This document shows, one piece after another, positions 1 through 64,000 of a stretch of 64,000 nucleotides of DNA. The notes beneath the pieces were generated by a model. It searched no databases and was not told the origin of the DNA. It saw nothing but the letters and a program-made list of their open reading frames with translations. Made by a program: the position numbers and the translations under genes. Positions within the stretch are counted from its first letter, which is position 1, and each line of letters starts with the position of its first letter. The DNA comes from Streptomyces sp. NBC_01788 (GTDB lineage Bacteria; Actinomycetota; Actinomycetes; Streptomycetales; Streptomycetaceae): assembly GCF_035917575.1 (NCBI RefSeq), contig NZ_CP109090.1, positions 5,890,001-5,954,000 on the forward strand, in the 5' to 3' direction.

Positions 1-1
1 C

Positions 2-820
2 GCCGAACCCCAGGAACTCGTCCGCATGGTGCTGGCCTCCGAGAACCCCCGGGTCGTCTACGGCGGGCTCGTCGAGGTCGTGGACGCCGCCGAGTTCGGC
101 GACACCCGTGCGCGGCATCCCGAGATCGACCGGCATCTCGCGCTCGCCGACCTCGTCGTCGTCAACAAGACCGACCGGGCGGCCGATGGCGAGAAGGTGC
201 TCGCACTCGTACGGTCCCTGGTCGACGGGGCCGCCGTGGTTCCGGCCTCATACGGCAGGGTGGACCCGGAGTTCCTCTTCGACTGCCGGCCGAGCGAGGA
301 GCGGATCGGGCAGCTCTCCTTCGACGACCTGCACGCGTCCGGCGCGGACGAGGACGACGACCACCACGCCGCGCATCTGCACGCCGGCTACGACAGTCTC
401 TCCTTCGTCTCCGACGTGCCGCTCGATCCTCGCCGGCTGATGCGGTTCCTGGACAGCCGCCCCGACGGGCTCTACCGGATCAAGGGGTACGTCGGCTTCG
501 GCCGCCACGACGTGCGCAACCGCTACGCCGTGCACGCCGTCGGGCGTTTCCTGCGCTTTTACCCCGAGCCCTGGCCGGACGGCGACGACCCCTGTCCCAC
601 CCAGCTCGTGCTCATCGGCTCCGGCATCGACGCGGGCGCCCTCGGCAAGGAGCTGGAGGTGTGCAAGCAGGACACCCCGCACGCCGACGAGCACGGCATG
701 TGGGGCGTCCTGCGCTACGTACGGGACCCCGGGGGACACGACCCCGAGGCCCCGGGTCAAACGGACCCGGACCTGTCCTATTCGGACCCGGCCCCGGACC
801 CGGGGGACCCCCCGGCCTAG
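2..820 (+). CDS. CobW-family GTP-binding protein (5' truncated by window edge)
   Basis: The reading frame is open from base 2 and runs to a TAG stop, so only the C-terminal part (about 272 residues) is present and the Walker A motif lies outside the window. The GTP-specificity motif VVNKTD is visible near the start. The last half (GLYRIKGYVGF ... RFYPEPW) looks like the CobW C-terminal domain. A His/Asp-rich stretch (DEDDDHHAAHLHAG) lies between them, typical of metal-chaperone COG0523 proteins. Family role: GTP-dependent delivery of metals, often zinc, to client proteins; the client cannot be told here. The gene is convergent with parC and their 3' ends overlap by 4 bases. Confidence 0.85.
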   Translation, partial: AEPQELVRMVLASENPRVVYGGLVEVVDAAEFGDTRARHPEIDRHLALADLVVVNKTDRAADGEKVLALVRSLVDGAAVVPASYGRVDPEFLFDCRPSEERIGQLSFDDLHASGADEDDDHHAAHLHAGYDSLSFVSDVPLDPRRLMRFLDSRPDGLYRIKGYVGFGRHDVRNRYAVHAVGRFLRFYPEPWPDGDDPCPTQLVLIGSGIDAGALGKELEVCKQDTPHADEHGMWGVLRYVRDPGGHDPEAPGQTDPDLSYSDPAPDPGDPPA

Positions 821-3273
821 ACGGGCCCCGCGACCACCGCCACCGTCTTCGGCAGCGACACGCCCGAGCCGTCGCGGCGCGGGTCGAGCTGCGGGAGTTC
901 GGCCGGGCTGCCGTTCTTCTGCGTGGCCAGGGCCGGGGTGGGCCCTGCCCAGGCGAAGGCCAGGCAGTCCTCGCCCTTCAGGAACCGCTGGCAGCGCACA
1001 CCGCCGGTGGCGCGGCCCTTGCGCGGGTACTGGTCGAACGGTGTGACCTTGCCCGTCGTCTGCACGGAGTCGTCCAGCGAGCCGCGCGAGCCTGCGATGG
1101 TGAGGACGATCGCGTTTGCGGCCGGGTCGACGGCCGTGAACGAGATGACCTTGGCGCCCTCGGTGAGCTTGATGCCGGCCATGCCGCCGGCCGGGCGGCC
1201 CTGCGGGCGGACCTGGGAGGCCTGGTAGCGCAGGAGCTGGGCGTCGTCCGTGATGAAGACCAGGTCCTCCTCACCGGTGCGCAGCTCGACCGCGCCGACG
1301 ATCCGGTCACCCTCCTTGAGCGTGATGACCTCCAACTCCTCCTTGCTGGAGGGGTAGTCGGGCACGACCCGCTTGACGACGCCCTGCTCGGTACCGAGCG
1401 CCAGGCCCGGAGACGACTCGTCCAGCGTGGTCAGGCAGACCACGGTCTCGTCGTCCTCCAGGGAGACGAACTCCGCCAGTGGCGCTCCGCCGGCGAGATT
1501 CGGAGCCGACGTCTGCTCCGGCAGATGGGGCAGGTCGACGACGTTCACGCGGAGCAGACGGCCCGCCGACGTCACCACGCCCACCTCGCCCCGGCCGGTC
1601 GCCGGGACCGCCGAGACGATCACGTCGTGCTTCTGCCGCTTGCCGTCCGTGCCCTGCGCGAACGGTTCGCCGTTCGTCGTGCGGGCCATCAGACCCGTCG
1701 AGGACAGCAGGACGCGGCACGGGTCGTCCGCCACCTGCAACGGCACCACGGCGGCCGGGACGTTGCTCGCCTCCAGCAGCATCGTGCGCCGGGGAGTGCC
1801 GAACTTCTTGGCGACCGCGGCCAGTTCGGCCGAGACCAGCTTGCGCAGCTCCGCGTCGGACTCAAGGATCCGGGTCAGTTCCTCGATCTCCGCGATGAGC
1901 TTGTCCTTCTCCGCCTCCAGCTCGATGCGGTCGTACTTGGTCAGCCGGCGCAGCGGGGTGTCGAGGATGTACTGGGTCTGGACCTCGCTCAGCGAGAAGC
2001 GCCGCATCAGGCGCTCCTTGGCCTGCGCGGAGTTCTCGCTGGAGCGGATCAGACGGATGACCTCGTCGATGTCCACCAGCGCGGTGAGCAGGCCCTCCAC
2101 CAGGTGCAGCCGGTCGCGCCGCTTGCGCCGCCGGTACTCGCTGCGGCGCCGTACGACGTCGAAGCGGTGGTCGAGGTAGACCTCCAGCAGCTCCTTCAGA
2201 CCGAGCGTGAGGGGCTGGCCGTCGACCAGGGCGACGTTGTTGATGCCGAAGGACTCCTCCATCGGCGTCAGCTTGTACAGCTGCTCCAGGACGGCCTCGG
2301 GCACGAAGCCGTTCTTGATCTCGATGACCAGGCGCAGTCCGTGCTCGCGGTCGGTGAGGTCCTTGACGTCGGCGATGCCCTGGACCTTCTTCGAGCCGAC
2401 CAGGTCCTTGATCTTGGCGATCACCTTCTCCGGGCCGACGGCGAAGGGCAGCTCGGTGACGACCAGCCCCTTGCGGCGCGCCGTCACGGTCTCCACCGAG
2501 ACCGTCGCGCGGATCTTGAAGGTGCCGCGGCCGCTCTCGTAGGCGTCCCTGATCCCGGACAGGCCGACGATCCGGCCGCCAGTGGGCAGGTCCGGGCCCG
2601 GGACGTGCCGCATCAGGGCGTCCAGGTCCGCGTTCGGGTGGCGGATGAGGTGGCGGGCGGCCGCGATGACCTCGTTGAGGTTGTGCGGGGGCATGTTCGT
2701 GGCCATGCCGACGGCGATGCCGGAGGCGCCGTTCACCAGCAGGTTCGGGAAGGCGGCCGGCAGGGCCACCGGCTCCTGCTCCTGGCCGTCGTAGTTGGGG
2801 GCGAAGTCGACGGTGTCCTCGTCGATGGACTCCGTCATCAGGCTCGTGGCCTCGGCCATCCGGCACTCGGTGTACCGCATGGCGGCCGGCGGGTCGTCGT
2901 TGCCCAGCGAGCCGAAGTTGCCGTGGCCGTCGACGAGCGGGACACGCATCGAGAAGGGCTGGGCCAGGCGCACCAGGGCGTCGTAGATCGACGCGTCGCC
3001 GTGCGGGTGCAGCTTGCCCATGACCTCGCCGACGACGCGGGCGCACTTCACGTAGCCGCGCTCGGGGCGCAGCCCCATCTCGTTCATCTGGTAGACGATG
3101 CGGCGGTGCACCGGCTTGAGTCCGTCCCGGGCGTCCGGCAGCGCGCGGGAGTAGATGACCGAGTACGCGTACTCGAGGAAGGAGCCCTGCATCTCGTCGA
3201 CGACGTCGATGTCGAGGATCCTCTCCTCGTACGAGTCGTCGGGCGGCGGGGTCTTCGTGCTGCGGCGGGCCAT
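817..3273 (-). CDS. parC: DNA topoisomerase IV / gyrase-like subunit A (ParC)
   Basis: This is an 818-residue type IIA topoisomerase A subunit, which cuts and rejoins DNA through a tyrosine and pairs with a ParE/GyrB subunit. The winged-helix core carries HPHGDASIYD (about 89-98) and the catalytic tyrosine in AAMRYTE (Y134). A coiled tower and a C-terminal beta-pinwheel follow. I see no canonical GyrA box, only a degenerate QYPRKGRATGG, which favours ParC over GyrA. The start is the ATG of MARRSTK because an AAGGAG site sits about 8 bases upstream; a 33-residue upstream extension lacks one. The position equivalent to E. coli GyrA Ser83 is alanine, as is normal in mycobacterial GyrA. Confidence 0.93.
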   Translation of the reverse strand: MARRSTKTPPPDDSYEERILDIDVVDEMQGSFLEYAYSVIYSRALPDARDGLKPVHRRIVYQMNEMGLRPERGYVKCARVVGEVMGKLHPHGDASIYDALVRLAQPFSMRVPLVDGHGNFGSLGNDDPPAAMRYTECRMAEATSLMTESIDEDTVDFAPNYDGQEQEPVALPAAFPNLLVNGASGIAVGMATNMPPHNLNEVIAAARHLIRHPNADLDALMRHVPGPDLPTGGRIVGLSGIRDAYESGRGTFKIRATVSVETVTARRKGLVVTELPFAVGPEKVIAKIKDLVGSKKVQGIADVKDLTDREHGLRLVIEIKNGFVPEAVLEQLYKLTPMEESFGINNVALVDGQPLTLGLKELLEVYLDHRFDVVRRRSEYRRRKRRDRLHLVEGLLTALVDIDEVIRLIRSSENSAQAKERLMRRFSLSEVQTQYILDTPLRRLTKYDRIELEAEKDKLIAEIEELTRILESDAELRKLVSAELAAVAKKFGTPRRTMLLEASNVPAAVVPLQVADDPCRVLLSSTGLMARTTNGEPFAQGTDGKRQKHDVIVSAVPATGRGEVGVVTSAGRLLRVNVVDLPHLPEQTSAPNLAGGAPLAEFVSLEDDETVVCLTTLDESSPGLALGTEQGVVKRVVPDYPSSKEELEVITLKEGDRIVGAVELRTGEEDLVFITDDAQLLRYQASQVRPQGRPAGGMAGIKLTEGAKVISFTAVDPAANAIVLTIAGSRGSLDDSVQTTGKVTPFDQYPRKGRATGGVRCQRFLKGEDCLAFAWAGPTPALATQKNGSPAELPQLDPRRDGSGVSLPKTVAVVAGPV

Positions 3274-3624
3274 CGCTGCCGGCTCCTTGCTGAAGCGTGG
3301 ACGGGATCTGACGCGGACCATTGTGGACCGCGCGACTGACAACCCGGACCACGCCCCGTCCCCACAGGGCACGTTCCGCCCTCCCGCCCCGCCTCAGGGG
3401 ACCTCCGCCGTCCCGTGGCCGCTGGTGGCGGTGATGCCTCTGATGCCGGTGCGAACTGCGGGGACGTCCCGTTCCGCGGCGCCGCCGTGACGCACGGCTT
3501 TCCGTCTCGCTCTCGGCGTACGGACCGTGGGAACTTCGCCACGGGTCCGCACGCTTGCATACAGTGGCAGGACCGGCAGGAAAAGGGCGGTTCGCAGACC
3601 GCCATCGCGATCGAAGGGACGTAC
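3274..3624. other. Divergent intergenic region parC / M16 peptidase
   Basis: Promoter space for parC (-) and the M16 operon (+). A TACAGT hexamer at about 3557-3562 fits a Streptomyces -10 (TAnnnT) some 65 bases before the M16 start, but I see no convincing -35. There is no coding signal: the upstream extension of the M16 frame has atypical composition and no ribosome binding site. Confidence 0.4.
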
Positions 3625-4998
3625 ATGCCCATGGGTCACACGGCTGCAGCCGAGGCAGGCTCCGGCGGCCTGACAGCGACCGAGCACCGCCTGGCCAACG
3701 GCCTGCGCGTGGTGCTCTCCGAGGACCACCTGACCCCGGTCGCGGCGGTGTGCCTCTGGTACGACGTCGGCTCGCGCCACGAGGTCAAGGGACGCACCGG
3801 CCTGGCTCACCTTTTCGAGCACCTGATGTTCCAGGGCTCCGCCCAGGTCAAGGGCAACGGCCACTTCGAACTGGTGCAGGGCGCGGGCGGCTCGCTCAAC
3901 GGCACCACCAGCTTCGAGCGCACCAACTACTTCGAGACGATGCCCACCCACCAGCTGGAGCTCGCCCTCTGGCTGGAGGCCGACCGCATGGGCTCGCTGC
4001 TCGCGGCGCTGGACGACGAGTCCATGGAGAACCAGCGGGACGTCGTCAAGAACGAGCGCCGCCAGCGCTACGACAACGTCCCCTACGGCACCGCCTTCGA
4101 GCGGCTGACCGCCCTCGCCTACCCGGAGGGCCACCCGTACCACCACACGCCGATCGGATCCATGGCGGACCTCGACGCGGCCACGCTGGAGGACGCGCGC
4201 GCGTTCTTCCGCACGTACTACGCCCCGAACAACGCCGTCCTGTCGGTCGTCGGTGACATCGACCCGGAGCAGACGCTCGCCTGGGTCGAGAAGTACTTCG
4301 GCTCCATCGCGTCCCACGACGGCAAGCCCGAGCCCCGCGACGGCTCCCTGCCCGACGTCATCGGCGGGCAGCTGCGCGAGGTCGTCGAGGAGGAGGTCCC
4401 GGCCCGCGCCCTGATGGCCGCCTACCGGCTCCCGCACGACGGCACGCGCGTGTGCGACGCGGCCGACCTGGCGCTCACCATCCTCGGCGGCGGCGAGTCC
4501 TCGCGGCTCTACAACCGGCTGGTGCGCCGCGACCGTACGGCTGTCGCGGCCGGTTTCGGCCTGCTGCGGCTGTCCGGCGCGCCCTCCCTCGGCTGGCTGG
4601 ACGTGAAGACCTCCGGCGATGTCGAGGTCCCCGTCATCGAGTCGGCGATCGACGAGGAGCTCGCCCGGTTCGCCGAACAGGGTCCGACGGCCGAGGAGAT
4701 GGAGCGCGCCCAGGCCCAGCTGGAGCGCGAGTGGCTGGACCGCCTCGGCACGGTCGCCGGCCGCGCCGACGAACTGTGCCGTTACGCCGTCCTGTTCGGC
4801 GACCCGCAGCTCGCCCTGACCGCCGTCGCCCGGGTCCTGGAGGTGACGCCCGAGGAGGTCCAGGAGGTCGCCAAGTCCCGCCTGCGTCCCGACAACCGCG
4901 CGGTGCTCGTCTACGAGCCGACCGCCGCCGCTGCGCAGGACGACGCCCAGGACGCGGACGCCGCGGCCACCGACGAGACCGAGGAGGCGGCGAAGTGA
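3625..4998 (+). CDS. M16-family zinc metallopeptidase, catalytic subunit
   Basis: This is a 457-residue pitrilysin/processing-peptidase-like protein. The inverted zinc motif HLFEH (H62, E65, H66) is intact, and the downstream glutamate cluster ENQRDVVKNE (about 132-141) supplies the third ligand. Two M16 domains follow, then an acidic Ala/Asp-rich tail. The ATG at 3625 is preceded by AAGGGA at 5-nt spacing; the ATG at 3631 is an alternative. The next M16 gene starts inside this stop codon (GTGA overlap), so the two are translationally coupled and probably form a heterodimer that degrades peptides. No signal peptide is visible, so it is probably cytoplasmic. Confidence 0.92.
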   Translation: MPMGHTAAAEAGSGGLTATEHRLANGLRVVLSEDHLTPVAAVCLWYDVGSRHEVKGRTGLAHLFEHLMFQGSAQVKGNGHFELVQGAGGSLNGTTSFERTNYFETMPTHQLELALWLEADRMGSLLAALDDESMENQRDVVKNERRQRYDNVPYGTAFERLTALAYPEGHPYHHTPIGSMADLDAATLEDARAFFRTYYAPNNAVLSVVGDIDPEQTLAWVEKYFGSIASHDGKPEPRDGSLPDVIGGQLREVVEEEVPARALMAAYRLPHDGTRVCDAADLALTILGGGESSRLYNRLVRRDRTAVAAGFGLLRLSGAPSLGWLDVKTSGDVEVPVIESAIDEELARFAEQGPTAEEMERAQAQLEREWLDRLGTVAGRADELCRYAVLFGDPQLALTAVARVLEVTPEEVQEVAKSRLRPDNRAVLVYEPTAAAAQDDAQDADAAATDETEEAAK

Positions 4999-6383
4999 CC
5001 GAGCTCGCCACGATGGAGTTCCACCCCCAGCCCCGGGCCGGCGCGGCCAGGCCGTGGGCGTTCCCCGCCCCCGAGCGTGGGACGCTGGACAACGGCCTGA
5101 CGGTGCTGCGCTGCCACCGCCCCGGCCAGCAGGTCGTCGCCGTGGAGGTGCTGCTGGACGCGCCCCTGGAGGCGGAGCCGGCCGGCCTGGACGGCGTGGC
5201 CACGATCACGGCGCGGGCCTTCTCCGAGGGCACCGACAAGCACTCCGCCGAGGAGTTCGCCGCCGAGCTGGAGCGCGCGGGCGCCACCCTCGACGCGCAC
5301 GCCGACCACCCCGGCGTGCGGCTGAGCCTGGAGGTCCCGGCCTCGCGTCTGGCCAAGGGGCTCGGCCTGCTGTCCGACGCCCTCAGGGCGCCCGCGTTCG
5401 CCGACTCCGAGGTGGAGCGGCTGGTGCGCAACCGGCTCGACGAGATCCCGCACGAGCTGGCCAACCCGGCCCGCCGCGCCGCCAAGGAGCTGTCCAAGGA
5501 GCTCTTCCCGGCCGACTCGCGCATGTCGCGTCCCCGCCAGGGCACCGAGGAGACGGTCGGCGCCATCGACTCGGCGGCCGTCCGCGCCTTCTACGACCGG
5601 CACGTGCGCCCGGCCACGGCCACCGCCGTGGTCGTCGGCGACCTCACCGGAGTCGACCTCGACGAGCTGCTGGGCCGGACCCTGGGCGCCTGGAACGGCG
5701 CGCCCGCCAAGCCGCGGCCCGTGCCTCCGGTCACCGCCGACGACACCGGCCGGGTGGTCATCGTGGACCGGCCCGGCGCCGTCCAGACGCAGTTGCTCAT
5801 CGGCCGGATCGGCCCCGACCGGCACGCCCGCGTGTGGCCCGCCCAGGTGCTCGGCACCTACTGCCTCGGAGGCACCCTCACCTCCCGCCTGGACCGCGTC
5901 CTGCGCGAGGAGAAGGGCTACACCTACGGCGTCCGGGCGTTCGGCCAGGTGATGCGTTCGGCCCCCGACGGGTCGGGCGCCGCGATGCTCGCCATCAGCG
6001 GCTCGGTCGACACCCCGAACACCGGCCCGGCCCTGGACGACCTGTTCACGGTGCTGCGCAAGCTCGCCGCCGAGGGCCTCACCGACGCCGAGCGGGACGT
6101 CGCCGTGCAGAACCTCGTCGGTGTGGCCCCGCTGAAGTACGAGACGGCCGCCGCCGTGGCGGGCACGCTGGCCGACCAGGTCGAGCAGCACCTGCCCGAC
6201 GACTACCAGGCGACGCTCTATCAGCAGCTCGCCGCCACCGGCACGGTGGAGGCCACCGCGGCCGTCGTCAACGCCTTCCCGGTGGACCGTCTTGTGACGG
6301 TCCTCGTCGGTGACGCGGCGCAGATCAAGGAGCCCGTCGAGGCCCTGGGCGTCGGCCGGGTCACCGTCGTCGAGGCCGAGTAG
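4995..6383 (+). CDS. M16-family peptidase-like protein, non-catalytic partner
   Basis: This 462-residue M16 protein has the usual fold but no HxxEH motif: the equivalent segment reads TARAFSEGTDKHSAEEF. It keeps the Arg/Tyr region near REEKGYTYG (about 302-310), which in bacterial M16B pairs marks the inactive subunit that binds substrate. The GTG start at 4995 overlaps the stop of the catalytic partner by 4 bases. The long in-frame extension further upstream is a shadow of that gene. A strong hairpin follows the stop by about 50 bases, ending this two-gene operon. Confidence 0.9.
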   Translation: MTELATMEFHPQPRAGAARPWAFPAPERGTLDNGLTVLRCHRPGQQVVAVEVLLDAPLEAEPAGLDGVATITARAFSEGTDKHSAEEFAAELERAGATLDAHADHPGVRLSLEVPASRLAKGLGLLSDALRAPAFADSEVERLVRNRLDEIPHELANPARRAAKELSKELFPADSRMSRPRQGTEETVGAIDSAAVRAFYDRHVRPATATAVVVGDLTGVDLDELLGRTLGAWNGAPAKPRPVPPVTADDTGRVVIVDRPGAVQTQLLIGRIGPDRHARVWPAQVLGTYCLGGTLTSRLDRVLREEKGYTYGVRAFGQVMRSAPDGSGAAMLAISGSVDTPNTGPALDDLFTVLRKLAAEGLTDAERDVAVQNLVGVAPLKYETAAAVAGTLADQVEQHLPDDYQATLYQQLAATGTVEATAAVVNAFPVDRLVTVLVGDAAQIKEPVEALGVGRVTVVEAE

Positions 6384-6431
6384 GAGCACACCCGGTCGCC
6401 GCCGTGCGCGGCGACCGCCACACACGCGCGT

Positions 6432-6470
6432 GGGGCCCTGGTGACCGAAGCGTCACCAGGGCCCTGTGTT
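6432..6470 (+). terminator. Intrinsic terminator of the M16 operon
   Basis: A perfect 13-bp stem (GGGCCCTGGTGAC with its complement at 6452-6464) encloses a 6-nt loop and is followed by TGTTGT. It lies 49 bases after the second M16 stop and just before the riboswitch leader of the M23 gene. Confidence 0.85.
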
Positions 6471-6589
6471 GTCCGAGTGTGGTCCGAATTGAGAGGGAGA
6501 GTGCCTGTCTGCCCTGTGGTATGCGCTACAAAACTTCTGATCCGTTTGGGAATTGAAAGCGGCCCCGCTTAGCGTCGGTCCGGCTGTTC

Positions 6590-6775
6590 GTCGGGCAGTG
6601 CGCCGCGTCCGCGGCACCGGACAGTCATCGCCGAGTCCCCGTACGGCGCGAGCCAGGGGAGCCGGGGACCCACCGTCCCTGGGGTGAATCGGACACCCGC
6701 GCGCGATGCGAGGGGGCCGTAGGAGACCTTCCTGCTCCGAACCCGTCAGCTAACCCGGTAGGCGACAGGGAAGGA
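6590..6775 (+). ncRNA. c-di-AMP (ydaO/yuaA-type) riboswitch upstream of the M23 peptidase
   Basis: The leader of the M23 gene contains the conserved blocks of the ydaO-type riboswitch in order: CGCCGAGTCC (about 6629), CAGGGGAGCCGGGGACCCACC (from about 6654), GGGGTGAATCGG (about 6681), then GCTCCGAACCCGTCAGC and AACCCGGTAGGCG (6734-6764) directly before GGAAGGAAAGG, 20 bases from the start codon. This RNA class binds cyclic di-AMP. In actinobacteria it controls secreted cell-wall hydrolases (RpfA-like, NlpC/P60, M23), usually turning expression down when c-di-AMP is high. Boundaries are approximate. Confidence 0.88.
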
Positions 6776-6791
6776 AAGGATCCACGTCTCC

Positions 6792-7547
6792 ATGGCGTTC
6801 ACCCGCGCCGCCGGGAAGCACCGACGGCCGAGCCGGATGCACCGCACCACCGCCCGCGCTGCGGGCGTCGCGGCCCTGGCCACCACCGGTGCCATCGGCA
6901 CCCTCGCCGCCCCGGCTCTCGCGGCGGAGGATGCCGCCCCCGAGGACACCGGCCTCACCCCGGTCGTCACCATCGGCGACAGCATCGCCGAGAAGATCGA
7001 CGCCCAGGCCGTCGCCCAGCACCGGGCCGCCGCGCGCAAGGAGGCCGAGAAGGCCGCGCGCAAGAAGGCCGCCGAGCAGGCGGTGAAGGAGCGCGAGGCC
7101 AAGGCGCGCGCCGCCCGCGAGGCCGAGCGCGAGCGCCTCAACGCCTTCGTCACGCCGATATTCGACTCGTACGTGTCGACCGGCTACCGGACCGGCGGCT
7201 CCCTGTGGTCCTCCGGCACCCACACCGGCGTCGACTTCCACGCCGCGAGCGGCACCAGCGTCCACGCGGTCGGCAGCGGCACCGTCGTCGACGCCGGCTG
7301 GGGCGGGGCGTACGGGAACCAGGTCGTGATCAGGATGGCCGACGGCATGTACACCCAGTACGGGCACCTGTCGTCCATCCAGGTCTCGGTGGGCCAGCAG
7401 GTGATCCCCGGTCAGCGGATCGGCCTGTCCGGCGCGACCGGCAACGTGACCGGACCGCACCTGCATTTCGAGGCCCGCACGACCCCGGACTACGGCTCCG
7501 ACGTCGACCCCGTGGCCTACCTCCGCAAGCACGGCGTCAACGTCTGA
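6792..7547 (+). CDS. Secreted M23-family peptidoglycan endopeptidase
   Basis: This 251-residue protein begins with a signal peptide: Arg/His-rich n-region, an Ala-rich core at about 21-43, and likely cleavage after PALA at about 44. A charged Ala/Lys/Glu coiled coil spans about 78-117. The C-terminal lysostaphin-type domain has the zinc residues H144xxxD148 and H223-L-H225, plus H192 in YGHLS. It should hydrolyse peptidoglycan cross-bridges outside the cell. Expression is probably governed by the c-di-AMP riboswitch in its leader, linking wall remodelling to the same second messenger that controls potassium and turgor. A bulged hairpin terminator follows. Confidence 0.93.
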   Translation: MAFTRAAGKHRRPSRMHRTTARAAGVAALATTGAIGTLAAPALAAEDAAPEDTGLTPVVTIGDSIAEKIDAQAVAQHRAAARKEAEKAARKKAAEQAVKEREAKARAAREAERERLNAFVTPIFDSYVSTGYRTGGSLWSSGTHTGVDFHAASGTSVHAVGSGTVVDAGWGGAYGNQVVIRMADGMYTQYGHLSSIQVSVGQQVIPGQRIGLSGATGNVTGPHLHFEARTTPDYGSDVDPVAYLRKHGVNV

Positions 7548-7575
7548 CCCGACGCCCGGCGTACGGTCCGGCACT

Positions 7576-7610
7576 CCCGAGGCCCCCGGCTCCCGAGCCG
7601 GGGCCTCGGG
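7576..7610 (+). terminator. Terminator of the M23 gene
   Basis: A 15-bp stem (CCCGAGGC...CCGGCT with its complement) with one bulged C and a 4-nt loop starts 28 bases after the M23 stop. It precedes a second hairpin that serves the convergent ptsH gene. Confidence 0.75.
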
Positions 7611-7649
7611 CATTCCCCGGCTGTCTTCCGGCGGCCGACGGGCACACGG

Positions 7650-7681
7650 AAGCCGTGCCACCCGTCCGGGCGGCACGGCTT
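7650..7681 (-). terminator. Terminator of ptsH
   Basis: AAGCCGTGCC at 7650-7659 pairs with GGCACGGCTT at 7672-7681, and an inner CCCG/CGGG stem is also present. It lies 23 bases downstream of the ptsH stop on the minus strand. Confidence 0.65.
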
Positions 7682-7704
7682 CGGCGCAGGACCGTTCCTG
7701 CCGG

Positions 7705-7986
7705 TCAGACCGTCTCGGGAAGCTCCTCGAGCCCCTCGGCGACCAGCTTGGCCAGCCGGTCGAGCGCGGCGTCCGCGCCGTCGGCGCCGGAAGCCAGGAC
7801 GACCTCCTCGCCGCCCTCGGCGCCGAGGCCGAGCACGGCCAGCATGGAGGCCGCGTTGACGGGCGTCCCGTCGGCCTTGGCGATCGTCACCGGGATGCCT
7901 GCGGCCGTGGCGGCCCGGACGAAGATGGAAGCGGGGCGGGCGTGGAGACCCTCGGCCCAGCCGACGTTGACGCGGCGCTCAGCCAT
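7705..7986 (-). CDS. ptsH: Phosphocarrier protein HPr of the PTS
   Basis: This 93-residue HPr carries the phospho-accepting histidine in GLHARPAS (H15). The serine-46 region reads NAASMLAVLGLG (S47), followed by the usual C-terminal helix. HPr receives phosphate from PEP through enzyme I and passes it to the EIIA domains of sugar permeases, in Streptomyces including the N-acetylglucosamine PTS. The ATG has a GAAGGG ribosome site upstream. A DasR-type palindrome lies 26-41 bases upstream of the start, so repression relieved by GlcN-6-P is expected. The gene stands alone: ptsI and crr are not adjacent. Confidence 0.97.
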   Translation of the reverse strand: MAERRVNVGWAEGLHARPASIFVRAATAAGIPVTIAKADGTPVNAASMLAVLGLGAEGGEEVVLASGADGADAALDRLAKLVAEGLEELPETV

Positions 7987-8011
7987 GTGTTGCTGCCCTT
8001 CAGGTGATCAG

Positions 8012-8027
8012 GGTTGTCTAGACCAGT
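8012..8027 (-). promoter_or_regulatory. DasR-responsive element (dre) upstream of ptsH
   Basis: On the ptsH strand the sequence reads ACTGGTCTAGACAACC. It matches the DasR consensus ACTGGTCTAGACCAGT at 13 of 16 positions and keeps the GGTCTAGAC core. It is centred about 34 bases before the ptsH start. DasR control of the pts genes by such sites is established in S. coelicolor. Confidence 0.82.
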
Positions 8028-8162
8028 TTTCCACACGTGGTGCGAGCACGGAGCGGGCGTGTGCGCCGCTCCGGGTGGCGTCGGACCGCGGCCTCGGTCC
8101 GACGTGTGTCCTCCACAGACTGCCTCGCGCCGCTGTGGGACGCGAGCCGTACGCTGGGCCCC

Positions 8163-11100
8163 ATGCAGACCTCGCCGGACCGGCACGAGTACCCCGCCCA
8201 CTGGGAGGCCGACGTGGTACTGCGCGACGGCGGCACCGCACGGATCCGCCCCATCACCGCCGACGACGCCGGCCGTCTGGTCAGCTTCTACGAGCAGGTG
8301 TCGGACGAGTCCAAGTACTACCGCTTCTTCGCGCCCTACCCGCGGCTCTCCGCGAAGGACGTCCACCGCTTCACGCACCACGACTTCGTGGATCGGGTGG
8401 GACTCGCGGCCACGGTCGGCGGCGAGTTCATCGCCACCGTACGCTACGACCGCATCGGCGCGGACGGCATGCCCGCCTCGGCGCCCTCCGACGAGGCCGA
8501 GGTCGCCTTCCTCGTGCAGGACGCCCATCAGGGCCGGGGCGTCGCCTCCGCGCTCCTGGAGCACATCGCGGCCGTTGCCCGGGAGCGCGGCATCCGCCGC
8601 TTCACCGCCGAGGTGCTGCCGGCCAACACCAAGATGATCAAGGTGTTCACGGACGCCGGGTACACCCAGAAGCGCAGTTTCGAGGACGGCGTCGTACACC
8701 TGGAGTTCGGCATCGAGCCGACCGACCGCTCGCTGGCCGTGCAGCACGCACGGGAGCAGCGGGCCGAGGCGCGGTCGGTACGGCGGTTGCTCGTGCCCGG
8801 CTCGGTCGCCGTCGTCGGAGTGGGCCGCACGCGCGGCGGCGTGGGCCGCGGCATCCTCGACAACATCCGCGACGCCGGGTTCACGGGGCGGCTCCACGCC
8901 GTGAACCGGGCCTTCGGCGAGGACTGCCGGGAGATCGACGGGGTGCCCGCCCACCGCTCGGTGCGCGACATCGACGGCCCTGTGGACCTCGCCGTCGTCG
9001 CCGTGCCGGCCGAGCACGTCCCGGACGCCGTCGCCGAGTGCGGGGAGCACGGGGTGCAGGGACTCGTCGTGATCTCCGCGGGCTACGCGGAGAGCGGCCC
9101 CGAGGGACGCGAGCGGCAGCGCGCGCTCGTGCGGCAGGCACGCTCGTACGGCATGCGGATCATCGGGCCCAACACCTTCGGCATCATCAACACCTCGCCG
9201 GACGTCCGCCTCAACGCCTCCCTCGCCCCTGAGCTGCCCCGGCCCGGCCGCATCGGTCTATTCGCCCAGTCCGGGGCCATCGGCATCGCGCTGCTGTCCC
9301 GGCTGCACCGGCGCGGCGGCGGGGTCACCGGGGTCACCGGGGTGTCGACCTTCGTGTCGGCCGGCAACAGGGCGGACGTCTCCGGCAACGACGTCATGCA
9401 GTTCTGGTACGACGACCCCGACACCGACGTCGCCCTGATGTACCTGGAGTCCATCGGCAACCCGCGCAAGTTCACCCGCCTGGCCCGGCGTACGGCGGCG
9501 GTGAAGCCGCTGGTCGTGGTGCAGAGCGCGGGCTCCGCCCCGCAGGGGCACGCGGTACGGGCGACGCGGCTGCCGCACGCGACGGTGTCCGCGCTGCTGC
9601 GGCAGGCCGGCGTCATCCGGGTCGACACCATCACCGAACTGGTCGACACCGGCCTGCTGCTCGCCCGGCAGCCACTGCCGCCGGGACCGCGGGTGGCGAT
9701 CCTCGGCAACTCCGAGTCGCTGGGCGTGCTGACCTACGACCGCTGTCTCGCGGAGGGCCTGCGCCCCCAGCCTCCGCGCGACCTGACGACGGCGGCCTCG
9801 GCGGAGGACTTCCGGGCCGCGCTGTCCCGGGCGCTCACCGACGAGACCACCGACGCGGTGGTCGTCACGCTGATACCGGCGGTGGGGGAGGGGGCCGCCG
9901 CGGACACGGCCCTGGCCGAGGCGCTGCGCTCGGCCGCCCAGGAGGTCCCCGGCAAGCCGGTCCTGGTGGTCCACGTCGAGTTCGGCGACCTGGCGGAAGC
10001 CCTCTCCGCCGCCACTAGCACGGCCCCGCCCCCCGGCCCGGGCCCTCAGCCACCGGCGACCCCGCTGCTGCCGCCGTCCACGGCACCCGGACGGGGGCCG
10101 ACCTCCCCGGCGGGCGCGGACCATCGGGCGGACGGAGTCGCCTCGGTGGGCGGGGAGTCTCCGGTGGGCGGGGAGTCTCCGACGGGTGGTGCGTCTCCGA
10201 CGGGCGCGGACCACCCGGTGGGTGGGCCCTCCTTGCCGGGCCCGGATCGCCAGGCGGATGCCGCCTCCCCGGCCGACTCCGGGCCCGAGTCCGGCGGGGG
10301 CCCGCACGGGCGCGGGAGCCCCTGGCCGGGGGCGAGCCATCAGTCCGGCCAGGGTGCCCCGGCCGCCGACCCGAACCCCGAGACCGGCACCGGCCCGAAA
10401 GCGCGCACGGGACCCGGGCGAGGCCCTGGCCAGGCCTCCGGCTCCGGTCAGGCCCCCGGCCCCGGCCGGGAATCGGGTCCGGACCAGCCTCGCGCCGCAG
10501 GTTCGCTGCCCGGTCCCGGCCCTCGGCGACCGGCCCCCGCCGTGCCCGGAGGGGCCGGAGGAACGGGCCCCGGGCCCGTGGCGTCGGCCGGTGCGAGCGC
10601 CGAGCCGGCCCCCGCCGGTCCGCGGCTGATCACCGCCTACCCCGCCGCCGAGCGCGCCGTACGGGCGCTCGCCGAAGCGGTCCGGTACGGGCAGTGGCGG
10701 CGGGAGGCGGCGGAGCCCGGCCGGGTGCCGGAGTACGAGGACATCGACGAGAAGGGCGCCGCCGCGTTCATCGGCGGGCTCCTGGAGAGCGGGCAGGGCC
10801 TCACGCTCGGCACGGAGAAGACCTGCGAGCTGCTCGGCCGGTACGGCATCCACGTGCGCCGGGCCCTGCCCGCACCCACCCCCGACGACGCCGCCGAAGC
10901 CGCCCGCGCCCTCGGTTACCCCGTCGCCCTGAAGGCCACCGCCCCCCACCTGCGGCACCGCGCCGACCTCGGCGGCGTACGCCTCGACCTCACCGACGAG
11001 GAGCAACTCCGCTGGTCCTACGCCGAGTTGACCGACCTCTTCGGCAAGCCCGAGGAGGTGCGGCCGGTGGTGCAGGCGATGGCGCCCCGAGGCGTCGACA

Positions 11101-11483
11101 CCGTCGTGCGCGCGGTCATCGACCCGGCGGCCGGCGCCGTGCTCTCCTTCGGGCTCGCCGGCGTCGCCTCCCAACTGCTCGGCGACATGGCGCACCGGCT
11201 GATCCCGGTCACCGACCGCGAGGCCACCTCCCTGATCCGATCCATCCGCACGGCGCCCCTGCTGTTCGGCTGGCGCGGCTCCGCCCCCGTCGACACACCC
11301 GCCTTGCAGGAGCTGCTGCTGCGCGTGTCACGGCTGGTCCACGACCACCCGGAGGTCGTCGCCGTCACCCTGGAACCGGTCGTCGTCGCCCCGCGCGGGC
11401 TGACCGTCCTCGACGCCTCCGTGCGCCTGGCGCCCCCGCCCGCCCGCGACGACCTCGGCCCGCGCACGCTCCCGGTGTACTGA
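8163..11483 (+). CDS. patA: Protein lysine acetyltransferase, GNAT + NDP-forming acyl-CoA synthetase-like (PatA type)
   Basis: This 1,106-residue protein has four parts. An N-terminal GNAT domain (about 15-185) includes an acetyl-CoA loop in QDAHQGRGVASALL. A CoA-binding Rossmann domain (about 200-340) follows, then a succinyl-CoA-ligase-like region (to about 615). A low-complexity Gly/Pro/Ser/Ala linker spans about 619-817, and a C-terminal ATP-grasp domain spans about 830-1100. GNAT-first order with a long hinge matches my memory of S. lividans PatA, which acetylates acyl-CoA synthetases and thereby switches them off. The ATG at 8163 (MQTSPD) is chosen because the upstream extension has non-coding composition. 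An 18-bp tandem repeat lies in the linker. Confidence 0.9.
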   Translation: MQTSPDRHEYPAHWEADVVLRDGGTARIRPITADDAGRLVSFYEQVSDESKYYRFFAPYPRLSAKDVHRFTHHDFVDRVGLAATVGGEFIATVRYDRIGADGMPASAPSDEAEVAFLVQDAHQGRGVASALLEHIAAVARERGIRRFTAEVLPANTKMIKVFTDAGYTQKRSFEDGVVHLEFGIEPTDRSLAVQHAREQRAEARSVRRLLVPGSVAVVGVGRTRGGVGRGILDNIRDAGFTGRLHAVNRAFGEDCREIDGVPAHRSVRDIDGPVDLAVVAVPAEHVPDAVAECGEHGVQGLVVISAGYAESGPEGRERQRALVRQARSYGMRIIGPNTFGIINTSPDVRLNASLAPELPRPGRIGLFAQSGAIGIALLSRLHRRGGGVTGVTGVSTFVSAGNRADVSGNDVMQFWYDDPDTDVALMYLESIGNPRKFTRLARRTAAVKPLVVVQSAGSAPQGHAVRATRLPHATVSALLRQAGVIRVDTITELVDTGLLLARQPLPPGPRVAILGNSESLGVLTYDRCLAEGLRPQPPRDLTTAASAEDFRAALSRALTDETTDAVVVTLIPAVGEGAAADTALAEALRSAAQEVPGKPVLVVHVEFGDLAEALSAATSTAPPPGPGPQPPATPLLPPSTAPGRGPTSPAGADHRADGVASVGGESPVGGESPTGGASPTGADHPVGGPSLPGPDRQADAASPADSGPESGGGPHGRGSPWPGASHQSGQGAPAADPNPETGTGPKARTGPGRGPGQASGSGQAPGPGRESGPDQPRAAGSLPGPGPRRPAPAVPGGAGGTGPGPVASAGASAEPAPAGPRLITAYPAAERAVRALAEAVRYGQWRREAAEPGRVPEYEDIDEKGAAAFIGGLLESGQGLTLGTEKTCELLGRYGIHVRRALPAPTPDDAAEAARALGYPVALKATAPHLRHRADLGGVRLDLTDEEQLRWSYAELTDLFGKPEEVRPVVQAMAPRGVDTVVRAVIDPAAGAVLSFGLAGVASQLLGDMAHRLIPVTDREATSLIRSIRTAPLLFGWRGSAPVDTPALQELLLRVSRLVHDHPEVVAVTLEPVVVAPRGLTVLDASVRLAPPPARDDLGPRTLPVY
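10145..10198 (+). repeat. 18-bp tandem repeat inside the patA linker
   Basis: GGTGGGCGGGGAGTCTCC occurs twice head-to-tail (10145-10162 and 10163-10180), followed by a degenerate third unit (GACGGGTGGTGCGTCTCC). Each unit encodes six linker residues (GGESPV/T-like), so copy-number change would keep the frame. Confidence 0.85.
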
Positions 11484-11544
11484 CCGGGACTCCTCGCTCC
11501 GCGGCGGTGCCTCGCAGTCAGTGCGCCCCCGTAGGATGGACGGC

Positions 11545-12132
11545 ATGGCCAAGACCAGTACGACGACCCAGGGGCTGCGTTCGGCGATCGAACGCAGCGG
11601 CTACTACCCGGCTCTCGTGGCCGAGGCGGTGGAGGCCGCCGTGGGCGGGGAGCCCATCCGGTCGTACCTGGTCCATCAGGAGACCACGTTCGACCAGAAC
11701 GAGGTGCGGCGGCACGTGACGGTGCTCGTCCTCACCGGCAACCGCTTCATCGTCAGCCACACCGACGAGCAGGCCGCCGACAGCACGTCCCCGACGCCGT
11801 ACGCCACCACGTCCACGGAGTCGGTCAAGCTCGACCGGATCTCGTCGGTCGTGGTCAGCCGCGTGGTCGCCAACCCCGAGCAGTACACGCCGGGCACGCT
11901 GCCGCGCGAGGTCGTGCTGACCATCGGCTGGGGCGCCGTGTCCCGGATCGACCTGGAGCCCGCCGCCTGCGGCGACCCCAACTGCGAGGCCGACCACGGC
12001 TACACGGGCAACTCGACGGCGGACGACCTCAGCCTGCGCGTCAGTGAGGCCGGCGACGGCCCCGAGACGGTCCGGCAGGCCCTCGCCTTCGCCCAGGCCA
12101 TCTCCGAGGCCACCGCGGACCCGACCCGCTGA
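11545..12132 (+). CDS. DUF5998-family conserved actinobacterial protein
   Basis: This 195-residue protein of unknown function is conserved next to the following phosphodiesterase gene in streptomycetes. It is a mixed alpha/beta protein without a signal peptide or membrane helix. Notable features are the HQETTFDQNEVRRHVTVLVLTGNRF strand region and a PAACGDPNCEADHG segment with two cysteines and a histidine that could bind metal. The ATG at 11545 follows GGATGGA; the ATG at 11536 is possible. The stop overlaps the next ATG (TGATG), so the two genes are coupled and probably work together. Confidence 0.8.
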   Translation: MAKTSTTTQGLRSAIERSGYYPALVAEAVEAAVGGEPIRSYLVHQETTFDQNEVRRHVTVLVLTGNRFIVSHTDEQAADSTSPTPYATTSTESVKLDRISSVVVSRVVANPEQYTPGTLPREVVLTIGWGAVSRIDLEPAACGDPNCEADHGYTGNSTADDLSLRVSEAGDGPETVRQALAFAQAISEATADPTR

Positions 12133-13340
12133 TGACCCGCCCCTTCTTCCCCGACGACGCCACCGCCTGGGACCACCCCGAGCCGCTGGCCGTCGAGTCC
12201 GCACCCGCCCCCGCGTACGGCACCGGCTCGCTCGCCGACCTGCTGCCCACGCTGGCCGCCGGCATGGGCGTCCCGCGGATGACGGCCGCGATCGACGAGC
12301 TGGCCCCCGTCGACCGCGCCTGCGTCTTCCTGATCGACGGCCTCGGCTGGGAGCAGCTGAAGGCGCACCCCTCGGACGCGCCCTACCTGAACTCCCTGCT
12401 CGGCAGCTCGCGCGGCGGCACCGGCCGCCCGATCACCGCCGGATACCCGGCGACCACGGCGACCTCGCTCGCCTCCGTCGGCACCGGCCTGCCCCCGGGC
12501 GCGCACGGCCTGCCCGGCTACACCGTGCGCAACCCGGCCACCGGCGAGCTGATGAACCAGCTCCGCTGGCAGCCGTACTCCGATCCGCGCGCCTGGCAGC
12601 CCCACCCCACGGTCTTCCAGCTCGCCCAGCAGGCGGGTGTGCACGCCGCCCAGGTGTCCTCCCCGACCTTCCAGAACACCCCGCTGACCAAGGTCGCGCT
12701 CAGCGGCGGCACGTTCCTGGGACGGCTGACCGGCGAGGAGCGCATGGACGTCGCGGCCGAGCAGCTCGCCGCCGCCGACCGGGCCCTGGTCTACACGTAC
12801 TACTCGGAACTCGACGGCGCAGGTCACCGCTACGGCGTCGACTCCGACACCTGGCGCGGACAGCTCATGCACGTCGACCGGCTGGTCCAGCGCCTGGCCG
12901 AGCAGCTCCCGCCGCGCAGCGCGCTCTACGTCACCGCCGACCACGGCATGGTCGACATCCCGTTCGACGAGCAGCACCGCGTCGACTTCGACGAGGACTG
13001 GGAGCTGCGCGCGGGCGTCGCCCTGCTCGGCGGCGAGGGACGCGCACGGCACGTGTACGCGGTGCCGGGCGCCGAGGGCGACGTGCTCACCTGCTGGCGC
13101 GAGGTGCTCGGCGAGCAGTTCTGGGTCGCCTCCCGGGACGAGGCGATCGCGGCGGGCTGGTTCGGGCCGCGCGTCGACGAGCGGGTGTACGCGCGGATCG
13201 GCGACGTGATCGCCGCCGCCCACGACGACGTCCTGCTCATCGCCTCCGAGCAGGAGCCGAAGGAGTCGCTGATGGTCGGCAACCACGGTTCGATGACCCC
13301 TGCCGAGCAGCTGGTCCCGCTGCTGGAAGTACGCTCCTGA
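12132..13340 (+). CDS. Alkaline-phosphatase-superfamily phosphodiesterase / nucleotide pyrophosphatase
   Basis: This 402-residue protein has the type I phosphodiesterase/NPP fold. The first metal Asp lies in CVFLIDGLGW (about 65-74) and the nucleophile threonine in GYPATTATSLAS. Further metal ligands are in SELDGAGHRYG and in VTADHGMVDIP, and a late histidine in GNHGSMTP. The family hydrolyses phosphodiester or pyrophosphate bonds with two zinc ions; the substrate is unknown. No signal peptide is evident. It is translationally coupled to the DUF5998 gene by a 1-base overlap. Confidence 0.88.
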   Translation: MTRPFFPDDATAWDHPEPLAVESAPAPAYGTGSLADLLPTLAAGMGVPRMTAAIDELAPVDRACVFLIDGLGWEQLKAHPSDAPYLNSLLGSSRGGTGRPITAGYPATTATSLASVGTGLPPGAHGLPGYTVRNPATGELMNQLRWQPYSDPRAWQPHPTVFQLAQQAGVHAAQVSSPTFQNTPLTKVALSGGTFLGRLTGEERMDVAAEQLAAADRALVYTYYSELDGAGHRYGVDSDTWRGQLMHVDRLVQRLAEQLPPRSALYVTADHGMVDIPFDEQHRVDFDEDWELRAGVALLGGEGRARHVYAVPGAEGDVLTCWREVLGEQFWVASRDEAIAAGWFGPRVDERVYARIGDVIAAAHDDVLLIASEQEPKESLMVGNHGSMTPAEQLVPLLEVRS

Positions 13341-13407
13341 GGCTCCTTCCCGCCCACTCGCCGTACACCACCGTCCTCCACACTCGCCGAAAGGTGCCCA
13401 ACTGCTC

Positions 13408-14058
13408 ATGCCAGAGCTGGTGTTCTTCTCCGGAACCATGGACTGCGGGAAGTCGACACTGGCTCTCCAGATCGAGCACAACCGCTCCGCGCGCGGCCTT
13501 GTGGGCATGATCTTCACCCGTGACGACCGGGCCGGCGAGGGCAAGCTGTCCTCACGCCTCGGTCTCGTGACGGACGCGGTGGAGGTCGAGGACGGCGTGG
13601 ACCTGTACGGCTACCTCGTCGACCACCTCTCGCAGGGCCGCCGCGCCGACTACGTGATCGCGGACGAGGCGCAGTTCCTCGCGCCCGAGCAGATCGACCA
13701 GCTCGCGCGCGTGGTCGACGACCTGGAGATGGACGTCTACGCCTTCGGCATCACGACGGACTTCCGCTCCAAGCTGTTCCCCGGCTCCCAGCGCCTGGTC
13801 GAACTGTCCGACCGCGTCGAGGTCCTCCAGGTCGAGGCCCTGTGCTGGTGCGGCGCCCGCGCCACCCACAACGCCCGCACCGTGGGCGGCGTCATGGTGG
13901 TCGAGGGCGCCCAGGTGTTCGTCGGCGACGTGACCCGTTCCATGGACGAGATCGGCTACGAGGTCCTGTGCCGCCGCCACCACCGCCGCCGCATGACAGC
14001 CGCCTCGGCACGGGCGGCGGCACTGTCGCCGGACGTGCTGCCGGTGACCGCGGACTGA
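13408..14058 (+). CDS. tdk: Thymidine kinase (type II)
   Basis: This 216-residue enzyme phosphorylates thymidine to dTMP in nucleotide salvage. The P-loop is GTMDCGKS (9-16) and the catalytic glutamate lies in ADEAQFL. The lasso and zinc-ribbon region includes CWCGARATHNA and the late CRRHH ligands. Length and motifs are normal for bacterial TK1-like kinases. The ATG lies 67 bases after the phosphodiesterase stop. The next genes run in the opposite direction. Confidence 0.95.
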   Translation: MPELVFFSGTMDCGKSTLALQIEHNRSARGLVGMIFTRDDRAGEGKLSSRLGLVTDAVEVEDGVDLYGYLVDHLSQGRRADYVIADEAQFLAPEQIDQLARVVDDLEMDVYAFGITTDFRSKLFPGSQRLVELSDRVEVLQVEALCWCGARATHNARTVGGVMVVEGAQVFVGDVTRSMDEIGYEVLCRRHHRRRMTAASARAAALSPDVLPVTAD

Positions 14059-14086
14059 CCGGTTCCGGAGCGACGGCTGGGCGGGC

Positions 14087-14665
14087 TCAGTCGCCGAGGG
14101 TGAACGCCAGGCCGCCTGTGCGCAGTTCGTCCTCGGCCTTGCTGAGGCCGCCGCGGTGGGAGACCTCTACTGTGTAGAACTTCGAGCCCGGCGTGATGTC
14201 GTCGACCGTGAAGGGGAACTCACAGCCCTGCTCCGTCTTCTGGCCGAGGCTCAGACTCCCCATTGCGACGAGGGCTCCTGCGGCGTCGGTGATGGTGACC
14301 TGGGTGCCGAAATGTATGTCGGAGTACCCGCCCGTTCCTGAGCACGGTTCGCCGGAGTCGAGACCCCCGCCGACCCCGGTGACGGTGAGTGTCCCGTCCG
14401 TACTGAACGAGTCCCCGGACTGACCGGCCAGCGACATCCCCGCCCAGCACGCTCCCACCGCAGCGGCTCCGAGGCAGGCACCGATCGCGAGGACCGCGCC
14501 GCGTGACAGCCGCGACCAGCGGGACGCGGGGACAGCCGGCGGATGGTCGGGCATGACGGGTATTGGTTCGGCGGACGTGGAAGCCGGGTTGTCGGCCGTC
14601 TCCTGAACCGGCTCCGGGTCCGTGGTCGGGGGAGGAGGAATGTCTGGCTGCTCCGGGGTCGGCAT
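14087..14665 (-). CDS. Membrane-anchored protein with Pro-rich cytoplasmic N-terminus
   Basis: This 192-residue protein has a Pro/Glu/Thr-rich N-terminus (1-50). One transmembrane helix follows (RGAVLAIGACLGAAAVGACWAGM, about 57-79). A roughly 110-residue extracellular domain has a CSGTGGYS segment and a second cysteine near GCEFPF, consistent with one disulfide. The ATG is preceded by GAGGAAG; a longer upstream reading frame lacks a better site. I recognise no domain. The neighbour at 14819 has the same architecture, so the two may form an envelope-associated pair. Confidence 0.72.
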   Translation of the reverse strand: MPTPEQPDIPPPPTTDPEPVQETADNPASTSAEPIPVMPDHPPAVPASRWSRLSRGAVLAIGACLGAAAVGACWAGMSLAGQSGDSFSTDGTLTVTGVGGGLDSGEPCSGTGGYSDIHFGTQVTITDAAGALVAMGSLSLGQKTEQGCEFPFTVDDITPGSKFYTVEVSHRGGLSKAEDELRTGGLAFTLGD

Positions 14666-14818
14666 GGCGGAACTTCCTCTCGGTTCGAGGGTGTGAGGGC
14701 GCGGAAGCGCGTAGGTGCGAGGAGTGGAGGACGTGGTGGGGGCGGCCCGGTTTCCGGCAGGGCCGCCCCCGAGGCCGCCGCGTCCCCCCACGAGCGCGGC
14801 GGCGTATGCGGAGGCCGG

Positions 14819-15439
14819 TCAGCCGACCTTGGTCCACTTCTGGCAGCCCTTGGTCTCGAAGTACTCGCCCTTGTTGACGGTCACGCGGCCCTGACCTTTG
14901 AGGTTTTCGTTGGCGATGATGGCGCCGAACTCCCCGGAGGCATCCTTGGTGCGTGCCCAGTAGCAGTTCTTGATGAAGCTGCCCTCGTCGGGTCCGGCAG
15001 TCTTGTAGGTGCCGGCCTGCATGTCGTCGCCGACGAGGTACTGCCCCTCGCCCCCGACCGTGGTGGCCGGTCCGGGCTTCTTGGCCGGCTTCGGCGCGAC
15101 CGTGACCTTTTGGGTGACCGTGACGGCCGGCTTCGGCTCGCCCCGCTCAGCGGCCGCGGTCTTGGTGACGGTGACGGCCGGGGCGGGAGCGGCGGAGTTG
15201 TCGGTGCTGCCGGAGTCCCCGCTGTTGCCGATGCCGGTGCCGACCATGAGCGCGACGAACGCGGTCGCGCCGTGGGTGAGCCATGCCTTGCGGTGCGACG
15301 GCTTCGGCGTCGTCGGCTGCCCCATCGGGGAATGTCCGCCGCCGGGCGGCGGGACCGGCGGCACGACGCCCCAGCCCGGTGCACCGCCGGGGCCGGAGGG
15401 CTGCGGGCTGCTGTGCGGCATCGGGGGCGTGTGACTCAT
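14819..15439 (-). CDS. Membrane-anchored protein with Pro-rich N-terminus and disulfide domain
   Basis: This 206-residue protein has a Pro/Gly/Ser-rich cytoplasmic tail (about 1-45) and a transmembrane helix around HGATAFVALMVGTGIG (55-71). A Thr/Val/Lys spacer containing VTVTK/VTVTQ repeats leads to an extracellular C-terminal domain (about 125-206) starting YLVGDDMQAGTYKT and containing two cysteines (NCYW and KGCQ). Such small domains occur in many Streptomyces lipoprotein-like proteins of unknown role. The ATG follows GGAGGA at good spacing. It is separated from the next minus-strand gene by 153 bases. Confidence 0.75.
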   Translation of the reverse strand: MSHTPPMPHSSPQPSGPGGAPGWGVVPPVPPPGGGHSPMGQPTTPKPSHRKAWLTHGATAFVALMVGTGIGNSGDSGSTDNSAAPAPAVTVTKTAAAERGEPKPAVTVTQKVTVAPKPAKKPGPATTVGGEGQYLVGDDMQAGTYKTAGPDEGSFIKNCYWARTKDASGEFGAIIANENLKGQGRVTVNKGEYFETKGCQKWTKVG

Positions 15440-15519
15440 CGCGGTGGTCCTCCGGTCGGCGTCGTGGCACTTGGCCATCACAAGGTGCCTGCCGTTCCGG
15501 TGCGTGAGGCTTTAGATCT

Positions 15520-15966
15520 TTGATAACCCGTATTATCAGGCGGGTTGTGCTCACGCTTTTCCTGGGCGTGATGTTCGGCACTCAATCAGCGAACGCCGCC
15601 GTGGGGAAGGTCGCGGGGATGATGTCGGAGCAGGTCGTCAAGAAGCTGCCTCAGAAGGCGCTCACCAAGGGCGTCGTCTACCCGATAGTGAAAAAAGTCG
15701 CGGGTTACCTCGGCGTCAAGATGACAAAACAGACCTTTGCCAGGAGCGTCTCAAAGGCCGTGCCGGTCGTCGGGGCCGTCGTTTCCGGCGGGCTCACTTT
15801 TGCGACCTACCTTCCCATGGCCAAAAAGCTGAAGAAGCACCTCTCCAGCTTGGAGTTGACGAAGCCGTCGCACCGAGTTGAGAAGGAGGAAGTCGTCGAA
15901 GCTCACGAGGCCTCCATCACCGACTGCGCCGAGCAGCCTGACGCGGGCGGCACTACCTCGAACTAG
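15520..15966 (+). CDS. Small EcsC-like C-terminal fragment or secreted protein (uncertain)
   Basis: This is a 148-residue frame opening with TTG and closed upstream by a stop at 15505. The N-terminus (RRVVLTLFLGVMFGTQSANA) resembles a signal peptide or a helix. The middle (KALTKGVVYPIVKKVAGYLGVKMTKQ ... VPVVGAVVSGGLTFATYLPMAKKLKKHL) resembles, from memory, the C-terminal glycine-rich helices of EcsC-like Streptomyces proteins. It may therefore be the tail of a longer gene that lost its 5' part. No clear ribosome site is seen, and the start codon lies in a palindrome. Local GC is lower than in the neighbours, suggesting transfer. Confidence 0.5.
   Translation: MITRIIRRVVLTLFLGVMFGTQSANAAVGKVAGMMSEQVVKKLPQKALTKGVVYPIVKKVAGYLGVKMTKQTFARSVSKAVPVVGAVVSGGLTFATYLPMAKKLKKHLSSLELTKPSHRVEKEEVVEAHEASITDCAEQPDAGGTTSN
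15521..15538. promoter_or_regulatory. Palindrome TGATAA-N6-TTATCA
   Basis: A perfect 6-bp inverted repeat at the start of the small EcsC-like frame. A related palindrome with the same GATAACC half-site occurs at 19127-19142. Both are AT-rich islands in GC-rich DNA and look like operators for one regulator. Confidence 0.45.
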
Positions 15967-16053
15967 CCTCGTTCATCGAGGCATCCGGGCCTCGCGAGCC
16001 CCTGCCGGCGCCCCGGAAGGGAACCGGCAGGGGGTCTTGTGACCGTATGAATG

Positions 16054-16269
16054 TCAGACGCGCTGCTCCGACGAGGCCAGCCCGACCAACCCCGCCCACG
16101 CGTCACGCGAGACCGCGACGATGGGTCCGGCGACAGTTTTGGAGTCCCTGACGTGCACAACTGCCGCTGCCGTTGCGACCTCCACACAATCGCCGCCCTC
16201 GGCTCCGCTGTAGCTGCTCTTGAACCAGGTGAGGCCGGAGGCGACGGTCGAGGACTCAGCGTTGTTCAT
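16054..16269 (-). CDS. DUF397 domain protein
   Basis: This 71-residue protein has the DUF397 signature: WFKSSYSG, GGDCVEVA, VVHVRDSK, then the conserved WAGLV-like end. Such proteins are nearly always encoded just after an XRE/DUF5753 regulator in streptomycetes. They act as its small partner (WhiJ-type systems) in developmental or antibiotic control, with some toxin-antitoxin-like behaviour. The start overlaps the stop of the upstream regulator by 4 bases, so translation is coupled. Confidence 0.93.
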   Translation of the reverse strand: MNNAESSTVASGLTWFKSSYSGAEGGDCVEVATAAAVVHVRDSKTVAGPIVAVSRDAWAGLVGLASSEQRV

Positions 16270-17213
16270 AGCTCTCCCAGCAACCCTTCGATGAACGCCA
16301 GTGACTCTCTCGGAGTGAGAGCCTGTGATCGGATGATCCCATAACGGGCGGCAGCGAGAGCCGCTTGATCCGCGTCTGTCTGAAGAGCGCTGGTGCCCTG
16401 GGCCTCGGCGTACGCGAACTTCTTGCCGCCCTTCTGCGTGACGACCGTGAACGGCCCGTCCACACCCGCACTTTCCTCGCAGCGGAGCGGCATGACCTGG
16501 ATCTCTACGTTCGGTTTCTGGCCGATCAAAAGGAGTTGCTCCAACTGCCCGCGCAGCACGTCCCTGCCGCCGTACCAGCGACGCAACACCGACTCGTCCA
16601 TCACGAAACTCAGTAGCGGGGCAGGCCGTCGGTCAAAGATCTCCTTCCGGGCCAGCCGAGCTGTCACCCGCTGCTCGATGACCTCCTCGTCCAGGGGCGG
16701 ACGTCGCATGCCCAGCAGCGCCCTCATGTACTCCTCGGTCTGGAGCAGCCCCTTGACCACGAGGGTGTCGTAGGAAAGCAGCTCAACGGCTTCCTTCTCC
16801 AGCACCGCCATCCCCTGAAAGAACACCGGATACTGAGCCCGCTCCACCTGCTCCTTCCACAGGCACAGCAACCCGCCCGCCCCCAGCACCTCATCGGCGC
16901 GCTCGATCGTCCTGGGCGTCGGAATCCTCCGCCCCTGCTCGAACGAAGCGACCGTGGACGCCGAATACCCGAGCCGCCGTCCGAACTCCTCGCGCTCCAG
17001 CCCCTCCCGCACCCGCAGCGTCTTCATGGTCTGCCCGAACGCGACGACGACACCCCGCCCCGCCTCGTCCTCCGGTCGTCGCCCCGCGGCCCGGTCGTCG
17101 TTCTCCCAGCCGTCCCCGGGACCCATGGCCGCCCCCACACCGCCGCCGTCACGCTCTTCCGCAAGCGCCTCGGCGCCCGCCTCCACGCCCTTGCGCTCAG
17201 TCATGTCCGTCAT
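16266..17213 (-). CDS. XRE-family regulator with DUF5753 domain (WhiJ/Scr1-like)
   Basis: This 315-residue protein has a variable charged N-terminus, an XRE helix-turn-helix at about 65-115 (LEREEFGRRLGYSASTVASFEQG), and a C-terminal DUF5753 ligand-like domain (about 130-310, with YDTLVVKGLLQTEEYMRAL and VEIQVMPL). The chosen ATG lies 5 nt after AAGGAGG. A GTG one codon earlier and a later ATG are alternatives. It probably regulates itself and the neighbouring DUF397 gene, and possibly the ATPase gene that now lies 1.1 kb away. Confidence 0.92.
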   Translation of the reverse strand: MTDMTERKGVEAGAEALAEERDGGGVGAAMGPGDGWENDDRAAGRRPEDEAGRGVVVAFGQTMKTLRVREGLEREEFGRRLGYSASTVASFEQGRRIPTPRTIERADEVLGAGGLLCLWKEQVERAQYPVFFQGMAVLEKEAVELLSYDTLVVKGLLQTEEYMRALLGMRRPPLDEEVIEQRVTARLARKEIFDRRPAPLLSFVMDESVLRRWYGGRDVLRGQLEQLLLIGQKPNVEIQVMPLRCEESAGVDGPFTVVTQKGGKKFAYAEAQGTSALQTDADQAALAAARYGIIRSQALTPRESLAFIEGLLGEL

Positions 17214-17355
17214 CACCGCCTCCTTGCCTCAACGCCCCCGCAAGGGACGCCGTTACGGTGCGCAGCTCCTACTCGCGCGGACAACGCGCCTACAACCGCC
17301 CTTTGTCGCTGCGTCACCACTCGTCGCGCTTTGCGACCGGCAGGGCCGTGTGGGG
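17183..17355. repeat. Copy 1 of a duplicated XRE-gene promoter region
   Basis: About 170 bases spanning the first codons of the XRE gene and its upstream region. They align at roughly three quarters identity, by eye, with 18184-18350. Shared landmarks are CTTGCGCTCAG, CGCAAGNGACGCCGT, TGTCGCTGCGTCAC and TTGCGACC/ATGCGACC. Confidence 0.75.
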
Positions 17356-17447
17356 GCATCCGCGCTGATCGCATGCGGGCTGTCGGTCACGGCTCGTCCC
17401 GGGGAGGAGCCGTGACCGGGCCTCGGAGCCCCGAACGAAATGGGTGC

Positions 17448-18067
17448 TCAGCGGGCGACGGTGGGCGGGGCGAGAGGGGTGATCTCCCTGTCGAAGAAGG
17501 CGTGGAAGTCGTCCCCCCGCTCATACAGAGCGTCGAAGCCGGCTGACGTCTCCCGGATCAGTGTCCGGTCGGTGAAGCGATTGGCTCCCGCGCGTTCCCG
17601 TCATCGTCGTAGAGCACCTCGTACATGGCGACATCCCCGAGGATCACCACCTCGGGAACAGGGCGGTCCTTCTCGATGTCCGCGATCTCGCGAGCGTCGA
17701 GCACCCTGATGTTGTCGCCCAGGTCCACACGCAGACGCAGGACGAAGAGCTCCCACTGCACGTAGGGGGTCACCGGGAACTCCACCACGCGAAGGCGACG
17801 CTCCAGAATGCCTAACCGCGCGGCGTCGCGGAACTGCCGTGCGTAGACGTCGCGTTTCTCCTGGGTGAGGGACAGGGCGCGGTCCCATTCCCCGGCGGCG
17901 AAGGCTTCCCAGCTGGCGAACCCGCGTTCTTTGAAGTTCTGCCCTCGTTCGAGCTTGTTCAGATGGTGAATTCCGCTCTCGTAGACGCGACGGAAATCCG
18001 CGTGATACGCGGGACGATTCATGCGTTCGAAGGTTCCGCTCGGGAAGGAGTCAAACATTCGGGACAT
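17448..18067 (-). pseudogene. DUF6879-family protein gene, frameshifted near its 3' end
   Basis: The open frame gives 169 residues (to 17558) and ends in an atypical tail REPIASPTGH. Adding one G to the CCC run at 17587-17589 (a G run on the coding strand) restores a family-like C-terminus beginning ANRFTDRTLIRE and ending LAPPTVAR at 17448, about 206 residues in all. The N-terminal and central parts (FKERGFASWEAF, PYVQWEL, PEVVILGDVAMYEVLYDD) look like DUF6879 proteins, which accompany XRE/DUF397 loci. Codon 85 is TTA, the rare leucine codon read by the bldA tRNA. Either a real mutation or a base-calling error could explain the shift. Confidence 0.72.
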
Positions 18068-18183
18068 CCGGTTTCGCTGCGATGAGTATGTTCCTCGGCG
18101 GGATTACATCGGGGCAGTGGCGTCCGCGGAAGCACGCGGGTGAACGTCCCGGAGCCCAAGGGTGTCCGGACGGACTGCCGCCA

Positions 18184-18350
18184 CCACACCCTTGCGCTCA
18201 GCCAAGTCCACCACCGCCTCTCCCGCTCAACGCCCCGCAAGAGACGCCGTCACGGCGCGCAGCTCTGACTCGTGCCGGCAGAGTGCGTACAGCCGCCTCC
18301 TGTCGCTGCGTCACTACTGGTCACGCTATGCGACCGACGGGACCGTGAGG
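18184..18350. repeat. Copy 2 of the duplicated XRE-gene promoter region
   Basis: This ends directly at the start of the ATPase gene. Its left end still encodes, on the minus strand, a remnant (AERKG) of the N-terminal codons of the XRE gene. So the ATPase and an XRE gene were probably once divergent neighbours sharing this region. Confidence 0.75.
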
Positions 18351-18353
18351 GGC

Positions 18354-18872
18354 GTGACGACGAAACCCATCAATCCCACCGACGCCGCCCAACCCGCCAC
18401 CATTTACGCCCCTTTGCAGGCTGACTCACCCTCGCCCCAGCCCCGCACCTTCGAGATGCGCTTCACCTCCACACCCCGCGGAGCCCGTCTCGCCCGCCGC
18501 CTCGCGGCCGTCCGTCTGGATGCCTGGGGGATCCCGTACGGCACCGACCCGCACGACGCGATCGTGCTGATCGTCGCCGAGCTCACCGCGAACGCCGTAC
18601 AACACGGCCATGTCCCCGGCCGGGACTTCCACCTCAGCCTCCACGCGACCCCCGACGGCCGCACGATCCGCGTCGAGGTCACCGACACCCGCGCCGAACG
18701 CCACCCCCGCCGCCCCACCGCCCTGGAGGAGGCCGACGGCGCCGACGAGGCCGGCCGCGGGCTGCTCCTCGTATCGCGGCTCGCGACCTGCTGGGACTGG
18801 CACCCACGCCCGGACGGCCCGGGAAAGACCGTTTGGGCGGAGTACACGCTGCCGTCCTGGCCCCAGGGGTGA
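18354..18872 (+). CDS. Anti-sigma-factor-type ATP-binding protein (HATPase, RsbW-like)
   Basis: This 172-residue single-domain HATPase_c protein is of the kind abundant in Streptomyces. It has an N-box in VLIVAELTANAVQHGH (about 61-76) and the G-box GRGLLLVSRL (about 137-146), then the usual WDWHP and TVWAEYTL end. Such proteins bind ATP and often act as anti-sigma kinases or as partners of XRE/DUF397 modules. The GTG at 18354 is chosen because a GAGGG site precedes it; the upstream in-frame extension falls in the duplicated promoter. The next small gene overlaps its stop (GTGA). Confidence 0.88.
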   Translation: MTTKPINPTDAAQPATIYAPLQADSPSPQPRTFEMRFTSTPRGARLARRLAAVRLDAWGIPYGTDPHDAIVLIVAELTANAVQHGHVPGRDFHLSLHATPDGRTIRVEVTDTRAERHPRRPTALEEADGADEAGRGLLLVSRLATCWDWHPRPDGPGKTVWAEYTLPSWPQG

Positions 18873-19042
18873 ACAGTCCCGGCGCGCACCGCGCGAAGGG
18901 CGAGGGCGCCGAGCGTGCGGCTCACGCCGAGCAGGCACGCGCCGCTCTGCGGGAGTGGAACGGCTACGCCCCCGATGTGAGTGAGCAGGCCGCTTTGGAC
19001 GCCGAGTTGGACAGACGGATCGGTGAGGCGAGGGCAACGTGA
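18869..19042 (+). CDS. Small charged protein coupled to the HATPase gene
   Basis: This is 57 residues from a GTG that overlaps the ATPase stop by 4 bases. It is Ala/Glu/Arg-rich and helical (AEQARAALREWNGYAPDVSEQAALDAELDRRIGE) with no cysteine or membrane segment. Tight coupling suggests it works with the ATPase, perhaps as an antagonist or stabiliser; that is inference. I do not recognise a family. Confidence 0.6.
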   Translation: MNSPGAHRAKGEGAERAAHAEQARAALREWNGYAPDVSEQAALDAELDRRIGEARAT

Positions 19043-19126
19043 CCAATCACCGGCTCGACGCGAACGGACAGCCCCGACAGCCCCACCCGCCCTCGGAGCG
19101 GCCCCTGCCGCTCCATCAACTCTCCT

Positions 19127-19142
19127 GATAACCAGGGTTATC
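19127..19142. promoter_or_regulatory. Palindrome GATAACC-AG-GGTTATC
   Basis: A perfect 7-bp inverted repeat with a 2-nt spacer, 137 bases before the Rad50-like gene. It shares its GATAACC half-site with the palindrome at 15521-15538 and is probably an operator. Confidence 0.5.
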
Positions 19143-19278
19143 GAGTAGCAGGTCCCGAAAGAGGCCTGACCGTTCCTACGGTTCCGTCCATCGACAGGCA
19201 CCCGGCGGCCCAGCCGCCGCCCCCGCCTGTCGGTGCTCGCCCCTTCCACGTCAGTACGGGAATCACGGGAGACACCTC

Positions 19279-21667
19279 ATGGACGACGCTACCGACCAGA
19301 ACCCCGACCACGCACTGCCGCTGCCCGAGCTGGTGGAGGCCCGGCTGGCCGACGACCGGAAGCTCGCCGAGCCGGTGAAGGCCCTCATCCGCGAGGCACT
19401 GGGCGACCCCGGGAACACCGAAGACGGCGCGCGCACCTCCACAGGCCCCCTCTACCTCGGCAAGGTCACCGTCACCGGCTTCCGCGGCGTCGGCTCGGAG
19501 ACCCGGCTGAAGCTGCGGCCCAAGCCCGGAGTCACCCTCGTCGTCGGACGCAACGGCTCCGGCAAGTCGAGCATCGCCGAGGCCGTCGAGACCCTGTTCA
19601 CCGGAACCAACGCCCACTGCTCGGGACAGCACCCGAGCCACGCCGTCCGCTGGCGCAACCTGCACCAGGGAGAACAGACCGTCGTCGAGGCCAAGCTGGC
19701 CGTCGAGGGCGACCCGTCGCCGAGCACCCTCACCCGCACCTGGACCGGCGACACCTTCAGCGACTCCGAGGCCGTGCTCAGGCGGCCGGGCCACGGCACC
19801 GTGCCGCTGGAACAGGCCGGCTGGGAGCAGGCGACCCGCGCCTACCGCCCCTTCCTGTCCTACGCCGACCTGGACAACCTGATCAACGGCAAGCCGTCGG
19901 AGATGTACGACAACATCGCCGCGATCCTCGGACTCGACCACCTCAACGCCGCCGCACGACGGCTGACGGCAGTGAAGAGGGAACTCGACGCCGCCGTGAA
20001 CGCCGAGAAGGACAAGAAGCCGGTCCTCCACGCGGCCCTGGAAGGGCGGGCCCGACCACGCCGTACTCGACGCCCTGATCACCGGCGCGCCCACATCCGA
20101 CGAGGGCCGGCTGCGGGAGGCACGACTGGAGGCCACCGCCGAGACCGAGGGACCCGACCTCGACCGGGTCGGGGACGCCGTCGACACGTTGCGGAAGGCC
20201 GTCGCCGACCTCGACGAGCTGAAGGGCACCGCGGCCGCGGACGCCCACGACAGGGCCGAACTGCTCCAGGCTGCCCTGATGCACAGCGACCGCCACGCCG
20301 ACGACACGGCATGCCCGGTCTGCGGCACGGAACAGGTCCTGGACCGGGAGTGGGCCACGCGCGCCGAGGCACAGATCGCCGCCCTCCTCCGCGAGGCCGA
20401 AGCCGTACGCGAGGCCGAGGCCCGCCTGCGGAGCGCGATCCGCGCACTGCACAACCTGGTCCTCCCACCGAGGGAGATCCCGGCCGTGCTCGCCGAGCCG
20501 TGGGAGGCCTGGGGCGACTGCCGGCGGATCGCCGACCCCGCCGAACTCGCCGAGCGCGCGCTCAGGGCGGCGGTGACGCTGGCGGACGCATGCGCGATCG
20601 TGGCCGGTGCGGCACGCGAGGAACTGGCGGCCAAGGACGAACGCTGGCACGCGGTCGTCGGCCTGCTCGCCGAGTGGACGAAGCTCTCCCGGGAGGCCGC
20701 GGCCGCCAAGCCTCGCAGGACCGAGGTCAACGCGGCCCTCACCTGGCTCAAGAAGCTCACGACCGAGATCCGCGACCTCCGCGTCGACGCCTTCGCCGGC
20801 CACACACAGCGCATCTGGGAGCGGCTGCGCCAGCAGAGCAGCGTCGACCTGACCCACGTGGGCCTGCACGGCAGCGAGAGGGCCGCCGTACGCAAGCTGA
20901 TCATGGACGTCACCGTCGACGACACCGAGGCCCCCGCCCTGGGCGTCATGAGCCAGGGCGAGTTGCACTCGCTCGCGCTCTCCCTCTTCCTGCCCCGCGC
21001 CGCCACGGCCGACAGCCCCTTCGGGTTCGTCGTCATCGACGACCCCGTGCAGTCCATGGACCCGGCGAAGGTCGACGGCCTGGCCCAGGTCCTCGACGAA
21101 CTCGGCCGCGACCGGCAGGTGATCGTCTTCACCCACGACACCCGGCTCCCGCACGCCTTCCGCAGCCAGGGCCTGCCGGTGACCGTGCTGAAGGTCGAGC
21201 GCGGCGAGAAGTCCAAGGTGCACGTCACCTCCGAGACCGACCCGGTCAAGGAGACCATCGACGACGCCATGGCCCTCGCCCATACCAAGAACTGTCCCGA
21301 GACGGCGCTGCGCCACGTTCTGCCGTCACTGTGCCGGGAGGCCCTGACGACGGCGATCGTCGAAGCGGCCTGGATCCGCCGGAGCCGTACCGGCCGGTCC
21401 GCCGAGCGCCTTCAGGCCGCCATCGACGCGACCGAGAGGCTCATCCCGCTCGCGTCCTTCGCGCTCTTCGACGACGGCCTCGTCCACCCCGACGAGGAGG
21501 TCCGAAGCCGGCTCCGCTCCCTTTACGGCGACGAGGGCACGACCCTGATCCACCAGTGCCAACAGGGCGCCCACCCCGGCGGGTTCCTTCCGCGGGACCC
21601 GGTCGCCTTCGTCAGGAGGGTCGAGACCCTCGCCACCCGGATCCGCACGCCGGAGGTGCAGGCCTGA
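19279..21667 (+). pseudogene. Rad50/SMC-like zinc-hook ATPase, interrupted by a single-base frameshift
   Basis: The first 257 codons run in one frame and the rest in the next. One surplus G near 20044 (AAGGGCGGG where AAGGCGGG keeps the frame) accounts for this; the repaired protein is about 795 residues. Features of the repaired protein are Walker A GRNGSGKS (90-97), a zinc hook CPVC (345-348) inside helical arms, signature-like MSQGELHSLAL, Walker B FGFVVIDDP (about 580-588) and the switch FTHDTRLPHAF. A roughly 190-residue C-terminal domain of unknown type follows. The layout resembles Rad50 or RloC-type nuclease-linked ATPases of phage defence. The following 138-aa gene starts in its stop codon. 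Pseudogene or base-calling error cannot be separated here. Confidence 0.75.
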
Positions 21668-22083
21668 TGCCCCCCGCCCCCACCGTCGCAGCCCTCCTCG
21701 CGACCGCCGACGACCTCCTCGCCGAACGCCCGGACGGCGACGGCCCGCTGACCCCGACAGGCCGCGACCGCGGTGCGGCCTACGCCCTCCGGATCGCCCT
21801 GGAAATGGCCGTCGACGCGGTCCTCACGGCTCAGGAAGCCGGACTCGTCGCCGTCACCACCCGTGCGAAGCTGCTCTGCCTGCGCCACTACGCCGGCCCC
21901 GTCCGGGCCCGCCGCGTCAACGCCCTCTGGAACCGCCTCAGCGGGGCCTGCAAGTACCACCACGACGAACTCGGCCCGACCCACGTTCAGGTACGCACCT
22001 GGCGCGCAGCCGTCGAGACCCTCGTCACGGAGCTCTCCGAGCCCCACACGGACGTCGGGTTCCCGCAACAGAGGGGCACGTGA
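21667..22083 (+). CDS. Small helical partner of the zinc-hook ATPase
   Basis: This is 138 residues from an ATG that overlaps the ATPase stop (TGATG). It is predominantly helical, with an RIALEMAVDAVL helix, a LCLRHYAG segment and a C-terminal CKYHHDELGPTHVQVRTW motif that looks conserved and His/Asp-rich. There is no clean RxxxxH HEPN motif, signal or membrane helix. Coupling implies stoichiometric expression with the ATPase; it may be an effector, a toxin or a loading factor. I do not recognise the family. Confidence 0.78.
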   Translation: MPPAPTVAALLATADDLLAERPDGDGPLTPTGRDRGAAYALRIALEMAVDAVLTAQEAGLVAVTTRAKLLCLRHYAGPVRARRVNALWNRLSGACKYHHDELGPTHVQVRTWRAAVETLVTELSEPHTDVGFPQQRGT

Positions 22084-22369
22084 ACTCCCGCTCCGCGAAG
22101 GGACACCGACGACCTGAGGCGACGTGCCCACCACGGGAACGGTGGCAACCGGGCCTGACCCGCTGACGCCTCGTACGGCGTGAAAGTTCTGAGAAGGGGA
22201 TCGGGCGTGATGCTGTCTGGCGTACCTCTGTCGGCTGGGAGGGCGGCGACGCCAAGGCGGCTCTGGGTACCGGCTGAGGGATGACCCGGGCAGGCCGGGG
22301 TCACCGCTGAAGAGACCGGTAGGTTTCACCCTTCCGAGTGATCGCCGCGGTCAACACTGGCTGCCGTGC

Positions 22370-23173
22370 TCAACGCGCGCTCCGGATCAGGGTGAACCGG
22401 GCCCCCTCCGGATCCGTCACCGTGGCCACGCGGCCCTGGGTGGTGTCCCGGGAGGGGGTGAGGACCCGGCCGCCCAGAGAGAGAAGGCGTTCGGTCGACT
22501 CGTCGGTGTCGGGGACCTCGAAGTACGTCATCCAGTGCGGGCCCCGGTCGGGGGGCAGGGACCGGCCCACCCCGTGGACTCCGGCGACCGGACGGCCGTC
22601 GAGGTGCAGGGTCACGCGGTCGACGTCGGCGGAGCCGTCCGGCTTCCGTTCGTAGCCGAACAGCCTGGTGTAGAAGGTGGCGGCGCCCGCGCTCTCGTAG
22701 GTCAGCAGCTCGAGCCACACCGGGGTGCCGGGCAGCCCGGCGATCTCCGTACCCGGATGCGGCAGGGCCCGTAAAAGGCCGAAAACCGCGCCCCACGGGT
22801 CGGAGCCGATCGTCAGCCGTCCGATGCCGCCCGCGTCCAACGGGCCCACCCCGATCGTGCCGCCGCACAGCCGTACCGTTTCCGCCGTCAGGTCCACGTC
22901 GTCCGAGGCGAGATACGGCGTCCACGCCGCGGGCAGGCGCCGGCCGGGCGGCAGTTGCCCGATGCCGCCCACCTCGTGGCCGTTCAGCAGGGCCCGCGCG
23001 CAGGGGACCGACCGGCTCGGACCGGGCTGGAACTCCCAGCCGAAGAGGTCCCCGTAGAAGGCCTGCGCGGCGGCCATTCCGTGCACCATCAGGCTCACCC
23101 GGCACGGTGTGCCCGGTCTGTTCCGGGCGGGTGCCCGGCCGTTCGGGACGCCCGGCTCAGGTGCCTCGGTCAT
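22370..23173 (-). CDS. VOC (glyoxalase/bleomycin-resistance fold) protein, two domains
   Basis: This 267-residue protein has two tandem VOC repeats: about 22-140 (VSLMVHGMAAAQAFYGDLFGWEF) and about 145-267 (VWLELLTYESAGAATFYTRLFGYE ... PEGARFTLIRSAR). The family binds metal and small molecules. Similar two-domain proteins are annotated as hydroxylases or resistance proteins, but the substrate is unknown. The ATG at 23173 follows GAGGAGAAGG; a much longer upstream frame is not supported. The 286 bases after the partner gene at 22083 hold nothing recognisable. Confidence 0.85.
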   Translation of the reverse strand: MTEAPEPGVPNGRAPARNRPGTPCRVSLMVHGMAAAQAFYGDLFGWEFQPGPSRSVPCARALLNGHEVGGIGQLPPGRRLPAAWTPYLASDDVDLTAETVRLCGGTIGVGPLDAGGIGRLTIGSDPWGAVFGLLRALPHPGTEIAGLPGTPVWLELLTYESAGAATFYTRLFGYERKPDGSADVDRVTLHLDGRPVAGVHGVGRSLPPDRGPHWMTYFEVPDTDESTERLLSLGGRVLTPSRDTTQGRVATVTDPEGARFTLIRSAR

Positions 23174-23440
23174 CGTCACCTTCTCCTCGGCCTCCAGGGC
23201 CTCTCGACGGCCGCCTCGATTCCGTTCTCCGGACCCCGAGCCGAAGCGCCGGCGAGGCGGGGTCCCGTCCGGAGGGTGCCCGGTGTGCGGTGTCCCGCCC
23301 GTTTCGATGCGTTTACCGAAGGATGTCGATCGGCTGTACAGCATGTGGCCGATCCCGTACGCCTCGTGATCGGAAGTGCCCGGCCGAGCAGAGTAGCCCG
23401 ACGCGGGCGATGCGGCCACCCCGTGCGCGAGGATGGGGCC

Positions 23441-24292
23441 ATGAACGCCATCATCTCCGCACCCGATCTCGCGAACGCCCTCGCGGGGCCGCGGCCGCCC
23501 GTGCTGCTCGACGTCCGCTGGCAGCTCAGCCTGGCCGCGGCGGCCGGCGTGGCGCCCTTCGACGGGCGCGCCGCCCACGCGGCGGGGCACATCCCCGGCG
23601 CCGTCTTCGTCGACCTGGACCGCGAACTGGCCTCGGCGCCGGGCGGAAACGGCCGCCATCCGCTACCCGACCTGGAGGTGTTCGGCGCCGCGATGCGCCG
23701 CGCCGGGGTGTCCGCGGACCGGCCGGTCGTCGTTCACGACGGCGGTCAGGGCTGGGCGGCGGCCCGCGCGTGGTGGCTGCTGCGCTGGACCGGGCACCCC
23801 GACGTGCGGTTCCTGGACGGGGGCCTCGTGGCCTGGGAGGGCCCCCTGGAGACCGCCGTGCCCGAGCCGGCCGAGGGCGACTTCGTGCCGAGGCCCGGCG
23901 CGCTGCCGCTCCTCGACGCCGACGCGGCCGCGGCGCTGGCCCGGTCCGGCGTGCTCTTCGACGCCCGCGCGGGGGAGCGGTACCGGGGCGAGGTGGAGCC
24001 GATCGACCCGGTGGGCGGCCACATCCCGGGCGCGGTGTCCGCGCCGACCACCGAGAACGCGGGCCCGGACGGGAAGTTCCTGCCGGCCGGGGAACTCCGG
24101 GCGCGGTTCGCGGCGTTGGGCGCGGCCGAGGGGCGCGGTGTCGGCGTCTACTGCGGCTCCGGCGTCTCCGCGGCGCACGAGGTGCTGGCGCTTGCCGTCG
24201 CCGGGATCCCGGCGGCCCTGTACGTCGGCTCGTGGTCCGAGTGGTCCTCGGATCCGTCCCGGCCGGTCGCGGTGGGGCCGGACCCGCAGTGA
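23441..24292 (+). CDS. Thiosulfate/3-mercaptopyruvate sulfurtransferase (double rhodanese)
   Basis: This 283-residue protein has two rhodanese domains. The N-terminal inactive one (about 8-135) includes HIPGAVFVDLD, and the C-terminal active one (about 155-275) includes HIPGAVSAP and the catalytic loop YCGSGVSA with Cys238. A CGSGV(T/S)A loop is typical of 3-mercaptopyruvate-type enzymes (SseA). It transfers sulfane sulfur to cyanide or thiols, probably in the cytoplasm. The ATG follows GAGGATGGGG. It is convergent with sepH, with a shared hairpin between them. Confidence 0.92.
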   Translation: MNAIISAPDLANALAGPRPPVLLDVRWQLSLAAAAGVAPFDGRAAHAAGHIPGAVFVDLDRELASAPGGNGRHPLPDLEVFGAAMRRAGVSADRPVVVHDGGQGWAAARAWWLLRWTGHPDVRFLDGGLVAWEGPLETAVPEPAEGDFVPRPGALPLLDADAAAALARSGVLFDARAGERYRGEVEPIDPVGGHIPGAVSAPTTENAGPDGKFLPAGELRARFAALGAAEGRGVGVYCGSGVSAAHEVLALAVAGIPAALYVGSWSEWSSDPSRPVAVGPDPQ

Positions 24293-24398
24293 CGGGTCGT
24301 CAGGTCGCCGGCCGGGGAGATACTCCCAACGAGTGACAGCCGGTCAGCCGGAACCGGTACCGGACCGTCAGGATCCGTTGGCGACGGCGCGCATGGCG

Positions 24399-24427
24399 AA
24401 GGGCCGCACCCGTCGGGTGCGGCCCTT
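24399..24427. terminator. Bidirectional terminator between the rhodanese gene and sepH
   Basis: AAGGGCCGCACCC pairs perfectly with GGGTGCGGCCCTT around a 3-nt loop, and pyrimidines follow on the + strand. It lies between two convergent stops. Confidence 0.85.
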
Positions 24428-24457
24428 CCTCTCGTACAGCCTTGCCACCGCTGCCCG

Positions 24458-25483
24458 TTACTCCTGCTTCTTGCGGCGCGTGCCGAACACGATCTCGTCC
24501 CAGCTCGGCACGGCGGCCCGGCGGCCGGGCCGGACCCCGTCCGCCTCGGCCTGCCGGTCGGTGGCGCCGGTGAGGCGGTCGCGGTGGCTGGTGACGGAGC
24601 GCGGCATGAGGACGTCCGCGTAGGCGGAGCCGGCCGAGGCCGCGGGGGCCGGGGGCTCCTCGGCGACCAGGTCCTCCTCGGGCTCCTCCACGGGTTCCGG
24701 CGCGCGCTCGGGCACCACCAGGTCGCCGCGGAAGCTCGGCACCGCCTCCAGCAGGCTGGTCAGGGTGTCCCGCTCGCCGACGCTCTCCTCGGGGGGTTCG
24801 GGCGCCTGCCCCGGCAGTGCCGGACGGTCGCGGTCCCGGTCGAAGGAGCGCTCGCGCGGCAGACGCGCGATGCGCGGCACGAACGGAAAGCTGGGCTCCG
24901 GGGAGCCGAGGTCGTCGGACTCGCCGATCAGGGCGCGGGCCTCGTCGTCGACGGCCTGCACCAGGCGCCGCGGCGGGTCGTACGTCCAGCTCGCCGAGTG
25001 GGGTTCGCCCGCGACCAGGTAGACCAGCAGGACCTCCCAGGTGCCGTCGTCGCGGCGCCAGGAGTCCCACTGGGCGGTGTCCTTCTCGGCGCCGCGCAGC
25101 AGCAGCCGTTCCTGGACGGTCTCGCCGAGCGGCGGACCGGAGTTCTCGCCGGGGCGGCGGACGGGGGTCTTGCGGGCGCGCTCGGCCATGAAGGCGCGCT
25201 CGGCGAGCACGGGGCCCTCGAAGCGCCGTACCCGGTCGACGGGGATGCCGGCGAGCTGGGCGACCTCTTCCGCGGTCGCGCCCGCTCGTATCCGGGCCTG
25301 GATGTCGCGGGGGCGGAGATGGCTCTCCACCTCGATCTCGATCTGGCCGAGGCGGGGACGGTCGCCGCGTACGGCGGCGCGGAGCCGTTCGTCGATCGGA
25401 AGCGTGTACTCCGTGCTGTCCGCAGCCTTGAGCACCAGCCGTGTGCCGTCATTGGAGACGGCCACGACACGCAGTTCGGGCAT
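24458..25483 (-). CDS. sepH: Septation protein SepH (DUF3071)
   Basis: This 341-residue protein matches actinobacterial SepH. The conserved N-terminal DUF3071 domain (1-about 170; MPELRVVAVSNDG, then a helix-turn-helix ATAEEVAQLAGIPVDRVRRFEGP) is followed by a low-complexity Pro/Glu/Asp region. A conserved C-terminal motif VPSWDEIVFGTRRKK completes it. SepH interacts with FtsZ, favours its assembly and aids sporulation septation in Streptomyces. The ATG is preceded by GGGAGG. It is convergent with the rhodanese gene, with a terminator between them. Confidence 0.95.
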   Translation of the reverse strand: MPELRVVAVSNDGTRLVLKAADSTEYTLPIDERLRAAVRGDRPRLGQIEIEVESHLRPRDIQARIRAGATAEEVAQLAGIPVDRVRRFEGPVLAERAFMAERARKTPVRRPGENSGPPLGETVQERLLLRGAEKDTAQWDSWRRDDGTWEVLLVYLVAGEPHSASWTYDPPRRLVQAVDDEARALIGESDDLGSPEPSFPFVPRIARLPRERSFDRDRDRPALPGQAPEPPEESVGERDTLTSLLEAVPSFRGDLVVPERAPEPVEEPEEDLVAEEPPAPAASAGSAYADVLMPRSVTSHRDRLTGATDRQAEADGVRPGRRAAVPSWDEIVFGTRRKKQE

Positions 25484-25991
25484 GGGGACCTCCCGGGTGG
25501 TGCCTGCCGACGTCACGTGCGTCGCTGCTTCCGCTAGTCGAGTGTGGCCTGCCCGGGTGCAGCCTGCCACAACCTTGCCGAGTTGCCCGGCGTGTCGGGC
25601 ACGGGCCCTGGAACGCCGTTATGGCACGGTTACCTGCTTGCAACGCTAAGTGACCAACACCGTCACCCTGTGCAATCAGCCCCCTCCTGGCGGTCCAGCA
25701 TGGTCCCGGACACCCCGAAGGGAGGCCGGGCCCAGGGCTCATAACGGTACTCCATTCGGGCCACGTGCGTGGATGGGCGCGCCGCCCGAGTTCTGGCCGG
25801 AGGCGGTACTCGGCCGCCCCCGTCCGGCTTCCTCGATCATGCCCGTGGTGAACTTCACTTAATCGCCGCAAACGGAACTATCGCTTTCGTCCGTACGTCC
25901 CTTTCTCGTGCGTTCGGCCGGTCATCTACGAAGGGTGCGGCCCTGCGCGAAAGATGCGGGTGTGTACGGAAAGGGCAGGCAAGGTCCGGTC
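25484..25991. other. Intergenic region upstream of sepH and the 300-aa membrane protein
   Basis: 508 bases between divergent genes, with lower GC around 25850-25900. It should hold the promoters of both genes. I find no hairpin, RNA gene or convincing small frame. Confidence 0.4.
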
Positions 25992-26894
25992 ATGCGTGAA
26001 AGGTCCGACGGTGACGGTGTGCCGAGCATCGGCGAGGAGGTGAGGAGAAGGCGGTTCGACCTGAGCGTCGCCCAGGTCGCGGGCAGCGCCCTGGCGGCGG
26101 TGGTGGCCGCGAAGCTCGCCTCGTACTTCGGCGTCTACGGCACGATCCTGGGGGCCGGTGTCGTCAGCGTCCTGGCCACTTGCGGCGGTTCGGTCCTCCA
26201 GCACTTCTTCCGGCGTACCGGCGAGCAGCTCCGCGGGGTGGGCGCCGCCCCGGGCGCCTTCCCGGCTGCCTTCCCGGCTGCCTCCCCGGGGACCCGCCCG
26301 ACCGCTTCCCCGGCCGGCTCTCCCGTGCCGGTCACGGCGGCCGCCCCCGCCGGGCGTATCCCGCCGCCGGTGGGTGAGTTCGGTGAGGGGACCGTCTACC
26401 GGGCCCGGATCAAGAGCTGGAAGCGGCCCGTGGTCGCAGCCGCCCTCGTCTTCGGGGTCACCATGGCCGGAATCACCTCCTACGAGCTGGTGTCGGGCGA
26501 CAGCTTCAGCGGCGGCAGGGGTACGACCGTCGGCTATGCCGTGACCGGCCATCGCTCGCCCTCCGTGACCCCGGACGAACACGCGCCCACCTCCTCGCCC
26601 TCCCGCACACCCGGGAGCGGGGAAGGGACTTCGCCGGACGGAGCCGCCCCCGGCCGCCCCGACCACGGCACCGGGGCGAGCCCGACGCCCACACCCGAGG
26701 CCACGGGTGACAGTGGCGACAGCGGAGGCGACACCACGGGGACCGCCGGCACCGACGGCGCCGGGGAGGGCAGGCCCTCCGACTCCGGCACCACGGCCCC
26801 GGCCCCCGGCGCGAGCGCTACGGCCCCAGCACCCTCCGCAAGTAGTCGTTCTGGAACAGCCGCTGGGGATCCAGCCGGTCCCGCAGCGCCGTGA
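25992..26894 (+). CDS. Membrane protein with long Pro/Thr/Ser extracellular tail
   Basis: This 300-residue protein has two close transmembrane helices (about 22-55, VAGSALAAVVAAKLAS and TILGAGVVSVLATCGG). A Pro/Ala loop follows, then a third helix (VVAAALVFGVTMAGITSYEL, about 150-170), and a C-terminal half of Ser/Thr/Pro/Gly/Asp typical of wall-spanning tails. No enzymatic domain is seen. The ATG at 25992 follows AAGG; earlier in-frame starts are poorly supported. The frame runs 77 bases into the convergent FAD oxidase gene, so the last residues (SSRSGTAAGDPAGPAAP) are antisense to a conserved C-terminus. Confidence 0.65.
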   Translation: MRERSDGDGVPSIGEEVRRRRFDLSVAQVAGSALAAVVAAKLASYFGVYGTILGAGVVSVLATCGGSVLQHFFRRTGEQLRGVGAAPGAFPAAFPAASPGTRPTASPAGSPVPVTAAAPAGRIPPPVGEFGEGTVYRARIKSWKRPVVAAALVFGVTMAGITSYELVSGDSFSGGRGTTVGYAVTGHRSPSVTPDEHAPTSSPSRTPGSGEGTSPDGAAPGRPDHGTGASPTPTPEATGDSGDSGGDTTGTAGTDGAGEGRPSDSGTTAPAPGASATAPAPSASSRSGTAAGDPAGPAAP

Positions 26895-28137
26895 ACTCCC
26901 CGAAGCGCGGGTGGACCGCGGCGAGTTGGCCGGCGTCCCTGGTGTGGAGCTTGCCCCAGTGCGGCCGGCCCTCGTACGCGGTGAAGATGCTTTCCGCGGC
27001 CGTGAAGTACCGCTGGTAGGGGGTGCCCCGGAACATGTGGACCGCGATGTACCCGCTGTCCCGTCCCGAGGCGGTGGACAGGGTGATGTCGTCGGCGGGC
27101 GCGGTGCGCACCTCCACCGGGAAGCTCACCCGCAGTCCGGAGCGGTCGACCATCGCCTTCAGCTCGCGCAGCGCGTCGGCCAGGGCCTCGCGCGGCACGG
27201 CGTACTCCATCTCCACGAAACGCACCCGGCGCGGCGAGGTGAAGACCTTGTAGGCGATGTCGGTGTACGTCCGCGCGGACAGCGCGCGGCTGGAGACCCG
27301 GGCGATCGACGGAATGGTGGCGGGCGCCGCGCGACCGACCCAGTTGGCCACCTGGAAGACACCGTTGGAGAGGAACTCGTCCTCGAACCAGCCGGCCACC
27401 CGCCCCACCGGCTGCTCGGGGCCGGCGCTGCGGTTGTTGCGCTTGGTGTTGGTGCTGCCGGTGTGCGGGAACCAGTAGAACTCGAAGTGCTCGTTCTCCG
27501 CCCAGAGTTGGTCGAACTCCGCGAGCACCCGATCCAGGCTCATCGGTTCCTCGCGGGCGGTGAGCAGGAAGAGCGGCTCCACCGCGAACGTGAGGGCCGT
27601 GACGATCCCCAGCGCGCCCAGGCCGACGCGGGCGGCGGCGAAGACCTCCGGGTTCTCCGTCGCGGAGCAGGTGAGCACCGAGCCGTCCGCGGTGACCAGT
27701 TCAAGGCCCTTGATCTGGGCGGCGATCGACGCGGAATCGCGGCCCGTGCCATGGGTGCCGGTGCTGGTCGCCCCGGACACCGTCTGCTCCATGATGTCGC
27801 CCATGTTGGTGAGCGAGAGGCCCTCCCGCGCGAGAGCGACGTTGAGCCGCTTGAGCGGAGTGCCGGCCTCGACCGTGACCGTCATGGCCTCACGGTCGAT
27901 CCCGCGTATGCCGGTCAGCAACCGCGGGCGGATCATCACGCCGTCCGTCGCGGCGATGCTCGTGAAGGAGTGGCCGGTGCCGACGGCCTTGACCCGCAGT
28001 CCGTCCTCGGCGGCCCTCCGCACGGCGGCGGCGACGTCCGCCACCGTGGCCGGAGTGACCTCCCGCCCGGGACGCGCGGCGACGTTGCCGCCCCAGTTAC
28101 GCCATGTGCCGTTCTTCGCGCTCGTCGTGCTGCTCAA
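26818..28137 (-). CDS. FAD-linked oxidoreductase, D-arabinono-1,4-lactone oxidase family
   Basis: This 439-residue protein is of the VAO/aldonolactone oxidase family. The FAD-binding N-domain (about 15-180) has VGTGHSF with the histidine that usually carries covalent FAD, then SLTNMGD and ATSTGTHGTG. The ALO C-terminal domain follows, ending with the HWGKLH motif (HWAK-like) and NDYLRRVLG. It oxidises a sugar lactone or alditol with oxygen as acceptor; the exact substrate is not decidable. Its start lies 41 bases inside the end of the upstream MFS gene, so the two form an operon and may act on the same sugar-like compound. Confidence 0.9.
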   Translation of the reverse strand: MSSTTSAKNGTWRNWGGNVAARPGREVTPATVADVAAAVRRAAEDGLRVKAVGTGHSFTSIAATDGVMIRPRLLTGIRGIDREAMTVTVEAGTPLKRLNVALAREGLSLTNMGDIMEQTVSGATSTGTHGTGRDSASIAAQIKGLELVTADGSVLTCSATENPEVFAAARVGLGALGIVTALTFAVEPLFLLTAREEPMSLDRVLAEFDQLWAENEHFEFYWFPHTGSTNTKRNNRSAGPEQPVGRVAGWFEDEFLSNGVFQVANWVGRAAPATIPSIARVSSRALSARTYTDIAYKVFTSPRRVRFVEMEYAVPREALADALRELKAMVDRSGLRVSFPVEVRTAPADDITLSTASGRDSGYIAVHMFRGTPYQRYFTAAESIFTAYEGRPHWGKLHTRDAGQLAAVHPRFGEFTALRDRLDPQRLFQNDYLRRVLGP

Positions 28138-29335
28138 CGAAGCCTCCCCGACGCGGAGCCGGCCTGCTGAGCCGGCGGTACCCGAGGAAACCGACCGCCA
28201 CCGCGACGGCCCCGGACACCGCCGGAACCCCGTACCCGGCCCGCGCCCCGGCCGCGTCGATCACCCAGCCGGCCACCGAGGAGCCCAGCGCCACCCCGAC
28301 CGCGAGCCCGGTGCTCACCCAGGTCATGCCCTCGGTCAGGTGCGAGCGTGGTACGTGCTCTTCGACGAGGGCCATCGTCGTGATCATTGTGGGAGCGACG
28401 GACAGGCCCGCAACGAACAGCGCCACGGCCAGAAACGGCAGGTTTCCGACCAGTAGGAGGGGGATCATACTCACGGCCATCGTGCAGATGCCCAGCAGCC
28501 AGCGGCGGGCGGGCGGTCCCGCGAAGCGCAGCAGGCCGAAGACGACGCCCGCCGTGCAGGAGCCCGCCGCGTACAGGGCGAGCACGACGCTCGCGGCGCT
28601 CTTGTGCCCCTGCTGCTCGGCGAAGGCGACGGTGACCACGTCGATCGCCCCGAAGATCGTCCCGGTCGCCACGAAGGTCGACACGAGCACCTGGAGCCCG
28701 CGCGCACGCAGGGCGGAACCGCCGACGTGGTGCTCGCGCGGGTGCGGCGCGGGCTCGGTGGCGCGCTGGGCGGTCAGCCAGAACACGCCCACCGCCAGGA
28801 AGCAGGAGGCCAGCAGCGGCCCCGCCTCCGGGAACCAGACCGTGGACAGCCCGATGGAGACGATCGGCCCGAAGATGAAGCAGGCCTCGTCCACCACCGA
28901 CTCGAACGAGTAGGCGGTGTGCAGCTGTGGTGTCCCCCGGTACAGGGCCGCCCAGCGCGCGCGGACCATCGCGCCCAGGCTGGGCACGGAGCCGATCCCG
29001 GCCGCGCAGACGAACAGCACCCAGTCCGGCCACCGGAAGTGCGCCGCGCACAGCAGGACCGCCGAGGCGGTCAGCGCGACGAGCGTCGCGGGGCGCAGCA
29101 CCCGGCGCTGCCCGTGCCGGTCCACCAGCCGGGATATCTGCGGGCCCAGGACCGCGGCGGCCAGCGCGATGGTGGCCGACAGCGCGCCCGCGAGTCCGTA
29201 GCGCCCGGTGAGCTGGGAGATCATCGTGACCACGCCGATGCCCATCATCGCCAGCGGCAGCCGGCCGAGGAACCCCGCGGCGGAGAAGCCCTTGGAGCCT
29301 GGAGCGGCGAACAGGGCACGGTACGGGCTGGGCAC
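28097..29335 (-). CDS. MFS transporter
   Basis: This 412-residue protein has about 12 hydrophobic helices. It carries an MFS loop motif in RLVDRHGQRRVLRP (between helices 2 and 3) and a central charged loop, and ends with an Arg/Glu tail. The fold class resembles drug/metabolite efflux carriers; substrate unknown. It is the first gene of a two-gene operon with the FAD oxidase and is divergent from hemH. An AAGCTGATACAGCTT palindrome lies 33-47 bases upstream of its start, a plausible operator. Confidence 0.9.
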   Translation of the reverse strand: MPSPYRALFAAPGSKGFSAAGFLGRLPLAMMGIGVVTMISQLTGRYGLAGALSATIALAAAVLGPQISRLVDRHGQRRVLRPATLVALTASAVLLCAAHFRWPDWVLFVCAAGIGSVPSLGAMVRARWAALYRGTPQLHTAYSFESVVDEACFIFGPIVSIGLSTVWFPEAGPLLASCFLAVGVFWLTAQRATEPAPHPREHHVGGSALRARGLQVLVSTFVATGTIFGAIDVVTVAFAEQQGHKSAASVVLALYAAGSCTAGVVFGLLRFAGPPARRWLLGICTMAVSMIPLLLVGNLPFLAVALFVAGLSVAPTMITTMALVEEHVPRSHLTEGMTWVSTGLAVGVALGSSVAGWVIDAAGARAGYGVPAVSGAVAVAVGFLGYRRLSRPAPRRGGFVEQHDEREERHMA

Positions 29336-29367
29336 AGGGTCTCCGCGAATCCGGTAAGGCGTGAAGG

Positions 29368-29382
29368 AAGCTGATACAGCTT
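29368..29382. promoter_or_regulatory. Palindrome AAGCTG-ATA-CAGCTT before the MFS operon
   Basis: A perfect 6-bp inverted repeat with a 3-nt spacer in the MFS-hemH divergent region, close to the MFS start. Probable binding site of a repressor that is not encoded in the window. Confidence 0.5.
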
Positions 29383-29575
29383 ACGGACCGGGCGCCCCCG
29401 GCGCACCACCCCCTCCGGACTTCCGGAGACTTCTCCCCACAGGCACCCGCGCAACCTCCCGCACCGGACTCCCGCGCGCCGCTGCCTCCGGACTCAGGCC
29501 CACGTCCCACTCCGGACCCTCGCGCCCCTGCGGGCCGGGAGCCCGCCCGTCGGTCCGGAGTGGCAGGATCGAGGC

Positions 29576-30703
29576 ATGCCTGACGTGCTCGACGCCACCC
29601 CGTACGACGCCCTGCTCCTGCTCTCGTTCGGCGGCCCCGAGGGGCCGGACGACGTGATCCCGTTCCTGGAGAACGTGACGCGCGGGCGAGGCATCCCCAC
29701 CGAGCGCCTGAAGGAAGTGGGCGAACACTACTTCCGGTTCGGCGGGGTCAGCCCGATCAACGCCCAGAACCGCGCCCTGCTCGACGCCCTGCGCAAGGAC
29801 TTCGCCGACCACGGCCTCGATCTGCCGGTCTACTGGGGCAACCGCAACTGGGCCCCCTACCTGACGGACACCCTGCGGGACATGGTCGGCGACGGCCGCC
29901 GCCGCATCCTGGTCCTGGCCACCAGCGCCTACGCCTCCTACTCCGGCTGCCGCCAGTACCGCGAGAACCTCGCGGACTCCCTCGCCGCCCTGGAGGCCGA
30001 GGGCCTGGACCTGCCGAAGGTCGACAAGCTGCGGCACTACTTCAACCACCCCGGCTTCCTCCAGCCCATGATCGACGGCGTGCTCGAATCGCTCGCCGGC
30101 CTTCCCGAGGACGTCCGCGACGGCGCGCACATCGCCTTCTGCACCCACTCGATCCCGGTCTCCGCCGCGGACACCTCCGGCCCGGTCGCGGGCCACGGCG
30201 ACGGCGGGGCGTACGTCCGCCAGCACCTGGACGTGGCGCAACTGATCGCCGACGAGGTCCGCGAGCGCACCGGCGTCGACCACCCCTGGCAGCTCGTCTA
30301 CCAGTCGCGCTCCGGTGCCCCGCACATCCCGTGGCTGGAGCCCGACATCTGCGACCACCTCGAGGAGCGGCACGCCGCCGGGGCCCCGGCCGTGGTCATG
30401 GCGCCCATCGGCTTCGTCTCCGACCACATGGAGGTCATGTACGACCTCGACACCGAGGCCACGGCCAAGGCCGCGGAACTGGGCCTTCCGGTGGGCCGCT
30501 CCGCCACCGTGGGCGCCGACCCGCGGTTCGCCGCCGCCATCCGCGACCTGATCATGGAGCGGGCCGCCACCGAGCGCGGACAGCGGGTCACGCCGTGCGC
30601 CCTGGGCGCGCTCGGCGCGAACCACAACCTGTGCCCGGTGGGCTGCTGCCCGGCCCGTACGCCCCGGCCGGCCGCCGCGGGCGCCGACAGTCTTTACGCG
30701 TGA
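29576..30703 (+). CDS. hemH: Ferrochelatase (coproporphyrin ferrochelatase type)
   Basis: This 375-residue protein inserts Fe2+ into the porphyrin in haem synthesis; actinobacteria use coproporphyrin III. Motifs are [14 protein letters not shown] (14-27), [23 protein letters not shown], and the catalytic region [10 protein letters not shown] (H190). [17 protein letters not shown] follows. The C-terminus has C341, C353, C357 and C358 (TPCALG ... LCPVGCC), which with an earlier cysteine could hold the [2Fe-2S] cluster known in actinobacterial ferrochelatases. The ATG at 29576 starts [11 protein letters not shown]. The inositol monophosphatase gene follows after 8 bases. Confidence 0.96.
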
Positions 30704-30711
30704 GGAGCCCC

Positions 30712-31527
30712 GTGACCGACACCCTGCCCGCGGAACTGCTGCAAGTCGCCCGCCAGGCGGCGGCACGCGCCGGAGAGCTGCTGAAGGACGGCCGCCCGGC
30801 CGATCTGACGGTGGCCGCCACCAAGTCCAGCCCGATCGACGTCGTCACCGAGATGGACATCGCCGCCGAGAAGCTGATCACCGGCCTGATCGCCGACCGT
30901 CGCCCCGACGACGGCGTCCTCGGCGAGGAGGGCGCCTCCGTCGAGGGCACGAGCGGTGTCCGCTGGGTGATCGACCCGCTCGACGGCACCGTGAACTACC
31001 TGTACGGGCTGCCGACCTGGGCCGTCTCCATCGCCGCCGAGCAGGACGGCGAGGCGCTGGTCGGGGTCGTGGTCGCCCCGATGCGCGGCGAGGCCTTCCA
31101 CGCCGTGCGTGGTCGCGGCGCCTGGGCCACCGGAGCCTGGGCCGGCGAGCGCAAGCTGTCCTGCCGCGCCGCGCCGCCCCTGGACCAGGCGTTGATCGCC
31201 ACCGGCTTCAACTACGTCGCCGAGGTCCGCGCCCACCAGGCCGACGTGGCCCGCCGGCTGATCCCGCTGCTGCGCGACATCCGCCGCAGCGGTTCCGCCG
31301 CGGTGGACCTGTGCGACCTGGCGCTGGGCCGCCTGGACGGCTTCTACGAGCGCGGTCTGAACGCGTGGGACTACGCCGCGGGCGACCTGATCGCCCGGGA
31401 GGCGGGCGCCGTGTCCGGTGGCCGCCCCGGAGAGCGCCCGTCCCGCGACCTGACGGTAGCGGCCGTCCCCGGCGTCTTCGAGCCCCTCCAGAGCCTCCTG
31501 GAGGACCTCGGCGCCTGGCACGACTGA
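30712..31527 (+). CDS. Inositol monophosphatase family protein
   Basis: This 271-residue Mg2+-dependent phosphatase has the metal motif GEEGAS and the signature WVIDPLDGTVNY, followed by the late signature NAWDYAAGDLIAREAGA. It dephosphorylates inositol-1-phosphate or related sugar phosphates. The GTG start at 30712 lies just after hemH with GAGGAG before it, so it is co-transcribed with hemH. The longer upstream frame is a hemH shadow. A strong terminator follows after about 215 bases. Confidence 0.93.
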   Translation: MTDTLPAELLQVARQAAARAGELLKDGRPADLTVAATKSSPIDVVTEMDIAAEKLITGLIADRRPDDGVLGEEGASVEGTSGVRWVIDPLDGTVNYLYGLPTWAVSIAAEQDGEALVGVVVAPMRGEAFHAVRGRGAWATGAWAGERKLSCRAAPPLDQALIATGFNYVAEVRAHQADVARRLIPLLRDIRRSGSAAVDLCDLALGRLDGFYERGLNAWDYAAGDLIAREAGAVSGGRPGERPSRDLTVAAVPGVFEPLQSLLEDLGAWHD

Positions 31528-31743
31528 GGGCACGGCAGGAGCACAGCCCGAGGGTGAGGGCCCACCCACCCCCACTGGTCCCACGCGCCGGCCGCGAGGG
31601 AGCCGAAGGGCGCGCCGGTTTGGAGGGGGCATGGGGGTCCCCCCTGCTCCTTAGGAGCTTGGGGGAGCGCGGAGGCGCGCAGCGTCGAGCACGATCGGCC
31701 CCTCCACACCGGCTGAAAGCGCCCGCAGGCGACCGAGCCATCA

Positions 31744-31788
31744 GCACAGCGGGACCCCGGCGCTGGATTCGCCGGGGTCCCGCTGTGC
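31744..31788. terminator. Strong bidirectional terminator
   Basis: A perfect 19-bp stem (GCACAGCGGGACCCCGGCG pairs with 31770-31788) with a 7-nt loop lies between the convergent inositol monophosphatase gene and the 57-aa gene. The 216 bases before it also hold a smaller Streptomyces-style palindrome around 31630-31675 and no gene. Confidence 0.9.
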
Positions 31789-31801
31789 GCGTGCAGGCTG
31801 G

Positions 31802-31975
31802 TCAGACGCCAGACACGCCGACCTCCACACCGTGTTCGGCGGCGAGGCGGCGCAGGTCGTCGAGTTCGGCCAGCTCGACCTCGACGAGGAAGTCGTCGCC
31901 CTCGTCACGAGCCCGGGTCAGATCGGACTCGGTCGCCTTTATGCGCTGCAGAAGTCCTGCGGTGAATGCGTCCAT
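31802..31975 (-). CDS. Small conserved-type protein (57 aa)
   Basis: Reading the minus strand from the ATG at 31975 gives 57 residues, starting MDAFTAGLLQRIKATESDL and ending EHGVEVGVSGV. It is acidic and helical, with a GDDFLVEVELAELDDLRRLA core and no signal. A GAGGGGG ribosome site lies 7 nt before the ATG, and the stop is 14 bases from the terminator. Codon usage is typical. From memory, a protein like this sits next to cutRS in S. coelicolor. Function unknown. Confidence 0.8.
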   Translation of the reverse strand: MDAFTAGLLQRIKATESDLTRARDEGDDFLVEVELAELDDLRRLAAEHGVEVGVSGV

Positions 31976-32400
31976 GCTTGCGCCCCCTCGTCCTGGGTCG
32001 GTGGGTCGGTGGCACGGGGGTGTGCCGTTCGAAAGGGGCGATCACGTCTCAGCAAGTGCCCGGCGCTGCCCGACCGGGCGGCGACGGCGCTGGACACCCA
32101 CACCCACTCTGCGGAAGCGGATCGCGGAGTACCGCATGGTGCTGCGGCACATGCAGAGCGTGATCGCGGGGTGTAAACCCGTCCTCCCCCGACTCCTCGC
32201 GACGGAAACCTCGGCCGGACAAGAAAATTCGGGATTCACGGACGCTTCGCCCATCGCTTGCCTGCCGTGCACCGTCCGCTACCACGGCTTACCGCCGACT
32301 TACGGCCGAAAAGGGCAGGATGGAAACACACGAACGAAGACCCCTGCCGGCGTGCGCCCTGAGCGGCGCTACGCGGGTGGACACAGGAAGGACATGCGAC
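31976..32400. other. Intergenic region upstream of cutR
   Basis: 425 bases between the 57-aa gene (-) and cutR (+). GC falls around 32200-32260. It should carry the cutRS promoter. I see no convincing CutR repeat or RNA structure, and the + strand frames here lack ribosome sites. Confidence 0.4.
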
Positions 32401-33054
32401 GTGCGCGTACTCGTCGTCGAGGACGAGCAACTGCTCGCCGATGCGGTGGCCACCGGACTGCGCCGGGAGGCCATGGCCGTCGACGTCGTGTACGACGGTG
32501 CGGCCGCCCTGGAGCGCATCGGCGTCAACGACTACGACGTGGTCGTCCTCGACCGCGACCTCCCGCTGGTGCACGGCGACGACGTCTGCCGCAAGATCGT
32601 CGAACTGGGCATGCCCACGCGCGTGCTGATGCTCACCGCCTCCGGCGACGTCAGCGACCGTGTCGAGGGCCTGGAGATCGGCGCCGACGACTATCTCCCC
32701 AAGCCCTTCGCGTTCAGCGAGCTGACGGCACGCGTGCGTGCCCTGGGCCGGCGCACCAGCGTGCCCCTGCCGCCCGTCCTGGAGCGCGCCGGGATCAAGC
32801 TCGACCCCAACCGCCGCGAGGTCTTCCGCGACGGCAGGGAGGTCCAGCTCGCGCCGAAGGAGTTCGCGGTCCTCGAGGTCCTGATGCGCAGCGAGGGCGC
32901 CGTGGTCTCCGCGGAGCAGCTCTTGGAGAAGGCCTGGGACGAGAACACCGACCCGTTCACCAACGTCGTGCGCGTCACGGTGATGACGCTGCGGCGCAAG
33001 CTCGGCGAGCCCCCGGTGATCGTCACCGTGCCCGGCTCCGGCTACCGGATCTGA
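32401..33054 (+). CDS. cutR: Response regulator CutR
   Basis: This 217-residue OmpR-type regulator has a receiver domain (1-115) with acidic E7/D8, the phospho-acceptor D51 in VVVLDRDLPL, and the switch lysine in LPKPF. A winged-helix DNA-binding domain follows (about 125-217; LAPKEFAVLEVL, VTVMTLRRKLG, VPGSGYRI). The sequence matches my memory of CutR of S. lividans/S. coelicolor closely. The GTG at 32401 follows GGAAGGA at 8 nt; an upstream ATG frame is not favoured. The sensor kinase gene cutS follows after 6 bases. CutRS was first linked to copper and actinorhodin control and later to envelope stress. Confidence 0.93.
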   Translation: MRVLVVEDEQLLADAVATGLRREAMAVDVVYDGAAALERIGVNDYDVVVLDRDLPLVHGDDVCRKIVELGMPTRVLMLTASGDVSDRVEGLEIGADDYLPKPFAFSELTARVRALGRRTSVPLPPVLERAGIKLDPNRREVFRDGREVQLAPKEFAVLEVLMRSEGAVVSAEQLLEKAWDENTDPFTNVVRVTVMTLRRKLGEPPVIVTVPGSGYRI

Positions 33055-33060
33055 GCCGCC

Positions 33061-34362
33061 GTGGCCGCGACCCCGGCGCCGCCCCAGGCGCCCCCGAAAC
33101 CCACCTGGGACCCCAGAAGGCCGGAGCCCGCCTTCCCGTGGCTGCGCCCGACCATCCGGATAAGGCTGACGCTGCTGTACGGCGGCATGTTCTTGATCGC
33201 CGGCATCCTGCTGCTGTCGATCATCTACCTGCTCGCCGCGCAGGCCCTGCGCACCGGCAACCAACCGCTGTTCAAGATCGTCGACTTCAACGCCCTGAGG
33301 GTCACCAGCACCGACTGTCCGGGCGTCGACAACGGCAACCTGTCGCTGTCGGAGTTCAACGCCGCGATCAGCGCCTGCATCGATCACCAGCGCCAGGCCG
33401 CCCTGGACAGCCTGCTCAGCCGCTCGCTGCTCGCCCTGCTCGGCCTCGCCGTGATCGCCTTCGCGTTCGGCTACGCGATGGCCGGCCGTGTGCTGTCCCC
33501 GCTCGGCCGGATCACCCGCACCGCCCGCGCGGTGGCCGGCTCCGACCTGTCCCGGCGGATCGAGCTGGACGGCCCGGACGACGAGCTGAAGGAACTCGCG
33601 GACACCTTCGACGACATGCTGGAGCGGCTGCAGCGGGCCTTCACCGCCCAGCAGCGCTTCGTCGGCAACGCCTCGCACGAGCTGCGCACGCCGCTCGCGA
33701 TCAACCGCACGCTGCTGGAGGTGCAGCTCTCCGACCCGCACGCGCCGATGGAGCTCCAGCAGCTCGGCAAGACCCTGCTGGCCACCAACGAGCGCAGCGA
33801 ACAGCTCGTCGAGGGCCTGCTGCTGCTCGCCCGCAGCGACAACCAGATCGTCGAGCGCAAGCCGGTGGACCTCGCCGAGGTCGCCTCGCAGGCCATCGAC
33901 CAGGTGCGCGGGGAGGCGGAGGCCAAGGGGGTCGTGATCCGCGGCGAGCGCAAGCCGGCGGTGGTCCAGGGCAACGGCGTGCTGCTGGAGCGGATCGCCC
34001 TGAACCTGGTGCAGAACGCGGTGCGGTACAACGTGGCCAATGAGGAGGTGCAGCGCGAAGCGCTTCCCAACAAGGGTGGTGGCGGGAGACGGGAGGGCGG
34101 GTGGGTGGAGGTCACCACGGACGTCCAGCACGGTCAGGCGATCCTCGTCGTCACCAACACCGGCCCGGTCGTCCCGGCCTACGAGATCGACAACCTCTTC
34201 GAGCCCTTCCGGCGGCTGCGCACCGAGCGCACCGGCAGCGACAAGGGCGTCGGCCTCGGTCTGTCCATCGCCCGTTCCGTGGCGAGGGCTCACGGCGGCC
34301 ACATTTCGGCCCAGCCGCGTGAGGGGGGTGGGCTGGTGATGCGAGTGATGCTGCCGATCTGA
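33061..34362 (+). CDS. cutS: Sensor histidine kinase CutS
   Basis: This 433-residue membrane kinase has a cytoplasmic Pro-rich N-terminus, TM1 (about 37-62), a short extracellular sensor (63-120) and TM2 (about 121-143). HAMP, HisKA with H206 in NASHELRTPL, the N-box NLVQNAVRYN, and the G-box KGVGLGLSIARSVARAHGG follow. The sensor loop has exactly two cysteines (C86, C106), suited to a disulfide switch. I recall recent work proposing that CutS reads extracellular redox or protein misfolding through them. The GTG start lies 6 bases after cutR. No terminator is obvious after the gene. Confidence 0.93.
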   Translation: MAATPAPPQAPPKPTWDPRRPEPAFPWLRPTIRIRLTLLYGGMFLIAGILLLSIIYLLAAQALRTGNQPLFKIVDFNALRVTSTDCPGVDNGNLSLSEFNAAISACIDHQRQAALDSLLSRSLLALLGLAVIAFAFGYAMAGRVLSPLGRITRTARAVAGSDLSRRIELDGPDDELKELADTFDDMLERLQRAFTAQQRFVGNASHELRTPLAINRTLLEVQLSDPHAPMELQQLGKTLLATNERSEQLVEGLLLLARSDNQIVERKPVDLAEVASQAIDQVRGEAEAKGVVIRGERKPAVVQGNGVLLERIALNLVQNAVRYNVANEEVQREALPNKGGGGRREGGWVEVTTDVQHGQAILVVTNTGPVVPAYEIDNLFEPFRRLRTERTGSDKGVGLGLSIARSVARAHGGHISAQPREGGGLVMRVMLPI

Positions 34363-34755
34363 GATCATTGCGCCGACACACGGGGATGTTCGCTTTGCGC
34401 GGAAATTCCCGGGGCCGTTCCCGGCTTCACCGTGTGTGATCGATCACATGGGCGGTTTTCCGGCCATCTACTCTGCGTGGTCATGTGAACCCCCAAAATG
34501 CCGGAAAAATACCGGTTTTCAGGGGGCATGATCACGGGAAGTACACGGTGGGACCGCTTTGGAGCGGGGCATCCGGACCGTGTACGGTCCCGATCGCCAT
34601 CCAAGCCGATCACTCTTGAGGAGTGCGGTTGGGTGTCGATTGAGTAACAGACCTTGATGTGAGGCAAAATCTCCGCCTCAGGTCGGGCACAAGTCCGGCC
34701 TCTCACGCGTTACGTGCGCTGGAGACACCGCATACACCCAGAGGGGGAGAGCGAC
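34363..34755. other. AT-richer promoter region upstream of the DUF4193 gene
   Basis: This 393-base gene-free stretch has clearly lower GC than its surroundings. It contains the palindrome TGTGATCGATCACA (34435-34448) and runs such as CCAAAATG and GAAAAATACC. It is probably a regulated promoter for the zinc-ribbon gene, with the 5' leader ending in GAGGGGGAGA. No terminator for cutS is visible. Confidence 0.5.
34435..34448. promoter_or_regulatory. Palindrome TGTGATCGATCACA
   Basis: A perfect 14-base inverted repeat. The half-sites are Crp-like (TGTGA/TCACA), but the spacer is 4 rather than 6 bases, so Crp binding is not assured. It lies about 310 bases before the DUF4193 gene. Confidence 0.4.
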
Positions 34756-35052
34756 ATGGCAACCGATTACGACACCCCACGCAAGACCGACGACGACGTT
34801 GACTCGGACAGCCTGGAAGAGCTGAAGGCCAGGCGGAACGACAAGTCCACCTCGGCCGTCGACGTCGACGAGTTCGAGGCCGCAGAAGGCCTGGAACTGC
34901 CCGGCGCGGACCTCTCGAACGAGGAGCTGGCCGTCCGGGTGCTGCCCAAGCAGCAGGACGAGTTCACCTGCATGAGCTGCTTCCTGGTGCACCACCGCAG
35001 CCAGCTGGCCCGGGAGAAGAACGGTCAGCCGATCTGCCGCGACTGCGACTGA
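34756..35052 (+). CDS. DUF4193 zinc-ribbon protein
   Basis: This 98-residue acidic protein has an Asp/Glu-rich N-terminal two thirds and a C-terminal zinc ribbon: CMSC (about 79-82) and CRDC (94-97) around HHRSQLA. The family is near-universal in actinobacteria, and the ribbon resembles those of RNA polymerase-associated small proteins; its role is not settled. The ATG at 34756 follows GAGGGGGAGA. The earlier in-frame ATG would add residues of unlike composition. Confidence 0.9.
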   Translation: MATDYDTPRKTDDDVDSDSLEELKARRNDKSTSAVDVDEFEAAEGLELPGADLSNEELAVRVLPKQQDEFTCMSCFLVHHRSQLAREKNGQPICRDCD

Positions 35053-35065
35053 GGCAGGGTCGGCC

Positions 35066-36073
35066 GTGACTGGCTCGACCCCTCCTTGGAAGCGCCGCAT
35101 CCCCCGCGGGGGAGCGGACCCGGGGCCGCCCGACGGCCCCAACGGCGCGCGTGACGACGAGCGAGGGCCGTCCCGTACAACCGATCCGGACGGATCGGCG
35201 GGATCGCCCGCGCTCGCATCGGTCTCGGGGCGCGGTGACCCCGCCGACCCGGCGGGCGGATCCGCGCCCGCAGTCCGGCGGCAGGCCGCGGCGTTCCGGC
35301 ACCACGCCCGCACGGTCGGGAGAGTGGCCAGGAGCGGCGCACGCGTGAGCAGTGGCCGCGCCAGGGCGGCCCTCTCGTACCTCACCGACCGCGTCATCGA
35401 CACGGCCCCGCGGATTCCCGTGAGGGACCTCGGCGCGCTCCGCCGGCAGTTCCCGGGCCTCGGACCCGAACAGCTCGCGGACAAGCTCGTGGCGGGCGCG
35501 GCGCACGCCTCCTCCACGGTCGGAGCGGGCGTCGGCGCGGCGGCGATGCTGCCGGTACCGCCCGCGATGCCGACCCAGCTGGCCGCGGAGGTCACCGGAG
35601 TCGCGGCGATCGAACTCAAGCTGATCGCGGAACTCCACGAGGTGTACGGGGCGCGGCCCCCCGGAAATCTGAAGGCCCGCAGTACCGCGTATCTGGCCGC
35701 CTGGTCGCAGGAGCGCAAGATCGACGTGCGGAATCCGACGACGATCGACATCGCCCTCGGGGGCCGGGTGAAGCGCCGGCTGCGCCGGCAGATCATGAAG
35801 CGGACGGCGCGGGGCCTGCCCAAGCTGACGCCCTTCATGGTGGGCGCCGCGGCCGGAGCCGTGATGAACCGGCGCGAGACCAGACGGCTCGCCGCCCGCA
35901 TCCGCTCGGACCTGCGCAAGGTCCAGGTCCCATGGGGCGAACTGCCCCCGCTGCCGCCCCTGGAGGCGGCCGGGCACCCACTGCGGCTCCAGGACACCGA
36001 CGACGACCCGGACGGCTCCGGTACCACCGACGGTCCCGACGCCACCGGCGGCTTCGGGAAGCTTGAGAGCTGA
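35066..36073 (+). CDS. EcsC-like conserved actinobacterial protein
   Basis: This 335-residue protein has a Pro/Gly/Asp-rich disordered N-terminus (1-about 70) and an Ala/Arg helical region. A glycine-rich hydrophobic segment follows (VGAGVGAAAMLPVPPAMPTQLAAEVTGVAAIELKLIAELHEVYG, about 155-195), resembling the EcsC family. The KLTPFMVGAAAGAVMNRRETRRLAARIR region near the end recalls the small fragment at 15520. It probably associates with the membrane; function unknown. GTG start at 35066, 13 bases after the DUF4193 gene, likely the same operon. Confidence 0.75.
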   Translation: MTGSTPPWKRRIPRGGADPGPPDGPNGARDDERGPSRTTDPDGSAGSPALASVSGRGDPADPAGGSAPAVRRQAAAFRHHARTVGRVARSGARVSSGRARAALSYLTDRVIDTAPRIPVRDLGALRRQFPGLGPEQLADKLVAGAAHASSTVGAGVGAAAMLPVPPAMPTQLAAEVTGVAAIELKLIAELHEVYGARPPGNLKARSTAYLAAWSQERKIDVRNPTTIDIALGGRVKRRLRRQIMKRTARGLPKLTPFMVGAAAGAVMNRRETRRLAARIRSDLRKVQVPWGELPPLPPLEAAGHPLRLQDTDDDPDGSGTTDGPDATGGFGKLES

Positions 36074-36143
36074 CCCGGTCGCGCCCGAGGTCACCCGTAC
36101 GAAGCCGCGCGGCCCCGGCGCCCCCTGGACGGTGTTACGGGCG

Positions 36144-36620
36144 TTACGCGGCCTCGGCCTCCGCGGCGGCCCGCGCCGCACGCAGCGCCTCGGCCAGCCG
36201 CTCCGGCTCCCGCGTCGACAGGTACAGGTAGGGCGTGGGGTCCTCGGGGTCGGTGACGATCACCCGCAGCGCCCCGGGGATGTACGCGCGCAGCAGCAGG
36301 AAGGCGCGGGTGTCGGCCTTGTGGGTGCGCCAGGCGCGCGCCTCCTCCGCGTCCAGCACCTCCGTCTCGCCGAGCGCCGTGACCGGGATCTTCGCCTCGC
36401 CCGCGATCAGCAGTCCGCCCACGACCCGGATCCGCGGCGAGCCGTAGGAGCTCGCCACGACCGCCGACGCCGCGGTGCCGCCGACCAGGCCGCCCAGCAT
36501 CGGCAGGGTGCCGAAGGGAAGCAGGACCAGGGCGCAGGAGATGCCCATCAGAAGGCTGATCAGCCACCAGGAACGGGGCGCGGTGAGGCGTTCTTCGTAG
36601 GGCTGGGCGGAGAGCTGCAT
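36144..36620 (-). CDS. DUF3093 membrane protein
   Basis: This 158-residue protein has two adjacent transmembrane helices near the N-terminus (WWLISLLMGISCALVLLPFG and LPMLGGLVGGTAASAVVA, about 16-55). A soluble PH-like domain follows (IRVVGGLLIAGEAKIPVTAL ... YLYLSTREPERLAEAL). This is the DUF3093 pattern in actinobacteria, function unknown. The ATG at 36620 starts MQLSAQPYEERL. It is divergent from the thioesterase gene (57 bases apart). The long upstream frame is a shadow. Confidence 0.88.
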   Translation of the reverse strand: MQLSAQPYEERLTAPRSWWLISLLMGISCALVLLPFGTLPMLGGLVGGTAASAVVASSYGSPRIRVVGGLLIAGEAKIPVTALGETEVLDAEEARAWRTHKADTRAFLLLRAYIPGALRVIVTDPEDPTPYLYLSTREPERLAEALRAARAAAEAEAA

Positions 36621-36677
36621 GAACCAAGCTTGGCACGGTGACGGGCCCGCGCCGACGCGCGGGTAAGGTCTGCGCCT

Positions 36678-37262
36678 GTGAGTGGTAGTTCCGCAGCTCT
36701 TCAGCCCCCGCCCGACGCCGTGGCCCCGGTCCGGCACCCCGACGCCCCCGCGCCCGGCGAACTCCTCGGCTCGCATTACGCAGAGTGCTTCGGCTGTGGC
36801 GAGGAGCAGCCGCACGGGCTGCACCTCCAGGCCCGGGCCGGGGAGGGCGTCGCGATCACCGCCGAGTTCACCGTGCAGCCCGCCCACCAGGGCGCGCCCG
36901 GCCTCGCCCACGGCGGGGTCCTCGCGACCGCCCTCGACGAGGCCCTCGGCTCGCTGAACTGGCTGCTGCGGACGATCGCCGTGACCGGGCGGCTGGAGAC
37001 GGACTACGTGCGCCCGGTGCCGGTCGGCACCGTCCTGCACCTGGAGGCCGAGGTCACCGCCGTGGCCGGGCGGAAGATCTACTCCAGGGCCACCGGACGT
37101 GTCGGCGGCCCCGACGGGCCGGTCGCCGTCCGCGCCGAGGCCCTGTTCGTCGAGGTCAAGGTCGACCACTTCGTCGACCACGGCCGCGAGCAGGAGATCC
37201 AGGCCGTCATGAACGACCCCGACCAGGTCCGGCGCGTCCGCGCCTTCGAGGTGAACCCGTGA
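36678..37262 (+). CDS. PaaI-family hot-dog thioesterase
   Basis: This 194-residue protein has a single hot-dog domain (about 35-160). It shows the LAHGGVLATALDEALG motif with catalytic-type His-Gly-Gly and Asp/Glu, plus the ECFGCGEEQPHGLHL signature of PaaI-like acyl-CoA thioesterases. It hydrolyses an acyl-CoA; the substrate is not known. GTG start. Its stop overlaps the dut start (GTGA), so the two are coupled, a conserved actinobacterial arrangement. Confidence 0.88.
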   Translation: MSGSSAALQPPPDAVAPVRHPDAPAPGELLGSHYAECFGCGEEQPHGLHLQARAGEGVAITAEFTVQPAHQGAPGLAHGGVLATALDEALGSLNWLLRTIAVTGRLETDYVRPVPVGTVLHLEAEVTAVAGRKIYSRATGRVGGPDGPVAVRAEALFVEVKVDHFVDHGREQEIQAVMNDPDQVRRVRAFEVNP

Positions 37263-37810
37263 GCCGTGAGCCCCTGAACGTGCTGATCCGGCGTGTCGAC
37301 GCCGACGTACCGCTTCCGGCGTACGCGCATCCCGGTGACGCGGGCGCCGATCTGCGCACGACCGTGGCGTGCGAACTGGCACCGGGGGAGCGGGCCGTAC
37401 TGCCCACCGGAGTGTCTGTCGCGCTCCCGGAGGGGTACGCGGCCTTCGTGCACCCGCGATCCGGACTCGCCGCCCGCTGCGGTGTCGCCCTCGTGAATGC
37501 CCCGGGGACGGTTGATGCCGGGTACCGTGGGGAGATCAAGGTGATCGTGGTGAATCTCGACCCGCGCGAGTCCGTGCGGTTCGAGCGCTTCGACCGGATT
37601 GCCCAACTGGTCGTCCAGCAGGTCGAGAGGGTCCGCTTCCAGGAGGTGGCGGAGCTTCCCGGCTCGGCGCGGGCCGAGGGGGGCTTCGGGTCCACCGGCG
37701 GCCACGCCGCCGTGGACGGTGCGAGCGGCACGAACGGCCGGGCCGCCATGGGCGGGCCGGCGGGTGGGAATCGATACGCTTCGGTCGTATCCGACCGGGA
37801 AGGACAGTGA
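37259..37810 (+). CDS. dut: Deoxyuridine 5'-triphosphate nucleotidohydrolase (dUTPase)
   Basis: This 183-residue trimeric dUTPase has all five motifs: HPGDAGADL (24-32), PRSGLA (66-71), GTVDAGYRGEI (83-93, catalytic D86), RIAQLVV, and the C-terminal P-loop-like EGGFGSTG. It converts dUTP to dUMP, keeping uracil out of DNA. A roughly 30-residue Gly/Ala-rich tail after motif 5 is longer than usual. GTG start at 37259 overlapping the thioesterase stop. The DUF3710 gene follows 1 base after the stop. Confidence 0.96.
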   Translation: MSREPLNVLIRRVDADVPLPAYAHPGDAGADLRTTVACELAPGERAVLPTGVSVALPEGYAAFVHPRSGLAARCGVALVNAPGTVDAGYRGEIKVIVVNLDPRESVRFERFDRIAQLVVQQVERVRFQEVAELPGSARAEGGFGSTGGHAAVDGASGTNGRAAMGGPAGGNRYASVVSDREGQ

Positions 37811-37811
37811 C

Positions 37812-38579
37812 GTGTTCGGACGTCGCAACAAGAAGGGTGCCGCCGAGGACGCGGCCGGCGAGGCCGAGCAGGTCGTCGACAGCGTCGACACCGAGGCGGA
37901 CGTGGACGTGAAGGGTGAGCGCGAGCGCTTGCGGCTCGAGCCCGGACCGCGGCCCGACGGGCCCTGGGACGGCTCCGAGGTGCGCGAGCCGGCCGAGGGC
38001 CGCGTGGACCTCGGCGGGATGTTCGTACCGGGTGTCGAGGGCATGGAGCTGCGGGTCGAGGTCGCGGGCGACGCGATCGTCGCGGCGACCGTCGTCCTGC
38101 ACGACAGCGCCATCCAGTTGCAGGCCTTCGCCGCGCCCAAGCGCGAGGGCATCTGGGGCGAGGTGCGCGAGGAGATCGGCAGCGGCATCACCCAGCAGGG
38201 CGGCATCATCGACGAGGTCGAGGGGCCGCTGGGCTGGGAGCTGCGCGCGCAGGTGCCGGTGCAGCTGCCGGACGGCACGGGCGGCTACCAGGTCGTGCGG
38301 TTCGTCGGCGTCGACGGTCCCCGCTGGTTCCTGCGCGGGGTGATCTCCGGGCAGGGCGCGGTGCAGCCGCAGGCGGCCGGACTGCTCGAGCAGATCTTCC
38401 GGGACACGGTCGTGGTCCGCGGCGAGGGCCCGATGGCGCCCCGCGACCCGATCGTCCTCAAGCTGCCGAACGACGCGCAGATGGTGCCCGAGGGCGTCCA
38501 GCAGGACGAGGGCCAGTCGCGCTTCTCCGGCGGGATGGGCCAGCTCCAGCGCGGACCGGAGATCACCGAGGTCCGCTGA
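37812..38579 (+). CDS. DUF3710 protein
   Basis: This 255-residue protein has a charged N-terminus (FGRRNKKGAAEDAAGEAEQ) and a mixed alpha/beta domain from about 55 onward, with VDLGGMFVPGVEGMELRVEV and PRWFLRGVISGQGA. It matches DUF3710, which follows dut in most actinobacteria; function unknown. The GTG at 37812 has AAGGA about 8 nt upstream, within the end of dut. The downstream gap of 199 bases carries an inverted repeat before the ABC gene. Confidence 0.88.
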   Translation: MFGRRNKKGAAEDAAGEAEQVVDSVDTEADVDVKGERERLRLEPGPRPDGPWDGSEVREPAEGRVDLGGMFVPGVEGMELRVEVAGDAIVAATVVLHDSAIQLQAFAAPKREGIWGEVREEIGSGITQQGGIIDEVEGPLGWELRAQVPVQLPDGTGGYQVVRFVGVDGPRWFLRGVISGQGAVQPQAAGLLEQIFRDTVVVRGEGPMAPRDPIVLKLPNDAQMVPEGVQQDEGQSRFSGGMGQLQRGPEITEVR

Positions 38580-38694
38580 CCGCGGTCAGCCGGACACGGT
38601 CCTCTCATCGACAGGACCCAGGGCCGTACCTCCGCGGTGCGGCCCTCCGCCGTGCGCGGACTCTGCCGCGGCTCCGGCCGGAAACCTTCGCGGA

Positions 38695-38723
38695 CGTCCG
38701 TTCGTCTGGATATTGAACGGACG
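38695..38723. promoter_or_regulatory. Inverted repeat CGTCCGTTC-N11-GAACGGACG
   Basis: Perfect 9-bp arms separated by 11 AT-richer bases, ending 55 bases before the ABC ATPase start. Size and spacing fit a TetR/MerR-type operator over the promoter. Confidence 0.55.
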
Positions 38724-38778
38724 GGCGCGGCTGGTGATACTGGCGCCCGGTCCACGGGGGCGTGAACGGGGAGGGCAC

Positions 38779-39471
<693 letters not shown>

Positions 39472-39696
39472 CGCCCTGAAGGCCTGACGGCCTGATGCTC
39501 TGACGCCCTGAGGCCGTATGGCCGTGACGTCGTATCCCCGTGGCGCCCTCCCGTCCCGACCCCACGCACGTCGGGGTCGTGTCCGTCAGGGTTGTGTCAA
39601 AGACGGCCATCCGCCCCCGCGCGACCCCTTATGTCGCGATTATCGGCCGTAAGGTCGACGCGGCATACGGAGCCGTGACGGGAAGACAATGGGGCC

Positions 39697-42240
39697 ATGG
39701 GACGCGGCAAGCTTCGGATCTATCTCGGTGCGGCACCGGGCGTCGGCAAGACGTACGCGATGCTCTCCGAGGCACACCGCCGGGTGGAGCGGGGCACCGA
39801 CTGCGTCGTGGCGTTCGTCGAGCACCACGACCGGCTGCGCACCGAGGTGATGCTGCACGGTCTCGAGCAGGTCCCCCGCAAGGCACTGGAGTACCGCGGG
39901 AGCACGTTCACCGAGATGGACGTCGACGCCGTGCTGCGCCGCGCCCCGGCCGTCGCCCTGGTGGACGAACTCGCCCACACCAACATCCCAGGCTCCCGCA
40001 ACGCCAAGCGCTGGCAGGACGTGGAGGAGCTGCTGGCGGCCGGTGTCGACGTCATCTCCACGGTCAACATCCAGCACCTGGAGTCCCTCGGCGACGTGGT
40101 CGAGTCGATCACGGGCGTACGGCAGCGGGAGACCGTCCCCGACGAGGTGGTGCGGCGGGCCGACCAGATCGAGCTGGTCGACATGTCGCCCGAGGCCCTC
40201 CGCCGCCGGATGGCCCACGGCAACATCTACAAGTCGGACAAGGTCGACGCCGCCCTGTCCAACTACTTCCGGCCCGGCAACCTCACCGCGCTGCGCGAGC
40301 TGGCCCTGCTGTGGGTGGCCGACCGGGTCGACGAGTACCTCCAGCGCTACCGGAGCGAGCACCAGGTCTCCAGGATCTGGGGCTCGCGCGAGCGGATCGT
40401 CGTCGGCCTGACCGGCGGTCCCGAGGGGCGCACGCTGATCCGCCGGGCGGCCCGGCTGGCCGAGAAGGGCGCCGGAGGGGAGGTCATGGCCGTCTACATC
40501 GCCCGCAGCGACGGACTGACCTCCGCCTCCCCGAAGGAGCTGGCCGTCCAGCGCACCCTCGTGGAGGACCTGGGCGGCACCTTCCACCATGTCGTCGGCG
40601 ACGACATACCGGCCGCGCTGCTCGACTTCGCCCGCGGGGTCAACGCCACCCAGATCGTGCTGGGCTCCTCGCGCCGCAAGACCTGGCAGTACATCTTCGG
40701 ACCGGGCGTGGGCGCCACGGTGGCCCGCGAGTCGGGCCCCGACCTCGACGTGCACATCGTCACCCACGGACAGGTCGCCAAGGGGCGCGGACTGCCGGTG
40801 GCCCGCGGTGCCCGGCTCGGACGGGCCCGGATCGTCTGGGGCTGGACGGTCGCGGTCGCCGGCCCGGTGATCCTCGCGCTGCTGCTGAACACCGTGGACC
40901 TCGGCCTCGCCAACGACATGCTGCTGTTCCTCGCCCTGACGGTGGCCGCGGCCCTGCTGGGCGGGCTGCTGCCGGCGCTCGCCTCGGCGGCCGTCGGATC
41001 GCTGCTGCTGAACTACTACTACACACCGCCCCTGCACCGGCTCACCATCGCCGACCCCAAGAACATCGTGGCCATCGCGATCTTCGTCGGGATCGCCGTG
41101 TCCGTGGCCTCCGTGGTGGACCTCGCGGCCCGCCGCACCCACCAGGCCGCCCGGTTGCGCGCCGAGGCGGAGATACTGTCCTTCCTCGCGGGCAGCGTGC
41201 TGCGCGGGGAGACCAGCCTTGAGGCGCTGCTGGAGCGGGTCCGCGAGACCTTCGGCATGGAGTCGGTGGCCCTCCTGGAGCGGCAGAGCGAGGTGGACCC
41301 CTGGACGTGCGCCGGCCGTGTGGGCACGGGCGGGCCGCTCCAGCGCCCCGAGGACGCGGCCGTGGACATGCCCGTCAGCGACCACATGGCGCTGGCGCTG
41401 ACCGGACGGGTGCTGCCCGCCTCCGACCGCCGCGTGCTGGCCGCCTTCGCCGCCCAGGCCGCCGTCGTCCTGGAACGCCGGCGCCTCCAGGAGGAGGCCG
41501 ACCAGGCCCGCGCCCTCGCGGAGGGCAACCGCATCCGCACCGCGCTGCTCGCCGCCGTCAGCCACGATCTGCGCACCCCGCTCGCCGGGATCAAGGCGGC
41601 CGTCTCCTCGCTCAGGTCCGAGGACGTCGAGTGGTCCGAGGAGGACCGCGCGGAACTGCTCCAGGGCATCGAGGAGGGCGCCGACCGGCTCGACCACCTC
41701 GTGGGCAACCTGCTCGACATGTCCCGCCTCCAGACCGGCACCGTCACTCCGCTGATCCGCGAGATCGACCTCGACGAGGTGGTGCCGATGGCGCTGGGCG
41801 GGGTGCCCGAGGACAGCGTGCACCTGGACATCCCGGAGTACCTGCCGATGGTCGCCGTCGACCCCGGGCTGCTGGAGCGCGCGGTCGCCAACCTGGTGGA
41901 GAACGCCGTGAAGTACAGTCCGGCGGACGAGCAGGTGGTGGTGTCCGCCAGCGCCATGGCCGACCGGGTCGAGGTCCGGGTCGTCGACCGCGGACCGGGC
42001 GTCCCCGACGAGGCCAAGGACCGTATCTTCGAGCCGTTCCAGCGGCACGGCGACGCCCCGCGCGGAGCCGGCGTGGGCCTCGGCCTCGCCGTGGCACGCG
42101 GCTTCGCCGAGGCCATGAGCGGCACGCTCGACGCCGAGGACACGCCCGGTGGCGGTCTGACGATGGTCCTCACCCTGCGGGCCGCGGAAAGCCTTCGCGG
42201 CCCCGTACGACTCGCCGAACCAGAAAGGCAAACCACATGA
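39697..42240 (+). CDS. kdpD: Sensor histidine kinase KdpD
   Basis: This 847-residue kinase has the KdpD N-domain with Walker A GAAPGVGKT (11-19), a universal-stress-protein domain (about 228-360), and four DUF4118 transmembrane helices (about 380-460). A GAF-like region, HisKA with H623 in VSHDLRTPLAG, and HATPase (NLVENAVKYS, GVGLGLAVARG) follow. It senses K+ limitation and phosphorylates KdpE. USP domains of some KdpD proteins bind c-di-AMP. The ATG at 39697 starts MGRGKLRIYLG. kdpE overlaps its stop (ATGA). No kdpFABC pump genes are in the window. Confidence 0.95.
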   Translation: MGRGKLRIYLGAAPGVGKTYAMLSEAHRRVERGTDCVVAFVEHHDRLRTEVMLHGLEQVPRKALEYRGSTFTEMDVDAVLRRAPAVALVDELAHTNIPGSRNAKRWQDVEELLAAGVDVISTVNIQHLESLGDVVESITGVRQRETVPDEVVRRADQIELVDMSPEALRRRMAHGNIYKSDKVDAALSNYFRPGNLTALRELALLWVADRVDEYLQRYRSEHQVSRIWGSRERIVVGLTGGPEGRTLIRRAARLAEKGAGGEVMAVYIARSDGLTSASPKELAVQRTLVEDLGGTFHHVVGDDIPAALLDFARGVNATQIVLGSSRRKTWQYIFGPGVGATVARESGPDLDVHIVTHGQVAKGRGLPVARGARLGRARIVWGWTVAVAGPVILALLLNTVDLGLANDMLLFLALTVAAALLGGLLPALASAAVGSLLLNYYYTPPLHRLTIADPKNIVAIAIFVGIAVSVASVVDLAARRTHQAARLRAEAEILSFLAGSVLRGETSLEALLERVRETFGMESVALLERQSEVDPWTCAGRVGTGGPLQRPEDAAVDMPVSDHMALALTGRVLPASDRRVLAAFAAQAAVVLERRRLQEEADQARALAEGNRIRTALLAAVSHDLRTPLAGIKAAVSSLRSEDVEWSEEDRAELLQGIEEGADRLDHLVGNLLDMSRLQTGTVTPLIREIDLDEVVPMALGGVPEDSVHLDIPEYLPMVAVDPGLLERAVANLVENAVKYSPADEQVVVSASAMADRVEVRVVDRGPGVPDEAKDRIFEPFQRHGDAPRGAGVGLGLAVARGFAEAMSGTLDAEDTPGGGLTMVLTLRAAESLRGPVRLAEPERQTT

Positions 42241-42920
42241 CGCGGGTGCTGGTGGTCGACGACGAGCCACAGATCGTGCGGGCCCTCGTGATCAACCTCA
42301 AGGCACGCAAGTACGAGGTCGACGCCGCCTCCGACGGCAGGAGCGCCCTCGACCTCGCCGCCTCCCGCCACCCCGACGTGGTCGTGCTCGACCTGGGTCT
42401 GCCCGACATGGACGGCGTCGAGGTGATCAGGGGCCTGCGTGGCTGGACCCGGGTTCCCATCCTGGTGCTGTCCGCCCGGCACTCCTCCGACGAGAAGGTC
42501 CAGGCGCTGGACGCGGGCGCCGACGACTACGTCACCAAGCCGTTCGGCATGGACGAGCTGCTGGCCCGGCTGCGGGCCGCCGTCCGCCGCGCCGAGCCCG
42601 TCGGGAGCGGCGAGGACGGCGTGCTGGTGGAGACCGAGGACTTCACCGTCGACCTGGCCGCGAAGAAGGTCAACCGGGCCGGCAAGGACGTACGGCTCAC
42701 CCCGACCGAATGGCACCTGCTGGAGGTGCTGGTGCGCAACACCGGCCGGCTGGTCAGCCAGAAGCAGCTGCTCCAGGAGGTGTGGGGGCCGTCGTACGGC
42801 ACGGAGACGAACTATCTGCGCGTGTACATGGCACAGCTGCGCAGGAAGCTGGAGGCCGACCCCTCGCACCCCAAGCACTTCGTCACCGAACCGGGGATGG
42901 GCTACCGCTTCGAGAAGTGA
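42237..42920 (+). CDS. kdpE: Response regulator KdpE
   Basis: This 227-residue OmpR-type regulator has a receiver with D9/D10, phospho-acceptor D52 in VVVLDLGLPDMDG, the TKPFG lysine, and a winged helix (LTPTEWHLLEVLVRN ... YLRVYMAQLRRKLE ... EPGMGYRF). It activates the Kdp potassium pump operon in other bacteria. The start overlaps the kdpD stop by 4 bases. The target operon is not adjacent. Confidence 0.94.
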   Translation: MTRVLVVDDEPQIVRALVINLKARKYEVDAASDGRSALDLAASRHPDVVVLDLGLPDMDGVEVIRGLRGWTRVPILVLSARHSSDEKVQALDAGADDYVTKPFGMDELLARLRAAVRRAEPVGSGEDGVLVETEDFTVDLAAKKVNRAGKDVRLTPTEWHLLEVLVRNTGRLVSQKQLLQEVWGPSYGTETNYLRVYMAQLRRKLEADPSHPKHFVTEPGMGYRFEK

Positions 42921-42961
42921 GCGGTTACGTCCCCCTCGGGGACCCCCGGTACGCTTCAGAC

Positions 42962-43360
42962 ATGAGTGCTGTTCCTCGTTCAGACAAGCCGGTGGGCCGA
43001 TTCCGGCGCATGCTCGACCGGCTTTCCTCGTCGCAGGAGGACCTGGAGTCCGAGGAACTGCGTGAGGACGCCGAGACCGCGGGCTGTACACGCATCGGCG
43101 ACTGCACCGACCGGCAGATCGTCACGGTTACTGGTACCTTGCGCACGGTCACCCTGCGTCCGCGTGCCGGAGTCCCGGCCCTGGAGGCCGAGTTGTTCGA
43201 CGGCACGGCCGCCCTGGACGTGGTGTGGCTCGGCAGGCGTTCCATCGTCGGTATAGAACCGGGGCGCAGGCTGATCGCATCGGGCCGGATCTCGATGAGC
43301 CGGGGCCGCCGGGTGCTGTTCAATCCCAAGTACGAACTGCGACCCCTGGGACGGGAGTAG
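42962..43360 (+). CDS. OB-fold nucleic acid-binding domain protein
   Basis: This 132-residue protein has a charged helical N-terminus (about 1-45) and an OB fold (about 50-128; GDCTDRQIVTVTGTLRTVTLRP ... ALDVVWLGRRSIVGIEPGRRLIASGRIS). Such proteins (DUF4229/OB-like) sit beside DUF3159 genes in actinobacteria; the ligand is unknown. The ATG at 42962 is preceded by a weak site. The stop is 3 bases before the DUF3159 start, so the two form an operon. Confidence 0.82.
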   Translation: MSAVPRSDKPVGRFRRMLDRLSSSQEDLESEELREDAETAGCTRIGDCTDRQIVTVTGTLRTVTLRPRAGVPALEAELFDGTAALDVVWLGRRSIVGIEPGRRLIASGRISMSRGRRVLFNPKYELRPLGRE

Positions 43361-43363
43361 CCG

Positions 43364-44128
43364 GTGACGTCACTCGACAAGCCGACCGAAGACACGACTG
43401 CCGACCACGATGCCCGGGCGGTGACGGAGGCCGCCCTGTTCGAGGCGTTCGGCGGGGTGCGGGGCATGGTCGAGACGGTGCTGCCCGGCCTCCTCTTCGT
43501 CACCATCTTCACGATCAACAAGGACCTGCACTGGTCGGCGATCGCCGCGCTGGCCGTGTCGCTGGTGCTGGTCGTGGTCCGGCTGGCGAGGCGGGACACC
43601 GTCAAGCACGCCTTCAGCGGTGTCTTCGGCGTCGCCTTCGGTGTCGTCTTCGCGATGATGACCGGCAACGCCAAGGACTTCTACCTGCCCGGCATGCTCT
43701 ACACACTGGGCCTGGCCGTGGCGTACATCGTGACCACGCTGGCCGGGGTCCCGCTGATCGGCCTGATGCTCGGCCCGGTCTTCAAGGAGAACCTCTCCTG
43801 GCGCACCCGCAACCCGGGCCGCAAGAAGGCCTACGCCAAGGCGAGCTGGGCCTGGGGCCTGATCCTGCTCGCCAAGTGCGCGATCCTCTTCCCGCTGTAC
43901 TGGTGGGCCAACACCGCCCAGCTCGGCTGGGTCCTGGTCATCCTGAAGATCCCGCCGTTCCTGCTGGCGGTCTGGCTGACCTGGGTCTTCCTCGCCAAGG
44001 CTCCCCCGCCCATCGACGTGTTCGCCGAGATGGAGGCCGAGGAGAAGGCCGAGGAGGAGCGCAAGGCGGCCCTGACACCGGAGCACGGCGAGGAACCGGC
44101 CGCAGGCCGTCACCGCCGCCAGAACTGA
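43364..44128 (+). CDS. DUF3159 integral membrane protein
   Basis: This 254-residue protein has about six transmembrane helices, starting with the conserved EAFGGVRGMVETVLPGLLFVTIF (about 22-44). It includes GLAVAYIVTTLAGVPLIGLMLGP and RNPGRKKAYAKASWAWGLIL, and ends with a Glu/Lys-rich cytoplasmic tail. This is the DUF3159 family of actinobacteria; function unknown. GTG start. In this and related genomes it lies between the OB-fold gene and the convergent TrkA genes, separated by a strong hairpin. Confidence 0.9.
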   Translation: MTSLDKPTEDTTADHDARAVTEAALFEAFGGVRGMVETVLPGLLFVTIFTINKDLHWSAIAALAVSLVLVVVRLARRDTVKHAFSGVFGVAFGVVFAMMTGNAKDFYLPGMLYTLGLAVAYIVTTLAGVPLIGLMLGPVFKENLSWRTRNPGRKKAYAKASWAWGLILLAKCAILFPLYWWANTAQLGWVLVILKIPPFLLAVWLTWVFLAKAPPPIDVFAEMEAEEKAEEERKAALTPEHGEEPAAGRHRRQN

Positions 44129-44138
44129 GCACCGCCGC

Positions 44139-44185
44139 ATACGGCGAAGGGGCGCCCCGGATCTCCGGGCGCCCCTTCGCCGTAT
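44139..44185. terminator. Bidirectional terminator between DUF3159 and the trkA genes
   Basis: ATACGGCGAAGGGGCGCC...CGG pairs with the complementary sequence at 44165-44185, a 21-bp stem with one bulged C and a 4-nt loop (ATCT). A partial repeat of the right arm follows at about 44195-44225. Confidence 0.88.
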
Positions 44186-44239
44186 CCGGGCGCCGGTGCT
44201 CGTACCGGGCGCCCCTCGCCGTGCGCGGACCTCGGGCGC

Positions 44240-44908
44240 TCAGCGCTCCCGGCGCACCGACAGCAGGTCCTCCAGCTGCTCCTCACGGGCCTGCGCGGCC
44301 ACGAACAGCAGCTCGTCACCCGCCTCCAGGGAGTCCTCCCGGGACGGGGTGAGCACCCGGGTGCCGCGGATGATGGTGACCAGCGAGGTGTCCTCGGGCC
44401 ACTCGACGTCCCCGACCTGGGTGCCGGCCAGCGCCGACTCCTCCGGCAGGGTCAGCTCCACCAGGTTGGCGTCGCCGTGGCTGAAGCGCAGCAGCCGTAC
44501 GAGGTCGCCGACGCTCACCGCCTCCTCGACCAGCGCGGACATCAGCCGCGGCGTGGACACGGCCACGTCCACGCCCCAGGCCTCGTTGAACAGCCACTCG
44601 TTCTTCGGGTTGTTCACACGGGCCACCACCCGCGGTACCCCGTACTCCGTCCTCGCCAGCAGGGAGACGACCAGGTTCACCTTGTCGTCGCCCGTCGCGG
44701 CGATCACCACGTTGCAGCGCTGGAGCGCGGCCTCGTCCAGCGAGGTGATCTCGCAGGCGTCGGCCAGCAGCCACTCGGCCTGCGGCACGCGCTCGACCGA
44801 GATGGCGGTCGGCGCCTTGTCGATGAGAAGGACCTCGTGGCCGTTCTCCAGCAGCTCGCCCGCGATCGAGCGACCGACCGCGCCGGCACCGGCAATGGCG
44901 ACCCTCAT
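44240..44908 (-). CDS. TrkA-family potassium-uptake regulator (RCK_N + RCK_C), second of pair
   Basis: This 222-residue protein has an RCK_N Rossmann domain with GAGAVGRSIAGEL (6-18), VNNPKNEWLF and a CeoC-like sequence, then an RCK_C domain (about 138-220). It binds NAD(H)/ATP and gates a K+ channel or transporter in the membrane. The start shares one base with the stop of the upstream trkA gene (TGATG). It corresponds to CeoC of mycobacteria. A bidirectional terminator follows. Confidence 0.92.
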   Translation of the reverse strand: MRVAIAGAGAVGRSIAGELLENGHEVLLIDKAPTAISVERVPQAEWLLADACEITSLDEAALQRCNVVIAATGDDKVNLVVSLLARTEYGVPRVVARVNNPKNEWLFNEAWGVDVAVSTPRLMSALVEEAVSVGDLVRLLRFSHGDANLVELTLPEESALAGTQVGDVEWPEDTSLVTIIRGTRVLTPSREDSLEAGDELLFVAAQAREEQLEDLLSVRRER

Positions 44909-45579
44909 CAGTGACCGCTCTCCTCTTCCGGGCCCTCGGCGAACGCCGCCTCGACCTTCTCCACGTCGTCCGTCCGCATCATCACGTGCACGAGGTCGCC
45001 CTCCTGGAGCACGGTCTGCGAGCTCGGCAGGATCGCCTCGCCGAGGCGGGTCAGGAACGCCACCCGGACGCCCGTCTCCTCCTGGAGCTCGCTGATCTTG
45101 TGGCCCACCCACTTGGGGGAGGCGTGCACCTCGGCGAGCTGGACGCCGCCGGTGGGGTCGCGCCACAGCGGCTCGGCGCCCGAGGGCAGCAGTCGGCGGA
45201 GCATCTGGTCGGCCGTCCAGCGGACCGTGGCCACGGTCGGGATCCCCAGGCGCTGGTACACCTCGGCGCGGCGGGGATCGTAGATACGGGCCGCGACGTT
45301 CTGCACGCCGAACATCTCGCGGGCCACCCGGGCCGAGATGATGTTCGAGTTGTCCCCGCTGGAGACGGCCGCGAAGGCACCGGCCTCCTCGATGCCCGCC
45401 TCGCGCAGGGTGTCCTGGTCGAAGCCGATTCCGGTGACCCTGCGGCCACCGAACCCGGGGCCCAGCCGGCGGAAGGCGGTGGGGTCCTGATCGATCACGG
45501 CGACCGTGTGCCCCTGCTGCTCCAGGGTCTGGGCGAGAGCGGAGCCCACTCTCCCGCAGCCCATGATGACGATGTGCAC
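44908..45579 (-). CDS. TrkA-family potassium-uptake regulator (RCK_N + RCK_C), first of pair
   Basis: This 223-residue protein begins MHIVIMGCGRVGSALAQTLE with a canonical GxGxxG fold (7-12). It continues with RVTGIGFDQDTLREAGIEEAGAFAAVSSGDNSN and a C-terminal RCK_C domain (about 140-215). It corresponds to CeoB. RCK_C domains bind c-di-AMP in Firmicutes (KtrA/KtrC); whether this one does is unknown. It is divergent from the KimA-like transporter gene 440 bases away, which fits joint control of K+ uptake. Confidence 0.92.
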   Translation of the reverse strand: MHIVIMGCGRVGSALAQTLEQQGHTVAVIDQDPTAFRRLGPGFGGRRVTGIGFDQDTLREAGIEEAGAFAAVSSGDNSNIISARVAREMFGVQNVAARIYDPRRAEVYQRLGIPTVATVRWTADQMLRRLLPSGAEPLWRDPTGGVQLAEVHASPKWVGHKISELQEETGVRVAFLTRLGEAILPSSQTVLQEGDLVHVMMRTDDVEKVEAAFAEGPEEESGH

Positions 45580-45711
45580 GACCGTCCTTCCGATGTCAAT
45601 AGCGACTGCTCAGCCCCATCAGGGTCTCAGACAGAGGGACAAGCTACACATGCCCGGTCCGGGGCGGGCACCCCCTGTCGCGTCCTTAACGCCTCCGCGG
45701 CGCGTGGCGCC

Positions 45712-45855
45712 TCACTCGGCCCCAAGGCGTCCCACTCGGGTCCGCTCGGTCTCGAAGGGCCGGCGCCGAGTGATGCTGCGCACGCTGCGCAGGGTCAGGA
45801 ATCCGAGGCCGAGCAACGCGGCGGCGGCGCCGATCAGCTCCGCGGTAGGGGGCAC
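45712..45855 (-). CDS. Small single-pass membrane protein (47 aa)
   Basis: Starting at a GTG with GGAGG five bases upstream, this encodes 47 residues with one hydrophobic helix (ELIGAAAALLGLGFLTLRSV). A basic/acidic tail (RSITRRRPFETERTRVGRLGAE) follows. It lies between the trkA pair and the KimA-like gene. Proteins of this size near transporters often modulate them; that is inference. The longer in-frame extension (80 aa) has poor composition and no ribosome site. Confidence 0.6.
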   Translation of the reverse strand: MPPTAELIGAAAALLGLGFLTLRSVRSITRRRPFETERTRVGRLGAE

Positions 45856-46018
45856 GGGACCTCCGAGGGGTCGGCGGGGAGCGGAGTCCAGACATCTAGG
45901 CACGGCACGCACCCCGCCTGCGGAATCCGCAGGGTCTTCGGTACCGGAATTCACTCGTGAGGCAGATCTGGACCGGCGGGTGCACGACCCGGGGGGCTAA
46001 GGCCTACGATGCTCTGTT

Positions 46019-48079
46019 GTGTCCAAACTGACCGACGTGCCCAAACGTATTCTGATCGGGCGCGCACTGCGCAGTGACCGGCTGAGCGAGACGCTCCTGC
46101 CGAAGCGCATCGCCCTACCCGTCTTCGCCTCCGACTCGCTGTCCTCCGTGGCCTACGCGCCCGGCGAGGTACTGCTGGTCCTGTCCATCGCCGGCGTGTC
46201 GGCGTACCACTTCAGCCCCTGGATCGCGGTCGCGGTCGCCGTGCTGATGCTCACCGTGGTCGCCTCCTACCGGCAGAACGTGCACGCCTACCCGAGCGGT
46301 GGCGGCGACTACGAGGTCGCGACCACCAACCTCGGCTCCAAGGCGGGCCTGACCGTCGCGAGCGCGCTGCTGGTCGACTACGTCCTGACCGTCGCCGTCT
46401 CGATCTCCTCCGGCATCGAGAACCTCGGCTCCGCCGTCCCCTTCGTCGTCCAGCACAAGGTGCTGTGCGCGGTCGCGGTGATCGTGCTCCTGACAGTGAT
46501 GAACCTGCGCGGGGTGAAAGAGTCGGGCACGCTCTTCGCCATCCCCACGTACGTGTTCGTCTCCGGCGTCTTCATCATGATCGTGTGGGGCGCCGTCCGC
46601 GGGCTCGTCCTCGGCGAGACCATGCGGGCGCCGACCGCCGACTTCCACATCAAGGCCGAGCACCAGGGACTGGCCGGATTCGCCCTCGTCTTCCTGCTGC
46701 TGCGCGCCTTCTCCTCCGGCTGCGCGGCGCTCACCGGCGTCGAGGCGATCTCCAACGGCGTCCCCGCCTTTCGCAAGCCCAAGTCCAGGAACGCGGCCAG
46801 CACGCTGGCGATGATCGGCCTGCTGGCCGTGACGATGTTCTGCGGCATCATCACGCTGGCCATGACGACCGGCGTCCGCATGTCCGACAACCCGGCCGCC
46901 AACCTCCTGAACAACGGCGTCCCGGTCGGCCCGGGCTATGTGCAGAACCCGGTGATCTCCCAGGTCGCCGAGGCCGTCTTCGGCAAGGGCAGCTTCCTGT
47001 TCCTCATCCTGGCCGCGGCGACGGCGCTGGTCCTGTTCCTGGCCGCCAACACCGCCTACAACGGCTTCCCGGTGCTCGGCTCGATCCTCGCCCAGGACCG
47101 CTTCCTGCCCCGCCAGCTCCACACCCGCGGCGACCGGCTCGCCTTCTCCAACGGCATCGTGCTGCTCGCGGGCGCCGCCATCCTGCTGGTCGTCGTCTAC
47201 GGTGCCGACTCCACCCGGCTGATCCAGCTCTACATCGTCGGCGTGTTCGTGTCCTTCACGCTCAGCCAGGTCGGCATGGTCAAGCACTGGAACCGCCACC
47301 TGGCCACCGAGCGGGACCCGGCCAGGCGCAGCCACATGATCCGCTCCCGCGCCATCAACACCTTCGGCGCGTTCCTCACCAGCACCGTGCTGGTCGTCGT
47401 CCTCGTCACCAAGTTCACGCACGGCGCCTGGGTGGCCCTGCTCGGCATGTGCATCTTCTTCGCGACGATGACCGCGATCCGCAAGCACTACGACCGGGTC
47501 ACCGAGGAGATCGCGGCCCCCGACGGCCCGGACGACGACACCGTCCGGCCCTCCCGCGTCCACTCCGTGGTCCTCATCTCCAAGATCCACCGTCCCACCC
47601 TGCGCGCCCTGGCGTACGCCAAGCTGATGCGCTCGGACACCCTGGAGGGCCTCACCGTCAACGTGGACCCGGCCGAGACCCGGGCGCTGCGCGAGGAGTG
47701 GGAGCGGCGCGGCATCGACGTACCCCTGAAGGTGCTCGACTCGCCCTACCGCGAGGTCACCCGCCCGGTCATCGAGTACGTCAAGAGCCTGCGCAAGGAG
47801 TCCCCGCGCGACGCCGTCTCGGTGATCATCCCCGAGTACGTCGTCGGCCACTGGTACGAGCACCTGCTGCACAACCAGAGCGCGCTGCGCCTGAAGGGCC
47901 GGCTGCTGTTCACGCCGGGCGTGATGGTCACCTCGGTGCCCTACCAGCTGGCCTCCTCCGAGGCGGCCAAGCAGCGCGCCCGCAGGCGCCAGGAGTGGAG
48001 CGCGCCGGGTGCGGTGCGGCGCGGCCCGGCCCAGGAGCGCCCGAAGGAGCCGAAGGAGTCGCCGGCGGCCAAGGGCTGA
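46019..48079 (+). CDS. KimA-like potassium importer (APC superfamily)
   Basis: This 686-residue protein has about 12 transmembrane helices (about 30-495) and a cytoplasmic C-terminal domain (about 510-660). It carries the KimA/KUP hallmarks: FASDSLSSVAYAPGE, SYRQNVHAYPSGGGDYEVA, LLVDYVLTVAVSISSG, LRAFSSGCAALTGVEAISNG, and C-terminal WYEHLLHNQSALRL. These align along the length, by memory, with B. subtilis KimA (formerly YdaO), a c-di-AMP-inhibited H+/K+ symporter. Automatic annotation usually calls it an amino-acid permease. GTG start. Divergent trkA genes and nearby kdpDE support a potassium role. Confidence 0.85.
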   Translation: MSKLTDVPKRILIGRALRSDRLSETLLPKRIALPVFASDSLSSVAYAPGEVLLVLSIAGVSAYHFSPWIAVAVAVLMLTVVASYRQNVHAYPSGGGDYEVATTNLGSKAGLTVASALLVDYVLTVAVSISSGIENLGSAVPFVVQHKVLCAVAVIVLLTVMNLRGVKESGTLFAIPTYVFVSGVFIMIVWGAVRGLVLGETMRAPTADFHIKAEHQGLAGFALVFLLLRAFSSGCAALTGVEAISNGVPAFRKPKSRNAASTLAMIGLLAVTMFCGIITLAMTTGVRMSDNPAANLLNNGVPVGPGYVQNPVISQVAEAVFGKGSFLFLILAAATALVLFLAANTAYNGFPVLGSILAQDRFLPRQLHTRGDRLAFSNGIVLLAGAAILLVVVYGADSTRLIQLYIVGVFVSFTLSQVGMVKHWNRHLATERDPARRSHMIRSRAINTFGAFLTSTVLVVVLVTKFTHGAWVALLGMCIFFATMTAIRKHYDRVTEEIAAPDGPDDDTVRPSRVHSVVLISKIHRPTLRALAYAKLMRSDTLEGLTVNVDPAETRALREEWERRGIDVPLKVLDSPYREVTRPVIEYVKSLRKESPRDAVSVIIPEYVVGHWYEHLLHNQSALRLKGRLLFTPGVMVTSVPYQLASSEAAKQRARRRQEWSAPGAVRRGPAQERPKEPKESPAAKG

Positions 48080-48189
48080 CCGGCTTCCGCTCGGCGCCGC
48101 ACCTGATGGTGAACGGCCGGACGGCACCCGCGTAGACTGGTGGGCTGTTGTCCGGCCGTACGCCTTTCCCGATCTGGAGTCACCCCACC

Positions 48190-49548
48190 ATGCACGCAGA
48201 ACAGAAGAACTCGCGGGTGGGCCAGGAGCAGGGCGCCTCGCTGGTGGGGCAGGAGTACGAGGTCGAGATCGGCCCCGTCGCCCACGGCGGCCACTGCATC
48301 GCCCGTACCGCCGAGGGCCAGGTGCTGTTCGTACGGCACGCGCTGCCCGGCGAGCGGGTCGTGGCCCGGGTGACCGAGGGCGAGGAGGGCGCCCGGTTCC
48401 TGCGCGCCGACGCGGTACGGATCATCGACGCCTCCAAGGACCGTGTCGAGGCCCCCTGCCCCTACGCGGGCCCCGGCCGCTGCGGCGGCTGCGACTGGCA
48501 GCACGCCAAGCCGGGTGCCCAGCGCCGGCTCAAGGGCGAAGTGCTTGCCGAGCAGCTCAAGCGCCTCGCGGGCCTCACGCCCGAGGAGGCCGGCTGGGAC
48601 GGCACGGTGATGCCCGCCGAGGGCGACAAGCTGCCCGCGGGCGAGGTCCCGCAGTGGCGCACCCGCGTGCAGTACGCGGTCGACCCCGCCACGGGGAAGG
48701 CCGGCCTGCGCCGCCACCGCTCGCACGAGGTCGAGCCGATCGACCACTGCATGATCGCGGCGGCCGGGGTGAGCGAGCTGGGCATCGAGCGGCGCGACTG
48801 GACCGGCATGGAGTCCGTGGAGGCGATCGCGGCGACGGGCTCGCAGGACCGCCAGGTGATCCTGACCCCGCGCCCGGGCGCCCGCCTGCCGCTGGTGGAA
48901 CTGGACAAGCCGGTCTCCGTCCTCCGCGTCGACGAGAAGACCGGCGGCGTCCACCGCGTCCACGGCCGCCCGTTCGTCCGCGAACGCGCCGACGGCCGCA
49001 CCCACCGCGTGGGCGGGGGCGGCTTCTGGCAGGTCCACCCGAAGGCGGCGGACACCCTGGTCACGGCGGTCATGCAGGGCCTCCTGCCCCGCAAGGGCGA
49101 CATGGCGCTCGACCTCTACTGCGGCGTCGGCCTCTTCGCCGGCGCCCTGGCCGACCGCGTCGGCGACAAGGGCGCGGTCCTCGGCATCGAGTCCGGCAAG
49201 CGCGCGGTGGAGGACGCCCGGCACAACCTCGCCGACTTCCCCCGCGTCCGCGTCGAACAGGGCAAGGTCGAGTCCGTCCTCCCGCGCACCGGCATCACCG
49301 AGGTCGACCTGATCGTCCTCGACCCGCCCCGAGCGGGCGCCGGCCGCACCACGGTCGCCCAGCTCGCGTCCCTCGCCGCCCGCCGCATCGCCTACGTCGC
49401 CTGCGACCCGGCCGCCCTGGCCCGCGACCTGGCGTACTTCCGCGAGGGCGGCTACCGGGTACGGACGCTGAGGGCGTTCGACCTGTTCCCGATGACGCAT
49501 CATGTGGAGTGCGTGGTGATTCTGGAGCCTGCGGACAAGGGCGCCTGA
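48190..49548 (+). CDS. Class I SAM-dependent RNA m5U methyltransferase with TRAM domain
   Basis: This 452-residue TrmA/RlmD-like enzyme methylates uridine C5 in rRNA or tRNA. A TRAM domain (about 20-80; EVEIGPVAHGGHCIAR) is followed by an iron-sulfur motif (C90, C98, C101 in APCPYAGPGRCGGCDW). The SAM site is DLYCGVGLFAGA, then LDPPRAGAG, the nucleophile C405 in VACDPAAL, and the terminal HHVECV. The ATG at 48190 follows TGGAG. The last 60 bases recur, diverged, at 50445 and 59846, suggesting this 3' end serves as an integration site. Confidence 0.92.
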   Translation: MHAEQKNSRVGQEQGASLVGQEYEVEIGPVAHGGHCIARTAEGQVLFVRHALPGERVVARVTEGEEGARFLRADAVRIIDASKDRVEAPCPYAGPGRCGGCDWQHAKPGAQRRLKGEVLAEQLKRLAGLTPEEAGWDGTVMPAEGDKLPAGEVPQWRTRVQYAVDPATGKAGLRRHRSHEVEPIDHCMIAAAGVSELGIERRDWTGMESVEAIAATGSQDRQVILTPRPGARLPLVELDKPVSVLRVDEKTGGVHRVHGRPFVRERADGRTHRVGGGGFWQVHPKAADTLVTAVMQGLLPRKGDMALDLYCGVGLFAGALADRVGDKGAVLGIESGKRAVEDARHNLADFPRVRVEQGKVESVLPRTGITEVDLIVLDPPRAGAGRTTVAQLASLAARRIAYVACDPAALARDLAYFREGGYRVRTLRAFDLFPMTHHVECVVILEPADKGA

Positions 49549-49555
49549 CCTGCGT
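49489..49555 (+). repeat. Direct repeat copy A: 3' end of the methyltransferase gene
   Basis: Covers the codons for MTHHVECVVILEP through the stop and TGACCTGCG. The stretch CCGATGACGCATCATGTGGA... (28 bases, 49489-49516) is identical in copy C; copy B shares the part from TCATGTGGAGTGCGTGG. Probable attachment site of inserted elements. Confidence 0.75.
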
Positions 49556-49838
49556 TTTTGCTCCTCTGGTGGGTTTCGACCTGTTTCCCTCCGTGTAGCG
49601 GTTCGAGCGGACGGATCGCTCTTTGATAGCTCTCTGACCTGCGAATTCGTGAACGAGGCGCTTGCAACGGCGACGCCCTCCAGTGGCTCCTGCGGGATTC
49701 TTGACGCTCGGATGACGCTCGAAAAGGAAGTCTTCGGGCCTCCGCGGTAGCGATGCGCATGGCCGCCTGGTCCCACGCTCCGCGGAGCCGAGCGCGGCCC
49801 GACCGCACCACTTGATACCGACCTGGTATCATCTCTGT
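49556..49838. other. Intergenic region with toxin-antitoxin operator
   Basis: 283 bases between the methyltransferase and the antitoxin gene. A perfect palindrome TGATACC-GACCT-GGTATCA at 49813-49831 ends 7 bases before the antitoxin ATG and overlaps its promoter: a typical autoregulatory operator. Near 49699, TCTTGACGCTCGGATGACGC resembles a sequence at about 59979 downstream of copy C. Confidence 0.7.
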
Positions 49839-50033
49839 ATGGCGATGACACTTCGACTTCCCGACGACCTTGACGCGAAGCTCACTGAGCGGGCTCGTCG
49901 GGAGGGCCGCAGCAAGCAGGAACTTGCCATTGAGGCCATCCGTGACGCCCAGGACCGGGCCGAGCTGAAGGTCGATGACGTCCTGGCCGAGCTCATGGAG
50001 AGCGATGCGGAGATCCTGGACTACCTGAAGTGA
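49839..50033 (+). CDS. Ribbon-helix-helix antitoxin
   Basis: This 64-residue protein has a CopG/RHH N-terminus (MTLRLPDDLDAKLTERARREGRSKQELAIEAI, 3-34) that binds DNA as a dimer. An acidic C-terminus (DVLAELMESDAEILDYLK) would wrap the toxin. The ATG at 49839 is preferred to an in-frame upstream ATG that lies within the operator palindrome. Its stop overlaps the toxin GTG (GTGA). It probably neutralises Doc and represses the operon at the palindrome. Confidence 0.9.
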   Translation: MAMTLRLPDDLDAKLTERARREGRSKQELAIEAIRDAQDRAELKVDDVLAELMESDAEILDYLK

Positions 50034-50422
50034 CCGACGTGCGCTACATCCAGCTCGACGAAATCCTGGCCATCGCCCGAACGGTCAACGGTACGGAGCA
50101 CAGCGTGCGTGACATGGGCCTTCTGGTGTCGGCGATCGAGCGACCCCGGACGAACGTGTTCGGAGCCGAGCTGTATCCCACGCTGCACGAGAAGGCTGCG
50201 GCGCTGCTGCACTCGGTCGCCCGCAACCATGCGCTGATCGACGGCAACAAGCGCACCGCCTGGCTCGCCATGCGTGTCTTCCTGCGGTTCAACGGCGTCA
50301 GCGCGAGTACGGTCCCGCCGCCCGTTTCCGTGGCCGGCCCGTTCGTCGAGGCAGTCGCGCAGGACAGCGTCGATGTACCGGCGATCGCCAAGCGCCTCGC
50401 GACCTGGTTCCCCGTTTCCTGA
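50030..50422 (+). CDS. doc: Doc-type (death-on-curing, Fic-fold) toxin
   Basis: This 130-residue protein has the Doc motif HALIDGNKRTAW (H67, D71, N73, K74, R75). It fits the Doc variant of the Fic signature, in which the ANKR-like loop phosphorylates EF-Tu and stops translation. N-terminal TDVRYIQLDEILAIA and LHEKAAALLHSVARNH are also typical. GTG start inside the antitoxin stop codon, so expression is coupled. The module lies between methyltransferase-end repeats A and B and may stabilise the inserted DNA. Confidence 0.93.
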   Translation: MTDVRYIQLDEILAIARTVNGTEHSVRDMGLLVSAIERPRTNVFGAELYPTLHEKAAALLHSVARNHALIDGNKRTAWLAMRVFLRFNGVSASTVPPPVSVAGPFVEAVAQDSVDVPAIAKRLATWFPVS

Positions 50423-51032
50423 CGTTCGACGAGGCGAGGGCGCCTCATGTGGAGTGCGTGGCGATTCTGGAGCTTAATGCAAAGGGGATCTGACCTGCGG
50501 TTTTCGTGGGTTACTCGGGCGTAGCCGGGCGTGCTCGACACCTGCGCTTCCAACCCGTTGCACGGATCGCGGCAATGGGCGGCCACACCAGGAAGGTGAC
50601 CGGCGGTCCGGTACCGACGGGGGTGGTGAGGTGCAGCGGTACGAGCAGCCCATGCACCGGGCTCTGCCTGTTGCGCATCGTGGACCTTGCCGTGGGTGAC
50701 TACGACTGCCAGTGGGCGGCCGTTACCGTCCACGGGGGTGGATTTTTCTCGTCAGGCCGATACGAGATTGGCCTATGGCGTGTCTGGCTCGCCCCTGGTG
50801 GAAGGAGCTTTACTGCTGCGGCAGGTGGCGCCGCTGATGTACCTCTCCGGCCGGGCCGGTGTTCGTGGCGTCAGCGCTCCGGTTCTACGGAATTCGTGAA
50901 CGCGGCAGGCGGATTCGATCGTCGTGGGCCATCGCAAAGTGATGAAAGTGCCACAGGAAACCCAAGGATGGGCATACTCTGCGGGAATCACCGCAGGTGG
51001 GCTGGGGCGACCTGTAATGCGGCGGAGGTGTC
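50423..51032. other. Gene-free region between doc and the 764-aa gene
   Basis: 610 bases. Repeat copy B lies at its left end. The rest has mixed GC and no credible coding frame. It should contain the promoter of the downstream two-gene unit, whose first gene has GGAGG 5 nt before its ATG. A short GGAATTCGTGAACG segment at about 50888 also occurs near 49642. Confidence 0.5.
50445..50500 (+). repeat. Direct repeat copy B of the methyltransferase 3' end
   Basis: TCATGTGGAGTGCGTGG then GATTCTGGAGC, a diverged stretch, and CTGACCTGCGG: it matches the end of the methyltransferase gene including the base after the stop. It begins 22 bases after the Doc stop, so it is a remnant rather than a gene. 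Confidence 0.72.
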
Positions 51033-53327
51033 ATGGGTGGGGACCCGTATGTGTCAGCAAAAGGGGTCGGAGAACGCGAGCCGACGGGGGTGCCGGATCC
51101 GTACGGGGACCAAGCTCTCCTGACGTCTGCCATGACGGGGGGCTACGACGCCGTCCCCGGCCAGGAGCGCAGTCGACTGCGGAGCTATCTCGAAGCCGTT
51201 GTCGCGGCCCGTCCGGCGCCGGTGCACACCACGGTCGCCTTCAACGCCGTGTACTTCGGGTACGAGCTCGGCGGCGACGGCTACGGCGGAAGCCCGCTGT
51301 GCCTCGATGACTTTCCCGTCGTCACCTTCGGTGCGTGCGCTCCCGTGCTCCCGGTCGGGGCCATGGTGTGTGTCGCCACCGGGTCGGACCCGCTTTACGC
51401 CGAAATCGTCTACAGGGAGGGCGCGCACCCGGAGGTGGACGCGCTCGGTGACGTACCGGCATGGGTGTCGGGGGCGCCCGCGGGCGCCGAGGGCTCGGGT
51501 AGGCCGGGTGCAGACGCCGAACCACGGCGCAGGGAACTGCTGGTGCCGGACCTCCACGCCTTCGGTCCGGCACTGAGTCTGTCACCGGCCCAGCTTCATC
51601 GCTTACGCACGCGCGGACGATGGATCAATGAGGACGGGCATGTCGTCGTCGACGTGTGCTATTCGTCCTCGCAAGCAGCCCGGCGCGGCGATCTGACGGC
51701 CTACGCGGATCATCTCCTGACGACGGCTCGGGAACAGCTTCTCAGCCCCTTCGTCCCTGTTTCCCTTGCCTCCCTGGTGGGCGGCACGCACGACGACGAT
51801 CTGCGGGCGGGACTACTCGGTCTCCTCGACACAGTGCGGGGTGTCCTCAACTCCAGTGCAGTGTTGCGCACATGGGGCCACTACGCCATGACCCGTACCT
51901 CCCTCGCGGACTGCTGGCGGGACACCGGACCGTTGGGCGGCGACGACCTCAGGTCTCTCGTGGCCGCGGTCGAGCACGCGGCCACCCCGGCGAGGCGGCG
52001 ACACGGCCTCGCCGCTCCGGTCACTGTGTACACAGCGGTCGGACCGCGACTCCGCAGTTTTCCCGGGGCGGAGGAACGGCTCAGGGAAGTGGGGTACGTC
52101 GCTGCGGTGTGCCGGGCGAACGTGGCGCTCGCCGACGTGGTCCAAGGGGACAGCGACCAGGGCCTGTTCGGCAACGGCTCCCGGGTCACCCTCGACGACG
52201 CCTTCGAGGGGGGAGGAGTGTGGCGATCCCATTCTCCCGGTGACGCAGAGGCACCCGGAGACCCCCTGGACCCGGCCGGGCGCGGCTGGAACTCCACACT
52301 GCCCGCAGCGCCGGAGCCGGAAACGGAAGTGGAGCTGGAACCGGTAGATGCGCCCCTCGCCGACGACGACGCCCTCGGATCCGGTGAACTCCTGCGAAGC
52401 GACGCGGAGGAGATCGTCTGGAGAGCGCCCCTGCGGCTGGCCCATCTCATCGGCGGCTGGTTTCCCCTGCACCCGTTCGTCGCGCAGGACCTTTGCCGGC
52501 CCCGCGGCGCGCACCCCACGCTTCGCCTCGAACTCGACCATGCTGGTGAGACGTTGGACGAGAAGGAAGCGGTGCAGTACGTCGCGGCCGAACTCGGATA
52601 CGGCTCGGGACGGTTGACGGGAATCGTCTGGCCCGGGGACTTCTTCCCCGGCCTGATGCTGGAGCTGCGTCGGCTCCGTGGCGACACGGTGATTCGACTG
52701 GCCACGATGCGGTTGAAGGGCCGAGTGCAGGCCGGTGACCGTGAGACTGGGCACTGTTACGACCCTCGCGTGCTCACCAGGGAGGACGTACCGGGCAGCA
52801 GCCGCCACGGTGACAGCGCGGTCGGGCTGGGCCCCCGGCAACTGGTGATGCGCACCGTGCGCCGTTGCGGTCTGCTCACCCTGGACGGTCATGCCCTGAT
52901 GGACCGGTCGGTCCTGCCGAGCGCGGTCTATGGGCGCCGACCGGCCCGGTCGCAGGCCGCCGCCTTGGACTCGGCCATCGCGGAACTGCTCGCGGAACGT
53001 CTTTTGGAGCCGGCCCTGGGCAGCCGGGACGCCTGGGGGCAGCCACACTTCCCGCCGCGTGACGGACAGCGGACGATTTCCCTCATCGGCTACCGCCCCG
53101 CCAGGCCGCGGGTGATACGTCCGTGGGGCGGTGGCGAACCGGGCGGTGAGAGACTGCACGGCGCTCAGCTCGTCGCAGGTCATCTGCGCCGCCTGCGGCC
53201 GGGGTGTCTGCCCAGCGACGTTCAGCGCGCGGCCTTCCGGGAGCACTGCCGCAGGCTCGGCAAGGCGGACGGCTGGGAACTTCCGTACGGCTACACGTTC
53301 GTGACCGAGCACGCGCGCGGCCGCTGA
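51033..53327 (+). CDS. Unrecognised 764-aa protein, first gene of an accessory pair
   Basis: I do not recognise this protein. There is no signal peptide or membrane helix. The N-terminal third has a beta-rich segment (APVHTTVAFNAVYFGYELGG). The centre has a Gly/Pro/Glu acidic linker (about 395-450). The C-terminal part contains a possible winged-helix segment (MRTVRRCGLLTLDGHALMDRSVL ... AIAELLAERLLEPALG, about 610-670) and ends YGYTFVTEHARGR. Codon 191 (51603-51605) is TTA, so translation should need the bldA tRNA, coupling it to development. The giant NTPase gene follows after 96 bases on the same strand, so they probably act together. GC and codon use are slightly below those of the core genes. 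Confidence 0.8.
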   Translation: MGGDPYVSAKGVGEREPTGVPDPYGDQALLTSAMTGGYDAVPGQERSRLRSYLEAVVAARPAPVHTTVAFNAVYFGYELGGDGYGGSPLCLDDFPVVTFGACAPVLPVGAMVCVATGSDPLYAEIVYREGAHPEVDALGDVPAWVSGAPAGAEGSGRPGADAEPRRRELLVPDLHAFGPALSLSPAQLHRLRTRGRWINEDGHVVVDVCYSSSQAARRGDLTAYADHLLTTAREQLLSPFVPVSLASLVGGTHDDDLRAGLLGLLDTVRGVLNSSAVLRTWGHYAMTRTSLADCWRDTGPLGGDDLRSLVAAVEHAATPARRRHGLAAPVTVYTAVGPRLRSFPGAEERLREVGYVAAVCRANVALADVVQGDSDQGLFGNGSRVTLDDAFEGGGVWRSHSPGDAEAPGDPLDPAGRGWNSTLPAAPEPETEVELEPVDAPLADDDALGSGELLRSDAEEIVWRAPLRLAHLIGGWFPLHPFVAQDLCRPRGAHPTLRLELDHAGETLDEKEAVQYVAAELGYGSGRLTGIVWPGDFFPGLMLELRRLRGDTVIRLATMRLKGRVQAGDRETGHCYDPRVLTREDVPGSSRHGDSAVGLGPRQLVMRTVRRCGLLTLDGHALMDRSVLPSAVYGRRPARSQAAALDSAIAELLAERLLEPALGSRDAWGQPHFPPRDGQRTISLIGYRPARPRVIRPWGGGEPGGERLHGAQLVAGHLRRLRPGCLPSDVQRAAFREHCRRLGKADGWELPYGYTFVTEHARGR

Positions 53328-53423
53328 CCTTTCAAGGCTTTCGCGCATCCAGGGCTCCGCCTCTCTCTTCCTCCCGCTACCCACAGACACCTCCCGTCAC
53401 CGACAGAAACGGAGCGCGTGTAC

Positions 53424-56400
53424 ATGCAGGACTGCTACCGCGTCGTCACAGGGCCGCCGTGGTCCCCGCCGAGCGTCTCAGCCGAGGACCTCGAAGGCCT
53501 GGCCGCCGCGCTCAACGCCTTGCAATCCCTGGCCGTCGCCGCCCTGAACGACCTCACGGCGGACATGGTGGAACTCGCTTTCAACTCATTGCGGCCCAAG
53601 CACCGCCAGGAGTTGCTCACCAGTCTGGGCATCCGCATGTCGGCCCCTCGACGGGTGAGCAGTGCCCTGTGCCGGGACGTCCTCACCAGGCTGCGGCGCG
53701 AGTCGCGGCAGCACACCTGCACATGTGGGATCAAGGGACTCACGGTCACCGTGATGAACCAGGTCGGCGACTTCGTCCTGGCGCACGACGGGGAGCCGGT
53801 CCCCGACCCTGTTGCCCGGTGGGGCGCAACGCTGGTCCGGGTCACCGTGTTCGCGTGGTGCAACGCCTCCGTCACCGACGCCCACATCCTTGCCTGGGCG
53901 GCGGACCAGGACTGGTTCGGGGCGACGACCGACGACGAGGAGGCGGCCCGGCTCACCGCCGTCGCTGCCGCGGCGCGGCCCCTCGTGGAGGCATACCCTG
54001 ATTTCGTTCTAGGAGCCGCGGAAGACGACGGGCTGGCGTTCGCGGAGGACAGCGAACCAGGGGCCGTTGCCGTCGCCGACCGTCCGGGCACCAGCGTCCC
54101 TGCACCGCAGACCGCGGCAGCGGACACCGGTACTTCGCACGAGGAGACCGCTACAGCGTCCGACAACACCGGAACCAAGGCTGGGACAGCTCCCGAGGAG
54201 GCATGTCAGCAGCTGGAGTCCGCACTGGCAGGGGCCCGCCAGGCCGCGGAGAAGGTCACCGATACGGTCATGGACGGCCGCCCTCCGCAGGACGAGGACC
54301 TGGCTAGGCTCGCTGCGCTGAGCACTGTTTTCAACGACGTGGACGCGGTGTTCCGGGCTGCCGGGATCGAGGGGGTGCCTCGTCGCCTAGAGGACATGAC
54401 GCGCGCTGCGCACGCACACCGGACAGCGCGGGAGCGTGACCTCCAGGCCCGCGAGCCGCTGCGGGAACTGCTGGATGTCGCCTGCCGCCCGGACAGCTCC
54501 GCCGCTGCCGCCGCTGCCGCCGAGGCCGTGCGCGGCGCGGCTCGCCGCCTGCTGGACATGCCGGTGTGGGAGGAGCTGCACCACGAGGAGAGCGCCGCGC
54601 TCGCCGCCTTGGCCCGGCTCATCAGGCTGGGACGACAGGCGGATGCCGCCACGGAGATCCTGGCACTGCAGGGACAGGTCGTACGGGTCCTGCCCACGTG
54701 CGCCGTGGCCGTGCTCATCGCTTCCGAGCTGACGCTGGACCAGCCGGTGGACGGTGCCGTGTGCCCCGCCGGGACCGACGTGGCACACGGCACCGCCGAA
54801 CCCGCCGATGCCGAGACGACCGCAGAACACGAAACCGTGCAGTCGGCCGCATCGACCGAGACGATCGCGCCCCAGCCCGCCGCCGAGCCGGAAGCCACCA
54901 CGACCGCCGTGCCGGTCCACGCCCCCAAGGCAGACGCCAGGCTGGCCGCCGACAGCGACTCGGCGCCCTCCACGTCCGCTGACGCGCCCGTCCAGGCACC
55001 CGCCGCACCCACGCTTTCCCCCGTCGAGGACACGCCCGTCCGGGAAGCGGCCCCGGCGGCGGGCGACGTCACCGATGAGGCCGCTATCGAGGGGGTCCTG
55101 GCGCGGTTGGTCGTGGAGCGGCGCTTCGGACTCGCCCACCATGTGGCAAGGGCTGCCGGCCACCCCGAGCCCCAGGTGGCGGCGATCCGCCTGGCCGGTG
55201 CCGCCGCGCTGCTCACGTCCGGGGACAGCCAGAGTGCCCGGCTGACGGCGGACCTGCTCCAGAGGTACGGCGGATATGCGGGCCAGGACACCGAGGGCAG
55301 CGAACTCCTCCTGCTGCCCGCCCTGCTGCGTACCGCGCTGATCACCGGTGACCACGCTGCGGGCGCTCAGCTCAAGGCGCTGGTGCCGAGGCTCCCGGAC
55401 CGGCTGGGGGATGCGGCGGCCGCCGTCGCCGACCGTGCCCTCAGCGGCGCCCTGCTGATCGCCTCGCCGCTGGTCGCCGACGTCTCCGAGACCGAGGCCC
55501 GGCTGCGGGAACTGCGTGATCAGAGCCGTGCCCTGCTCTCGCCGCAGCGGCTGCGGTTCGCACGGGCGACGGAGATCGCCAAACGCTGGCTCGCACCCGA
55601 CGACGGGATGCTCGGATCGCTGCTCACGACCGTCGTCGGTGACGACCGCGACGCGCTGCAGCAGGTGCGGGAGCAGGTCGATCGGCTGTCGAAACTGGCC
55701 GAGGTCAACAGCGAGATCGACCGCATGGACCGCAAGTACCGCTCGTCCAGCGGCAAGCCGCTTCAGGGCTCCGGGCGGCAGGACCTGGTGCATCTCGTGG
55801 AGCGGGCCGTCAGCCTGGTTAAGGAGTGGTGCCTGGCGGTCGACGGCACCCGTCGCGGCGACCGTTCCGACGGCAGCCGGGCGGTCAAGGAGATCTCCTC
55901 CCTGCGCCAGTCGCTGCTGGACGGCAGGGAAGCGGCGCTGGGCGAACTGGAGCGGTTGGCGCGGCGCCCGGACGCCCTCTCGGGCGCGATGGCCTGGGCG
56001 GCCCACGCCTCGATGGAGGAGCTGTTCGCTCTGCTGGCCGGCGACACCGTGACCACGCGTTCCGGCGGTCCCGTCGACCCAGCGCTCGTTCTGGACGCGG
56101 AGCTGCTGAAGGTGTGTGACACCCGTGACGAGCGGCCGTCGCCCGACGAACTGCTGACCGCGGTCCACCGGAGCTGGCAGGAGGCTCTGGACGAGCGGCT
56201 CTCCCACGACGCGTTCACCGCGGCTCGTGACATCGTCAAGCTGGCCGGACGCGGGCTGCTGCCTGCCGCTGGGGCGAGGGAGTTCGTCCCGCCTGCGGAA
56301 GCCGAGATCGACGACAGGGAGACCGCCCGGCGTGCGCAGCTGCGGAAGGCACACGACGCACTCGTCGCCGAGCTGCACCGTGCGCAGGCCGACGGTGCCG

Positions 56401-59400
56401 TGACCGAGGACCAGGACCTGGGCCTTCAGGAGTTGCTCGCCGACGCCCACAACAGCCTCGAAAGCGGTGACCGACACGACCTGCTGCACGTGCGGCGGGC
56501 GCTCGACACGGTACGGAGTGGCCTGCCGGCCTTCCGGGAGCAGGCGGCGGATCGAATCCGGGCTCGACTCGACGCCCTGGACCCCTCCGTGGAGGAGCGG
56601 GCCCAGGTCCTGCGGCGCCTGGAGACGAACGACCTGGCCACCGCTGCCGACCTCGTTTACTTCCTGGAGATCGGCGAGCCGGTCCCGGAGATCGAGGGTG
56701 GCGAGTCCCATCTGACCGAGTTCTTCCCGGCCGTGCCCGACGGCCTGCCCGGAGGAATCGACCATGAGCTCGTCGAGCTGGTCCGGTCCGGCGGTAAGCA
56801 TCCAATGGTCCCCGTCCTGGACTACGGTGGCCTCTCCACCGACGAGGCGGCGCTGGCGGCCGACGCCCTCGACGAGTGGCGCGTGCTTGCCGCCACCGAA
56901 CGCAAGGACCGGCTCCAGGTGGCTCCGACGCGACAGGTGCCTCCTCTCCTCAAGCTCTTCGGCTACGACGCCAAGAGCGCCAGGCCGCTCGACGACCGAT
57001 CCCAGCACAGGCGGGAATACCGTCTCTTCGAAGCGACCGGCGTGGAGATCAACGGTAGAGCGAAGGCGCCCGCGTTCGGCTCGCAGATCAAGGAGCAGGG
57101 CGGCAACCTGAGGGTGATGATGGTCTGGGGCAGGCCGCCCGCCAAGGTCGTCATGAGCTGGGCGGAGCGCGACACTAGCGGAGCGAGCCTTCTCGTCGTC
57201 TACTTCGGTACGCTGAGCCGTGAGGCCCGAGTCGAACTCGCCGCCGGCTCCGACCGGTTGCAGCCGCTGCTCGTGGTGGACGATGCCGCCCTCGCCTATC
57301 TCGCGGCCTGCGGCAACCGCCAGGTCAGCGCCGCCACGCAGACCCTGCTGCCCTTCTCCGGCGTCAACCCGTACATCAGGGAGAAGCGCGGCCGGATCGG
57401 CGGCGAGATGTTCTACGGCCGCGACGCCGAACGCAAGAGCATCCTCGACCCGCGCGGCACCCAGGTCATCTACGGTGGCCGGGGCCTGGGCAAGTCGGCG
57501 CTGCTCGCAGACGCCGGGGAACTGTTCACGGAGCAGCGCACCGGCTATCACCAGACGGTGTACGTCAACCTCGACCAGGAGAACATCGGCAAGGGCAGCT
57601 CGCGCGGGCCGGAGGCGCTGTGGAGCGTCCTCCTGAGAGAGCTGACCGTGGCACAGGTACTCGATGACCGGCCGCAAGGGCGCGGAAAGCGACAGGAGAC
57701 CTCCGAGCGGGTGCGTGCCGGCATCCGGGCCTGGCTGGACGGGGACTCCCGTCGCCGACTGCTGATCCTGCTCGACGAGTGCGACCAGTTCTTCGAGGCC
57801 GACGCCCCGAGGTTCGACCAGACAAAGAAGCTCAAGGGCCTCGGGTCCGACACCAAGGACGCGGCAAAGGTCGTCTTCGCAGGACTTCACTCTGTGCAGC
57901 GCTTCTCTAAGCTCGCGAGCAACGGGCCGTTCGGTCACCTCGCTCAGACCCCGAAGGTGATCGGCCCGCTGGCTCCCCAGTCGGCTGCGGAACTGCTGGT
58001 CGAGCCGATGCGGGCGCTCGGGTTCGAGTTCAAGGACCTGGATCTCGTCAACCGTGTGCTCGGCTACTGCTCGTACCAGCCGTTCCTGCTGCAGATGTTC
58101 GGGCACCGGCTCGTCGAGCTGATGCACCGCAAGCGGACGCGGCGCGGCGCCGGGGAACCTCCTTACGAGGTGGAGGTGACCGACATCGAAATCGTGGAGT
58201 CGGACGCCGCGCTCCGGGACGGCATCTCGGCGGCCTTCAAGGACACGCTGAGCCTCGACCACCGCTATGACGTGATCGCCAATGTGCTGGCGTACCACGC
58301 CCGCCATCACGGCCTGGAGGTGCGGCTGAGCGACACCGAGTTGCGCGAGGAGTGCGAGACGTACTGGCGCATGGGGTTCGAACAGCTCGACACCGAGGGG
58401 TTCCGCGCCTACCTCTCCGAGATGGTGGGTCTCGGTGTCCTCGCGCCCAACCACGACGGATTGGGCTGGCATCTGCGCGGTCCCAACGCCCTGCGCATGA
58501 TCGGGACCTCCCACGAGGTGGAGGCACGTCTGCTTAGGGCCGAACAGGACTGTGAATTGCAGGAGAGCATCGTCCAGGAGGGCCGCCCCGAGCTTCCCGA
58601 CGGGCGGCCGGCTCCGCTGACCAACACCCAGCTCGACGACCTCCTGGGCGAGCGGTCCAACCGGACCCGAGTCGTCCTCGGCAGCACCGCCACCGGAGTC
58701 ACCGACGTCGCCCGGACGTTGCGTACGATCGCCGGACCGATCGACGGCTGGACGCTGCCGCCCGTGGGCAAGCCCAGCGTCTACAAACAGGAACTCACCG
58801 GCGGACGCCCCCGAGAACGACGGGTCGTCATCAGCGACTTCGTCAACTACCGGGAGCCAGTCCGACCCGAGACCTGCCGCGAAGCCGTCGACCTGGCCGA
58901 GACGCTGCTGCCCGCGACTCCGGGGGTCACCCGCGCGGTCGTCATCGTCACCGACCCCGCTCAGCTCACCCTGTGGCGCTCCCTGCTGACGGGAACCGAG
59001 TCCACCTCGGCCGCACTGGTGGTGCTGCGCAGGCACGACCATCGCAGCCTGCGCGGCTGGGCCCAGCGCATCAACATGTTCCACACGGAGGACCGCCTGG
59101 ACCGTCTCCACGAACTGACCGGCGGCTGGCCGCTCCTGGTGGACCGGTCCTACCGCCTGCACGAGGAATTGGGCAACCCCGACGATGTCTTGCGTCGTCT
59201 GGCCGACCTCCGCGCGGACCGGGCCCAGGCCCGCGCATTCGCCGAGGCGACCGGCGTGTACGCGGATCCGCTGCTGGCCGCCGGATACCGGGCACTCACC
59301 GAAGAGTTCGAGGACGGCCTCTTCGACCTGGAAGGCGCGGTGACCGCCGTCGCGCTCAAGATCGATGACGAGGACGAGGCACGGTGGATCGTCGACTTCC

Positions 59401-59486
59401 TCGACGCCCTCCAGGTCTTCGATCGCGAGGACACCCAGCTGCGCCTGGAACCGGTGCTCCGGGAGTGCGTGGCGCTCAACGGGTGA
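53424..59486 (+). CDS. Giant (about 2,020 aa) STAND/AAA-like P-loop NTPase, accessory
   Basis: This protein has a helical N-terminal region, two low-complexity Ala/Pro/Thr/Glu linkers (about 215-260 and 450-545), and a long helical, partly coiled-coil middle (about 560-1130). An NTPase domain follows at about 1310-1650: MFYGRDAE, Walker A GGRGLGKSAL (about 1351-1360), Walker B RRLLILLDECDQF (about 1444-1456), and KVVFAGLHSVQRF (sensor-like). Winged-helix-like repeats come next, then a degenerate second P-loop-like part near VVLGSTATGVTDVARTL. The layout recalls STAND defence ATPases, with the effector unidentified. The ATG at 53424 is 9 nt after GGAG; the GTG at 53418 is an alternative. The shadow on the opposite strand (1,709 aa) reflects GC-rich codon bias. 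Confidence 0.82.
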   Translation: MQDCYRVVTGPPWSPPSVSAEDLEGLAAALNALQSLAVAALNDLTADMVELAFNSLRPKHRQELLTSLGIRMSAPRRVSSALCRDVLTRLRRESRQHTCTCGIKGLTVTVMNQVGDFVLAHDGEPVPDPVARWGATLVRVTVFAWCNASVTDAHILAWAADQDWFGATTDDEEAARLTAVAAAARPLVEAYPDFVLGAAEDDGLAFAEDSEPGAVAVADRPGTSVPAPQTAAADTGTSHEETATASDNTGTKAGTAPEEACQQLESALAGARQAAEKVTDTVMDGRPPQDEDLARLAALSTVFNDVDAVFRAAGIEGVPRRLEDMTRAAHAHRTARERDLQAREPLRELLDVACRPDSSAAAAAAAEAVRGAARRLLDMPVWEELHHEESAALAALARLIRLGRQADAATEILALQGQVVRVLPTCAVAVLIASELTLDQPVDGAVCPAGTDVAHGTAEPADAETTAEHETVQSAASTETIAPQPAAEPEATTTAVPVHAPKADARLAADSDSAPSTSADAPVQAPAAPTLSPVEDTPVREAAPAAGDVTDEAAIEGVLARLVVERRFGLAHHVARAAGHPEPQVAAIRLAGAAALLTSGDSQSARLTADLLQRYGGYAGQDTEGSELLLLPALLRTALITGDHAAGAQLKALVPRLPDRLGDAAAAVADRALSGALLIASPLVADVSETEARLRELRDQSRALLSPQRLRFARATEIAKRWLAPDDGMLGSLLTTVVGDDRDALQQVREQVDRLSKLAEVNSEIDRMDRKYRSSSGKPLQGSGRQDLVHLVERAVSLVKEWCLAVDGTRRGDRSDGSRAVKEISSLRQSLLDGREAALGELERLARRPDALSGAMAWAAHASMEELFALLAGDTVTTRSGGPVDPALVLDAELLKVCDTRDERPSPDELLTAVHRSWQEALDERLSHDAFTAARDIVKLAGRGLLPAAGAREFVPPAEAEIDDRETARRAQLRKAHDALVAELHRAQADGAVTEDQDLGLQELLADAHNSLESGDRHDLLHVRRALDTVRSGLPAFREQAADRIRARLDALDPSVEERAQVLRRLETNDLATAADLVYFLEIGEPVPEIEGGESHLTEFFPAVPDGLPGGIDHELVELVRSGGKHPMVPVLDYGGLSTDEAALAADALDEWRVLAATERKDRLQVAPTRQVPPLLKLFGYDAKSARPLDDRSQHRREYRLFEATGVEINGRAKAPAFGSQIKEQGGNLRVMMVWGRPPAKVVMSWAERDTSGASLLVVYFGTLSREARVELAAGSDRLQPLLVVDDAALAYLAACGNRQVSAATQTLLPFSGVNPYIREKRGRIGGEMFYGRDAERKSILDPRGTQVIYGGRGLGKSALLADAGELFTEQRTGYHQTVYVNLDQENIGKGSSRGPEALWSVLLRELTVAQVLDDRPQGRGKRQETSERVRAGIRAWLDGDSRRRLLILLDECDQFFEADAPRFDQTKKLKGLGSDTKDAAKVVFAGLHSVQRFSKLASNGPFGHLAQTPKVIGPLAPQSAAELLVEPMRALGFEFKDLDLVNRVLGYCSYQPFLLQMFGHRLVELMHRKRTRRGAGEPPYEVEVTDIEIVESDAALRDGISAAFKDTLSLDHRYDVIANVLAYHARHHGLEVRLSDTELREECETYWRMGFEQLDTEGFRAYLSEMVGLGVLAPNHDGLGWHLRGPNALRMIGTSHEVEARLLRAEQDCELQESIVQEGRPELPDGRPAPLTNTQLDDLLGERSNRTRVVLGSTATGVTDVARTLRTIAGPIDGWTLPPVGKPSVYKQELTGGRPRERRVVISDFVNYREPVRPETCREAVDLAETLLPATPGVTRAVVIVTDPAQLTLWRSLLTGTESTSAALVVLRRHDHRSLRGWAQRINMFHTEDRLDRLHELTGGWPLLVDRSYRLHEELGNPDDVLRRLADLRADRAQARAFAEATGVYADPLLAAGYRALTEEFEDGLFDLEGAVTAVALKIDDEDEARWIVDFLDALQVFDREDTQLRLEPVLRECVALNG

Positions 59487-59845
59487 CAGAGCCGCATGTG
59501 AATCGGGACCGGACATGGCCGTGGTGATCGCGGGCGTGCCGGTCGCGGTTCCGCAGTGGGCGGAGGACCTATTGCGCCGATGAGAGTGGGGCGTGTCCGG
59601 GCGAGACCAGGAATCCTGGTAGACCGCGCGACCTCCTCCGTGCTGCTCAGGGGTGAACAGACTGCGGCAACCGGATCATCCCGAGGGATCCGCCTCGCTC
59701 GCCCGCGAGACCGGGTGGCCGCACCGGCCCGGCACTGTCCGCCGTGACGCTCGTTTGACGCTTTGGGCCCCTTCAAGCTGCACATCAAGCCGAGAATGCG
59801 CCTCTGACCTGGCCCTTTCTGTGGCCGGCTCAGGCCGACATCTTT

Positions 59846-59912
59846 CCGATGACGCATCATGTGGAGTGCGTGGCGATTCTGGAGCCTGCGGGAAAGGGCC
59901 GCTGACCTGCGG
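59846..59912 (+). repeat. Direct repeat copy C of the methyltransferase 3' end
   Basis: Bases 59846-59873 are identical to 49489-49516. The rest is close, reads in frame as PMTHHVECVAILEPAGKGR and stops, then TGACCTGCGG. It lies 360 bases after the giant NTPase gene and is the right-hand boundary candidate of the insert. Confidence 0.78.
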
Positions 59913-59994
59913 TTCAGCGGTGACGCCGACGGGTCTTGACCCGGTGGGGCGGCCGCGTGATGCTCGGTCGTCGGGACTCTTGACGCTCATATGA

Positions 59995-60033
59995 CGCACT
60001 GCCCCAGTCGGCCAGACCGACTGGGGCAGTGCG
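59995..60033. terminator. Strong hairpin terminator
   Basis: CGCACTGCCCCAGTCGG pairs perfectly with CCGACTGGGGCAGTGCG (17 bp) around a 5-nt loop, followed by TTGCG. It is the natural terminator near the right end of the insert. Confidence 0.85.
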
Positions 60034-60140
60034 TTGCGATGCCTGTAACGGCCTCGCCGGGGGAGCCGCTGAATGGCTCCGCGCCGATCACCATGAGACT
60101 TCTGTTGCTAGCCGTCAGGAAGGTCGGGCTGGACAGATTT

Positions 60141-60160
60141 TGTCTAAGTAGACTTAGACA
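60141..60160. promoter_or_regulatory. Operator-like palindrome TGTCTAAGT-AG-ACTTAGACA
   Basis: Perfect 9-bp arms with a 2-base spacer, 33 bases before the start of the ATPase gene and unusually AT-rich for this DNA. Such symmetric sites are typical of TetR or MarR regulators; none is encoded next to it. Confidence 0.65.
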
Positions 60161-60193
60161 TGTTGTGGTCGTCCAGGCTGGTGGGGAGTTCCG

Positions 60194-61696
60194 GTGGATG
60201 AGAGGGTGCTTGCCAAGCCCGAGGACGTGGTCGACCGGGATCGTGAGTGGGATCTGCTTACCGAACTCGTCACGGACCCGGATCCGGCGATGCGTCTGGG
60301 GGTCGTGTCGGGGCGCAGGCGGCACGGGAAGTCGTATCTCCTGCAGGCGCTGTCGGAGCGCGTCGGGGGTCTGTATGTCACCGCGGTGCGGGAGGAAGGG
60401 CGGTTGCCGGCGCTCCAGCGGTTCAGCGACGCCATCGCGGCCTACGCGGGTCTGCGGCCCGGCACGCTGCGGTTGACCGACTGGCGTGATGTCCTGTCCA
60501 ACGCCCTTGATGTCACCGCGCGCTCACAGACACCGCTGTTGGTGATCGACGAGTTGCCGTATCTCCTCCAGCACTCTCCCGAGATTCCTGGCCTGCTCCA
60601 GCAGCTCTATGACGAGCGTCAGCGGGGCACCGGGGCCGGACCAGGAGCCCGGGTGATCCTGTGTGGGTCCGCGATGAGCGTCATGCACGAGCTGCTGTCG
60701 GGGACGAAGCCGTTGCGTGGCCGTGCGGTGATCGATCCGAGGTTGGGGGCCTTCGACTACCGGGCCAGCCGTGCGTTCTGGCAGATCGACGACCTGCTGA
60801 CTGCCCTGCAGGTGCACGCTGTCCTCGGTGGTGCTCCCGGTTACCGGCCGGTGGCGGCCCGCCCGCACCCGAACGACGGTTTCGCCTCCTGGCTGACGCG
60901 GACGCTTTTGGACCCGGGGCGGGCGGTGTACTCGCGTACGGAGACGGAATATCTGCTGCGTGAGGATCCTCGGATCACCCAGCACACCCTCTACTACGAC
61001 ATCCTCACCGCGATCGCCCAAGGCGCTTCCACCCCCACTAAGATCGGCGCGGCCCTGGAACGGCAGCGCAACGCAGTCACCCACCCGCTCGACGTCCTGG
61101 AGTCCACGGGCTACATCCAGCGTGAGCAGGACATCCTGCGTCCCCGCCACCCCGTCATCACCCTGGCCGACCCTGTCATCCGCTTCAATCAGCTGATCAC
61201 CCTGCCGCAGGCGGCCACCATCGAACAGGGCTTCGCCGAAGAGGCGTGGCAGGCCGCCGCGCCGACCTTCAACTCGAAGATCCTCGGCCCTCACTTCGAG
61301 GACCTGGCTCGCGCCTTCACTCGCCGATACGCCCACGCCTTGCTTCCCGGCGGCCTGCCCGGCCCGGTCGGCACCACCGAGGTGGCGGACCCCGCAGCCC
61401 GCACCAAGCACGAGGTCGACGTCATCGCCCTGGCCCTGGGCGAGCGCCCGCAAGCTCCTCGCGCCCGGATCGCCCTCCTCGGCGAGGCCAAGGCCACCGT
61501 CGCCCGCCGCGGCACCGGCGATCTGCAACGTCTGGAACACATTCGCGCCCTGCTCACCAATCAGGGCCACGACACCACGGGCACCACCCTGGCGCTGTTC
61601 TCGCTGCACGGGTTCTACCCGGACCTGATCGAGTCCGCAGCCGGCCGCGACGATCTGCTCCTGGTCGACCTGGCGACTCTCTACGGGGTCGGGTAG
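60194..61696 (+). CDS. DUF234-type ATPase (ATP-binding protein with C-terminal nuclease-like domain)
   Basis: This 500-residue protein has an N-terminal ATPase_2 domain with Walker A GRRRHGKSYLL (40-50) and Walker B TPLLVIDELPYLL (about 113-125). ILCGSAMSVM and an RGRAVIDPRLGAFDYR segment follow, then a winged helix (PTKIGAALERQRNAVTHPLDVLESTGYIQRE, about 278-310). The DUF234 C-terminus has a PD-(D/E)xK-like pattern (HEVDVIAL ... LLGEAK). Such proteins are common in archaea and actinobacteria, often orphan, with a suspected DNA-related or defence role. GTG start after GGGAG, with a palindromic operator upstream. GC is lower at the 5' end. Confidence 0.85.
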   Translation: MDERVLAKPEDVVDRDREWDLLTELVTDPDPAMRLGVVSGRRRHGKSYLLQALSERVGGLYVTAVREEGRLPALQRFSDAIAAYAGLRPGTLRLTDWRDVLSNALDVTARSQTPLLVIDELPYLLQHSPEIPGLLQQLYDERQRGTGAGPGARVILCGSAMSVMHELLSGTKPLRGRAVIDPRLGAFDYRASRAFWQIDDLLTALQVHAVLGGAPGYRPVAARPHPNDGFASWLTRTLLDPGRAVYSRTETEYLLREDPRITQHTLYYDILTAIAQGASTPTKIGAALERQRNAVTHPLDVLESTGYIQREQDILRPRHPVITLADPVIRFNQLITLPQAATIEQGFAEEAWQAAAPTFNSKILGPHFEDLARAFTRRYAHALLPGGLPGPVGTTEVADPAARTKHEVDVIALALGERPQAPRARIALLGEAKATVARRGTGDLQRLEHIRALLTNQGHDTTGTTLALFSLHGFYPDLIESAAGRDDLLLVDLATLYGVG

Positions 61697-61749
61697 CCAC
61701 CACTTCCTGTCGCGATGCCGCCGGTTGACCCAGTTGCGTGGTGGGGGCG

Positions 61750-61825
61750 TGCCCGCGCACAGTAGCGTCGTCTTGCCGGAGCCGGACGGGCCCATCGCAG
61801 CGGTCAGCGCCCGCTGCGGGGCGCG
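61750..61825 (-). pseudogene. Remnant of an ABC transporter ATPase gene
   Basis: The minus strand encodes RALTAAMGPSGSGKTTLLCA, the Walker A region of an ABC ATPase. The preceding and following parts of the gene are absent in all frames. The rest of 61697-61984 contains scattered hydrophobic codons on the minus strand (AVFPLITAPEPHRLWGMSA) and no intact gene. Confidence 0.6.
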
Positions 61826-61984
61826 ACGACAGCGCGGCGACCGCCGCGCAGAGGTAACCCAGACAGGCACTCATGCCCCACAAACGGTGCGGCTCGGGCG
61901 CCGTGATCAACGGGAAGACGGCGGCCCACACAGCGGCCACGAGCCAGCCGCCGCACCACATCTACCACTGAGCCTTTCCCACCC

Positions 61985-62425
61985 TCACTCTGAGCTGGTC
62001 AGATGAAGGGTGAGGACGGCCTGGACGAGGCTGGTGATCCGGGTGGTCGAGCACCGCAGTTTACGAAGGAGCCGCCAGGATTTGAGGGTGACGACGGCCT
62101 GCTCGACCAGAGCTCGGATCTTTGCGTGGGACCGGTTCACCGCCTTCTGGCCTGCGGAGAGGGCTTCCCACCGTCCCCAGTACGGGATGCGGACCGTGCC
62201 GCCGGCACCCCGGTAACCCTTGTCTCCCCAGCACTTGATGCCGGCCTGGGCGAGGGCGTCGACGATGCCGTGTTCGCGGGCCGCGCGGACGTCGTGCACG
62301 GCGCCGGGCATGGCCCGTGAGGCCCACAGCAGCCGGCCGAAAGGGTCCGCGATGACCTGCACGTTCATCCCGTGCTTCTTGTGTTTGCCCGAGTAGAACG
62401 GCCGGTCCGCGGCAATGCGGGCATT
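61985..62425 (-). pseudogene. IS5-like (DDE_Tnp_4) transposase fragment
   Basis: From the ATG at 62368 the frame encodes 127 residues (NVQVIADPFGRLLWAS, PGAVHDVRAAREHGI, WGDKGYRGAGGTVRIPY, ALVEQAVVTLKSWRLLRKLR). This is the C-terminal half of a DDE transposase with the second Asp (DKGY) and final Glu region. Homology continues upstream in frame (AADRPFYSGKHKKHG), but the N-terminal half with the first Asp is missing. It is a broken element, unlikely to be active on its own. Confidence 0.82.
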
Positions 62426-62593
62426 GGCTCGGGCGTCGGAGAACGTCCTGGCTGAGCAAAGTTGTGGCCGACAGCTCGCGTAGGGCTGTCGGCCGCAGCA
62501 CGTCTGGCAGTGTCCGACCAGCCACGGCGTATCAGCAGCCGTCTCTCCTCCGACTCAGCTGCGACTGTCAGAGGCGCGCACTACGGTCCTGCT

Positions 62594-63028
62594 ATGGCAG
62601 CCAGAATCGATCTGACCCTTGATTGCGCAGACGCGAAGCTCCTCGCCGAGTTTTGGAAGACGGCCCTGGGGTACATGGACGAGCCGCCGCCCGCTCCCTT
62701 CAGAACCCGCGAGGAGTGGCTCGCGCAGTTCGACCTTCCGGAGGACGACTCCGCGGACGACGGCGCGTGGCTTTGCGATCCTGACGGCGACGGCCCCCGG
62801 CTCAGCATCCTCAAGGTCCCCGAGCCGAAGACCGCGAAGAACCGACTCCATATCGACGTCCGGGTGCCGGGACACGGCAGCCCCGATGAGAAGTGGGCGC
62901 GGATCAGGGCGGAGTCCGAGCGGCTGGTCAAGGCGGGCGGGGTCGTCCTGGAGGAGTTTGAGGGGCATCACATGGTGATGGCCGACCCGGAGGGCAATGA
63001 GTTCTGCGTTGCCGCGGCCTCCGCTTGA
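62594..63028 (+). CDS. VOC-family protein (single domain)
   Basis: This 144-residue protein has a glyoxalase-like fold: ARIDLTLDCADAKLLAEFWKTALGY at the N-terminus, RLHIDVRVPG in the middle, and MVMADPEGNEFCV at the end, in the order typical of Streptomyces VOC proteins. It lacks an obvious full set of metal ligands, so it may bind rather than convert its ligand. The ATG at 62594 starts MAARIDLTL. It is an intact gene between two broken insertion sequences. Confidence 0.87.
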   Translation: MAARIDLTLDCADAKLLAEFWKTALGYMDEPPPAPFRTREEWLAQFDLPEDDSADDGAWLCDPDGDGPRLSILKVPEPKTAKNRLHIDVRVPGHGSPDEKWARIRAESERLVKAGGVVLEEFEGHHMVMADPEGNEFCVAAASA

Positions 63029-63957
63029 CGTTGACCGGGTGCGGGATCACCCCGCCGCCGACCGGCACGATCCGCTCGTCGCCCAGTAGCAGACTTGGCG
63101 GTCCACCGACGGCGGTGGGCGCCGGTCCTCGGGCAGAGCGGCCCGTCGTTGGGGCAGCGACAACGGTCTCCTCGGCCCAGGGCGGAGGATCGTCCTTCTC
63201 GTCCTCCGTGTTCGAACACATCCGCCGGGATGTGCGTCTTGATCCGTTGCTGTCGCAGCGGGCTCTGGCAAAGATCTTGGTCGACAACTTCCTCAGTGAG
63301 GTGCTGAATTCGTCTGGCCGGCAGCCGGAGCGTGTGGCGGGCCGCTGCTGCCGGAGCGATGACGTCGGTACTCTCCAGCTCAAGACACCGGCGGATGAGT
63401 TTGGGGTTGCTCAGCCCGGCGAGCGCCTCCCGCAAGAGCGGGTCTGCGGAGACCAGGACGGCCTTGAGCTGGTTGATCGCTTGCGAGCGTGACTTGGTCG
63501 CTGAGCTCCTGGCCATCTTGAACATCCGAATCACCTCCACCGGCCCGTCGCTGGTCTTGGCGGTGGCAGTGGCACGGCCGGATATCACGGCTTGAGCTGC
63601 GGCTGCCGCATCGATGGCGTCGGTCTTGCCGCGTCGGCGCCGTGTGGCTTTGTCGGGCTGGTTGACCTCGGTGACCGTGACGCCTTCGCTGTGCAGGTAG
63701 CGCGTCAGCGCCGCACCGTAGGAGCCGGTGCACTCGATGCCGGCTCGCCGCAGGCGGCCGAAGGACTGTGCCCAGGACAGCAGTTGCCGGTAGCCGTCGC
63801 CAGTCGTGGGAAAGCTCCGGGTGTCCAGCAGGGCTCCCATGGTGGTGATCACCGCGGCCACGTGGACATCCTTGTGGGTGTCCACTCCGAGTACGACGTC
63901 CTCGGACGCTGGAGCCGTCTGATGACGGGGACGGGTGGGGTGGGTCATGCTGGGCAC
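62968..63957 (-). pseudogene. IS110-family transposase, C-terminus lost
   Basis: The first 229 residues (63271-63957) match IS110 transposases. The DEDD N-domain begins VLGVDTHKDVHVAAV with its Asp, IECTGSYGAAL has the Glu, and GKTDAIDAAAAAQAV has the Asp pair. The helical linker FKMARSSATKSRSQAINQLKAVL follows. After LTEEVVDQDL the sequence turns into unrelated low-complexity residues, and the Transposase_20 domain with the catalytic Ser is missing. The transposase is therefore disabled. The 5' end lies 43 bases from the window edge. Confidence 0.82.
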
Positions 63958-64000
63958 GGTCGCCTGTCTCCTGAAAGCCTCGGGAACAGCGGTGGCCGAC

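Follow-up and report, generated by a model that had tools for sequence, protein, structure and literature searches.

In the window, i.e., the whole stretch of 64,000 nucleotides of Streptomyces sp. NBC_01788 (G000) to which all coordinates refer, a methyltransferase gene is followed by a toxin-antitoxin-like module, two long genes and a further ATPase-like gene, and copies of the methyltransferase 3′ end lie between them (Table 1). The methyltransferase scored 198.8 bits against TIGR00479 rumA (cut-off 183.55) and below the cut-off of NF009639, another RlmD model. A sequence-only reading had claimed that this gene end recurs as copies A, B and C, and the repeats are real: blastn of the 3′ end against the window returned C (70/79, E 5e-21) and B (56/70, E 6e-11), with no further match better than E 0.02 among the matches listed, and the 28 bases said to be identical between A and C are present in the alignment as CCGATGACGCATCATGTGGAGTGCGTGG. 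Identity is 89% between A and C and 80% between A and B. A is the end of the intact gene and different sequence precedes B and C; a search of the own genome returned only these three copies, so they do not belong to a genome-wide dispersed family.

Table 1. Features at the methyltransferase locus, in window coordinates
Feature	Position	Strand	Remarks
TRAM-domain RNA uracil-C5 methyltransferase (RlmD/RumA type)	48148..49548	+	target gene; Pfam TRAM, tRNA_U5-meth_tr
Copy A	49479..49557	+	core at methyltransferase 3′ end, left junction
Second, decayed core	49576..49643	+	TCGACCTGTTTCC ... TGACCTGCG; part of long-type left end
P′ arm site pair	49702..49718	+	TGACGCTCGGATGACGC
Ribbon-helix-helix antitoxin-like protein	49812..50033	+	Pfam RHH_1 E 4e-5
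Doc/Fic toxin-like protein	50030..50422	+	Pfam Fic E 2e-15; DOC_P1 above cut-off
Copy B	50435..50504	+	dead internal junction, half core, no arm sites
764-aa protein	51033..53327	+	cargo, function unassigned
2022-aa protein	53418..59486	+	cargo, C-terminal AAA ATPase-like part
P arm site pair	59745..59761	+	TGACGCTCGTTTGACGC
TGACCTG box	59805..59812	+	conserved TGACCTGG, right end
Copy C	59836..59914	+	right junction of A-C unit, left junction of next unit
P′ arm site pair of unit starting at C	59981..59997	+	
500-aa ATPase-like gene	60194..61696	+	first in unit after C; Pfam ATPase_2 E 2e-6, below cut-off

Of the two long cargo genes, the first encodes a protein for which the Pfam, NCBIfam and PADLOC scans were all empty; its relatives occur in 36 of 392 Streptomyces genomes, and its AlphaFold2 model was poor (pLDDT 49.6) and was left unused. 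The 2022-aa protein matches AAA_22 below the cut-off (E 1e-4, residues 1347-1494), and calling it STAND-like would be a guess. Since the scans of its 764-aa partner are empty, a defence role of the pair, read from the ATPase part, is likewise a mere guess.

Arm pairs of the form TGACGC-N5-TGACGC lie 156 bp past A, 157 bp before C and 79 bp past C. Across 88 stretches (~1.8 Mb, mostly chosen for such ends), N5-spaced arm pairs adjoin core copies only, the sole exception being one pair with an uncalled core. Judged from sequence, a tyrosine-recombinase system has its attachment sites at A and C. As in an integrative island, a core stands at both ends of A-C, one of them at the intact target gene, and predicted arm-type sites flank the core (repeats at 49702 and 59745, with a spacing that recurs across genomes); an integrase was found neither within A-C nor, at E 1e-100, as a cognate copy in G000. 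The two ends would be the halves of a lambda-like attP, the right one running arm pair, TGACCTG box and core, and the left one core, second core, box and arm pair, where the second core-like copy begins 28 bp past the stop of A. Because C is flanked by arm sites on both sides, a further unit begins there, and the two tandem insertions claimed earlier have to be extended by a third. The start of this unit is shared by G303; no far end was recognisable, and the unit runs into transposase genes.

Placing the crossover by steps in identity failed, because the gene-end block of roughly 56 bp appears host-like at both junctions. That this block itself seems exchanged at both junctions would suit a spread of the repeats by homologous recombination or gene duplication with no site-specific recombinase, but the fixed-distance arm sites, the adjoining integrase described below and the similarity that breaks off sharply at the cores or close to them make such an explanation very improbable.

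Junction B has neither the core's left half (CCGATGACG) nor the arm sites, and it is deleted in G014; the idea of B as an active site joining two active units was therefore rejected. In G330, a genome picked for its A-C unit, the DNA preceding B is what naturally lies 3′ of the Doc gene and runs into half a core, and a decayed left-end arm site lies 3′ of B. These sequence relics suggest that A-B (RHH/Doc) and B-C (764 and 2022 aa) are two units fused by deletion, and they support the earlier claim of two successive integrations at the same gene end. The proposed division into A-B and B-C thus stands for the modules and not for the present units, as B is dead and the unit now behaving as one is A-C, a 10.4-kb integrase-less integrative cassette. 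Regarding the order of events, which we infer, the Doc toxin-antitoxin unit would have inserted before the 764/2022-aa unit in the lineage of G000, deletion would then have killed junction B, and the fused A-C would have spread as one unit. The A-C of G014 and G330, both of other species, is 94.7-96.9% identical to that of G000, as against 87% in the methyltransferase genes and 85-88% in the two genes preceding A-C; the similarity stops at C, and the neighbours past C differ. This sequence pattern indicates that A-C has spread horizontally without an integrase of its own.

In a survey of 392 Streptomyces genomes, the right end was found in 100 and the reversed pattern, used as the control, in 0. 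Further gene-end copies (E <= 1e-7) occur in at least 22 of 36 same-genus relatives, in at least 15 of the 36 on the methyltransferase contig within about 55 kb, and a dedicated family of tyrosine integrases was found beside such copies in other genomes; the claimed integration at the gene 3′ end is thereby upheld as use of a recurrent site. This cognate family, scored at E 1e-100, is present in 46 of the 392 genomes, G000 not among them, and lies 0.1-9 kb upstream of the right end at 34 of 61 loci. The right end accompanies it in 30 of 46 genomes and occurs in 70 of the 346 without it (odds ratio 7.4, p 1e-9), and of seven integrases sampled next to core copies, six are mutually 69-92% identical. 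By sequence comparison the family appears almost confined to Streptomyces. Its phage relatives (46 records) are all below 60% identity, the best listed at 35%, and its plasmid relatives are six weak or partial records.

The comparison with related Streptomyces yielded no case of the same repeats without a variable insert, nor did it give a clean empty site that was syntenic on the right; 21 stretches were compared for a conserved right flank, and none emerged. A desaturase-like segment, recognised by eye, was considered as native flank, as it lies ~182 bp past the methyltransferase gene in G026 and past a right end in G016, G405 and, partly, G326. It recurs, however, at many unrelated places (>=95% identical in 13 of 29 genomes searched) and was therefore dropped as proof of empty and occupied sites.

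To these data, 60 further stretches were added, drawn around strict-pattern right ends mostly in list order, omitting sites sampled before, several close to a contig end and the last part of the list; none is longer than 20 kb, so that short units are favoured. Elements and genes were called by simple scripts and no gene finder, and tyrosine integrases in intervals were scored by a purpose-built profile. No tyrosine integrase was found in 41 of the 45 complete att-to-att intervals (37 genomes), a set that includes B-C of G000 and G330 and one weak core in G299 and in which intervals from related genomes are non-independent. Among the matches listed, Pfam gave no serine recombinase within the integrase-less intervals of the 37 genomes, and no tyrosine recombinase within those of the 21 genomes covered for this class. 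The earlier statement that the integrase was "lost or outside" can accordingly be narrowed, "outside" being favoured because 41 of the 45 complete intervals hold none. Right ends that have an arm pair number 87: for 13 of them the cognate integrase lies within the interval or at an upstream position of the stretch, 41 delimit intervals without an integrase, and the remaining 33 have their left end outside the view.

The left ends separate by integrase presence, with short arm spacing in all 12 integrase-bearing elements and long two-core spacing in 26 of the 28 scorable integrase-less intervals (13 not scorable), and therefore the integrase-less long two-core units may, on sequence grounds, be a lineage of their own. 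The cognate integrase is missing from 70 of the 100 right-end genomes, G000 included, and therefore many cassettes may be stranded. This absence also speaks for decay, namely that the units are remnants of integrase-bearing islands, each of which lost its integrase by deletion after insertion and is now fixed, and so do B as a clear decayed case, the transposases that follow the unit after C, and the 13 of 41 integrase-less intervals in which a left arm pair was not seen even when one mismatch was allowed. Nevertheless, the remaining 28 retain the pair, which is met in ~2% of random windows, and the left ends differ in kind as described above; moreover, three species have the integrase-less A-C form, 95-97% identical to that of G000, and the Doc module is present in eight genomes, in five of which the DNA after it differs from that in G000, G014 and G330. 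We consider decay unlikely. The same separation of left ends and the same scarcity of the cognate integrase among right-end hosts would also fit a second recombinase, supplied by a plasmid, a phage or another part of the genome, that moves the long type while the integrase found here moves only the short one. This is decidedly unlikely, as arm spacing, box and core are common to the right ends of integrase-bearing and integrase-less units, G104 carries an integrase-bearing element and then an integrase-less long-type unit in tandem, and the phage and plasmid relatives are as distant or partial as given above.

Taken as a whole, the sequence data are in our judgement likely to be best explained by integrase-less cassettes moved in trans by a site-sharing integrase, i.e., cassettes without their own recombinase probably rely on that of larger elements inserting at this site too. 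The tyrosine integrase of such elements would recombine the core with the methyltransferase 3′ end, the gene would stay intact after integration, and the cassettes would pile up in tandem and be exchanged at the cores; catalysis in trans, excision and DNA passage between cells would all be parts of this scheme. Against it weigh the 70 right-end genomes without the cognate integrase, the 13 integrase-less intervals in which a left arm pair was not recognised, the TGACCTG box, which persists in 34 of 41 integrase-less but in 13 of 13 integrase-bearing right ends, the failure to place the crossover and the lack of a syntenic empty site. More tentatively, and with somewhat less than even confidence, the cassettes could be a self-standing lineage of non-autonomous multi-gene units with their own two-core attP, satellites of the integrase that form exchangeable integron-like arrays at the methyltransferase gene. 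An AICE was considered as the autonomous partner and set aside: the 20 proteins scanned, which represent part of the genes of three integrase-bearing elements, gave no FtsK/Tra or Rep match, and their hits of the Tra/relaxase/Rep/Int type were confined to the integrase, either whole or in part. A G033 gene outside this set appears relaxase-like by eye.

One in four of the Streptomyces species sampled has thus taken in cassettes by one chromosomal door, and the contents of these comprise defence-like ATPases, restriction, toxin-antitoxin, enzymes and regulators. With left ends split into an integrase-bearing and an integrase-less type, the mobilisation of tyrosine-integrase cassettes in trans can be put to a direct test in a laboratory streptomycete. 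Island finders commonly depend on an integrase, and the exact end sequences allow these cassettes to be listed without searching for one.

In the literature searched, with subscription journals mostly outside the search, nothing was recognised on this methyltransferase site or integrase family. Among known systems, the CIMEs of streptococci have att ends, carry neither integrase nor transfer genes, and share their site with an integrase-bearing element. A-C likewise has att ends and no integration or transfer genes, and its att is shared with integrase-bearing elements at the right ends, which are alike, while the left ends differ in spacing; unlike CIMEs, the right ends are spread over a quarter of the Streptomyces genomes surveyed, the cargo is small and varied, and the cognate integrase is missing from most right-end genomes. 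Integrons place many unrelated cassettes in a row at one site by means of the IntI integrase. The single site and the row of many unrelated cassettes are integron-like here, but there is no IntI (the cognate integrase scores 38.1 bits against the TIGR02249 cut-off of 265) and no integrase at the array, and the multi-gene cassettes are bounded by direct gene-end copies with arm sites. In the parts of the AICE literature consulted, accretion in Streptomyces is described as placing several elements one behind the other at a single site, one AICE sits in another 23S methyltransferase gene, rlmN, and an RlmD-type site is not named (PMC9513070, PMC3218068). AICEs are defined there by traB/rep/int (PMC9513070, PMC3218068). 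The A-C genes yielded none of these, with no Pfam match to FtsK-type Tra or relaxase, Rep or Int. The islands at Dehalococcoides ssrA, as far as the consulted part of their description goes, share a single gene 3′ end, at which they stand in tandem and whose copies bound them, as is also true of the A-C type units, and 15 of 31 have no integration module, for which cis-mobilizable elements and accretion were suggested (PMC3146451). That system uses a serine recombinase and a tmRNA gene (PMC3146451), whereas the present one has a tyrosine integrase, a protein gene, paired arm sites and left ends built differently in integrase-bearing and integrase-less units.

The TRAM methyltransferase gene, of the RlmD/RumA type (TIGR00479 above cut-off, NF009639 below), is followed by two further copies of its own 3′-end (A), and the recurrence claimed in the sequence-only reading was thus borne out: C, 89% identical to A across 79 bases, and B, 80% identical across 70, lie in the same orientation. 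Since only these three copies were listed in the whole genome (G000, a single 8.27-Mb contig), the repeats do not form the genome-wide dispersed family that the reading had set against insertion.

Coordinates of the features (the window corresponds to contig positions 5890001-5954000; L-numbers are other stretches examined)
Stretch	Position	Feature
Window	49479-49557	Copy A
Window	49576-49643	Decayed second gene-end copy right after A
Window	49702	TGACGC-N5-TGACGC pair, 156 bp past stop of A
Window	50435-50504	Copy B
Window	59745	TGACGC-N5-TGACGC pair, 157 bp ahead of C stop
Window	59836-59914	Copy C
Window	59981	TGACGC-N5-TGACGC pair, 79 bp past C stop
Window	61985-62368	Transposase gene
Window	62968-63957	Transposase gene
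L034 (G000)	2137-3318	Transposase gene
L034 (G000)	5278-6114	Transposase gene
L034 (G000)	~70600-73500 (window scale)	Stretches 84-90% identical to DNA in methyltransferase-linked islands of G303 and G007
G000:C1	2111499-2113817	41% paralogue of the 764-aa protein
L195 (S. griseofuscus)	14939-20350	Another right end 5.4 kb past that of an integrase-bearing element
L165 (G405)	18994-19990	Desaturase-like segment (visual resemblance)
L060 (G031)	4087-4716	Second, partial tyrosine-recombinase gene
L054	7864-8562	Second, partial tyrosine-recombinase gene
L062 (G005)	5346-6605	Unrelated tyrosine integrase

Paired direct repeats TGACGC-N5-TGACGC accompany A and C, and none occurs at B. Across 88 stretches (~1.8 Mb of G000 and other Streptomyces), such pairs lie beside a core, namely a gene-end copy, in every case but one, where the core was not called; most of these stretches were selected for such ends, and the result therefore means that the pairs are rare elsewhere and gives no measure of end frequency. 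The same holds for 61 of the 65 pairs present in 73 other loci. Ahead of distal copies the pair-to-stop spacing is nearly constant, 158-161 bp in 78 of 87 right ends, some of them preselected with a pattern permitting 29 spacings, and a TGACCTG box stands between arm and core. The ends read as the P arm-box-core and core-P′ arm of a tyrosine-recombinase attP; the labels arm site and core follow the analogy with lambda and denote putative functions.

The strict arm-plus-core pattern matched 100 of 392 Streptomyces genomes (115 sites in total), and a reversed control pattern matched none of them. The cognate integrases found beside such cores are tyrosine integrases of about 360-385 codons (Pfam Phage_integrase), present at E <= 1e-100 in 46 of the 392 genomes and, by this search, not in G000; right ends are enriched where they occur (30/46 genomes with integrase versus 70/346 without). 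An excisionase-like HTH gene (Pfam HTH_17) lies immediately upstream of the integrase in G033, and G104 has an ORF with a nearly identical start. In a named genome collection, the 61 integrase loci at >=71% identity comprise 59 labelled Streptomyces, one Actinobacteria bacterium and one Microtetraspora glauca, and the next relative, three further short Streptomyces fragments aside, has 35% identity. With at most 10 kb fetched per locus, a right end was located downstream of the integrase in 34 of the 61 and upstream in one; where it was in view, the second arm repeat, read by eye, is TGACGCAC in the 71-73% identity subgroup and TGACGCTC in the others. Right ends with cognate integrase also lie outside the methyltransferase locus in G015 (L059, >100 kb away), G031 (L060, 1 Mb) and G021 (L061, other contig), representing other sites or rearranged arrays. 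Two integrase-bearing elements (L060, L054) carry a partial recombinase gene (209-232 aa) upstream of the integrase, and in L062 an unrelated tyrosine integrase, sharing ~25% identity with the family, is separated by 0.6 kb from an isolated core.

The 45 att-to-att intervals that have an arm pair at the right end, a sample biased toward short units, include four with a tyrosine integrase (15-49 kb, all cognate) and 41, in 37 genomes, without one (2-23 kb). Inside the latter, Pfam scans of 39 genomes, including all 37, gave no serine recombinase (PF07508), and the stronger matches listed for 21 of the 37, covered by two scans of 8 and 13 genomes, included no tyrosine recombinase. Recent integrase loss could be considered as the origin of these units, and the left ends argue against it. 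The P′ arm lies 57-58 bp past the stop in 12/12 integrase-bearing elements (four islands and eight named loci); in the 41 integrase-less intervals it lies at 155-181 bp in 26 and at 57-66 in two, with no P′ arm at <=1 mismatch in 13. In the long type, to which copy A belongs, the gene end is present a second time in decayed form, carrying TCGACCTGTTTC at ~+29 to +44, which is matched within two mismatches in 26/27 long and 0/11 short ends; the decayed copy right after A represents an arrangement general in long-type left ends. Because the two kinds separate with integrase presence (Fisher p 2e-8, scorable intervals only, kinship not corrected), they count against recent loss.

In comparisons of one element between different hosts, the 56 bp that run from GATGAC to the stop looked host-like at the left junction (79-91% identity in three long-type pairs, 84% in one short-type pair), and identity beyond this block was 92-100%, starting at the second core in long-type pairs and at the stop in the short-type pair. 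The DNA past the right boundary also differs between hosts, and therefore one short crossover does not account for both sides. The empty-site comparison that the sequence-only reading had proposed covered 21 stretches; to the right of the gene their DNA was variable, and no syntenic empty site was found. The desaturase-like segment of L165, also seen in G016, G026 and G027, recurs at >=95% identity in 13 of the 29 genomes searched, in numerous unrelated positions, and may be a separate mobile unit.

The 10.4-kb A-C unit has spread in its present form. It also occurs in G014 and G330, where the Doc module and the genes for the 764-aa and 2022-aa proteins share 94.7-96.9% identity with G000, the methyltransferase gene 86.5-87.2% and the gene preceding it 85-88%. 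Similarity stops at the core of C, and the following DNA is unlike G000 in both genomes; the G000 unit past C (ATPase gene) recurs in G303 after an att preceded by a different element (924 bp at 88%), and that of G330 in G387 (948 bp at 94%). In eight genomes an att precedes the Doc module, and three of these (G250, G301, G363) have the module behind the right end of another element. The unit starting at C may have lost its right end to the four transposase genes, of several families, that lie within ~10 kb past C. Judging by the L034 stretches that resemble islands of G303 and G007, the G000 hotspot may extend 11-14 kb beyond C.

Besides A, B and C, G330 has a fourth core, and its extra DNA past B holds a decayed arm pair, TGACGCTCATGGGACG, ~126 bp after the B stop (two mismatches); G014 lost B and kept this stretch, and G000 kept B and lost it. 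Ahead of B, the 3′ flank natural to the Doc gene, as known from G306, G301 and G250, runs directly into the second half of a core. From these relics and this junction, we infer that the 764/2022 unit formerly had B as its left end. The Doc unit would have inserted ahead of B, and a deletion would then have taken the right end of the Doc unit and half of B. The two successive integrations envisaged earlier fit these relics, in an order that we infer; B itself is half a core without arms.

Integrase-less units with listed ORFs carry few genes each (26 att-to-att stretches). Among 20 larger cargo proteins scanned with Pfam, two gave no match, and the others include type I restriction, NACHT-HEAT, caspase, VMAP-C with trypsin, CdiA-CT RNase A and WD40 types; xylanase GH11, aldo-keto reductase, amidase with MFS transporter, zinc dehydrogenase and molybdopterin oxidoreductase; and histidine kinase, PAS-SpoIIE, LuxR and LysR regulators. 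PADLOC matched 2/10 cargo proteins, one as type I restriction. The cargo at the methyltransferase site is not purely a defence island. The 764-aa family occurs in 36/392 genomes, also away from this site; a paralogue lies elsewhere in G000.

The literature search recognised no paper on an RlmD-type gene end as the site for this integrase family. In Streptomyces, AICE accretion has been described, as has the insertion of one AICE in rlmN (PMC9513070). Among the literature consulted, the closest described case is that of the ssrA islands of Dehalococcoides, for which cis-mobilisation has been proposed and where the integration module is missing from 15 of 31 tandem islands (PMC3146451); like the Streptomyces units, these are tandem islands, many of which lack an integration module of their own.
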